64,000 nt of DNA, from NCBI RefSeq assembly GCF_000003815.2, contig NC_049984.1, positions 13,510,661 through 13,574,660 on the forward strand, given 5' to 3'. The position numbers and the translations under genes are program-made. The notes under the pieces were generated by a model. That model did not search any database and was not told the origin of the DNA. It was given only the letters and a program-made list of their open reading frames with translations. Shown piece by piece: positions 1-64,000 of this stretch. This DNA is from Branchiostoma floridae (taxonomy: Eukaryota > Chordata > Leptocardii > Amphioxiformes > Branchiostomatidae). The stretch's first letter is position 1. Every line of letters starts with the position of its first letter.

Positions 1-1519
1 CTTGTCAAGATTTGGTCAGCCAAGAAGCTCTGTGCTAAGAAAGGGGAATGAGTGTTACAAAACAATTCAGTCCAAGATTTTTTGCAGACGGCATTTTATT
101 CTCAACATATTCGTCGTCATATATGCGTCACAGCCAATGCCTCCACCTTACAAGTCACCATGTCTGTTTGTTACTTGGTGTATTCATGATAGTTAATAAC
201 ACTGAGTACACAGCAATTCTAAACACCGTGGTGCCTTGTCAGTTTGGGTAGCTCTAGTTAAGTACAGTCGAGTTTGGTACTTACTGTTGAGTACAGCACG
301 AGTCCGCTGAGAGAGGAGGGACTTAGCTACACATACAGGTGCTGACATTGTCTCTACTACATCCACAACAATCTTAAGTATAAACTCTATTAACAATGCT
401 CATACAGGCTAGATACTGTTGCACTAACCATAACCATTTCTAAATACCTATTCAATCATATTAGTCTTTTGTTTAGTACTTTGCTTCTTTGCTTTCAGTT
501 GCAACGTGTATCACAGCCAACATGAGCATTGTTAGGATAAGGTTCTATGATTCGTCAACAACCGTCTTTTTTTTTCTCTCACAGAAAAGAAAAAACACTC
601 ATGCAGGCACCCTCAATGAGACAGAATCCACTGCCATGTGGTCAGATGCCATTCAACACTATTTCTGTGGGAGGGCATGTGCGTGTTACCTTAGTGTGAG
701 ACCGCCCAACCAAATTCGGCATTTTGGATGCGCAGAGGCTGGTAGGCTGTCCGACCACACGGCGGGGACTTGGTCTCGCAGAGAGGGTGCCACCTACAGC
801 AAAAACAAACATCTGCAAAACAAGTATTCTGCATGGGTGACAAGTAAAGTTTTAAGTACAGGTATAATAAATCTGAATTACCCTTGGTATTGACTCAGGC
901 CAGAAGAAAAACCTCTTTACATGCTGATCTGTAAAATCATAAACAAGATGCAACAAAATAAACAGGTCATTGACAATCCTTATGGATTAATTATAGGCAC
1001 ATCTTATGTTTTTTGTCTGCTATCCAGACCATCTCATCTTAATGTTCCATAATGATAGCAATAAGACAAAAGTCCACTCTTGTCACCGTTTCCGCTAAAT
1101 TTTCCTAAACCTGAAACACCATATCCTAACTTAGAAACAAAGATGTGTCTAGGGTATTGTTAAAATACCATGAACAATTTTTTTCCTTTTTCTATCATTC
1201 AATTTTGTGCCTACGTACAATAAATCAAGTAGATTCGTTGAAATCAGTGAAAGAAAATAGCAAAGTAGTATCATTGCCCTGGCCAAGTTGTTGGTCTAAT
1301 GTTCCTCCCCTACGAACAAATACATATACACATACATGTACTAAAATTTCTACACACATTTACCTGGATAACATACTGATCTATGGACACCACTGTCTTT
1401 GTTATGCCTGCTTTCCAAGCACCATGTTGCACTAGTTGTAATGTTGTGCAACACATTAGCCTGTTTCTTGTATTATACAGTCTTATCTATCTGTGAGGAA
1501 AAACCTGCTAGTGGTTAAG
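1..1519 (-). other. PRPF4B 3' UTR and downstream sequence
   Basis: This stretch lies immediately 3' of the PRPF4B stop codon on the minus strand. I see no coding exon with plausible splice sites on either strand; the short open frames here are A/T-rich chance frames. A minus-strand AATAAA (plus-strand tttatt at 95-100) is one possible polyadenylation signal, which would imply a 3' UTR of about 1.4 kb, but this is not proven. Confidence 0.45.
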
Positions 1520-12803
<11,284 letters not shown>

Positions 12804-13250
12804 GATGACACTATGACGTACCAGTCCCAGCATGCAATAGGTAAGTAAGGACAATCCGAGCAGATGTTTGGATGTAACGTTACATTCTCTCACCTCACCT
12901 CATCTATCCCTTGACATTCTCTATAAAAAAAATTATAAAAAATACATAAAGCATGTCGAACTCGAAGCAAGAACGCTTTTAAGTTAGCATCTTCACGACG
13001 CCAAGCTTTTTTCACCCAAAACACCGAGACTCCCTCTCGATATTAAAGATCATTAAAGAGTGTGGGGTACGTGCAGAAGTTGACGCCCGTGTGGCCATTG
13101 GATCCCGTTTTACCATACGTCCCCATCTGAAAGGGCCATGCGACTCTTCCCAGACGTAGTCTAACCCGTCCCTTTGCCCGATAAATATAAAACGCCCCCG
13201 ACAATAGTGCATGATTCTACATTCTTTAACTTACTGGGAGGTTTGACTTC
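12804..13250 (-). promoter_or_regulatory. PRPF4B 5' flank and probable promoter
   Basis: This is the sequence just upstream of the PRPF4B start codon at 12803. It is richer in CpG than the flanks and contains a CRE-like half site (tgacgta near 12815). No TATA box was recognised at a convincing distance. The transcription start cannot be placed from sequence alone. Confidence 0.35.
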
Positions 13251-14700
13251 TTCTTTGGAGGTAGCTGATGAAAAGTCCCTTTTTTAATAATCATAGTAGT
13301 GGGTTCTGTGATTTTGACAGGAATGTAGTTTTTTTGAGGTCTACTAGCTGGTGGATGTTTGGAAACAATATTGTTTATAATATTTTTCACAAAACGAAAC
13401 AAGCACTAAGGTGGTAGTAGGCAGGAGACTACCAGGAGACAAGACAGGGAGCGCGACCGTAGTACAGTAATTAGCTCCCCTTATATCTGCCTGAACATGT
13501 GGTGAAGGGCAAATAAAGCCATTATCTTCGAGCAGACGTGATGTGTGGCCACTGTGTAGTTTGGCAGGTATGTTCGCTCTCTTTGTACGTTTGCTGGTTT
13601 TCAAAGGGTTGTATTCTGTGTTACCGGGCCAGAGACTACCCTCGATTCGAAGATTATGACTTTAAAGTTTTTGGCGAGAGGACGATGTCTGTGTGGGAAC
13701 AGCATAACTCGTTGCTGATAGATGCTTGATGATATATGGTATGTTGGTGTTGGTGTGAGTGACTGAGTGGTGTTGGCAAAATGAAGAAATGATTAGAATG
13801 GCCCTCTAGCGGCTTTCTCACGTACACTATATAGGACTTCTGTGATATCTCGTGTTCTGGACATGCTCAGATGGTAATGATTTTTTTTGGTAGATAAGTC
13901 TTGGACTTAGTTTGTAATAAAATATAATGCATATTCATTGTGGGTCAAAAAGTTTTACAAAACCTGTTTAATGTGCCAATAATTCATCTGACATAAATTA
14001 TGATAATGAGGGGGGAGGGGGGGCGACATGTGGAACTCGGGATTTTTAAGCGTAGAATCTAGTCTAACTTACCAAAATAACATAAAATACGCGGCAAGGC
14101 ACAGCTTTTTAAAAAAGATTTCTTGTTTTGGTAGATAAGTCTTGGCCTTGAAAAAGGGGCCTACGTTTCGGCAACGTTAACTTACTCGCCTTTTGGTAAC
14201 GTTGACTTCAGGGGCCGATTTTTCATTTTCATTTCATTTTTTAATAGAATGTCCTCATCATTGGATGCTTGTTATGCAATTATATGTTGTATCATCGGAT
14301 TGATGAGCTGAAACTTACATAAATCTGTTGCATTCTATGTTATGACATGTGTAATTTAGAATCAATTGTAACGTTATGATGATCACTGGGTTATATTATT
14401 TTCACTTGGTTTATTATTGTTTGATGTATAATCTTCATGCCCATTTAATTGTATTATAATTTGTAAATTTTGACGGGGGGGGGGGAGTTTGTATAAGCCA
14501 CATGGCTTTTTTCTCCCCCCCTTGCACGTTCTGTTGTTTTCTATAATTTTCTGTATGTTATCATTTTTTAAAGTGCAAAATAAAATCAATCAATCAATCA
14601 ATCAATCAACCAATCAATCAATCATCTTCCCACGAAGTCTTGCAGAGACTATTGATGAAGGTGAATGAATCTGGAAGTGCGAGTTGATTATGAACCAGAG
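13251..14700. other. Intergenic, no gene recognised
   Basis: This is mostly A/T-rich sequence with homopolymer runs and a twice-used phrase ggtagataagtcttgg (near 13893 and 14130). The open frame at 13538-13729 (plus) has no start context or splice partners that I could defend. An AATC microsatellite lies at 14583-14625. Confidence 0.5.
14583..14625 (+). repeat. (AATC)n microsatellite
   Basis: About ten copies of aatc/atca occur in tandem with one interruption (ccaatc). It immediately follows a plus-strand aataaa, a common arrangement at the 3' end of retroposed elements, but no retroposon body was recognised upstream. Confidence 0.9.
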
Positions 14701-15228
14701 AGCCGATAGATTGACCACTGCTTTATTTCACTGTACACTTGACACAACAGTAAAGAAATAACATAATATTGCATATGCAACAAATCACAAATGGGTCCCG
14801 ACGGATGTTCTCAGAACAACCCAGAACGGCAAGGAAGAAACTCGACATCTGCTCCAAATGTCGAAGTACATGTGGAATTTCAATGTCGAAACTGAGCCTG
14901 TTGAAAGTATGGTAGTTGTCATGGTTCGTGCTCTATTGTCGCTGCTCACTGTTTCTTTAAACATTGCAACACGATCCGGTGACGACGCTAATCTCCGCTG
15001 TAAACGGTCGTTGCCTATATGACCTTGGAACCCGGGTAGTGCATTTTCTTTTTTCAATATTTTCTTCAATATTTTTCACGATGCTCTTGTTTTAACTACG
15101 TTTGAAATTGAAATGCTGCTTTCTATACATTTTTGCCCCATGTCTGCCAAAGAAAATACGCTCGAATCGACTTCGACCAGTCAGCGATATAGCGTCCACT
15201 ATTTTAAACGGCAACGACCGCTTGTGAC

Positions 15229-15308
15229 ATGGAAAATAACGGCGACGACCCGCTAGCTACCGAAACTGTAACCGGTCACAAACTCACCTATTCATCAGGT
15301 AATTACCA
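15229..15308 (+). other. Possible first coding exon of a plus-strand gene (weak)
   Basis: A plus-strand ATG in fair context (gtgacATGG) opens a 26-codon frame beginning MENNGDDPLATETVTG. It runs into a good donor (cca|gtaagtc at 15309). The GC- and CpG-rich setting looks like a promoter-proximal exon, and it lies 3' of the FAM217-like gene on the opposite strand. I found no second exon to join it to, so it may be chance. Confidence 0.2.
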
Positions 15309-15497
15309 GTAAGTCAAATCTTTTCGAACTGAACACCTGTTATGTAGCTACATATGAAAGGTATTAATGATCATTCAATCTACCCATCTTTTTCGTTAAA
15401 GTAACTAGGCTTATCATAGTTTGGCAGCTTCTACTGAATATGGAACATTCATTTGGTGACTAACTCAGTACCAGTTCTAACTCAGTACATCGCGTGC

Positions 15498-18400
15498 TCA
15501 GTTCTTGCTTGCTCTCTTTGCGGTTTTGGGCCTTTTTCGTTTGGTTGTCCCATTGGTCGACTGTTTGTCACGGGTCGTCGCCGTCAGGTCGGTCAGCGAA
15601 TGTCTCCTTTGCGACGAGAAACTCTTGCCCGGCATAACTTTGTCCCGTCCCCCTGGCGTGCGTTTTCCCGTGGGGGGTCGTGCAGCAGTAGTTTTGTCAT
15701 GTTTGTGCGCATCGTTTGATTTCGATTTGCTACTAACATACGTGTGCTCGCGGATTGGCTTGCTGGGAACAGACGACTGCCCTCTGCTGAAGGTTATATT
15801 GCTGGATTTCGGTCGACCTAGGACGGTATTGTTCTCGTTTATTACAGCAGCGTTCGACCGTTGCTTAGAATGGCAAGGTGTACAAGACCTGGGTCTCGCA
15901 AGCCGAGACGGCGACCCTTTCTTGTCCTCCTCCTCTCTGGGCGGCTGACGTTGGTGGCTGTCGTACCCGTGTTCTTTACAAGTCCCCGTGCAGTAGCGTT
16001 GACGGCAGTAGATACATACCCGCCCGGACGGCACCCTTTTCTGCGTGCAGTTTCCCGCACACATCGGCTGTACACAGTCGGGGTGGCACGGTTTGCCCTG
16101 CCCGGCTTTAGGTTTCGCTAACGCCGCAGAACGTTCCCTACTAGCGCCCGATCTAGACGCGGCGCGGGAAGAAGGACGCTGACTTTTTTCCATCTCCCAC
16201 TGGATCGTCTGCAGCTGGAGCCGCTCGAACTCCATCAGCCTGTCAATGATGTCCAGGTACTGTCCTTTCGGTTTGACTCTGACGGCGTCTTTCCAGTTCT
16301 TGTTTGACAGCAGGGCCAGTTCCTGCAGGTCCCACTCATTGAACGGTTTAGGCAAGAAGTCCGGAAACGGAAAGACGTCTGACTCGCCTTCTTTGCTATC
16401 ATCGCTATCGTAATCATCAAAGAATCGTTCGATGTCCTCCAGTTCCACACTATCTGGCTTGAGCTGTAAATCTGGAATGTCTTTAGGAATCGTGCCTTCT
16501 TCGCCCTGCTGTCTTTCTGTCTCAGAATAGTCTGTATCGTAGTCGGAGCTGTTATCAGCACTAGAGGCAGTCAGAGCCTCTTTCAGTAGAGGTTTGTTAC
16601 TGCCTGCTGTAGCCTGGATAGCGAGGTCGGCTATCCGTTCGTTGTAATCGCCTGGATAGACCAGGGAGTGGCCGCTGCCCGGGCGAGGGGACCATGACGA
16701 TGAGGGCGGACGGAAGGGCACTCGTCTTCTCGATGCGTAGGGTGAGCGGGTAGGGCGTGGCAATCTGGAACACAAGGTACAGTTATTACCTGAAGAACAT
16801 TCGTAACACACATCATATTTAAAGAAACAAACTGTTCTCCAACTAATGTGGCGTGGACGCGCCAACCTTCTCTCAACGGGAAAGGGGCGATATCGACTTC
16901 CAACAACCTTTGACCCATTGCACGTGCATAAAGCCATGTATCCAGAGAAATTGGTAGATACCAAGATAGAGGACTAAGCTATTCAGTCGAAAATTCCCAT
17001 CTTTTTCAGTTTCTTCATAATACGTATACGTGACGAATTATGAAGCGCTACACACCGAGACCCGTAGTGCTATCTACTCTTAGACTAGCTACTAGTTAAC
17101 CTCATAGCAACAGGCAAAGTTTCAATCCAAAGTACCAGCCACACCGACAGAGTGGGAACCCTCGCCAGTAAAGTGGACTATCTTTCTGCACACCGTTGTA
17201 CCTTTCATCGCCACCGGTACCTTTATTTCCTCCTGCGGAAACAAGACTTACATTTTTGTAACCTGCAGTTCGACGGGAGGAGGATGGAACTTTATCTCGA
17301 CCGGCATCCTCAAATTCATTCTGAATTGTAACGGAGTGTGGGAGTGAGTGTGAGAAGGGTCTGGTCACATTCGTCGTAAGGTCGTCGTGCGATTGCATAC
17401 CAAAGGTATTATTGGGATAGTTGTATGGTTGTGCAGTTGTTACTATAACGATAGACGTATGGTAGTGGATTCTGCCTGAGACATCCGACCGTTTCCAAAA
17501 TCATAGTCAGTTGCTTGAGTAATTTCTGTTTGGCGTATTCTATTTCATGGATGCCTAATCTTCATCGACGTACCGAGAATATCATTGTCGGCCGTAGATT
17601 TAGTCACAGTCTGCTTGAAAAATCCCGAGACAGCAACATCGTACGACGACCGACGACGAATGTGCCCACGCCGTGAAGAGTTGAGTCAATTAAAACTAAA
17701 TGTTATTTAATGTAAGGGTTTGTGTCGGAAGCTTGCCAGTTCAGTAATTTCAGATTGGCACTAGCCATGCATCACCACGCTTCACCAAATGGCGGCAACC
17801 ATGAATTCCTAATCATCGCCCCGACTGCTAGCTTCATCGGTTCCTTAATTTCCTGCTTAATCAAACAGGTTAACCACTGTGGCCTTATCGTCGTCTGTTC
17901 GCCTGATGGCTGACGTAATTCGTGAGCACAATAACAATTTCATGCTTTCACTATCCACGATCCCATAAATCTAGCCTAGAATCCAGTCTTGTTAGCTTTG
18001 GTGTGCTTCAGAAGGTCGCTCGGGAGCGGACCAAAGCTGACAAGGCTGGGTTACAGGCTACCATAGACCAAGCTACGGTAATTTTCTCATCTAAATACAA
18101 ATGTACAAGCACACACACGTGCATCCCATTTTGTCTAGTACCAGTAGCATATTAGTAGATAGGACCAAATGCTCTAGAAATGTATGTCAGTTACAATCAG
18201 TTGACGAAACGTAGATCGAGAAACACGTAAATTTCAAGATGAAGTAAAACACGTGCAATTGTAAATACAACGACCCGAAAACCTAAGATTGGTGGTCAGG
18301 AACGGGATTCAGAATGGGGAAAGAAAAAGGGTTAAACCTTAACAACATTTTGTCTTAAGATTCAGTGTATTTAGTAATACGACGCTGGCTAATAAGAAAA

Positions 18401-21400
18401 GACTGGTCCTGGGTTTCGAGTCCCTAGCAGGCCCCAATGTTGTGCCCTTGGCCGTTTCTCAACTTGACGGTCAAGACCTAATACCTAGCTTTGGTTAGTG
18501 ACATCCTCTTAGATGGCAGGTAAAGCCGGAGGTCCTTTGGTTGATGAGAGTCACATTTCGAGCAACGTGATGTTTAAGAATCTACCAAATATATCGAAAA
18601 GACGATGGTACATCCAGGCCAGGGGTATATACCGGTGTGAGTTGAAGAAACCTATCGGTCTGGTCATACACAGTTTTGTACTCTAATAACACAGTCCTAG
18701 TATAAAACTAGTTTAACGTATACGTATTTGCACCGTTATAGCTTGTAGTCTTGTAAAGAGCCAGGCGTACAGTGAATTTAGAAATACATAGCCTACAGTC
18801 ATATCCGATACGGACAGCCAAGCCTAAGACCTTCCAATCCCGGTACTACTGTATGTTTTTTCTGTACGTTATCGGCTATCAGTGCTTACCGGTTACTTTT
18901 CTCCTGCTTCTGGAAGGGAGGCGACACCACCATCATGGCGTCGTGGACGTGCTCGAAGGCGTCGGGCACCACCTCGGGTCTGTTCGGCGTCGGCGTGCGG
19001 AAGGCCCGCATGCTGAGACTGGAGGGTGTCGGCGGCCGGCCCAGGCGGTGATGGTCTGCACCTCGGGAACTCTGTCGTTCAATTAGAGACAGACGATCAA
19101 CGACTACACACTACACAGTCTGTAAACATTCTCACGGTAATGAAATGCATGGTCAAAATTCTCATTTAACAACCCAGTGAACATGCAGAGATGTTAACAG
19201 TACGCACGGCTTCAACATGAATGTTTCCCCGAAAAAGCTTCTATTAAAGATAAGGCATGGGGCACCGTAATGTATATGGAATTTGTAACTTCCGTTGTGT
19301 ATACACAAGTTAACTTGGGACTCAAATGCACATGGATACTAGTAAACTTGGTACATAATCACTTTGGAGAGCCAGCGATTTATAATTATGAAAAGTTAGG
19401 CCCGGTAGCAGTGGTGCTATGTCAGTCCAGAAGAAAATTTGATCACCCCAAACGACGTCGTGAATTTGAATAAGCTCGTCGTCCTTAACTCTGCTATTGG
19501 GTTCATATATATGAAGTATACAGAGGATACACACAACCGAGTCAACAGCGAGAATCAAATATTGTTGTGCCTTCATTTCAAAGGAAGTAAACTGTAACTC
19601 GTAGTGGGAGAGTTCGAAGGGAAAGTTTATGTTACGGTTATTTACTCAGGGCAAACTTTCACTAATACCGATCGATCACGAGTATTGAACGCACTCAGGA
19701 GAGGAAAGAATGTTATATAACTGGTACACCGTGGTTGTCAACACTGCGTTAATAAAACATCGTGGTCATATTTGTTGACACGTTTCAACCGTCATATTGC
19801 TTTGGTCATGTTCGCTCACCAAACTTGTATCAGTTACGGCACAATCAGCACGGGAAGGTTAAAACTAACCATGAAATTGAACGACCACGCGGAAAAATAC
19901 GTGTTCCACCAAGGAGGTTAAAAACCTTGGTTACACTGCAACTTTTGATACTCGATTCTTAGTCATTTGTCACGCTTGCTACTAAAGGGTTCGGTCGCAT
20001 TAGTCGGATGATCGTCGTACAACCGCAAACAGTGGACCTTCATGACGATGTGATCGTGCATGTGTATTGTACATGTTTCAGCTGACTTGGATCCTTATCG
20101 GCGGTTGGTTCTTTCAAAGTCTACAGCCACATTCTACGACATCAAAACTGTACGACAATCTACCACGAATATAACCACATCGTAACGTACCTACAAGTTG
20201 ATTAACTCATCGTCTGAGACAAAACTCCAATTTTAAGCGCGAGTTACGTTTGTAGGCTATCATCTGTATGCGATATGTTTACGCCGCATGGTTATACTGT
20301 CATGTAGTTAACCACCCTACCTTTGTGCTGCTAGCATTTCCCATCTCTGTCCATGATGTTATGACCATTTGTCTTCTGTCACACACACCATGTATGAATT
20401 ATAAATGAAAGGTACTTTATTCTCCATAGCGGAGACGCGGAAGTCTGTTTTTGTTAGAAATTGATTACCCTTAATGTTATGGCTAGTCAGTATAGAATGT
20501 AGTATTTTTTATCTGCAACAACAGTAGCTTATTAGGCTGTATGCAAGACTGTTTCCAGAAAAAAAGCTCCTCGGCTCCAGGGCCAACATGTCTCCAAGGT
20601 AATTTCAACACCCCCCCATCTGAGTCAAACCCCGAGATTCCGAGGAGGGGGTGAAATTATTCATAACCTGTGTAGGCTTTGGAAATAGTCTGACATCCAA
20701 GCTATGGTGTATGATAAAGTAGTTTTAGCATTACTATGATGACGCAAGTCTCAAGTCCCACAGGGAAAATGACACTGCAGACATTCAATCATGAGTATGC
20801 CGTGACTTGTAACACCGACAATCTATCTTTCGGGGACCTCTGGCTTATGCCCCTGTCGCACGGCAAGCAAATCGATCAGTCGACGAGGACATTTTTGCCA
20901 CTTATAATTATACGCCCTGTCTTCTGTCGATCATCGCGCGATTTCTAGAGATCGCAGGTTCCCAAGTGCCATTCACTATGAAAGGGTAGATTTTCAGATG
21001 AAAAATACTCTCGACTTTCTGACGATTCCAAAATACAGCAACCTTCTGATGATTAACAAATATTGCAGAAGCTCATCCACTGTGTGACAGGGTCGTTAGG
21101 ACTAGCGACTGAATGTTCAAAGTATAAGGCGAGGTCCATAAGTATAATGTGCGATATTCCGCAATAGACATTCTCTACAAGTGGTTGGGAAGACAAATAG
21201 GAATACTACAAGTTTAATAACACGGGAAACGTAAAAGATTAACTTGAATGTGTTTAGTGGTCTATTTTAGGACTGCCGTATTTGTAGATCTGGACCTGTT
21301 TTGATGAAACATACATGTGAAACTAAGATCCTTATGGCAGTATCTCACTATAGCTGCGGCACGCTGACGGCCCCGCGTGACATACGCGCTCAACGAATTT

Positions 21401-24400
21401 CATCGATAAAAGGAATGTTTATATATTATGTCCTTTTAGTCATACGTGTACGTAATCATGATATATTAAAGTCAATGATAACATAAATCCCTAAACTCAA
21501 CTTAGGACGCAGCGACAACGCCAATATGCCACTGTCCAATCATATATCCACTGAAGAACCTTAATGGATACCACACATCGTCGGCCTGTGATGCTGCAGT
21601 ACCTAAAAATACAGCTAGAGAGCCCAAAATTGCATTGTTTCCTTAATATTGTATTTGGAGGAAAATTTGCAGTGATTCCCAGACTTCTTGATATTTGTTA
21701 CGACTCTAAGGCTGCACTAAGTACAATGTATTAGGCGGAGCCGCAGAGGGAGCACTGTCCTGATCGTATGACATCGCACGCCCTTGCCTTTCATCCATAA
21801 CAGGTACTCCATTGTAATTGGAGCTTGCAAAACAGCACAGAACAATTGTAAAATCTATAGAGACTCTCTCCCAAAGTGGTTTCTAAACAAAATCGCCAAA
21901 CACGCCCACGGTTGAAGGATTCATCGATCGGTTCTCGTCTCAATAACAATGCACGCCGAGTTGGTGAGCAGGCACAAAGTCTGGATATTTGCCCAACTCT
22001 CCTTTCATCTTAGTCCCTAACACTCTCTTAAATCACATTTAGAGGTAACGTTGTGAGGCAGGAATGTGTTGTAAAGCGGTTTTAAATAGGCGTTTGGTAC
22101 TGGTTATCTGGTCCAACAAAGACAGCCGTGTCTAAGCTGGCCGCCAAAGAGCTCTCACAGACCACAGTCTGTCACGAGATTGAACGTGACCGTATGGACT
22201 TTGCGGATGTGGTATATTTATCGAAATATTAGACCCAGACCACAGAGCGCACGGTTGGCGCCCAGATAGATGTTTAGACTACCTTTCCACTAACCTTAAT
22301 AGAGGCTGACACCGCTTACCAACGCTGAGCGATCAAAGATTTAAAAGAAAGTTCAACGAAATAGATACATAGGAAAGAATATTTTTGGTATTGTATGTTT
22401 TGGTGCAGGGTTCACACAAATCCAATTTTGCCCGCTGTACGGTCGCTCGACGACCGCTGTCTAGTCGAAGTCAGTAGAATAATAACCGAAGGACATCACA
22501 ATTCAATCTACACCAACGTATCCATCGGGACAGTAGTTTTTTTTTCAATTTGAATACAGAAACATCAGACAATGCTCAAGTAGGAAACAGACAATGCTCA
22601 AGTAGGAAAACTCTACAGATGTAATGATAGGGGTTAAAACAGGATTTGATACAAATAAGAACGGGCAGATCTCTTGGAAAATGTTCACTGTCACATTCCA
22701 GTATTGTTTTGTCTACATGCATGATATCAGGCAATGTTTAACCCCAAACAAACTAGTCCGTTGGTCTCAGAAAGTCATGGACTTTGCGTCCTACAAGCGT
22801 GACGACAATAACGGCAAAGAAAAATGTTATGGGAAAAATCAGAGGACCACTTGAAAATTCTTCTTGACTTTTGAATGGTGCAAGGTTTTGAGTTTCCCAG
22901 CCATATCCTCGTGGGAATTATTTTGTAGCTGTGTATTATGACCCAATTTGGGGTTTTCGGAAAACACTTCCAAAAGTTGGGAGATTGCCGCCTTCTCCCT
23001 ACATTTCATGTAAGAACAAGTGCTTGACGGTGACACTTGAGGAGCTAGACGGTAAGGCTGTAGTGACTTACCCGCTTGCCGTGCCTGCTCCTGCCGCCTA
23101 TGCTCAGCTGCACCTCCCGTACCTGCTCAGTCAGTCTCCGCAGAGTTTCCTGTCCGGGAAGAGGCAGACGGTAGTACCAAAAACGGACCGGCGACTCTGG
23201 CCGTGTGTTCTGCGTCTTCAACATTCTAAACATCTGCATGGTCTAACGGTCTAAACTCGTCCGTAAATCACTGCATCGTCAAGAGCTAGGTAGAACCACA
23301 GCTGCCCAGTTCCGTATATGATCACCACTTGTTCTGCCCTCAACTCTAAGGTAACGCCCGTGTACTCGCGCGTTTTCGTAGTTAGTCTAATAATGTATAT
23401 ACTGTAAACGACAAAGGATTGTTTTCCCATCCCGACGCCAGTACTTAACACACCACACTTTTAGAGCCAGTGGAGGGAAACGCCGGCTGAACCAATACCA
23501 TAGCCGCACGCCCTCACTGATTGCTGTGTTACCGTAAATGTTGCTTGGAAATTACATGGAGGAACATGACGCCTCCGTGTTTCTGCCTGAGGGTGGATTA
23601 AGCACGGACGGCTGGGGAAATGGTGGGAACGTATTGCACGACAAACATTCATTTTTAGACATTGACACCGAGCAAACAATGTCAGAAGGGCAGGTAATAA
23701 AAATATTAAACTCACCTGGGTGATTTTATACAGGGACGGGTCTGAAAGGTATTAGAATAGATGTGATCAGTATGTACATGTATACTTAGTCTAGTATATA
23801 TGTCGACATGACACAATATCAACACAAGTGACACAATAAATGTAAGTAGTGTATCGTTTTATAAGAAAGTATGATTCTCATAAATCGTCCGCAATTGTTC
23901 ACATCATCTTGTCTTGTTTGCCTTTGCGGAACAATAAGGCCAAGGAAAAATATGTTGTGTTTTAGGTTACGCGCCCTAGCTTTTTTGGGACCGACCGCGG
24001 ACATTTAACTATCTGACATCTAAGTGATGAAGACGTTGTTTAATTTCCAACAGTTTGTTCTCCCCATTTCGTGAACAATGTTTATCTGGATGATTGAAAT
24101 CATTATGAAAATACTGATGCATTCTAGTTTCACACTGTCTATCAAAGAGTGTTCGTTGAGTCGCTACGGCCGAAATCTAAAACAAAAGAGGATCCTACAG
24201 CTGCTTACCGACCCTATTTCTTTAGGACCGTAATTCGAAACACCACATTGACGTTTCTGGGCCTTATGGTCACCCCGAGGTTGGTAACGATTGGTTCAAT
24301 GTTCAGAACTGTTGGTTTGGTATCAAACAAAATAGACTTTGAATCGACTAACGGACCCGACGTAACGGTTACCCGCTATCCTCTGGAGTTCTAACTGACA

Positions 24401-27312
24401 ATACCTTTAAGAGTTCCTATTTCTGAAGTCGGTTTTGTTTTTCGGATAAATTTACCGCGGCCGAGTGTTGCATTATGCCCATTTCTGGGTTCAGTGAAAA
24501 TGTATAACGGCTACGACAAGTATGTGTTCTCTAGACCGAGAGGCTATTGTTCCTAAATTCCGAAGTGGTCACGGTATGGGCTGTAGTTTGGGCAGTGAAA
24601 AATTGAAAAAGACGACCTTTATAGATCTAATCAACTCAACCTTGCGCAAATGTCGCTGCCACAAGGGGTATCAAGAAACTTCCTTCTTTGTTGTAGGTAA
24701 TCATATTTTGTAGCAAGCGAATTGCATGTTACACAACGGTTAACCCACTAAGATCTATTTCAGAGCCCTATAATAAGGTGACGCGAGGTCACACAAAGCC
24801 CTATCTCTCCTCAATATTTCACAAGTCATAAAAATGCCAACATACGTTTGCAACCATAATACATGCTTTGTCCTCTGATATGCTGTTCAATGTCCCTATC
24901 AGAACAGATTTATGTACTGTTGGTACAGCTACATGATTATTGGCACACTTTTCATATTAACATTAGTCTAAATATGCTTTGAAAAGTATTGGTAGTGTAC
25001 GGTCCCGGCCACATATGTCGTACGATCATTGCACGATCGCGAACTGTATGAGAACATTCTCGGGATAGTCGTGAAGGTGTCTGCAAAATTCGTTTGTCTT
25101 TTTACGGGAAGGGCTGCCTTGGACCACTGTCGGTGGTCGGTTCTGTCACCGCCTGCTTGAAAATTCTACGGCATCAAAATCGTACGACGGATGTGAGCGC
25201 GCCCTATGAGTTATTGTGTTTGTATATCTTTGTCACGGATCATGTGCGTCATTTATGGGGGCTGTTACAGTATATATTGAACACATAGCAGTAAATAAAT
25301 GTAACAGAAGAGGGGTGTGTCTTGTTGACCCAGTCCACATACCAAATCCGTCGTCGTCGGAGTCGTGATCAGGGGGAGACGTTTTTCTCGTCCACGCCTG
25401 CCATGACAGGGTGTTCTGAAAGAAAACACATTGCCATTTACAATATGGAAAAGTGCTAGCGACAAAGTGTATGCAAATGTTATGACATTGATGTTATCGG
25501 TTACTAAGGAAAAGGTTATCAGCGACGGGATTTTTTGAGGGACTGTCGATTAAGTCATTGGTTACTTTGGTATTTACGTCAAGGATGTTCTTTGAACTAC
25601 AGAACCATGTAGACAAAGGGAAGGCAAACTGATCCGTATTTTCAGCAAATAGGAGCCAAAGTCAATTTTCCACTTCGAAATTCTAAACGCTGTAGAAAAT
25701 TGCCTGCGTAATCAACTTATTTGACAATCAGAGCGGAATATTTGGGGGTGCGCCGTTCTGTTACACACGGTTAAACGGCCCTGTCATCCTGACAAGATCG
25801 ATTAGCTGATCAACATGTTCACAAACGATACTTGCGATGTTCTCTCGATCATCGCGCGATTTTTTAGGGATCGACCTATGTTCGTACGTCACAGAGCCCC
25901 ATTGAATACGACAGGGCAGATTTTCAAGCGAAAAATACGTTCGACCCTTTGTCGATATCAGGCGACCTTTTGGCGATCTACAAATACGACAAAAGCTCGT
26001 CGACTGTGTGGCAGGGACATCAGGTGTTAGACGTTCTACATGTTCAAGCCATATCGTAACAGACAACAAAAAGCAATCTTCGTGTTTCACTGACAGTATC
26101 TTAGCTCGATAATGGAGTAACCCGATACACACGGCGAAAGACTTCTGTGTATTTAGGTATACAAACTTAAGAGGGGACTTAGGTCCTTCTTTAAGGTTTG
26201 TATTTACTTGTCCTCACAAGACTACTTTTCTGGACGGAAACATGTCCACAGTAGGGTGGAGGATACATTGTATCTGCCAATGGAGTCCTGTGGGTCCGTT
26301 GTACTGGTCAGCTACTTACAGACAAATCTTACACCCCATTTTGGCCAATTTTGTCTGCATGGATTCATCTAGCTCCGAGACTTATTTGAGACAAATTATT
26401 TTAATTTTGTGTTATCCTTCCTCGGTGGTAGTAAAATGATAACCAATGAATGGATAGAATACACCGCGCACTCATGGAACACAAAACACCTGTTCCACAA
26501 CCATATATATTTAATATACAAGAGGGGTCGGGGTTTCTTGGAAGGATCAATTTTATACAATCCAGAGATTTTAATGATAATCGTACCGGACAGACAGGTT
26601 TTGGCATAACCGTCTGCGTATGAAATCTCCCAGCGCTACGCCCCCCTAACTGACCCCGATCAGCCGATGTCAGACCCCACACCGTACAGAAACCGTACAT
26701 GTACCCATAGTTTCTACCACGCTGGCCATAAGGATGTATTTATCAGGGGAATTTGGCCACCATAGGCAAGGATTTGCTTGCGGAAGCTAGGGGATCTGAC
26801 CGACTTCCCAAATGACTGGCTCCTGCCCAATGATTTACTCATTTTGCCGAAATCTACTCTCCATAAACCCTATTAAAGGAAGGCCGGGAGGAGGCTACCG
26901 ACTTCCGTACCTGGTCCAGGTCCAACGTAGGCCGTGCCGCTTGCCGGGCACTCCGCTGCTCTAACCGGGCGGGAGGCTTCCAGTCCGCCGCCGCCGACTT
27001 GGGCCGCTTGACGTGCCTGTACACAGAATTAGGAAGGGACATTTTCACGACTGTCGTGTGAAATCCTCACAAAGCTCATCGTGACCTTTTAGCTCAATAG
27101 AAAAAGAATGGCTCGAAAGACAAATGGATAATAAATGGGAAAACAGTGTCTCGATATAAATCATTTACACACCCCTGAAAGCCTTTCTTGTTGGCCCTCG
27201 GATGAGGGGCAGGCCAGTTTTGACTGTAAACTGTGGTCAGCAGGTCAGTCGACTCCGGCCACTGTGTGTCCACCGCCATTTTCGACTTGCGGCGAGGATC
27301 AGGTGTCGGCAT
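15498..27312 (-). CDS. FAM217A/B-like protein with cysteine-rich module
   Basis: The function of the FAM217 family is unknown; human FAM217A is mainly testis-expressed. Proposed exons (gene order): 27173-27312, 26911-27016, 23072-23233, 18890-19071, 15498-16764. Phases close at 1857 nt (618 aa). The family signature is clear at residues about 328-386: FPFPDFLPKPFNEWDL, then NWKDAV, then RLMEFERLQLQTIQ, matching the FPYPDFLPPPF..WK..V..LERLQ core of human FAM217A. Following it is a segment with eight cysteines in 37 residues (423-459) that I do not recall from vertebrate members. The tail is Ser/Lys/Arg-rich and ends in a possible nuclear localisation signal (KRKRPKTAKR). The first two exons are less certain than the last; a separate 73-bp candidate exon at 25343-25415 would break the frame. 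The start used is the first Met, 27312; a second in-frame Met follows about 11 codons later. Confidence 0.75.
16765..18889 (-). other. Last intron of the FAM217-like gene
   Basis: No further coding exon is needed here: the exons on both sides join in phase 2. A minus-strand open frame at 17102-17398 lacks defensible splice sites. The only element recognised is the SINE-like copy at 18385-18700. Confidence 0.55.
18385..18700 (+). repeat. tRNA-derived SINE-like repeat, copy 4
   Basis: This copy carries a B-box-like ggtttcgagtccctagcagg. It is followed by the family body (caatgttgtgcccttgg, gacatcctcttagatggcag, gtcatacacagttttgtact) in the same order and orientation as the copy at 4592. It lies in the last intron of the FAM217-like gene. 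Confidence 0.55.
19072..23071 (-). other. FAM217-like gene intron, repeat relics
   Basis: A 4 kb intron. The exons around it join in phase 0, so no missing exon is implied. It holds a diverged dispersed repeat (20922-21102) and a 20-bp tandem duplication near 22570-22610 (cagacaatgctcaagtagga twice). I saw no coding exon. Confidence 0.5.
20922..21102 (+). repeat. Dispersed repeat, copy A (pair with 25840-26018)
   Basis: It starts with cgatcatcgcgcgattt and ends near actgtgtgacagggtcg. The same order of motifs (gcagattttc, gaaaaatac, cgact.t.tgacgat, aaatac.gca, gaagctc.tc.actgtgtg.cagg) occurs at 25840-26018 in the same orientation. The copies are strongly diverged. No coding capacity was seen. 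Confidence 0.55.
25343..25415 (-). other. Candidate cassette or poison exon in the FAM217-like gene
   Basis: The segment is bounded by a good acceptor (tttctttcag, just above 25415) and a good donor (TTTG|gtatgtgg, below 25343). It is 73 bp long. Read in the phase of the upstream exon it encodes NTLSWQAWTRKTSPPDHDSD and a further DDGF, which looks protein-like. It then ends in phase 1, so joining to the next exon at 23233 gives G|AT GTT TAG, a stop. Without it the flanking exons join in frame. It could be a poison exon, could have an undetected partner exon, or could be chance. Confidence 0.35.
25840..26018 (+). repeat. Dispersed repeat, copy B (pair with 20922-21102)
   Basis: It begins cgatcatcgcgcgatttttt and shares a collinear series of motifs with copy A in the same orientation. 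It lies in an intron of the FAM217-like gene. Related phrases (tcgtacgac, cgatcgcg) recur elsewhere between 17.5 and 26 kb, suggesting an abundant old family. Confidence 0.55.
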
Positions 27313-28380
27313 GTAGAATGGATTCCGCCGGTGTGAATGTGCGCCCTACAATAGCAAGGTGTTGTCAGTAACCAGGCACCCGACACAAAGGTCATGTTGG
27401 CTCAGCCAGTCAACAGTTGCCGGGCGGTTTGCGTCCTCGCTCTTGATTGGTCCTTAGGGAGAGAATGCCTCAAGCACGGGCGTCCTAACGAGTTGTAAGC
27501 GTTTGTTTAAGAAGCTATGACCCATAGAAAACGTGAAAAACATTCGTTACTCAGCTTTTTGTGGTTATCTTAAACAGAAATTTAACGAAACCACCACAAA
27601 CAAGTCTCAGAAAAAAACACCTGTTTGAATCCCACGCCGCCTCAGACGTAACTATGCCACCTTGTCGCCAGGGCGTGCTGCTAGTAAGAATAATCGACTC
27701 CAAGTTCAAGAAGGTACAGCTAAGGAAAACACTGGGACAATGTCTACTGTATTATGAGGCTTAAACACAAAGCAACTGTAGTTGCAAAAATAAACACGGC
27801 CCAACACACCTGCTATGATAACAATCGTGCTTACGGTGTCCCAAAAAGCCTAATGACACACACGGTAGAGCCTTCTTAATCTAAAGTGGTGCTTATTATC
27901 GCATTTATCTTGTGAAGTTGTGTGAAAGATGATCTGGGTCTTGCTCCGGGCGATAACGTTCTCAAATGAATGGGGATTTAATCCTAACCAAAGGCAGCAT
28001 TCCGTTTCCACGGGTTACGTCTGGAAATATTGGCCAGCTTTTGTTACTTCTGGCAAGAGACTACTGGTGCGCTTTATCGGCGCTTGTTTGTTGGTTAGAT
28101 GTATAATTATTAAAAAAAAAAAACTTTTCCGTGTCTGCCACGGCACTTCATTCTACACTGTCAACCCTGTACAGAGAACAGAAAATTATCTAACACATCG
28201 TCCTTCAGGAATGATAACTCCAAATTCTATCTGCTTAGCGGTTGCAGATTTTCGTTTTTAATCTTTCAATTTTGTCAGGCATGGGCTTATAATTACTGAC
28301 AATGACCTTTATTGCATATCCATACCAAACATGGGCTAAACGCACTCAGGTATTGAATATAGAAAATGCCATGAAAATAA
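27313..28380. other. Intergenic between the FAM217-like gene and ZNF335
   Basis: The first 250 bp upstream of 27312 are GC-rich and probably hold the FAM217-like promoter. Beyond that I see no exon, RNA gene or clear repeat; the open frames are short and lack splice context. Confidence 0.45.
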
Positions 28381-28506
28381 CTTTTTGCCTGCTTTGTTGA
28401 CCTCGAAAAGGCATTTGACTCCATTTGGCACAAAGGACTGCTATACAAACTTTTATCAAAAAGTATCTGGAAAATTCTTCGGTATTTCTCTTATATGGCA
28501 AATGAT
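28381..28506 (+). pseudogene. Non-LTR retrotransposon reverse transcriptase relic
   Basis: A 42-codon plus-strand frame encodes CFVDLEKAFDSIWHKGLLYK and then LLSK, the conserved palm motif (F.DLEKAFDS.WH.GLL.KL) of non-LTR reverse transcriptases. It is bounded by stops, and no other RT motifs follow in any frame nearby. It differs from the LINE at 40-43 kb, whose equivalent is FLDFEKAYDTVNRDFMYKTM, so it comes from another clade. It is clearly dead. Confidence 0.75.
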
Positions 28507-29400
28507 TAAAATTTCTGAGGAACTATTGATCCAGTAATGTTCTTCATATTTGGACATGTGGCCAGTTCGTCTAGACTGTGTTGATAGGTTGTGTGAAAAC
28601 CTGGAAATCATTTGATTTTGGCCCCTTAGCAGCTTTCCTTGGTACTGCAGTGGAATGTCTGGTTTTGATATCTCGCATTGTGAACAAGCCTTTGTCTATG
28701 TTGTGAATGAAAAACAAAATCACTTGAATTATATTTTGTATTTATTCATTCATCATCCAACAAGTGAACAATTGCAAACTGTTCACATGCAAACTTCAAC
28801 GATGTTAAAGCAGAATCTTATGTTTTCTACACATCTCTGTCTGTAACCTAATCACTGCAAGTACACTTCACAGCAGGAAATGTCATAACATTTTCCCATT
28901 CAACAACATAGCTATCTTGGTGTCTATTGAAGAGGAAATAATCTGTCTCATTATTTACAAGTGTGCAATCTGATAAATTTATATACACACACAAATTTTA
29001 ATCTAAACAAAAATGTTATGTAAGGATGGACAAGAGGATTCTTGGGGAAGGATATTTCAAAATAACAAAAATAAAAAGTTACGTATTAAGAAAACAAACA
29101 AAAACATAATCTATCATGGTCCATGTGTTCACGAAGTGGATTATAAAACACACAGTAAATTATGCTCAAAGATATTCTATACACAAGAATTGCTACAATT
29201 TCCTACTTGTTATAGCAAAGGTAGTCTTTTCCGATCCACCACTAAGCACTTGCAGTTGTCAGTTTTAGCACCTGAGAACGTATCCAGTTTCCTGAATACC
29301 TTTGTATTGTGCTCATGTTACCACAGTTCCTTTTGAATTTGAAAGCAACTTTGCAAGTGGCTACCAACATTCTAATTATACTTGACTTGCAACAAAATAC

Positions 29401-29518
29401 TACTCTCCAAGCAGAGGTCAAGTCGCAGAGATATACTAGTAGTCGAAAAAAATACAGAGCTGCTCCTCCTTTTCGACTACTAGTATATCTCCGCGACTCG
29501 ACCTCTGCTTGGAGAGTA
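29401..29518. mobile_element. Hairpin MITE, 118 bp, copy 1
   Basis: The element is almost a full palindrome, starting TACTCTCCAAGCAGAGGT and ending with its reverse complement ACCTCTGCTTGGAGAGTA. The inner arms (agatatactagtagtcga) also pair. It is flanked by a 9-bp direct repeat, acaaaatac, at 29392-29400 and 29519-29527. A second element with the same termini and different inner sequence is at 56190-56338. No coding frame. Confidence 0.85.
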
Positions 29519-29589
29519 ACAAAATACGTGCAGTGACAAGACATCCTCATAATTGTACCAATATTCTGGAGACACAGTCAACTTTTTAA

Positions 29590-29672
29590 GTACATTCAAA
29601 CCTGTACAAGTGACCACCTCTACATAAGGACCACCTGACCACTGTCACCACTATTTGGCGGTCCCTTAAATT
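29590..29672 (+). repeat. Dispersed repeat, inverted pair with 50392-50463
   Basis: The segment acaagtgaccacctctacat followed by aaggaccacctg is nearly the reverse complement of caggtggtccttatgaagag followed by gtggttacttgg at 50.4 kb, inside an ANLN intron. Both flanks diverge quickly. The family was not identified. Confidence 0.6.
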
Positions 29673-29814
29673 ACATTTCCCATTGACAGAAGCATTAAGA
29701 ATCCTGTTAATAGCAAATTCCTGTTAACATTGACCAGATTTCATTGGTCTTCTGAGTAGTCTTCTTGGGCACTTTTGACTGTAACACTAGTTGAGCATGA
29801 CTGATGTGGCTTGT

Positions 29815-30240
29815 CAGCAGGACTTCTAGTAGTGTGTGCAGTTGTGTAGAAATTACTGGTGGCTTGTATGGCCTCCATAGCTTGTGGTATTTGTCAGATG
29901 AAGATCCAGTAGCATGAGTAGTTGTGAAGGATGTTACTGCTGGTAGTTTGTGGTACTTGTCAGGTGCAGATCTAGTAGCGGGTGTAGTTGTGTAGGATGT
30001 TGCTGGTGGCTTGTAGGACCACCATAGCTTGTTGTCAGATGAAGATCTAGTAGCATGTGTAGTTGGGTAGTGGGTAGGATATCACTAGTGGCTTGTAGGA
30101 CCTCCATAGCTTGTTGTCAGATGAAGATCTAGTAGCGTGTGTAGTTGTGTAGGATATTACTGGTGGTAGCTTATGGTACTTGTCAGGAGCAGACCTAGTA
30201 ACGTGTGTAGTTGTGTAGGATGTTGCTGGTGGCCTGCATG
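29815..30240. repeat. Minisatellite of about 80-bp units overlapping the ZNF335 C-terminus
   Basis: About six degenerate copies of a unit containing agatctagtagcgtgtgtag, ttgtgtaggatgttgctgg and tggcttgtaggacctccata. The last copy enters the final coding exon of ZNF335, so codons for [10 protein letters not shown] and the stop are minisatellite sequence. Further copies lie in the 3' UTR. Confidence 0.8.
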
Positions 30241-33200
30241 ACTTCTGTGCTGGTGTCATACTCCTGCGTAGTGTACTGCTGTGTCAGGGCGGCCTGTTGT
30301 TGCTGCAGGGATCCATCCTGCTGCAGCTGCTGCAGGGACTGCTGCGTCAGCCCTGCAGAACAAGGAAAGAAATCATCAGGTTTGTTTCTAATGAAACAAA
30401 AGCTCAAAGATCTCAATATTAATGGGTACTCATTGCCACCAAACTGTAGGGTGGTGGACAGGGAGTAGTGCCCTTGCCCTTGAGGAGCTGGGATCTCTTC
30501 TCCCATTCACATATGCAATTACAAAATTAAGAGACCACCCCCTCCACACTTAGAGTACCTCTACCCCCCACTGTGTCAGAGTCTTCAGCTAATTGAAGTT
30601 GTACACAAAACCAGAAGAAGAGATTCTCATTCGTCTCATAGAGTTTTCATATGTCTTGTTCAACTATATATGTCATTCATTTATGCAAATAAGTCTGCAT
30701 TGATCACTTTCTGTCACTATGGTAAATGTGACTAGCATATGGTAAAAATTTTCAAAAAGACAGACAGATAAACAGACCAAAAACAATACAATGACCCTAT
30801 GAGATGGACTGTCATGTCTGATTTACAACTTGTTCTAACACATTTGAACTGTACTTCCTGTCACTGACAGTGTACTCAAATAAAAATGGACTGACACAGA
30901 AAGAAACAAACACATGCAGTAAAAGTAAAACATAGCCTGCATATACAAAGAGTTGCTAAAGGCAAAAAAGAAAATATGAAGGATAACTTCTATAAGAAAG
31001 GATAACTTCCAGAAGAAAGATGACCATGGAATATATTTTGGACAGCATGAGCAGCCTTAAGCACAGTAAATTGAAAGAAGGAAGCTGCACAATGACCACA
31101 TGTTAGAACTGCTTGTTAGAGTGCAGCCCACCTTGTTGCTGGTAGTGTTGTTGGTGGACCTGTTGGTGCATGGTGGTGGTGGTGGGCTGCTGGGCCAGGC
31201 TGGTGCTGGGGGTGGTCACTATGTGCTGCTGACCCATCAGCTGCTGCAGACCCTCACCTGGACAAAACAGACAGTACACAGTATGTTAGAATACAAATGA
31301 TGAGAATGACTGGTATGAAGTAGGGCTGGGTACGGGTACACTGTACTGGTACAAAACCGTTTTTTTCTTATTGGACCGGTCCGGAAAAACCAGACCTGAA
31401 AAAATCAGGTGGACAGGATGTTGGACCTATTAGAAAATGTACAGATTACTTGATCAGGCATTCACATTTGGCACTTACCGGTCGAAGAAAATAACAAGAG
31501 CGAAGTAGAGTAAAGTTTAGAGTCATTTCTACCAAGGTTTACATAGATTTCCTCAACCTTCACAATTTATTTTTCCGGCAAACTATATCATTGTTTCAAT
31601 TGACTTATTGAGGCATGCCAAGCTGTCCGTACCTTCCTGTGGATGAGATGTAGTCAGGATGACATGGTGGATGATCTCAGCTGTACTGACCACCTCCTGG
31701 TGCCCCAGGGTCATGGCATCCTGAGTGGCCATACTAGGAGTGGACATGGCCTGCTGCGTGGTGTACACTACCTGGTGGGGCAGGGATGTGCTGGCCTCGG
31801 AGATGGCCTACAGGAACCGTGCAGTAACAATATGATATTCAACATATACAGTGTACAGATGTCAGGAAACAAAATGATAGTCAGGACCAATATGAACAAG
31901 CTCTAGGTACCCCAAAAATGAGTCATCAATCCATGCTCCAATCACGCATAATCACCTCCTGTACATCTACAATATTGAACAAGAGCCACACAAGACTTCT
32001 AATTCTCCAAGTACATGTACACCATTTCCACCTTACATCCCGGCGGGACATAACACTGCAATACTCACATGCACACCAAGACAAACAAACACACCAACTG
32101 ACTACAATGCTTCTGTTTTAAATTTAATGGCGGTAAACACATGAAAATTTAATAAGAACACATTTGATAAGATTGTACCTGCAGCAAGCTTGCTTCCTGT
32201 ATAGATGAGTGAGCGGGCTGGGGAGACTGCTGAGGCTTCTGTGTGTTGTGTATCCTCTCCATGTGGAACTTCAGGTGGCAGTTACGATTGAAACGCTGCC
32301 CGCAGGCTTCACAGGTGAAGGGCTTCTCGTTCGTGTGCGTCATCTGGTGCCGCTTCAGGTCCTTCTTGTTCTTGGAGGCAAAGGAACACTGGTCGCACTT
32401 GTGGGGCCGCAGCGCAGAATGCTCCTGCATGTGCTCCTTCAGAGCCAGCCAGTCCATGGTGGAGAAATCACAGTCCACGCACTTGAACCCCTGTCCCCCG
32501 CTGTGGGCCTTCTTGTGTATTTCCAGTTCGCTGCGTCCACTGAACGACAACGAGCACTGCTTGCAGGTGAACTTCTTTGGTGTGGACGACCCCTGACCAT
32601 CCTCCTCGCTGACATACTCAGTGTACTCGTGCCCTCCCTGTACGGCGTACTGTTGGGAGATGGGGACTCCCATGGCATACTGGGTGCCCTTGTCTGTGGA
32701 GGAGTCCCCGGCTGTCACCACCACTGTGTGGGACACTTCTGTGGGATCCCCCGCATACATCTGCTGCTGGGACACCACGGGACCTTCCGCGTAGGGGTTC
32801 AGTGCCACGTGTGTCACCTCCATCTCCCTCGCCCCCGCCACAGTGGCAGGCTGCAGTCTGTACTCGTAGTTGCCGATGTTCTCGCTAGGATCCATGTGGA
32901 TGGTGACCACTTTCCTGGTCTCGCCCTCCCCCTCTTGTATGGGAAGCTGTATGGCGCTGATGTTGGAGTCTCGAGCAGTGCTCATGTTTAGGAGCAGATC
33001 GAGGGCGGACTCGGCCACACTCTCTGCTGATTCTGCTCCTGTAGCTTCATAGATAGTGGTTGTGCCAGGCTGAGACAGCTTGGCTGTGGCCACCTCTGTG
33101 CCTGCACCGGTATCCTCCGTGATCTCCACGATGGTGGTCTCGCCTCCGACCACCTGCAGGGCGGTGACAGCGTCCTGCACGGCCTGCGCCTGGCCGTGCA

Positions 33201-36200
33201 CCTGGATCTGCTCGTATTGCTGCTGCTGGATCTGCTGCAGTTGCTGTTGTTGTTGCTGCAGGAGCTGCTGTTCCTGCTGCTGCTGTAGCTGCTGCTGTTG
33301 CTGCTGCTGCATGAGCTGGTGCTGCTGCTGTCTCTCCTGCTGCACCTGTGCACAGAGAGTATCATCAATGTTCCACCTTTCCTATAAACAACTCATCCAC
33401 AACTCAACATTCACCTTTTCACCAAAAGACATCACAGCTTCCAAAGTGTTTGAGGATGCATGCTGCACCATAAAGGATCTGCCAAGAGCTATGGGGATGG
33501 AGAAGACTGGAGGAGAAGGGCCATGAATGTCAATATGAAACCTTCATGACAAGACGATGAGTGTCGGTAATTATGGATTGGTGCTTACTACACACAACAC
33601 CCAAAATTGCAGCTCCAGAACAAGCTGCTAGAGGGCCTAACCTGCATCAGATTTTCCTAAAATCAAAAGCTATCAGAACCCAAGATGTCAAAACTATTTA
33701 ACTGTAGTACGGTAGAAATCTACCAAAGGGCCCAAACTCTAGCTCATTATTTCCATAACCTACCAACACACCAAATATAATATAAAACCATCCATTTAGG
33801 CATTCTTGCTTTACCTTAATGACAAACAAGCATGCAGAAAAATGCTGCCCAAAATCTAAAACTTCTTGATGAAGGTCAAAAAGAAAATGAAGTGCTGCTA
33901 ACCAATTGCTGCAACTGTTTATGTAGTTCAATGCCCAGTCTCTTCTTGGGTACGTCCTTCCCGAACAGTTCGAAGTATTTCTCCGGGTGTTGTCCCTTGA
34001 CGTGTAACTTGAGGTTGCGCTGGTGCTGAGTGGAGAACTGGCAGATGGAACACTGGAAGGGTTTGGCACCGGTGTGCTTGGCCTCATGAGCAACAAGAAA
34101 TTCTTCCTTTGAAGAGGCATATTTACCTGAAAAACACAAACTAATTTCATTACATTGCATGGGACACTGCAAGGGTACCAGCTACTCAACATGATAAAAA
34201 AATTGCAAATGGATCCTACCTAAAATTATACAATTTCTTTGAATATTTTGTGGTTTTAAATTTTTATGTAGCCTACATGTAGAGTTCAGACAGCAAGTCA
34301 TCAGCATGTAAGTGTATAAGGTCATGTTTGCATCTATATAAGGCTAATATCCCAAATACAGGTTTATATAATTGTGTCCAAAAAGAGTCAATATGCAACA
34401 GCTGTTACTCTGAAGCAATGACGATGAAAGAGACTCAGCAGCTATAACTTAGAAGAGGTTTGGATATCAGACTATGTACAGTATGTGTATTACGTTCTAG
34501 GTATGTGCTACACTCACTCTCACTCACTCTAGCAGTAGCAACAAGAAGAAGCTTGACTACTTGACCAGTACTACTAGTTGACTTAATAGAATAAAAGTAG
34601 CATACAAAGATCACCATGCAGATTTAGATACCCTAAAACACAGCCACAAATACAAATGATGAACATCTTACAGAAGCTGCATTTGAAAGGCTTCTCATCA
34701 TTGTGGGCCATTTGGTGGTTCAACAGCACCCTCTTGTTGTCACAGGTGAAATTGCAGAGTTCACAGACATACTTTCCGTCCACACGGGCATGGATGTGGG
34801 TCAACAAGTGCATCTTGAAGGTATATCTGAGATGGACAGTGAGATGTTATATGGTTCAACTGAGAATGGAGACAACATACTAGTAATTCATAAATCCAAC
34901 AGCTGTGCAAAGCCGTGCCCATGGCCTATACACGTCAATCTTATCTTGAGGAGGCTCTGCTAAACGGGCTGAGATTTCCACTTTTGTCGGTGTGACCTCT
35001 AACCAGATGTTAGCAGGCTTTTAGCCAGGCATGCATCAACCCGTCAACGCGTCATCTGGGCGACTGGACGCACTTTTCTTAGAATAACAAAAAATTTGAT
35101 GCCCCTGGACGCCCTTACACTGAGGAGAAAATCGTCTGACAAGCATGAAATTTTGATTGACCAGGGATGCTACCAGGTCATCTGTGGTCACAGTCTTCTA
35201 CTGTGACCTCTGGAACAGTATTTTTGCCTCTTGGGATACCTAAGAATGCACTTTTTAAACTTAAAATCATCAATGGAAGGTGGATGCATCCAGACCCACC
35301 CTACAATAGTCACTTACCGTGACTCACCAATAAGTTTGGACTTCCTATTATAAAATCCTAGCTAAAAGCCTGGATGTTAGCCAATCAGAGAATTACCTAA
35401 ATGTTCAATTTTCTGATTGGCTGACAGGACGCCAAGCTCACAAAAGTGGAAATTGCAGCCCAGTTTAGCAGAGCCTCCCCAGGTTATATTGTATAGGCCA
35501 CAGGTAAGCCTCTGCATAGGCGAACGATAGCTCTAACAATGTTGCATGGACAGACCTTTTCTTAAAGGACTTGCCACATTTGTCGCACATGTGGGGCTTC
35601 TCGGCGCTGTGGGTCTTCATGTGCTGCGTCAGCCTCTTCTGCATGGTGTAGGTCCTGCCACACACGGGGCAGGTGTAGGACGACAGCTTGGGCTGCTGGT
35701 TGTGCTCCCTCACGTGCTCCATGTACGGCTTCTTCAGGGTGAACACCATGGTGCAGATCTCGCAGGTGTACGAGTTACGGTCCGCCTTCCGCCGGTGGGT
35801 GTCAATGTGACTCTTCAGGTGGATGTCACGCTTGAAGGCCTTTCCGCACTGTTCACAGATAAACGGACGGTCTGGGACAGGAGAAAGTGGAGATGAACAT
35901 CAGGACAACAACAACATCATACGGCAGCATTTATCGGTACCTACTAAAAGAAAAATCTCATCACTTAGTTTTTCTACTGATTTACCAACACATCCGTACC
36001 TGTGGTGTGTGACGACTGGTGGCGGGTGACGTCCTTCTTGTACACACTGCTGTAGTTACACTTGTCACACTTGTAGGGCTTGGACTGCCCGTTGTGGTGG
36101 AACAGATGTTCCTTTAGTGAGGACCATCTGGGAGGAGATACATTGTATGTATCAGACACATTCATAAACATACGTACAAGTGCAGAAATAAACTTTCAAT

Positions 36201-38398
36201 ACACATCTTTGGAGTTCACTCTGATGGAATTATATAGAGAATACTCCATCATCTGTGGTACTATGCCAACAGTGAAACAACCAGGCTGGGATCAATGGTA
36301 ATGCAGAATATGCTGAGCTGTATCTAATTTATGTCACACTGAGAAAACACATATTCTATGTGAAAACTACTTCAAGTTGCAAAAATTTTGTGCCTGCAAA
36401 CTACAAAAAATATAAGATCAATAACTGAAGCTAGTGTTTGAATCTTTCATAGCGGTGCAATCCACCAAGCATACAAAGCACATTCAAATTATTCTATGGA
36501 AGCCTGTGTGTAATTGTGATACAATTGGGAACACCCGTATTGAACGTTATTGTGGCCCAGGTAAGACATTACCCGCAGTAGGTACCCACCTGGTACAGCT
36601 GTAGGGACAGTCGGGACACTTGAAACTGTTGGTACTGACTCCATCATGACACTTCTGGTGGAAGTTCAAGTCTGACACGGAGGGGAAGCGCATACCACAG
36701 CTGCGACACCTGTGGGTAGAAAATATTTCCATTAATATTTCGCATATGATAGAATTAATGATGTAAAAAAAAACAATAGTGCATAAGAAAATGCTGGTAT
36801 CACTTGTGCATAAAAGCCCAACATCAAAAGTGTGGAAACTTGATTTGGGCTGATCACATCTCTGTGATTTATCTAGTGTGAAAACTGTGAATACTTTAGA
36901 AATTGCTAGTTTTGAGCAACAAACACCAGCACTGATTTTGTGATGGGTAACCAAAAACACCCCAAAACTCCCCTGCCATGTCAGGCATTGTGTTGGCAGG
37001 GAAATTGTTAATCTCCAAGCAGATCCCATGGTAGCATAACAATAAGATTGTTAAAGAAGCTGGCAAAGATTAGGAAATTTTGGCGCTTTTGTTTTGTGTA
37101 ACCTTTGAATGTACGGTGACAACTTTGGTATCAAAGTAAGGGGTGATAAATAATATTTTCAATGATACAAAATAAATTTGTACCATAAAGTAACAATAGA
37201 GAAACAGTTGAAGAAATAAAAATTTCTAAACTTTGGGCAGTGACTGAGACTATATTGTAACAAACACTTTTAACATAAAACTAAAAAAGCTATATCTTTG
37301 GAATACTTCAAAGTATGTAATGCTGACTAACCTGTGAGGCCTCATCAGCTTACGTACTCTGTAGCCTTTCTTCATTTTTCGGATCCACTTGGCTTTCAGT
37401 TTGGCCACCCTCACCCTCCTGACAGGAGACGGGGAAACCTCAACCTTTTCCTCTGACTTTCCTTCCTTCTCCTCCTCTGTTGTTTTCTCTGTCCCATTCT
37501 TCTTTGGTTTGGATTCGTCTGAATTATTACTGGGCTGGGCTTCGGGATTTTCGGTACCATTTGTAACACTTGTTGAAGAAGATACTGCTTCCTTCTCTGC
37601 ACCCTTTCCTGCTGACTCAACTGGTTTGGGTGCCACATCCTCGGTCCTGGCAAGTTTGGCGGCTCTTCGTGTGAGTGGAGCACTCCTTTTGAACCTCTGC
37701 TTGGGTGGAATCCCTCTGTCCCCTTCCATTATCATTTCCTCTGGAGGTTTGATTACTATCGGCCTCTCCGGCTCATAGTCACTGTCTTCATCATTGTCAT
37801 CAACAGCACCGTCATCGGGCAGACTTTCATCATCACTCGCCTTAGCTTCTTCTTTTTCCTTCTCTTGTTGTTCTTCAGCTTTCTCTACACTTTTGCTGTC
37901 CTGTTTTGCCTCTCCATCCTTCTGGATCTGGTTGTGGTGGATGTGCATGTGCCTGGTCATGTTGGCCTTCATCATGGTGTCAAACTTGCAGAGTCGGCAG
38001 CGGTACATCTCTACCAACACAATGTCAATGTAGTCCTTGAAATAGTTGAAATCCTTCTTCTCCACTACAGGATACTTTCTGGGCCTGCCCCGACGGGATT
38101 TCTTGGGAGGGACAACCTCCATGGGGCTGGGTGCACTTTCTGCGACTGCCACGCTTGGAGGAGATGCGTTATCGTTGGGAGGCAGCGCGGTGGTGATCTC
38201 TCCTGTGATAACGGAGTTATTTGTCATCATGGCGGCCTCCAGGGCATTGACCCTGGAGAGGGCCTCGTGAACTATGTCTCCAGTTTGCAGCTGACCATCT
38301 GCGCCGATGAGCTGTCCGTCCACTGTGTAGATGATGGTGGTGGTTTCTCCTGCAGCACCAGTGCTTTCCTGGATAACTTGCTGTACATGTTGATCCAT
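30195..38398 (-). CDS. ZNF335: ZNF335 (NIF-1) C2H2 zinc-finger protein
   Basis: ZNF335 is a nuclear C2H2 protein of H3K4-methyltransferase complexes, important for neural progenitors in vertebrates. Exons (gene order): 37332-38398, 36590-36709, 36000-36127, 35556-35871, 34672-34826, 33903-34126, 32179-33345, 31633-31807, 31132-31257, 30195-30352. Phases close at 3636 nt (1211 aa; human about 1340). An AT-hook-like RRGRPRKYP lies at 102-110 and finger 1 at 134-154. A block of ten fingers starts at 357, and four more lie at about 930-1045. Orthologue marks are [30 protein letters not shown] and [20 protein letters not shown]. Differences from human are two additional fingers in exon 35556-35871 and a Gln-rich tract at 671-724. 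The C-terminal exons are Gln-rich. A spliced 5' UTR is likely: cag acceptor 10 nt before the ATG, with the leader exon near 39508. Confidence 0.95.
31320..31520 (+). repeat. Dispersed repeat, copy A (pair with 38725-38910)
   Basis: It starts agtagggctgggtacgggta and continues with a T-rich run, ttggaccggtc, cagacctgaaaaaatcagg, aaaatgtacagatta and gtcgaagaaaataac. The same order occurs at 38725-38910. Both lie in ZNF335 introns in the same orientation. The family is unknown and no terminal repeats were found. Confidence 0.65.
33185..33345 (-). repeat. CAG/CAA tract coding polyglutamine in ZNF335
   Basis: Within exon 32179-33345 a mixed CAG/CAA run encodes residues 671-724, over half glutamine, with runs of seven and six Gln. 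The antisense frame reads as Cys-rich nonsense and is not a gene. The interruptions (L, E, H, I) suggest it is fairly stable. Confidence 0.9.
34922..35500. mobile_element. Non-autonomous TIR element in a ZNF335 intron
   Basis: Left end tggcctata (34922-34930) followed by gaggaggctctgctaaac and gatttccacttttg is matched in inverse by caaaagtggaaatt, gtttagcagagcctcccc and tataggcca ending at 35500. The arms extend over about 80-90 bp with small indels. Internally, gccaggcatgc and agctaaaagcctgg also pair, as do tgatttgg-type motifs, giving a foldback. No open frame for a transposase. A target duplication was not obvious. Confidence 0.75.
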
Positions 38399-38408
38399 GG
38401 TGACCTAG

Positions 38409-39507
38409 CTGAACATATGGTGGGAAGACATCAGGTGTCATTTGAAAATTGAACTTCGAAGGGGCCACACTACTAGTACATACCATCAACACTGATCACT
38501 CCTCTGATAAATGTTTCTCGGTCTATATGTAGTCCTGATGGTCCATATGGCATATTCCTTTTTCTATGAGTTATAGTGAGCTATTCCAATTCAATATCAA
38601 TCATAGCCACCCTGGGTCTTACTCATTGTTCATAAGAATTGGTTGCTTCAATTCTAGGAAGTATGTTATTTGTAATCCATAATTGACAAATACGGCATAC
38701 CACTTAATTGAAGGCCAGAAGTAGGGGTGTACGGGTATGGTGTACCGACACAAAGTTTTTTTTTGCTTTTCTTGTTGGACTGGTCAAAAAGAGAAACAGA
38801 CCTGAAAAAAAGTCAGTAGACCGGATTTGTGACCAATTGGAAAATGAACAGATACTATCGGCAGGCGTCCGCGTGTTTTAGGGCTTACAGGTCCAAGAAA
38901 ATAACGTGCGAAAAAGAGGTAAGTTGTACATTTGTATAATGTCCTTGTCTGCAGTAGCAAAAGTAGGAGTATATCAAACTACTAGTAATAATATGAAGGT
39001 GAAAATTTACTAATATTACATGTCTGTGCAATCTGGAAGAAATTTCAATAGGCAATTCAGATGAAGTCATGAGCGGATCAGGTTGTTTGTCTGGCCTTCT
39101 TGCGTTTTCTAAAAGTTTGTAAAAGACCGCCAAAGTTTCACACCGTGGGGCTTCGAAGGGGCCATACACCGGGCGTGAGGCCCTGTGGCTGTCCTTGCCA
39201 CCCAAAACAATCACGGACATCAGTCATTTGCTACGAAAAAACATCAATTTCTGTACTCAAAACTATCATACATCTAGTTAATCAACACAAACTAGTCAGC
39301 ATAGTCGCTCTGCAACGTCTAGTAGACACCTCAGTCGTCCTTGCACGGATCTGAGCAGGAACTGGGGAAAATTTGCAAGATGGCCGCCCTTCTGTGTCGT
39401 CGTCGTTTTGCGCAGGCACTTCTGAAGCCGTTGTATTTTCCCACTTTCTGTACAAAATAACCCCCAAATTCCTACATAACATAAAATCACTATCCCAGTG
39501 TACATAC
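38409..39507 (-). other. ZNF335 5' UTR intron
   Basis: The acceptor gttcag|ctaggtcacc lies 10 nt before the start codon, and a strong donor GACGACAG|gtatgtac lies at 39508. The intron contains the dispersed repeat at 38725-38910 and no coding exon. Confidence 0.6.
38725..38910 (+). repeat. Dispersed repeat, copy B (pair with 31320-31520)
   Basis: It begins gtaggggtgtacgggtatgg and keeps the motif order of copy A (ttggactggtc, cagacctgaaaaaaagtcag, aaaatgaacagatact, ggtccaagaaaataac). The copies are diverged, and gaps are needed to align them. Confidence 0.65.
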
Positions 39508-39690
39508 CTGTCGTCCACCTGGAGAATGAACGGTGCTGACGCTACGTTTTGACCAAAAATTAGAGAATTTGTGATGGACAAAAGACACACGAACAAAATC
39601 TCTCAGTGCCTGTTACTTTCTTCACGACAAATATTCTCTCGAAAAATCTCGCGAGAAGTGATATTCAAAATGGCTGCCGTCCAACGGAAT
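39508..39690 (-). promoter_or_regulatory. ZNF335 leader exon and TCTCGCGAGA promoter
   Basis: The palindromic promoter element TCTCGCGAGA sits at 39647-39656, followed by a YY1-like aaaatggctgcc (39669). The TCTCGCGAGA motif is known from TATA-less CpG-type promoters of housekeeping genes in animals. About 140 bp downstream (minus direction) is a strong donor at 39508, so 39508 to about 39645 is probably the noncoding first exon of ZNF335. Confidence 0.65.
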
Positions 39691-40177
39691 GTTCCATTTT
39701 CAGGGTTTGGCGGGGGCGTTTCTGTCAGTTATGAAGCCATGTAGCAAAAATCAATCCCATGATAAAAAGAGCATTCAGCTTTAGTAAATAACATTATCAT
39801 CACTCAGATCATTTTATGTCCCTTGAAAGTTGAAGCGGTCCCCCAAAAGGCTAGAAATTGGCCAGAATTTTGCAAGGGTTGGTCGGGTAACAGCAGTTTT
39901 CATAGTAGGCCTTATGTCATGTTTATATGGATGACATCTAACCCTGGCAACGTTACCATCTGGAGTGTGCCCTGACGTTCATTATTATACACTATATACA
40001 ATTGCTTCTCTCTCCGACTTGTGTTATACACTATAAACAGTCACTTCTCTGCAGAAAACGAACATAGAGGCGAACTACTACCCGGATGGTACCCAGGCTA
40101 GATGACATGTAGATCCTCTGGCCACAGAGCATACTTCAACTTGTGATGAGATAAAACCAATTACAAAGTGTCTTCCT
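39691..40177. other. Intergenic between ZNF335 promoter and LINE
   Basis: No coding exon or named repeat was recognised. A short phrase is used twice (cactata.aca.t..cttctct near 40000 and 40030). No plus-strand partner gene for the ZNF335 promoter was found. Confidence 0.4.
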
Positions 40178-40189
40178 AAGTTTTCTTTT
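40178..40189. repeat. LINE target-site duplication, left copy
   Basis: aagttttctttt, identical to 43725-43736. The last four T merge with the poly(T) of the tail, so eight bases (aagttttc) are unambiguous. Confidence 0.8.
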
Positions 40190-43100
40190 TTTTTTTTTTT
40201 TTTTTTGTTTCACATTTTATTCTTCATTCACAATATTACAATCAATGATACAAAGAAGTGTGTAAGTAACCATGGTAACAAACAATAACAAAATAGATTA
40301 CGTCAAATATATACATGTATATAACGAGCTATTATATTTTACAACATGTCCCCTGACTTCAGTACTACACTAGTACTGTCTGAAAGAAGTATGAACGTTG
40401 GCACTAAAGAACTTAGCCCCTCTCCCTTTATAAAATGCAACAAGTAAGTGCTCACGAAGGGAGAACAAAAGTATTAAATGGCAAGCATCGAAATACAAAT
40501 AAAAAGCGGATACATCTGCATCTCAACAGTACCAGTCATATTGCCAGCTTGTGGGCAAGACAGCAATTACTCAAGACTTTGTTCTTCTTATTTCATACTA
40601 TATATGTTCAGAAACATGGATATTTCAATTTGCGTTACGACATTAACTTTAGGTCTGTCAAAAATGTTTGGAATATGTTGGTGTATAACTCTGTATTAGT
40701 ATCTATATGTCTCAACCACTGTTTAAAAATAGAGAACTTTGCAATCGAGATTATCCTGTTAACAGACCATATATTACTGATTCCAAGAAATATAAGTGGT
40801 TTGGTTATTGAGACATGTAATCCTTTTCGATACAACACATTTCCAACATCCTTCCAAAACAACCCCAGCTTTCTACAGTTATAGAACATATGGACATAGG
40901 TGTCTTTTTCATTGCATAGTGTGCATACAGGGCTGTATATTTCACCCAGTTTGTTTTTAATCTGCCACTTATTTAGTTTTAATCCACAGGGTAAAATGTT
41001 GTGCAGGAGTTTGAAATTAAGTTCTTTTAATTTGTTCTCTTTAATGTTAACAATTAAATTTTTCCAAATTAACTTCTTATCTAAAATTGTAACATCAAGT
41101 AGCTCAATCCACTCATCAATACATTTACTTTCTATAACATTCTGTGATTTTATCTGGTTATAAAGACTCCTAGAGGTGAGTTTGTCTAGGGGAACAAATA
41201 CAGTCTTCAAAATTCCAAGCTGATTTGGTTGGACATCAACATCTGTATGCTGATCCCCAACCTGGCTCAACAATGCTTTCCAATGCCCTGGTATAGCAAC
41301 CCATACATTATTATGTTCAGCTAGGAAATTCCTGGTGTCATATAATTTCAAAAATAAATCTTGTGCTTTTATATATTTCCCTTGCATGAAAACATCTCGA
41401 ATATATATGAGGTCACTCTCAATCCAGTGTTTATAATACAAAGTTCTATTACCCAGTTTAATATACTGATTTCCCCATATTACCTCATTCATGATCTCTT
41501 TTGCTGTTTCTGGTACCTTCTTTACCCCTCCACCTGCTTGATGCCAGGCCAATATTATCTCCTTATAAAAGGTTGGCATAACTGGTAGTTTGGGGCAGTC
41601 CCCCTTCCTACAAAAGTTCATATTGAAAATCAAATTATCTATTCCACACTTACTGAAATAGTATTTTGGGATAAGTTTCCATTGCACATTATGTCCTTGG
41701 TTGAGTCTCTTTACCCAAAGGGCTAAGAAGCCCTGGTGTTGGGCTCTCAAATCAACCATACTTATCCCTCCATCACTATGGTCTCTGATCATACATTTTC
41801 TACTTATCTTATCTTTCTTTCCATCCCATATAAAGGTCCAACATTCCTTTTCTACAGTTTTAAGTACCCATTCTGGAGTGTCTATGTTCATCAAATTGTA
41901 TGTAATCAGAGATAGTGCTAACTGTTTCACAACGGTTACTTTTCCATAGAGTGTTAGTTTTCTCTTTTTCCATAGGTTAAATACATTCTTCAATCTTTCT
42001 ATTTTCTTTTCCCAGTTCAACAACTCACAAACACGAGGATCATGTCCAAAGTAGACCCCAATTGCCTTAACTGGTCCTTTGGTCCATTGTAAACCCAACA
42101 TACATTCCTCTTTATTTTCCCATGATCCTATCCACATAGCTTGAGTTTTATTTTGATTAAGTTTTGTTCCAGCTACCCTTCCAAAGTCAATGATAAGTTT
42201 TACTGCATTTTCTATTGAACTTTCATCTGCAAGAACTAAAGTGGTATCATCAGCAACTTGTGTTATCTTTATTTCTTCTGAACCTTCCGCATGTGGAACT
42301 GTGATACCTCTGACACTTTGAGAATTTCTTAATTTAGTAGACAAAATTTCAGTAACCAGTATGAACAATAAACATGATAGAGGACAGCCTTGTCTTATTC
42401 CTCTTTCCAGTGCGAAGGGTTCAGAGATCCAACCATTATTCAATATACTACTGTGGGTATCTTTATAAAGAATGCGAATCCATTGAGTGAAATTTGGACC
42501 AAAGTTGAATTTTTCCATAGTTTTATACATGAAGTCTCTATTTACCGTATCATATGCTTTTTCAAAATCAAGGAACAAAAGTATACCAGATATTTTCTTC
42601 TGTTTTGTATAAAATATTATGTCATTTATTAGTCTTATGTTTTCACCTATGAATCGTCCTTTTATGTATGCTGTCTGATTTTGGTGAACAAGTTTTGAAA
42701 TAACTGTTTTAATTCTATTGGCAAGCGTAAATGCAATTATTTTGTAGTCGCAGTTGAGTAGACTGATTGGTCTCCAATTTTTTAACATATGTAATTCATT
42801 TTTCTTGTGCAGTAGTTTTATCAGTGCTTTTCTTTGTGAATATGCTAAGGTTTTGTTTTCAAAACTTTCCATAAAGGACTTAAAAATAATAGGTCCTAAT
42901 AAACTCCAGAATTTTTTGAAGAACTCTGATGGGAGCCCGTTTGGTCCTGGAGCCCTGTTGCTCTTCATACTCTCTAATGCACGTTCACATTCTTCTATTG
43001 TGATCTGAGAATCTATTTTTTCTTTCTCCTCATCACTTAGGGTGCAATCTAATTCTATGTCAGACAAGTATTTGTCCACCTCTTCCAGGTTAATGTCTTC

Positions 43101-43724
43101 TTGTGTATACAAGTCTTTATAATATTTCACTGTTTCTGTTAATATTTCATTTTGGTTTGTGATCACATTATCTCCTAGTTTTAACATGTCAATATTGGAT
43201 TGAGTAGCATTGTGCCTCTCTAGATTTAAGAAGAATTTTGTACACTTTTCCCCTTCTTTTATCCACTTTGCCCTTGCTCTTATGTAAGCTCCTCTAGCTT
43301 TTTCCTCATAGTAGTTTCCTAACTGTGTTTTTGTTCTTTCTAGTTCAGTTTCAGCTTTATCATCACCTTTTTCTTGATTCTCTAGGTAAAGTGTGAGTGC
43401 TTTTACTCTATCTGTCAGTTCTGTTTCTTTCTTTTTTCTTTCCTTAGCTCTTTTCTTACAGTATGATATGGAAAAGTCCCTGATTCTAACATAACACAGT
43501 TCCAGCATCAAACTTGGTGGTAAATCACTGTCCTCTTTTTTTGCATTCTCAACTAATTTTTTTATCCCTTCACAATATTCTTCATCTTTCAGAACTTCTG
43601 TGTTTAGTTTCCAATAGCCATATCCTTTATCTTTTGTATTTAGGCTTATCTTAAGGAATATTGCTTGATGATCTGTTTTAATGCTTGGTCTTATATCACA
43701 TCTTACTACAGAGTCAAAGAGTCA
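40190..43724 (-). mobile_element. 5'-truncated LINE (L1-type) with poly(A) tail and TSD
   Basis: The element reads on the minus strand and ends in a poly(A) tail (21 T on plus, 40186-40206), with an AATAAA about 10 nt before it (plus 40216-40221). Twelve-base direct repeats aagttttctttt lie at 40178-40189 and 43725-43736; the T-rich end of the left copy overlaps the tail. The 5' end cuts in just after the endonuclease (a TDHQAIFLKI end is visible), so ORF1 and nearly all of the endonuclease are missing. This is a target-primed insertion that was 5' truncated on arrival. Confidence 0.9.
40635..43511 (-). CDS. LINE ORF2 fragment: reverse transcriptase and C-terminal domain
   Basis: A 958-residue frame without stops, open for about another 50 bp upstream. 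RT motifs in order: NWRPISLLNCDYKI, QTAYIKGRFIGENIR, FLDFEKAYDTVNRD (first catalytic Asp), RGIRQGCPLSCLLF, and VADDTTLVLAD (the A/F-x-DD box, with Val before Ala in place of Tyr). The C-terminal CTLCNEKDTYVHMFYNC is the C-x2-C-x7-H-x4-C knuckle of L1-type ORF2. Just upstream, near 43560, a six-A run on the minus strand shifts the conserved frame by one base, cutting it off from the residual endonuclease end. The element is therefore not autonomous, although the RT core looks young. Confidence 0.88.
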   Translation of the reverse strand: MMLELCYVRIRDFSISYCKKRAKERKKKETELTDRVKALTLYLENQEKGDDKAETELERTKTQLGNYYEEKARGAYIRARAKWIKEGEKCTKFFLNLERHNATQSNIDMLKLGDNVITNQNEILTETVKYYKDLYTQEDINLEEVDKYLSDIELDCTLSDEEKEKIDSQITIEECERALESMKSNRAPGPNGLPSEFFKKFWSLLGPIIFKSFMESFENKTLAYSQRKALIKLLHKKNELHMLKNWRPISLLNCDYKIIAFTLANRIKTVISKLVHQNQTAYIKGRFIGENIRLINDIIFYTKQKKISGILLFLDFEKAYDTVNRDFMYKTMEKFNFGPNFTQWIRILYKDTHSSILNNGWISEPFALERGIRQGCPLSCLLFILVTEILSTKLRNSQSVRGITVPHAEGSEEIKITQVADDTTLVLADESSIENAVKLIIDFGRVAGTKLNQNKTQAMWIGSWENKEECMLGLQWTKGPVKAIGVYFGHDPRVCELLNWEKKIERLKNVFNLWKKRKLTLYGKVTVVKQLALSLITYNLMNIDTPEWVLKTVEKECWTFIWDGKKDKISRKCMIRDHSDGGISMVDLRAQHQGFLALWVKRLNQGHNVQWKLIPKYYFSKCGIDNLIFNMNFCRKGDCPKLPVMPTFYKEIILAWHQAGGGVKKVPETAKEIMNEVIWGNQYIKLGNRTLYYKHWIESDLIYIRDVFMQGKYIKAQDLFLKLYDTRNFLAEHNNVWVAIPGHWKALLSQVGDQHTDVDVQPNQLGILKTVFVPLDKLTSRSLYNQIKSQNVIESKCIDEWIELLDVTILDKKLIWKNLIVNIKENKLKELNFKLLHNILPCGLKLNKWQIKNKLGEIYSPVCTLCNEKDTYVHMFYNCRKLGLFWKDVGNVLYRKGLHVSITKPLIFLGISNIWSVNRIISIAKFSIFKQWLRHIDTNTELYTNIFQTFLTDLKLMS

Positions 43725-43736
43725 AAGTTTTCTTTT
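43725..43736. repeat. LINE target-site duplication, right copy
   Basis: aagttttctttt directly beyond the truncated 5' end of the element. Read on the minus strand it starts with AAAA, consistent with an L1-endonuclease type TT/AAAA nick. Confidence 0.8.
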
Positions 43737-45547
43737 GTTTTGGTTATCAGTGAAACTTAAATGTTATTTTTCTAGGATTCATATTTTCATATGGTTGTCT
43801 GTACTGTCTACACTATCACACCACACAAGTGGACTGTACCAGTAATCATTCAGCACCAAGGACAGGTCAACACAATCATATCAGTGGTGGACTGTAGTTG
43901 TAATCATGCATCACCAATGGCAGGTCTACACAATTATGTAACATTGGTGGGCTGCATTAGTAATCATTCAGCACCAAGGATGCACATATATTTGTTTCAC
44001 TTTTGTATTACATTGTATTATGCTAAGGAGTTTACTTACTAATAGTGTATTCTAAAGATGAGGCAACTTGATTCAGCACATAAGATACTTAAGTGACAAG
44101 AAAAAAATGAAGGCCACAAGAAAGAAAACAGACCAGTAAGGTCATTGGTATTATAGATATGTTTATTTTGAAGATACAATTTAAAACTAAAGAAGTCAGA
44201 TTGAGTGGAGAGCCCTACACCAAATGTTGAGTGATTGTAAGATAGAGGTGACAGTGGACACAGGTAGCTACTAGTATACAATTCCCTGTGCCTATGAGGA
44301 GGCATATATGTTTATATACAAAGTCAGTCTCAGCTTCTGTGCTATCCTAGACTACAACACTACTCTTTCATTCCAGTTATACTGGATTGTCATGTTTTGA
44401 ACAGATTACAGTAGACTGACCAACAGAGCTGCAAACCTTCATCAATTTTTTTAAGTTACAGATTGCATGTATGAAACATTTATCTTTATTAATGAAATTA
44501 CCACAGCCTCTAACCCTGTTCTATTGTCATGATATAATGTCTATCTGTGCCATTATCAGGACTGTAATACATTTGTACTAATACTGCAATAACTGGTTAG
44601 AACATGCAAAGATATGAGCATTTTGAATGATGTAGCTACAGTAACATAAGACATGAACAGATACAAATAATATTATCATTAGCAAGAGAAGTGGCTGGTT
44701 GTTTGGACATTAAGACTTTGCCTCTACTGTATGTATAGTGTGTAACTGAAAATATACTAGTAATAGTCTAGTATCACTATAAAAAGAATACATATCTATT
44801 AACAATACTTAAAAATCAAAATGTAATCTTGAAAAATCTACTTCCATGTGGCTTCACAATGCTGCCCAATCTCAACCCTTTCCCCAAAGGAGCGCCTTTT
44901 CTCCTTTTTTTCTGGTCTATATTCTTTCAGCACAGCTTTTGGTGATTCCTTCATGCAAAACACCACAGCTCTCGTACGCCTGGCCCAGCCACCATGTCCT
45001 ATAGCTCAGTTATATTGATTACATATTGCAACAGTTTTAGAGCATGATTACTTGTAAGTGTACAATGTATGTGAAGCTCTTATCGGATAATCTAGATTAT
45101 TTATTTAACACACTGGAGTCCCCTTATCCATGCATACAAATTTGGAACAAATTATCATAATGATAAGGGTATGGTAATAATGCAGATTCTATGTACAACA
45201 TGGGATTGAAAATCAGTACTTTCTCTGCCCACTTTAACTCTTAAGCCCTTTTCCCACAAGTTACTGTTGCACACTAGCTCCATAGTGATATCTGAGTTGT
45301 TGTAGCTTGACTGCACTTATAAGTGGTATAAAGTAGTATGTGTGACTATTTTATCATTTATGATATTACCTCACTGGACCCTCTATAATACATGTACTAT
45401 TGATGATAGTGATTGTGAATCTCTAAAGTACAGTATGAAGAGATGGACAGGAAACAGAAGTGAATGATGTCATTAAAATATTGCTATACAAAGACATGAT
45501 TACATACAGATATCACAGAATTGAATATAAAAATGGCTTGAAGTTAG
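43737..45547 (-). other. ANLN 3' UTR and downstream sequence
   Basis: A/T-rich, no coding exon recognised. Candidate minus-strand AATAAA signals for ANLN are at plus 44485-44490 and 44162-44167. A degenerate tandem repeat lies at 43829-43980. Confidence 0.45.
43829..43980 (+). repeat. Degenerate tandem repeat, units of about 60 bp
   Basis: About two and a half copies of a unit: gtggactgtaccagtaatca, ttcagcaccaaggacaggtc, aacacaatcat. The second copy has gtagttgtaatcatgcatca and the third attagtaatcattcagcacc. Confidence 0.7.
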
Positions 45548-48500
45548 TTAGTTCTTGGCAGACCACATGCGCAGATTGGTGAGAGCCTTGTTCAGCTGGG
45601 CTATCCACTGGATTCGCTCTTCCTTGGTGTCTGCTGATATCCAGTGCCTAAGAAACAGCAAGACAGGCTTTTAATAAAGACATTTGACTGAGATATGCTC
45701 ACTGTGCTACATGTTTGTTGAAATTTGACAGATAAATGTGTAAAAAAAGACACATACTACATCTTAATGCTACTTGCCTAACTGTGTTAAACAACTAATG
45801 AGTTTCATTGACAAACAAATCCTAAGCCTAACAACAATGCCAGAGTAATCTTACTTGGTGGTGACTGTCTTGTTCTTCCAGTCCACAGAGTCCACAATGG
45901 TGTCCTTGTCATCATCCTTCACTGGTCGGGAACACAGAATCTCGATGGTGTTGGGACGGGCACACCACTCTCTGCAACAAACCAAACCAAGTAATCAATA
46001 TGGCTATAAGTTAACTATAAGTCTCTTGTTCATATTTATGAATGTAATGTGGAACTTTACATGAAAGCATCATAAGCCCTAATCCCCACTCACCTAGACA
46101 CAGTGGTGATGTTCTTGGTGATGCACTGGCCCACGTCGATGACTCCGATAGGGTCCTTCCTCCTCTCATCGTCAGGGTAGGTCCAGTACGCCAACCGCCA
46201 GTTGGACAGGACACACCAGCGACGGTGCCAGGAACCAAAGCCACCCACATCCTGAAACAAGAAGGTTACATTAGACAAGCAAGATTACAAGACCTGAGCT
46301 ATGGAGGAAACAGACAGAGTCTTTGACATCCATCTAACTACCACGTCCTGACATGTACACCGAAAACATACACGATTGAATGAGTAATAGTCTTTTTGAC
46401 ATGTTCAAAGGAATTAGACACTGACCTGAAACATGGTGAGGAAGCCCCTCTCCTCCACACCACTGTCCATGTGGCAGTGGATGCGCACCTGCACATGACC
46501 CTGCAGGGGGGACAGGAACGGAACCTTGTCCAGGGTGAACTGGGTCTTCCGCACGTCACACAGCCTGATGTGCGTCTCCCCCATCAGGACAAAGTTGCTG
46601 TTACGAACAGTGCTGGGACCCCCCAGGCTTCGCAGCAGGGGACTCATGGAGTTGTCTTTCCCCATGATGTTGGTGAAGATCTTCTTTGGTGCCAGGTTCT
46701 TCAGTTTGGGGGAGGGCATGCCAAGCAGACTCCCCAGGGCAGATTTCTGTTGGTTGTCAGGCTTGAGACGTTTCATACGCATGTTATACACCTCAATCTT
46801 GACATCAAAGTTACTGTTGATGTTGTTGAGGACGATGTGATTGGTGAACCACATGCTGTCCCCGGCGATCTTGTCGGCCGTACTGAGCATCATGGTGGGG
46901 ATGACCTTCTCTGGGCCGTTGTAGATCAGGCAGAAGAAGTAGTCATCTCCTGGGACATTCCCTTCCTTCAGGGAGAAGAGGTACTCGCCCTTCAGAGGGA
47001 GCTTGATGTCAGTGATGGTCAGGGTCCCCCGGCATGGCTTGGCTCCTTCCATAGACTCCTCCCTCTCACCGTCAGGGCCCAGGTTCTTCAGACGCTGGCA
47101 GACAGGAAAACAAATCCACATTAATCCACAAATACTGATTGCACATTGTATTTTAAACAAAGGTGATAAACAGTTTAGCCGCTTGATGGATAGAGTAAGC
47201 ATGAAAGCAAGTTGTTCATCTGATTTCCATTTATAAGACAGTAGGACATTTGCAACAAATACCATCACTGATGGTGGTCATGAGATCAGTAAAATTGGAC
47301 AACTAAACACATTCAAGTATAAGCCTTGATACCTGTGTCTCTGCTAACAGAGCTAGACGCCGCTGAGTAGCAATCAGCAGCAACCTTTCGGCCTCCACCT
47401 CCTCTGCTGAGCCCTTCCCGTGTTCAGCATCCCGGCAGACGTTCAGCGCCTGGCTCGCCTGGTGGACGATGGTCTGCTGCGAGGCCACCTGACCAGGGGA
47501 GACACTAACAGGTCAGTACAAGTACTTAATGGCAAAGAATATAAACAAAAAAACTTCTTGTTTCTTCATATTCATGAATGCCCCTGATCTGCTGTACTCA
47601 CCTGCTCCATGAGATGTTTGACCTTGTCCTTGATGGGTACCCGGCGGGCGGGCCTGGCTGGGACCTCTGGACTAGGAGCTGGGTCATCATCATCGCTAGT
47701 GCTGATGGTGGGCTTGTGGTTCCGCACTATGGTTTTGACAGCATTGGGCCTGGAACACAGGGCAAGCAAGGGTTACAGGCTATCTGTCAGTGTCCTTGAA
47801 AGCAATGTAAAAATCTTGATAAAATACATGTATTTACAGAACTAAGCCCATCTTCTCTTATTCAACCGTCATGTAAGATGTAGTTCTCAATCTCAATCTA
47901 GTTCTACTTATTATATACTGCATATTGTATCTACTGAGGTAGTAGCTTTGTATTATTTGATAATGTTGTTTCTTGAAATGCTTTACTACACAACACAAGG
48001 TTATAAAACTGCCTGAATACAAACCTTGACTTGGACTTGCGCATGGACCGATAACACTCCAAACTATACATGAGCGGCCGTTCTTCTACCTCCTCCACAG
48101 AAGACGGCACCACACTCTCTGCTGAACTGGACTTGGGAATCTTGGGAGTTGTTGTCTCAGCAGCAAAGGCCACCTTCTGCAAGGATGGGAAAAATTGCTA
48201 TATTTACTCAGTCATTGGAAAGTCAGTTGAATCCACAATTCTTTGCTGGCTGTAATTTGCTTCGAACCTCATGTGTTGTTGTTGAAATGGTGATTTGAGA
48301 AAACATATCAATAAAGACAAATTATGTCCATCTAACCTGCTCGGAACCCCTAATAGTAATAAGTTGCTGGTTGCAAATACCAAAAAAATAAAGGGCAAAA
48401 GCCAAATTGTGTGAACACACATCAATGTATACCATAGTTATATGTTTGAGGGAACCAACCTTTGCTTTCTCCTGTCTGCTGGGTTCCTGTTTGCGAGGTG

Positions 48501-51500
48501 GGGTGGGGTTCTTTACTGGGGGAGAGTCTATCACCTCATCCAGCAGGTCATCTAAGGCTTTTGTCGTGTTCTTCTCTTCATCTTCTTCGTCATCTTCATC
48601 ATCATCATCATCATCCTATAGAGGTCAGCCAAGGCAGCATGAATATTATGAATTCTACAATGGGTGCTACATTCATTGATTCAACTCACATTTTGTTGCA
48701 CTGTCTGCCTGCAAATGATATGAATCTAATGTTACACACAATAAAGAGACCTGCATTGTGACATAGTAACAAATATTTACCTCCTCGACCTCTGCACTTG
48801 GCACCTCTGGTTCTTTTGCCTTGTCACTGCTTTCTTCAACACCTACAGAAACAATCATTGAACAATGTTGTTAAATAGAAAGCTTCAATGTTCTATGTCA
48901 ACAAATGCCATGAAATTTGAATTAGGTAGACTAAAAATGGAGAGGTGCATTCCTATTCAAATTGCTAATAAGTCATTTTTAATGTCATAAAACTACATGT
49001 CTACCTGACATCTCCTCTTCCTCTGAATCCTCCTCACTCTCAGGTTCAGGTTCCTGTTGTCTCTGTTTTGGTTTGTCCCACGGTGTGAAACAGGGAGCTG
49101 CTGACTCAGTCTTAGGCTCAGCTGGGGTCTCCTGCAAAACAACAGGCAACATCATGTTTACATGGACTGGCTTGGAGCTACTGATGGTGTTCACACGACG
49201 TAAACAAAAAGTGCAGATACAGACAGAAATGGTTCAGCACAAAACTTCAAAAGGTTCAGTACAACAACTGCTACCTCATCTTTCTTGACTCCCCATTTCT
49301 CCCAGCGGTTCTTGAGCTGGGCCAGTTCTGCCGCTCGTTCCTTCTTCATCTGTGCTGCCGGGTCGTTTTCCCGCTGCCTGTTCTGGGCGGCCTCTCTCAG
49401 GCGGTCATGCACGGACTTGGTGGCTGGAGCAGTCTTCTTGGCAGCAGTTCCTGTGGTGTGTTTAAACGCTGTCATTAACTTACATCTGTATGCTCAGTCT
49501 GTTCTCCTCAATAACCTGTAGGTTGTTCTACTGAACTCATCACTGTGACAATGATTTATACATGTTTTGTTTTTGACTGCATCCATTCAGTACAATTCTA
49601 GAAAGTAAGGTGTGATAAATTTTCTGTCCCAGTATGTTGTCTAGCACAAAAGGTGGCTCCACCCAAAATACCTACCCTGCTCAGCGGGCGTGGTCGTAGT
49701 CTCTCTCACAGGCTCCTTGGCAGGAGCCCTGTCTCCAAACCTGCCATTCCCAGCAGGCTTTGCAGGCTGTTTTAGCTTCTCTTTTTGCACCAGCCAAGTC
49801 TTTTTAGCTTCCCTATCATGGGAAAATGGAATGGTTGCTGTGTTAGGTTTATACATAAAACGAGTTTCATTCAAAACAGGGTTCTCCCCAGAGAGTGGAA
49901 TAAGGGAGGCCCTCCACTATACTCTCAGCCAGCTCCACTATACTATTTTTCAAATTTAGTGTGTTTCTTCCCTATTTTCTTTGTTAGTTTTGCTAAGATT
50001 AATGACAATTCACAGATTTTTGTACCAAGTGGCATCACTTTTCCAGTCAGCATTGTCTGCAAAAACTTGTGAATGAGCAATGATCAAAACAATAGTAGTT
50101 TTGCCACAACAAAGGAATAACAACAGTATATTATACTTGTAGTATTTGACACCCTCTGTCATTGCAAAATGAACCCATTTTCATGAAAGTGCAGCGCGTT
50201 GGTGCGGGTTATTTTTGCCAGCCCCTCCACTATACTAAAAAATTCTGGGGAGAACCCTGCAAAACATGAACTAGAAAAGATGACGAGCACACATGGACCA
50301 ATAAAATCTTGTCTATATGAACAAATGGTCACTATTCACATTCTAGGTGTTGGTGCCAATGGGAAAAATTAACTAAGCCTAAAGGGACCCCCAAATGTGG
50401 TCGCCAGTCACACTGCCCAGGTGGTCCTTATGAAGAGGTGGTTACTTGGGCAGGGTTTGACTGTATTGTCATCAACTAATTCAAATCAGCTCAACTATTG
50501 CCATATAGTACACACCTTTTAGCCTTCTCCTCTTGAGCTGCAAACAGCTGTGCAGCAAACCTGACAGAAACTGGCTTCTCCTCCACAACCTCACCATTGG
50601 TCTCCTTACTGGGGGGCTGGGAGGTCTGAAAAGGACAAGAAAAAATTTAACGTGAAAACAAACATGAAGATGACAAACCTTTCAGTTGATTAAATACACG
50701 TACTAGTATATAAATCAAGGGACATTTGCTGAGTGGTACTGACCTTGGTCCGAGGCTTTGTCTCCTTGACAGTTCTTGTTGGAGTTTGTTTCGGAGTTTG
50801 TTTGTCAAACAGCGCAGCTCTGCCACTTACAAAGGGGCTTGAGGGAGCAGGCTTGTCACTAGCAGGGGCCGGCGTGGGCTTCTTGTTTTCAGTAGTCTTC
50901 ACAGTCGGTTTGTGAACAGGCTTTGACTCACTAACGCTCAGACGGGGCTCCTTTCAAGGAAAAAAATTCTGGTTACAAAACAGATGCTTGGCTCACTACA
51001 GCTGTAGATATATATATAGAGAGAAATAATTCACTACAACTAGTACAATTAAAATGAGTACCAAGATTGTGTTGAAAGGCTTGAAAGTTGTACATAATGT
51101 ACATGGTATGGAGACCATGATTACCTTGCCTCCCCAGAATCCACCACCTGTGTTGGCTGATTTCTTCTGTGGTTCCTCCTTGGGGATGGAGGGAGCCTGG
51201 CGTTTCTGGACACTCGACTGTGCGGGAGCATTAGGGGCCTGCTTTTTCTTCTCCTCCTGAAAAATTTGAAAAGATATTCGTGTTGAGTAAACATATTGCT
51301 ACTGAGAGAGACTTTCATGGTCTGAAATTTTATCACTCATATACTCTTTCTTTTGCTTTCTCTTACCCTGTGCAGAGCACCAAATCCCTGGTTGTGGGTG
51401 TCATCCTCCCAGCTACTCTGCTTTGCAGCCAGGTGAGCAAAGCGCCCCCTGCTGGAGGAGGATCCCGATGCAGGCTGCGCTCTTGGCTTGGGTGTGGGGG

Positions 51501-54500
51501 AGAGTGGCTGATCCTCAGAACTGGATACAGCTGGTGCCTCCTGCTCTGCTGATGCCTCACCTGAAGGGGCAAAACTAAGAATCAGAACAGAACACACAGT
51601 AGTTATAAACCTTCTCTATGAAATATTAGTTTTCACTACTACAGTTTATTTTAGAATAACTTTGTCAGAAAAATTGTGTTATTGTACAGGTTTGGTCCCA
51701 ACCCTACCAAATGGGACAACTCCATCAATGACATGCCATTTATAAGTTCTTCATTAAAGCAGATTTATGATTTGCTGTGCAGATATTCTTGGACATTTCA
51801 GCCTGCAGTGATAACCACTTTAGTATTGGTCCACTGACAATAGAACTTTTGTCCATATTCCATGTGTATAACTACATACACTCAAGACAAGCAGTTTGCA
51901 GTAAGCTTTTCTAGTCTACGAGAAGCAGTGACAGGGTGAAAAGTTGCTACAAGCACTGCTACATGACATAGCAAGTCAAGATAGAAGTGCCACCTCGCTC
52001 CCATTTCCTGCGCTGACTGGCTAGTTCCTGCATACGAGAACGCAGTCCTGCCGTACCGTGGCCTGTGGATTTACCAAGCAGCTTCTCCACTGCAACAGTC
52101 TTAGTTTCTGTCTGGTCAGTGGTGTGTGCCCGAGGCTTCTTATTGGGTGAGTCTGAGGGAAAATTGAAGAGCAAATCAGTCTATCTGCAATTCTGCATAC
52201 AACTGAAAAGGTGGTTGTGGTTACTGGTACCTCAGTTTTTTTACTGATATGTAGAATCAATAATGCTGTATGATCAGTGGTTAGACATTTATGAGAAAAT
52301 GCTGCTGAGGAATAAAAACATGATACAGCTAACAGCCACTCATATCAATTACAGTAATACAGAATTTAGAAACATTCAATCATATGTAAAAACTTTTATA
52401 CAAATTTACTGCTTTCTTCTGGTATTTGTTTTTGAAGAATAGCACATATGTCGGAAAGTGATTATGTATAGATTTCAACTATTGTTAGAACATGGCCACT
52501 ACCCCTTAGCCAATGGGAGCCCTTTAATTAAGGTAGCCAGGAGGTATGTCTGAGCAAGATTTCTTTCCGAAAAATAACCATCAATGTTAGTAGATAGGTA
52601 CTTCTATTTTTATAAAAATAGAACACTTTGCCATCAAATGTTGTTTTTGTTGGCCAAATTTCAAGGTCAAAGTAGCTGTCTCAAATTACACAAAAATTTC
52701 AAACTCTTCACAGCTTTTCAAACTTGACATCATTGGATAGGTCTTAGTGAAAGAAATAGAATGGTTTTTATTGCGAAAAAATCGGACATACCGTTAGAGA
52801 GTTATGGCCATCAACGGCCTAAAAATTACGCCATAATTTCTCCGGGTCAGCTAATTAAATATGCAAGATTACAATATCTCCACAGTCATACAAGATACAA
52901 GGAAAAAACTTGCTATACTGGGGTTTTGTAACATGCTGAATTTAACTATGGCCATGAAATTTACATATCTAATTCATAAATGATAAATAATCCTGAATAA
53001 TTGAGTTCCAGGGGTAATAAAATATGAGTCAGCTAATTAAATATGCAAAAACACCATATTTTCCCTCTCCTTGAAGATACAAGAACAAAACTTGGTATAC
53101 AGAGGTTTTAGCACATGCCGAATACAAATCTGACCTCAAAATATCATTTTGATTTTTTTATGATCTATAAAAATGGATTGTGTCACTACTACCACCACAA
53201 TGTGATTATCGGAGCGACACGCCCCAAAAACTGTTCATCAAAATTAGTCAAAATGGATCTTATTTTGAAATATACCCTGTAAGGTAGAATGTCTCGCGCA
53301 GCCGCCTCGAAAGGGTGCTATTTAGTGCTCCCAATTGCTGGTAGCATAAGGGGTAATAAAAATTCGAGGAAAAATATTCATAAAAAATCAGCATTACACG
53401 ATATGACGAAATCCACGCACAGATCTTTTTAAATGACCATTATATACATTACTGTAAAGTATCAACAACAATCGTCGAATTACAAGCGGGGCAAAACACT
53501 TTTCTGGCATTTTTTCCCCAAATGGGCGTGGCCATATAGCTCTCTATGACATCATCATGACGTCATGCTAATTTGCATAAATCACCTTTAGGCAATAAGG
53601 TACTTCCTAAAAAAACTAAAGACCCATGCATTATCCAAACATGATATTTTCATGACACCAAAAACACCCCCAAACGCCTCAGTTACCACTCTTTATGGCC
53701 TTAATTACTGTGTTTATATCTCCATAGTGCAGAAAAGTGTGATACTATGAACTCATTTCCATAAAATAGGACCACACTTTTTCATAGTACAACACGACTT
53801 TTACTGCACCTCCTGTCAGCTCACACACTGTGCTAATTGCCTAGGGGATTAAAGAGGATTAAAACACAAAGACCCAATGTCATAAAAATCAGGTGTAAAA
53901 GAAACCCCATTGTGGGCAGAGCTACCCTTATTCCCAATAGAAGGATTCGTCCCAATGTTCTATATATTACGTAGGATTACAGTAGTACAGGAAGTGGCCA
54001 CTAGGCAGTTGACGAAATAAAAAGGTGTGAATAGAGTTTGTGGTATGCTAGAAATTTTTGGTTGCTTTTAAAGAACAAACTGCTATATGCATTGATTCCA
54101 TGCCAAGGATAGAGGAAGGAAGTAGGACAAAGTGACACTGACAGGTCCTGGTGTGATCTGAGTGAGCTCATGTCCTGCCATATGTTTACATTGTCTAACA
54201 GTTCTTACATTCCTCCTGTAACTGACACCTCACTCATTACTGTGAAACGTAGATAGGTTGAGGCAAGATATAAATTATATATTTTTTTTTCTGACACACT
54301 GTGAAAGTACAATTACAGTAGGTCAAAAATCACACCATAACTTGCTCACCAGTAGAAACTAAATCTGAAGTAAATCTGAATATGCACATAATCAATGGCT
54401 ACTTTGGAAGAAATCTCAGAATGTTAAACTCAAACGAAGCCAGTGGATCCAAATTTGGTGTGTCAGTTACCAGTAAACCACATGTTGACCCTGAGATGCC

Positions 54501-55950
54501 TGAGGGCCAATCTGTGATAACCTTTAAGCTGTCACATGAATGCCACATGTGTGATGTCTGGGTGTAGCCTTTATGATCATGACTTGCATACAAATGAGAT
54601 GATAATATATATATGTATTAACCATGCAGCTGTTTATACATGTACTTACTAGTATGTAGCCATGATATGTTGCCATGTGTGTTCTCTATCTTTATAACAA
54701 CTTTTCAGTCAAATTCTGTCAAAGGGTAGACAAGTACTAGTAACAGATTCCATCTTAGTATGTATCATTATGTATGAATATTTCAAAGAATGTTCAACCT
54801 TCAAAAGTTTATAAAAGCCATTGCAGGTGCCAGCTTGCAGTTATAAAGATGTTAATTTTTCTCTGTGGTACAATAGGTAAGCAATGATAACAATTCTTTT
54901 ACCTTATTGTATGCAATGCCAACACTAGACTCTAGAGAAAGGGGTTTAAAATGCTAATTTGTTTCTATTGAATTCTTGATTCACACCTGCTGAATATGAT
55001 AATTATGAACACCCCTTTCTAAAGATAACTTGTCAGACCTGTTCCCTATCCATGTGCTGAACAATAACTTACCCTCATCCTGATTGTCCTGAACATTCTC
55101 AGTCTCCCTCAGTGGCATTCTCTCCAACACACGCTTGCGAGGAGTCGGTGTGGGCCTCTCTGCCATCTTTTGGGCCAATAGCTCTCGCCTCTGACGAGTT
55201 CGCTCCAGGAGTTTCTAATTTTGAAACAGGACAATAGTCACATACAGAAAACTTGAAGTCCGATTGCTGGTACAGCATGATGATCATTTGATTACTAACT
55301 ACTGAATAAATGTGGGAAGAATTGGTCAGGAAGTCAGATGATGCCCAAGTTCTCACTTTTCAGTTTTGCCTGTCCTGAAGACAAAGAGGACCCTAGAAAA
55401 TATAGATTAGAACTTTAAATCTATCTCCAAGTTCGGCATGACAAATGTCAATTTGTAGGTATCATACTAATAGTATGTAACAGACACTTTTGGAATCCAA
55501 GATTTAAAATGTGTCTGGTTAGCTCGTCCCAGCAACCCACAAACTGTGAAAAGTAGTGTGTCCAAAAACTGAGTTGCTTGGCCATTTGAAAAGAAAAATC
55601 GTGGTCGTTTTAAACGTTTGTTGGCCTGACCGTGGGTGGGGTGGGGGGTGCCTGCAACTTTGAATATCCATCATTCAGTATCAGTTGTCCAAAATTTCTC
55701 GTTGCAGATACACATTATGTTGCCCATTGGAGTAGACACCAGTGCCTACAATGTATGAAAATAGAATCTGAAGAAGATCTATTGCCTTCGCTGGATCATT
55801 GAAGCAACCATGCATGTACAGTAGTTCCGTCTACGGCGGTGTCACCACTGGGAAAATTTTTCGGAAACCAGACACAAATTCTAAAGTCGGATCTGAGCTG
55901 AAACGAAGAAAGATGGTTCTCTGGTTTCTTACCTCTGTAAACGGGTCCAT
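45548..55950 (-). CDS. ANLN: Anillin (cytokinetic ring scaffold)
   Basis: Anillin links RhoA, actin, myosin II and septins at the contractile ring. Exons (gene order): 55933-55950, 55073-55214, 51994-52152, 51367-51560, 51125-51256, 50744-50950, 50516-50625, 49676-49812, 49275-49450, 49005-49131, 48781-48842, 48460-48615, 48025-48176, 47602-47749, 47333-47488, 46426-47094, 46094-46251, 45855-45971, 45548-45647. Phases close at 3120 nt (1039 aa; human 1124). The N-terminus [16 protein letters not shown] matches human anillin closely. Residues about 50-590 are low-complexity, with acidic runs and [12 protein letters not shown]. The anillin homology domain (about 640-910) includes [20 protein letters not shown] and [19 protein letters not shown]. 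The PH domain (about 916-1035) starts [18 protein letters not shown] and has [15 protein letters not shown]. No defect was seen. Confidence 0.96.
49877..50259. mobile_element. hAT-like non-autonomous element in an ANLN intron
   Basis: Perfect 15-bp terminal inverted repeats CAGGGTTCTCCCCAG (49877-49891) and CTGGGGAGAACCCTG (50245-50259). A subterminal motif ccctccactatact occurs near both ends. The flanks share caaaa on both sides (49872-49876 and 50260-50264). CAGGG termini are typical of hAT elements, which make 8-bp duplications, so the 5-bp match means decay or another superfamily. It is 383 bp long with no transposase. Confidence 0.8.
50392..50463 (-). repeat. Dispersed repeat, inverted pair with 29590-29672
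   Basis: caggtggtccttatgaagag and then gtggttacttgg, near-identical in inverse to the segment at 29.6 kb. It lies in the ANLN intron next to the hAT-like element. Confidence 0.6.
52261..55072 (-). other. ANLN intron 2 with internally repeated element
   Basis: The exons on both sides join in phase 1, so no exon is missing. The stretch 52500-53950 looks like an old repeat: it contains a duplicated block (52850-53150) and a Phe/Asn-free, stop-rich composition in all frames. No coding exon was seen. Confidence 0.5.
52850..53150 (+). repeat. Direct duplication of about 170 bp
   Basis: Block 1 has gtcagctaattaaatatgca, then aatatctccac, agatacaaggaaaaaacttg, tatactggggtttt and aacatgctgaat. Block 2, about 180 bp downstream, has gtcagctaattaaatatgca, then catattttccc, agatacaagaacaaaacttg, tatacagaggtttt and cacatgccgaat. 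Same order and spacing. Confidence 0.75.
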
Positions 55951-56189
55951 TGTGAACACCAGTACCAGCTAAAACCTTCCCAAAGCGTGGAAAGTTAGCG
56001 ACGTAAACAGAACTCGACTCTTGGTTCAGGAGCTTCCGTGCGATCCGTTGGTCTTCGGTTGGAAATTTAAATTCTGCGCGTCCCAGGCCGCATGCGTGCC
56101 GAACAGAACGCTGGGATAGCTGGACGATACCATTATTTGCAGAGGTAGGGACAGTAACCAGTGGGCGTTTGCCATTACGTCACTACAGC

Positions 56190-56338
56190 TACTCTCCAAG
56201 CAGAGGTTGGTGGGAAAATCGTGACCTATTCCTATCATTTTTTTTTTCGACCGGCCTTTTGTTGGTGGGAAGGCCGGTCGAAAAAAAAATGATAAGAATA
56301 GGTCACGATTTTCCCCACCAACCTCTGCTTGGAGAGTA
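56190..56338. mobile_element. Hairpin MITE, 149 bp, copy 2, upstream of ANLN
   Basis: It starts TACTCTCCAAGCAGAGGT and ends ACCTCTGCTTGGAGAGTA, the same termini as the element at 29401-29518. The arms pair almost completely (ttggtgggaaaatcgtgacc, ttcgaccggcc) around a loop ttttgttggtggga. An 8-bp direct repeat actacagc flanks it (56182-56189 and 56339-56346). It sits about 240 bp upstream of the ANLN start codon and overlaps the likely promoter. Confidence 0.87.
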
Positions 56339-56346
56339 ACTACAGC

Positions 56347-57885
56347 GCCCCACTGCTCACGAACTAGTATTAAAAGTTGTTGTACAAGTAGTAAATTCGA
56401 GAAATTTCTTATTATAGTATCATGCATACATAAAACAATGCTGTTTAACTGTCCCGAATGACAGAAAATTTTCAAATGACTTCTAACTTAACTTATCATA
56501 GATATAGGTTGATAGATTTTATTAGGACTCAATGTAATCTGTAACGTTAACATTATATCTGTTATATTTTATCTGACCCTTACCTCCCTCATGACTTCAA
56601 AGAAATGCGGCCTGCTGGGCGATTTGAGCTTCTCATGAATGAATAAATTTTCAAACAAAAAACACAAACACTTTTGCTATGCTTTCATGAGGTATCTGTG
56701 GCTTTACTCTTAATTTTGTTTAGGATTGCGTTTAATAGAATATGATCTTATCACCACCAGAAAGTGAAACTTCAACATTAAATAACAAATAAACAATGCA
56801 ACAGGATTCTGGGTAATCCACATTTTATAAACATGGAAACATACACCATACAACTCCAGTTATGTGTTACCCACTGACATACTTATACAAAGCTTCAATT
56901 CCTGATCAGTAGAAGTGTTTAGCTGCAAAATTGTTTCAGAGACTGGTCGAGGACCATCTCATCCATTTCTAATCTGATGGATCAGAGGTATAATATATTC
57001 CTGACAAAATAGATCTAACTATTAAATGTTAGCAAGAAAAGACAACTTAAAACAGGCTTGACGTGTATAAAAAAGTATGTATAAATTATGTTATACAATG
57101 TAGTTTGATACATTTGATACAAAGGAATGACCAAATCAAATGTTACTTGAAAAAGGAACCTACAATTGGTCCCTGAAAAGTCCTGAATATACCATGTATT
57201 TTCTTACATTTAGAGGCAGAGACAGAGACATCTCGCCTGCTCAACTTAACTTTATCCTTATTCTGGCAATATCCACATTGCTAACGACAAAAATAGTGGT
57301 ACAGAATTATATCAACTTGACGTAAGTTTTCATGATATAAAAATGATACAAGGTACTATTCTCCCAACAGAAATCAAACAGCCAATGAAATTGCATGGGT
57401 ACCTCACACTACAATTCATACATACATGAGACAGGGGAGTACCAGAACTCAAATTCATCTATGCACTTGCTGCAGACTCCTACTAATGCCATTTGTTTCC
57501 ATTGTGTTGGTCACAATACATGTATAAAACAACTACCCGGGCTGGATAGCCTTTTACATATGAAGGCACAGTCTTACAATACTGTAAAATCACAACATTT
57601 ATCACAGTACAGGAATGTTGTATACGTATAAGTACATTGGCAAATTATGCACAATCCAATAAAGAAACAATGTGTCATACTACTAATTCAACAACAATGC
57701 AAGCAGAATAAATAGGTTGTACTCCAACATTGACTGAGAAAGACAAATTTACATGTTTTGCAGCATTCATCTACCAGGCTCTACATACTAAAACTATTTC
57801 TCTAGCTGGAAGGCCACTTCTCTTCTAAGCTCATAAAGTCCTTGTTCTTGCTTCTGTTGATAGTGCAACATGTAAAACCGGTGTG
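56347..57885 (-). other. ANLN upstream and KDSR 3' UTR region
   Basis: A/T-rich, no coding exon recognised. It separates the ANLN promoter from the KDSR stop codon (57886-57888), so the KDSR 3' UTR must end here, but no single polyadenylation signal stands out. Confidence 0.45.
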
Positions 57886-60800
57886 CTAATCCGCACTTTG
57901 CCTGTCTTGTCTTTCTCTCATTTCTTTTTCTCTCTCAACTGCACAGCGTGCAACCATACGGTCAAAGCTCCCCAAATAGAAAAGGGCAATCACTCGGAAC
58001 AATCCCANNNNNNNNNNNNNNNNNNNNNNNNNNNNNNNNNNNNNNNNNNNNNNNNNNNNNNNNNNNNNNNNNNNNNNNNNNNNNNNNNNNNNNNNNNNNN
58101 NNNNNNNNNNNNNNNNNNNNNNNNNNNNNNNNNNNNNNNNNNNNNNNNNNNNNNNNNNNNNNNNNNNNNNNNNNNNNNNNNNNNNNNNNNNNNNNNNNNN
58201 NNNNNNNNNNNNNNNNNNNNNNNNNNNNNNNNNNNNNNNNNNNNNNNNNNNNNNNNNNNNNNNNNNNNNNNNNNNNNNNNNNNNNNNNNNNNNNNNNNNN
58301 NNNNNNNNNNNNNNNNNNNNNNNNNNNNNNNNNNNNNNNNNNNNNNNNNNNNNNNNNNNNNNNNNNNNNNNNNNNNNNNNNNNNNNNNNNNNNNNNNNNN
58401 NNNNNNNNNNNNNNNNNNNNNNNNNNNNNNNNNNNNNNNNNNNNNNNNNNNNNNNNNNNNNNNNNNNNNNNNNNNNNNNNNNNNNNNNNNNNNNNNNNNN
58501 NNNNNNNNNNNNNNNNNNNNNNNGCATCCTGGAGGATCCTCTTTGCTACATAGTCAGGCTGGTAGAGTCCCGCTGTCTCTGAGATCAACTTCGTCTCCTT
58601 GGGCTGCAAGTGATAAGCAGATGTCAATCAAGACAGACCTATGGGGTATGACAGACCTTTAGAGACCCTAATGATAATAAATTACTTTAACTTGGCAGAT
58701 ATATGCAAAATATGGATGAGATTGTGTTTTCATAATCTCAAAGCAGATGTTTGGGGAGGCTAAACAGTTTTCCCAAGGATATTGGTCTTTTATCCTTGCA
58801 GCCTGTTTCTGTGTCAAACCACAGAGAAGACAGGAGTAGAACAGTCAAGTAACATCTCTGTATCCTAATGCAGGACACAACATTGTAACCAACCAATGGC
58901 TTGTCACCCACCTTAAATGTTTGTTCTGTCTGGAAGCCAGGTGTGTCAGTGTCAGGAGGGAAGGTGATAGTCAGGTAGATGTTGTATGGTTTCACCTCCA
59001 TCTGCAATGCCTCAGCAAACCCCCTGAGGGCAAACTTTGATGCAGAGTAGGCTGTGAAGCCGTACAGCCCAATCTGGCCAGCCTGGGAGGACACCAGGAC
59101 AATCCGCCCCCTGCGTCTGTACTTCATGGTAGAGATGACAGCCCTGGTGGCATGGATAGTCCCATAGTAGTTCACTTCCATTTGTTGCTAATGGAAATTG
59201 ACAACAATGGATTGTTATGTAAACCAAGGTGAAAATATCTACTGTGGTTTACATTTTTCTTGTGTTAGTTATTCTTTACATTCATCACCCCATGACCCCT
59301 CATCATCCATCTTTAACATGGATATTCATTACAAAATGCCATCAAAACTACACTATAATACAGACAGCTTTTAACAACTCAGGCAATTAATGACCATGAC
59401 AGACAATCTGCTATTTTAAATCCTACCTTGAATTCGTCAACAGGAATATCTTCAAATCTGCTGGCAAAAGATGTTCCAGCACAGTTCACCAGCATGTCTA
59501 CTGGGCCCAGCTTCTCTTGTGCCTGAAAAAACACAAAGTACAATGTTCAAAGAGCTCCAGACTACAGAAAACCTATGATTTTACAGAAAATATTACATGT
59601 ATTTAGTTTCATCAATATGATAACATCATAACAGCAGATGCTAATAACAGTAGCAACTGAAGCTGCAATCTGGAACCGTGCAGTCTATCTTCATGCATGA
59701 CCTCGTCTAAGCAGCACTTGATCACTACATGGTTTTTATATTGGTACTTAAGTTAAACAGGATGAGCTAAGGTTTTGATGTGAGTGTAAGGGTCATTCTA
59801 TTCATATTATCTTGTACCTGTTGTACTGCCTTCTCCACTGCACTGAAGTCTTTGGAAATGTCCACAGAAATGCATAGCACCTTCTGTTTAATATAAGAAC
59901 ACAAACTTTTAGTCAGAACATTGTTAAGAACAACATAGAAAAGTACATTCAACAAGGTCCTGCATACTCCAATGATTTGTAGCAAAGCTNNNNNNNNNNN
60001 NNNNNNNNNNNNNNNNNNNNNNNNNNNNNNNNNNNNNNNNNNNNNNNNNNNNNNNNNNNNNNNNNNNNNNNNNNNNNNNNNNNNNNNNNNNNNNNNNNNN
60101 NNNNNNNNNNNNNNNNNNNNNNNNNNNNNNNNNNNNNNNNNNNNNNNNNNNNNNNNNNNNNNNNNNNNNNNNNNNNNNNNNNNNNNNNNNNNNNNNNNNN
60201 NNNNNNNNNNNNNNNNNNNNNNNNNNNNNNNNNNNNNNNNNNNNNNNNNNNNNNNNNNNNNNNNNNNNNNNNNNNNNNNNNNNNNNNNNNNNNNNNNNNN
60301 NNNNNNNNNNNNNNNNNNNNNNNNNNCAGCTTATGATACTATCTTAGCCCACGGTAGGATCTGCTTGGAGATTAAGTAATAAAAGCATAATGCCTGAAGT
60401 AATGCCTTCTTTTACTGTGAACCAATTGGTCCTTGGTGTGAACCATATGCATGTGAGAGTCAGGCCTCTCCTGCAGTCAAATAAATGTTTCAGCACTCAC
60501 TTCGTTTCTTGCTATAATGGTGACAAGGGCGCCCTGCTTGACAGCTTCCACAGCGACGGCCTTTCCTATCCCACTGGAACCACCAGTCACCTTGTGTAAA
60601 CAAAAATTGTGATTATAACACTAAATCGAATATTCTCACAAAGCTGATGTACAAAAATCAGGGTCCATGACTCCATAGATATAAGATTTATTATAACAAA
60701 TACTTGAAATATACTTATGTAATGGAAACTGATTATAGATTGCACGAGGAGTAATGAGATCCACGTGTACCAGTTAAATCATATGGGCATCCCAAAATTA

Positions 60801-61012
60801 ACTTTACACGTTACATTACATTATGTAACATCTAAATGAACTGTTAGTTGCCTCACCAAGACATGGGATCCATTCAGCTTCATAGGGCGTGGTGAGATCA
60901 ACGGCGACAACATGAAGATCATGATCACAAACCCCACAAACACGGCCAGGGCAATCATCACTGCACCCGACTCGATTGGGAAAAACTGCATGGTTGCATA
61001 AAAGCGAGTCAT
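57886..61012 (-). CDS. KDSR: KDSR, 3-ketodihydrosphingosine reductase (two assembly gaps)
   Basis: KDSR is an ER short-chain dehydrogenase that reduces 3-ketodihydrosphingosine to dihydrosphingosine with NADPH, the second step of sphingolipid synthesis. Exons seen (gene order): 60857-61012, 60501-60590, 59818-59883, 59427-59522, 58912-59187, 58524(or lower)-58603, and 57886 to at least 58007. One exon between 60501 and 59883 and most of the part after ILQDA lie in N runs. An N-terminal membrane anchor ([18 protein letters not shown]) precedes SPLISPRP. The cofactor loop [13 protein letters not shown], active-site region VSSQAG, and YSASK (catalytic Tyr and Lys) are present. [14 protein letters not shown] lies near the C-terminus. 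The first Met at 61012 was chosen; a second in-frame Met lies eight codons-1 downstream (60991). Confidence 0.92.
58008..58523. other. Assembly gap, 516 N, in KDSR
   Basis: Run of N. It hides the KDSR sequence between the ILQDA and GLFRV segments, roughly 45-50 codons by comparison with human, plus introns. Confidence 0.99.
59990..60326. other. Assembly gap, 337 N, in KDSR
   Basis: Run of N. The KDSR exon that follows ARNE (about 20 codons in human) is missing from the visible sequence and most likely lies here. Confidence 0.99.
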
Positions 61013-61473
61013 TCACAAGTAAAACCTCTAAAGTATAACAGCTGTACTATGCAGTTGTGTGTATTTTCTTGAGTGCGAAGGATAGGTGAATGTTCTCTCG
61101 GTGAACAGATGCCCGTACTGATCCTGTCTACTGCCTGATTATTTTCAGTCCCTGTACCAGATCTTGCTTCAAATGTTTAGATAAATTTTCATTACAACAT
61201 TTATGATATCAAATTGACAATTTTTGCAATCAATGATAGGTACCATAAGCCGCCACTTTGTTTAGAATGGTACTATTAGTTTATAACAAACGAGGCATTT
61301 ATTTTGAACACCTGAAACATATTGAGGTCAAAGTTTACCGAAGAACGATTGAATGAAACCAAGCAAGGAGGTCATCATATGCAGACGTGACTTTCACTTT
61401 GCTATCAGAGAAGCAAACTAGGGCATTTATAACGTGGTGAGATTGGTATTAGGTACTCCGAGGGACATGTGTT
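61013..61473. promoter_or_regulatory. Head-to-head KDSR/PDF intergenic region
   Basis: Only 461 bp separate the start codons of KDSR (minus) and PDF (plus). No TATA box at a sensible position for either gene was seen. The arrangement implies a shared bidirectional promoter. Confidence 0.6.
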
Positions 61474-62351
61474 ATGGCGTCAACAATGATAAGAACTTCC
61501 GCAAGTTTACGCACGTTGAATTTGACTCGTGTTTTCTGTACCACTGCCTGTACACGTGCACCAACGCTCTGGAGTATCACCAAAAACCAAGCCTCCGTCA
61601 CATTTACGTGGCTTTTTGGTAAACTTGGCCGCTTTTCACTGATGAGAAGACCATCAAAACCGCCCCATGACTTTGTGGTACCTGTAGGTAATCCAATTTT
61701 GCGTGGGCAGGCCTTAGCCGTTGATCACAGGAATATCAAGAGCAAAGAAACTCAGGAAGTGCTGGAACAGTTAGTCAAGGTGATGAGAAAAAAGGGAGCC
61801 GTTGGACTGAGTGCGCCTCAGGTAGGCGTTGGACTACAGATAATAGCAGTGGAGTGCACCAGGAAACAGTTGGACCTTGTGCCGCAGGAAATCAGGAAAA
61901 TTAGAGAAATGCAAGAGTTCCCACTGAAGATCTTCATCAACCCCAAGCTGAAGGTGACCGACTACTCAACTGTAGTGTTCCCAGAGGGTTGTGAAAGTCT
62001 GCCAGGATTTCAGGCCAATGTGCCCAGGTACTACGGTGTAAATATCACGGGTCAGTAATGCAGTGCTTTCAAATGCTGCAAGCTTCAAAGTCATGATTTC
62101 ATATTTCCTTTTAATTAATTTTCTGCTCTAGATTTTTTTAAATGTTGCTGAGAAAAACATGATTTATTTTTCTTTTTCCCAGGCCTGACCGAGAGNNNNN
62201 NNNNNNNNNNNNNNNNNNNNNNNNNNNNNNNNNNNNNNNNNNNNNNNNNNNNNNNNNNNNNNNNNNNNNNNNNNNNNNNNNNNNNNNNNNNNNNNACATC
62301 ATGGACTCAAGGACATTCATTGACAGTAGTGGGAAAAGGAAAAATTTTTGA
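61474..62351 (+). CDS. PDF: Mitochondrial peptide deformylase (gap in exon 2)
   Basis: PDF removes the N-formyl group from mitochondrially made proteins. Exon 1 is 61474-62050 (192 codons plus one base); donor ACGG|gtcagt. Exon 2 begins at 62183 (cccag|GC) and enters an N run. The 62296-62351 segment reads IMDSRTF and then a stop, matching the DKMDSRTF end of human PDF. The N-terminus is basic and hydroxylated without acids (MASTMIRTSASLRTLNLTRV), a good mitochondrial targeting peptide. Motif 1 GLSAPQVG is at 111-118; motif 2 EGCES at 171-175 has the metal-ligand Cys173 and the EGCES form typical of animal mitochondrial PDFs. Motif 3 (HExxDH) must lie in the gap. The visible length is out of frame by two bases, as expected if the 100 N are a placeholder. 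Confidence 0.9.
62196..62295. other. Assembly gap of exactly 100 N in PDF exon 2
   Basis: The round length suggests a placeholder of unknown true size. It covers the expected HExxDH metal-binding motif of PDF. Confidence 0.99.
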
Positions 62352-63024
62352 ATTGGGGCAAAAGTTGTCAAGAGTTGGGCATTTAATTCAATTTGAAAGC
62401 AGATGCAAGGCTAGATCTTCTATCTAAAATGTTTTCTTTGTAAAGCTGATTCTCTGATTGGCTGACAGCTGGCTAGGGGGCACACCCCCAGAAGATATAC
62501 AAAGTTGTTCTGGCAATGAGTTGAGTGCATTCATGAATAAAATCTTTGCTCAATGTCATGTTGTCATATGTCTTTATGAATTAATTGAAGGCAAGGCTGC
62601 TGGTATAGTGTGAGCTTTTTTGAGCATCACCTGCTAATGGTCATAAATAGTTTGTTTACTGTTATTATCTTCTTCTGTAGATTAGTTCAAGTGAAATGAT
62701 TTTACTATAATTAAACTTTTAAAGGGAGATAGGACCTGCTAATGTACATTGGTACATCACGGAGGCTATAACCTTGCTTTGATCAAGTCCAATGTCAAAG
62801 AAGATGTGAATGAACAAAGAAGATGGGAATGAACAAAAGTAAACAACATAACACATCACATTCTAACATTAACCTTACAGTTTCAAAGTCCATGTAATTA
62901 CTTGTGTGTGTAATTGCTTGTGTGTGGAATGATATATTGCACGATGTCTCTTTATTACTTTCCTGTGGTACATGTATTAGTTTGATCAAGGACGTTATAT
63001 CACATATCTGATATAACGTCCTTG
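62352..63024. other. PDF 3' UTR and intergenic sequence
   Basis: No gene recognised. A 'ctctgattggctgacagct' phrase near 62452 recalls part of the TIR element at 35.4 kb (ttctgattggctgacagg). It ends with the inverted repeat at 62987-63024. Confidence 0.45.
62987..63024. repeat. Perfect inverted repeat, 16-bp arms
   Basis: caaggacgttatatca, loop catatc, tgatataacgtccttg. It lies between PDF and the next plus-strand gene, about 220 bp before the latter's start codon. No U run follows on either strand, so it is not a simple terminator-like structure; it could be a tiny MITE or a protein-binding palindrome. Confidence 0.9.
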
Positions 63025-63241
63025 GTTTGATATCACAACGACAAAAAGAGACCCCTAGATTTTCCAAATGGAATAGTCTAATGAGGGGGTTTGCATTTCC
63101 GGGGTACAGGTCAGCTGTACTTCCGCTTGCGTGTCCTCTTCCGCTTTGGACGCCATCTTGCGCGAACGCACCTGAAAAGTGCAACGTTACAATCCGTTGC
63201 CATCGGCCTTTAAATAGGTCGGTGTTCACCAATCTACAAGG
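63025..63241 (+). promoter_or_regulatory. Promoter of the signal-peptide gene at 63242
   Basis: CpG-rich sequence with two ETS-type sites (acttccg near 63118; cttccgc near 63128), a YY1-like gccatcttg (63152), and a tttaaata about 32 bp before the start codon. All are consistent with a promoter directly upstream of the ATG at 63242; none is proven. Confidence 0.45.
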
Positions 63242-63308
63242 ATGGCATTTCTACCGAAACTACTTTTGCTGTTTTTGATCGCTTTGCCGACATCGGTGTT
63301 CGTTGCAG
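63242..63308 (+). CDS. First exon (signal peptide) of an unidentified secreted or membrane protein, partial
   Basis: ATG at 63242 (context aaggATGG) encodes MAFLPKLLLLFLIALPTSVF followed by VA and the first base of a Gly codon. It ends at a good donor (GCAG|gtattt, 63309). The peptide is a textbook signal sequence: one basic residue, a Leu-rich core, and a small-residue end suitable for cleavage around FVA. No further exon was recognised in the remaining 690 bp, so the gene continues past the window and cannot be identified. Confidence 0.65.
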
Positions 63309-64000
63309 GTATTTTTTTCGCTCGTATTTTCAGGTGGTTGGGTGGGTAAGAAAGCAAGTTGAACAGGTACAAAGTCCCTTTACATGCACCAGTAAGGTGC
63401 ACTTTTGTCAAGAATTACTGGGTCTTTAAAGTATACGCACGCATTCATAAGTATTCAGCGCTTCTGAGAAGTTTTTGCACTGGGTAACTTTTAGCTACGG
63501 ACAAAATTGCTTGAAAGATATGACGTGTTCTCATATGTTTACAGCGATCAGCTGTTCCAACATTTGTTGGATCCAAGTTTTCACGGGCATACTTGCCTCA
63601 TAGACAACATAATTTTGCCTGTAACATATGGTTTCAGAAAGTCATTCAGGAATGGAATTAAAAACTGTTTACTAGCCTGGGGACAACTTTACAACCTTAC
63701 TCAGCACTTTGTCATTAGCCAATCATGCCCGTTAGTGATGGAGGCCGCCCCAACGCTTCGCTTGTTGCCACGTAGCAAGTTTTGCTCCTCGTCAGTTCAG
63801 CACAATCCGTATAAGTATTCACACCAAGTCACACTTCTTTAATCCTTACAACAGCATGTGGAACTTCTTACATGTTTGTAGCTTGTCTTGAAAAGAGATT
63901 ACCTTTTGTTTTCTGTTTCAATGACTAGATTAATCAATAAACTTTATTTGTAGTGTGTAACCCTGGCATATTTAGCCTTTTCCTAGAGGACTTCTTGGGC
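63309..64000 (+). other. First intron of the signal-peptide gene
   Basis: No coding exon recognised with acceptor and donor in phase. The open frame 63507-63842 (plus) lacks an acceptor at a useful position and looks noncoding. The window ends within this intron or just before the next exon. Confidence 0.45.

Follow-up and report, generated by a model that had tools for sequence, protein, structure and literature searches.

Here, we analyze a 64,000-nucleotide stretch of the genome of the lancelet Branchiostoma floridae (the window), in which a minus-strand gene of the FAM217 family carries a compact module of eight cysteines (Table 1). The 423-residue translation of its last exon, an open frame of the minus strand ending at 15498 (P0001), scores 94.6 bits with the Pfam FAM217 profile (PF15344), whose cut-off is 27. 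When the organism's own assembly (513 Mb, 431 contigs) was searched for the family, a single FAM217 locus was returned, with 98.8 bits; this count, like that of the module given below, is a lower bound. The FAM217 profile found no match in 14 control genomes of unstated species. Judged by its sequence, the protein encoded at 15498..16764 is a member of the FAM217 family, and the profile scores uphold the sequence-only reading of this DNA, which had called it FAM217-like. Two apparent links of P0001 to porphobilinogen synthase are taken to be due to chance: the best match among PDB sequences, located in the core, has an E of 0.43, and the NCBIfam match reaches 12.2 bits against a cut-off of 507.

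A tentative GT-AG gene model with matching phases joins three exons (27042-26911, 19071-18890 and 16764-15498) and yields a protein of 526 residues; additional exons may exist. The stretches around the two upstream exons have no Pfam match at E 0.1. In this model the module occupies residues 331-367, rather than 423-459 as in the sequence-only reading, whose residue numbering implies an N-terminus longer than that of the tentative model.

Table 1. Features of the lancelet FAM217 locus, in window coordinates
Feature	Position	Strand	Basis
First coding exon (tentative), from ATG to donor, without Cys	26911..27042	minus	phase and GT donor fit
Tentative middle exon, without Cys	18890..19071	minus	AG/GT borders, phase fit
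Last coding exon: core, module and tail, stop included	15498..16764	minus	open frame; acceptor TTCCAG, matching phase
FAM217 conserved core, PF15344 profile positions 48-123	16146..16373	minus	core-only fragment, 84.2 bits
Eight-Cys module, C-x3-C-x4-C-x3-C-x10-C-x2-C-x4-C-x3-C	15978..16088	minus	same open frame as the FAM217 core
Predicted beta-hairpin, two strands, Cys4 to Cys5-Cys6	16005..16049	minus	both AlphaFold2 models, low confidence
Extra pair CTPCH (C-x2-C-H), 31 residues past the module	15870..15884	minus	sequence
Basic C-terminal end KRKRPKTAKRASKN, possibly NLS-like (by eye)	15501..15542	minus	sequence

The window also contains pieces of the PRP4 kinase gene, PRPF4B. One minus-strand exon (2268-2627) matches this kinase with a best E of 9.5e-45 among PDB sequences and, by eye, further kinase and RS/basic-rich pieces of PRPF4B extend up to 8694 on the same strand. 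Piece 2840-3073 scores 23.7 bits with Pkinase, below the cut-off of 31.7, and piece 7305-8102 has no Pfam match. On inspection of the list of stop-free stretches, no other gene was noticed between PRPF4B and FAM217. Human PRPF4B and FAM217A share one row, 6p25.2, in a table of PMC4593004. The presence of PRPF4B nearby, as in human, supports the view that the lancelet gene is orthologous to FAM217A or to its pre-duplication ancestor. Elsewhere in the window lie anillin gene pieces on the minus strand (46417-47277 and 51340-51615; Anillin 95.1 bits, Anillin_N 28.9 bits with a cut-off of 27), an exon of a short-chain dehydrogenase (58741-59187, minus) and one of a peptide deformylase (61453-62055, plus), a long open frame that resembles a reverse transcriptase (LINE-type by eye), listed just before 40900, and runs of N at 58008-58523, 59990-60326 and 62196-62295, which are either gaps in the assembly or stretches that were withheld.

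Translation reproduces exactly both the coordinates and the eight-cysteine spacing that had been read from the sequence. In P0001 the module spans residues 228-264, with cysteines at positions 228, 232, 237, 241, 252, 255, 260 and 264; two more follow at 296 and 299, and there are none elsewhere in P0001. All 10 cysteines of the 526-residue model fall within 72 residues (331-402), eight of them within 37. The module had been described as lying directly after the core. It does lie downstream in the same frame, but a basic Ser/Ala linker intervenes, and the module begins about 20 residues past the end of the best-matching part of the core. Its surroundings are of low complexity, rich in Ser, Lys and Arg, and the tail as a whole is basic, with 49 Lys and Arg versus 15 Asp and Glu in 223 residues. 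The CTPCH pair may add another metal-binding pair, though its occurrence is probably due to chance.

The eight cysteines form four C-x(2,3)-C pairs, and the inner x4 and x3 spacers are identical in the two halves. The halves had been taken for two repeats, a reading that rests on the cysteine spacing; only 2 of 7 non-Cys positions are identical. This level of identity was reached in 14,097 of 200,000 random draws, common enough that tandem duplication of the halves is not established. The clustering of the cysteines is seldom matched by random placement within the protein. When the 10 cysteines of P0001 were placed at random, 2 of 200,000 trials packed at least eight of them into 37 residues; for the 526-residue model, 0 of 200,000 did. 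A control on the whole window weakens this argument. Cysteine density by itself is not rare in raw frames, since five stretches with at least eight Cys, the module included, are found among the six-frame stop-free stretches of the whole window (25,547 windows of 37 residues). Poly-Cys frames of the plus strand, at 33233-33343 (27 Cys in 37 residues) and 30235-30345 (14 in 37), account for two of these stretches and look like repeat-derived, non-coding sequence. The notable point about the module is that its dense cysteines lie inside an exon supported by Pfam.

What the lancelet protein has in common with the family of human FAM217A and FAM217B is the core, which scores above cut-off; the eight-cysteine module is present in the lancelet protein and has no counterpart in the Pfam model. 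The core alone scores 84.2 bits with PF15344, and the core together with the module region 86.7 bits. Replacing all 10 Cys with Ser raises the latter score to 88.7 bits, indicating that the Pfam model gives cysteines there no reward. With most of the module deleted and the downstream Cys pair changed to Ser, the score is 85.8 bits, and the module alone has no FAM217 match in Pfam at E 10. As far as these profile comparisons go, membership in FAM217 rests on the core and is unaffected by the absence of the module from the profile. The eight-cysteine module is not known from human FAM217A or FAM217B.

No Pfam family matches the module above its cut-off, and there is no NCBIfam match. At E 10, the sole Pfam match of a 57-residue stretch with the module is the IFT122 zinc ribbon (PF25144), with an E of 0.7. 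The second half of the module alone reaches E 0.1 and 12.9 bits with this profile, against a cut-off of 27 and over just 12 residues. A first-half fragment and an 82-residue fragment with all 10 Cys have no Pfam match, so the hint of a zinc ribbon is not stable over fragments. Against PDB sequences, the module has a single match at E 10, to a spider toxin, whose E of 0.64 is at chance level. No second copy of the module was found in the lancelet's own genome at E 10, and the module is known from one sequence, that of the FAM217 locus described here. In searches of viral contigs with P0001, 2 stretches fit a pattern, and in searches of GTDB genomes with the module, 121 did so; none was confirmed in either case. 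These collections consist of viruses and prokaryotes, so the null results are uninformative about conservation among animals. The sequence-only reading had singled out the module as a candidate for an undescribed one, and the Pfam, NCBIfam and PDB searches are in line with this. We conclude that the lancelet protein contains a real cysteine module, undescribed in the libraries searched, within the known family FAM217.

How might such a module work? The four C-x(2,3)-C pairs, set in a tail that is basic and of low complexity, are consistent with a two-zinc module, and a binuclear zinc site is the most plausible reading of the cysteine spacing. We consider it fairly probable that the low-complexity C-terminal half of this FAM217 protein holds a putative Zn(2)Cys(8) module, whose zinc, fold and docking we infer as follows. 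The eight thiolates of the four pairs would bind two zinc ions, and zinc binding would fold an island of roughly 37 residues. Adjoining the FAM217 core, this island would most likely provide a surface on which a partner protein docks; given the basic tail, a nucleic acid may be considered as an alternative target. The two ions could share the cysteines sequentially (Cys 1-4 and 5-8), in a nested manner (Cys 3-6 as a ribbon, with Cys 1, 2, 7 and 8 outside) or as a cross-brace. AlphaFold2, run on single sequences, gave two models, of 69 and 53 residues, both of low confidence (mean pLDDT 51.0 and 51.2; pTM 0.28 and 0.29). Each model shows the hairpin listed in Table 1, with strands at P0001 residues 241-245 and 251-255, and no other strands or helices. 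Located between the Cys3-4 and Cys5-6 pairs, this predicted hairpin hints, at low confidence, at a zinc-ribbon-like, nested arrangement. The confidence is too low for a choice among nested, sequential and cross-brace pairing. Counting against the zinc module are this low confidence, the lack of profile matches above cut-off, the dense Cys stretches in non-coding frames of the window and the slight gain in the family score when Ser replaces Cys, by which the family, as represented in Pfam, has no need of these cysteines.

Several known zinc-binding folds bear a partial likeness to the module. Any resemblance to the IFT122-type ribbon would lie in the inner C-x3-C-x10-C-x2-C, with the predicted hairpin (pLDDT 51) in between; the module differs in its low score with PF25144 and in the four further cysteines that lie outside the ribbon. 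The MYND zinc finger (PF01753) has a C6HC pattern, with x5 where the module has x4. The C-x2-C-x4-C-x3-C of the module, whose third Cys is preceded by Tyr, is similar to the middle part of MYND, but the final Cys is missing and there is no Pfam match to MYND at E 10. The CCHC zinc knuckle, with the consensus C-x2-C-x4-H-x4-C, is similar in length and likewise has paired cysteines. Here too there is no Pfam match at E 10; the module lacks the His ligand, and its last spacer is 3.

A more ambitious form of the zinc hypothesis is that the module represents a binuclear zinc fold not described before, which was present in the ancestral FAM217 protein, once provided partner docking and was lost in vertebrates. 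We regard this scenario as doubtful. A similarly unlikely view dispenses with a defined metal site altogether and treats the module as a Cys-rich insertion, specific to the lineage and under weak constraint, within a disordered tail. The low-complexity surroundings rich in Ser, Lys and Arg, the lack of cysteines at this place in the Pfam FAM217 model, the failure to find a second copy in the genome at E 10 and the lack of a confident AlphaFold2 fold would all fit such an insertion. However, paired cysteines, a repeated spacing and the near-absence of Cys elsewhere in the protein would be unusual for neutral sequence.

Cysteines spaced in this way could also hold one or more iron-sulfur sites. 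Among the 2[4Fe-4S] ferredoxin subtypes in rows of PMC11430716 are CX2CX4CX3CX18CX2CX2CX3C and CX3CX4CX3CX20CX2CX2CX3C, and each four-cysteine half of the lancelet module is spaced like one half of some of these subtypes. In the rows compared, however, the gap is at least 18 and the second half reads CX2CX2CX3C, whereas the module has a gap of 10 and CX2CX4CX3C. Moreover, the module matches no ferredoxin profile at E 10, and we judge iron-sulfur coordination to be very unlikely. The sequence-only reading had also offered a disulfide-stabilised knot, for which one may cite the even number of cysteines (eight) and the spider toxin, the only PDB match at E 10 and one at chance level. An annotation reported in PMC11406918 puts FAM217A at the nucleus, against such a knot. 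The knot is made unlikely by the lack of an evident signal peptide at the tentative N-terminus (by eye) and by the basic tail, and we give it no more than a slim chance. Least probable of all is an artefact of the gene model in which the module is intronic or untranslated: the model is tentative, but a single uninterrupted frame runs from core to module to stop, and the GC content at the three codon positions of the last exon (0.54/0.51/0.59, versus 0.419 for the whole window) is further, weak evidence against it.

Finally, we consider what a zinc module would mean for FAM217 proteins, whose older names are C6orf146 and C20orf177. In the parts of the literature covered by a limited look, we found no assigned biochemical function for these proteins. 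No paper combining FAM217 with amphioxus and testis was found, and none of the literature matches listed connects FAM217B with a zinc finger or with nuclear localization. PMC11406918 describes testis expression of FAM217A and its interaction with SPAG6, citing Yap et al. 2022 for the SPAG6 complex, and FAM217A appears in PMC7436996 among the genes from a screen for male reproductive tract-specific genes. If the module is indeed a folded metal site, it would be a first testable handle on the FAM217 family, and comparison with vertebrates would reveal whether it was lost there or gained in the lancelet lineage.
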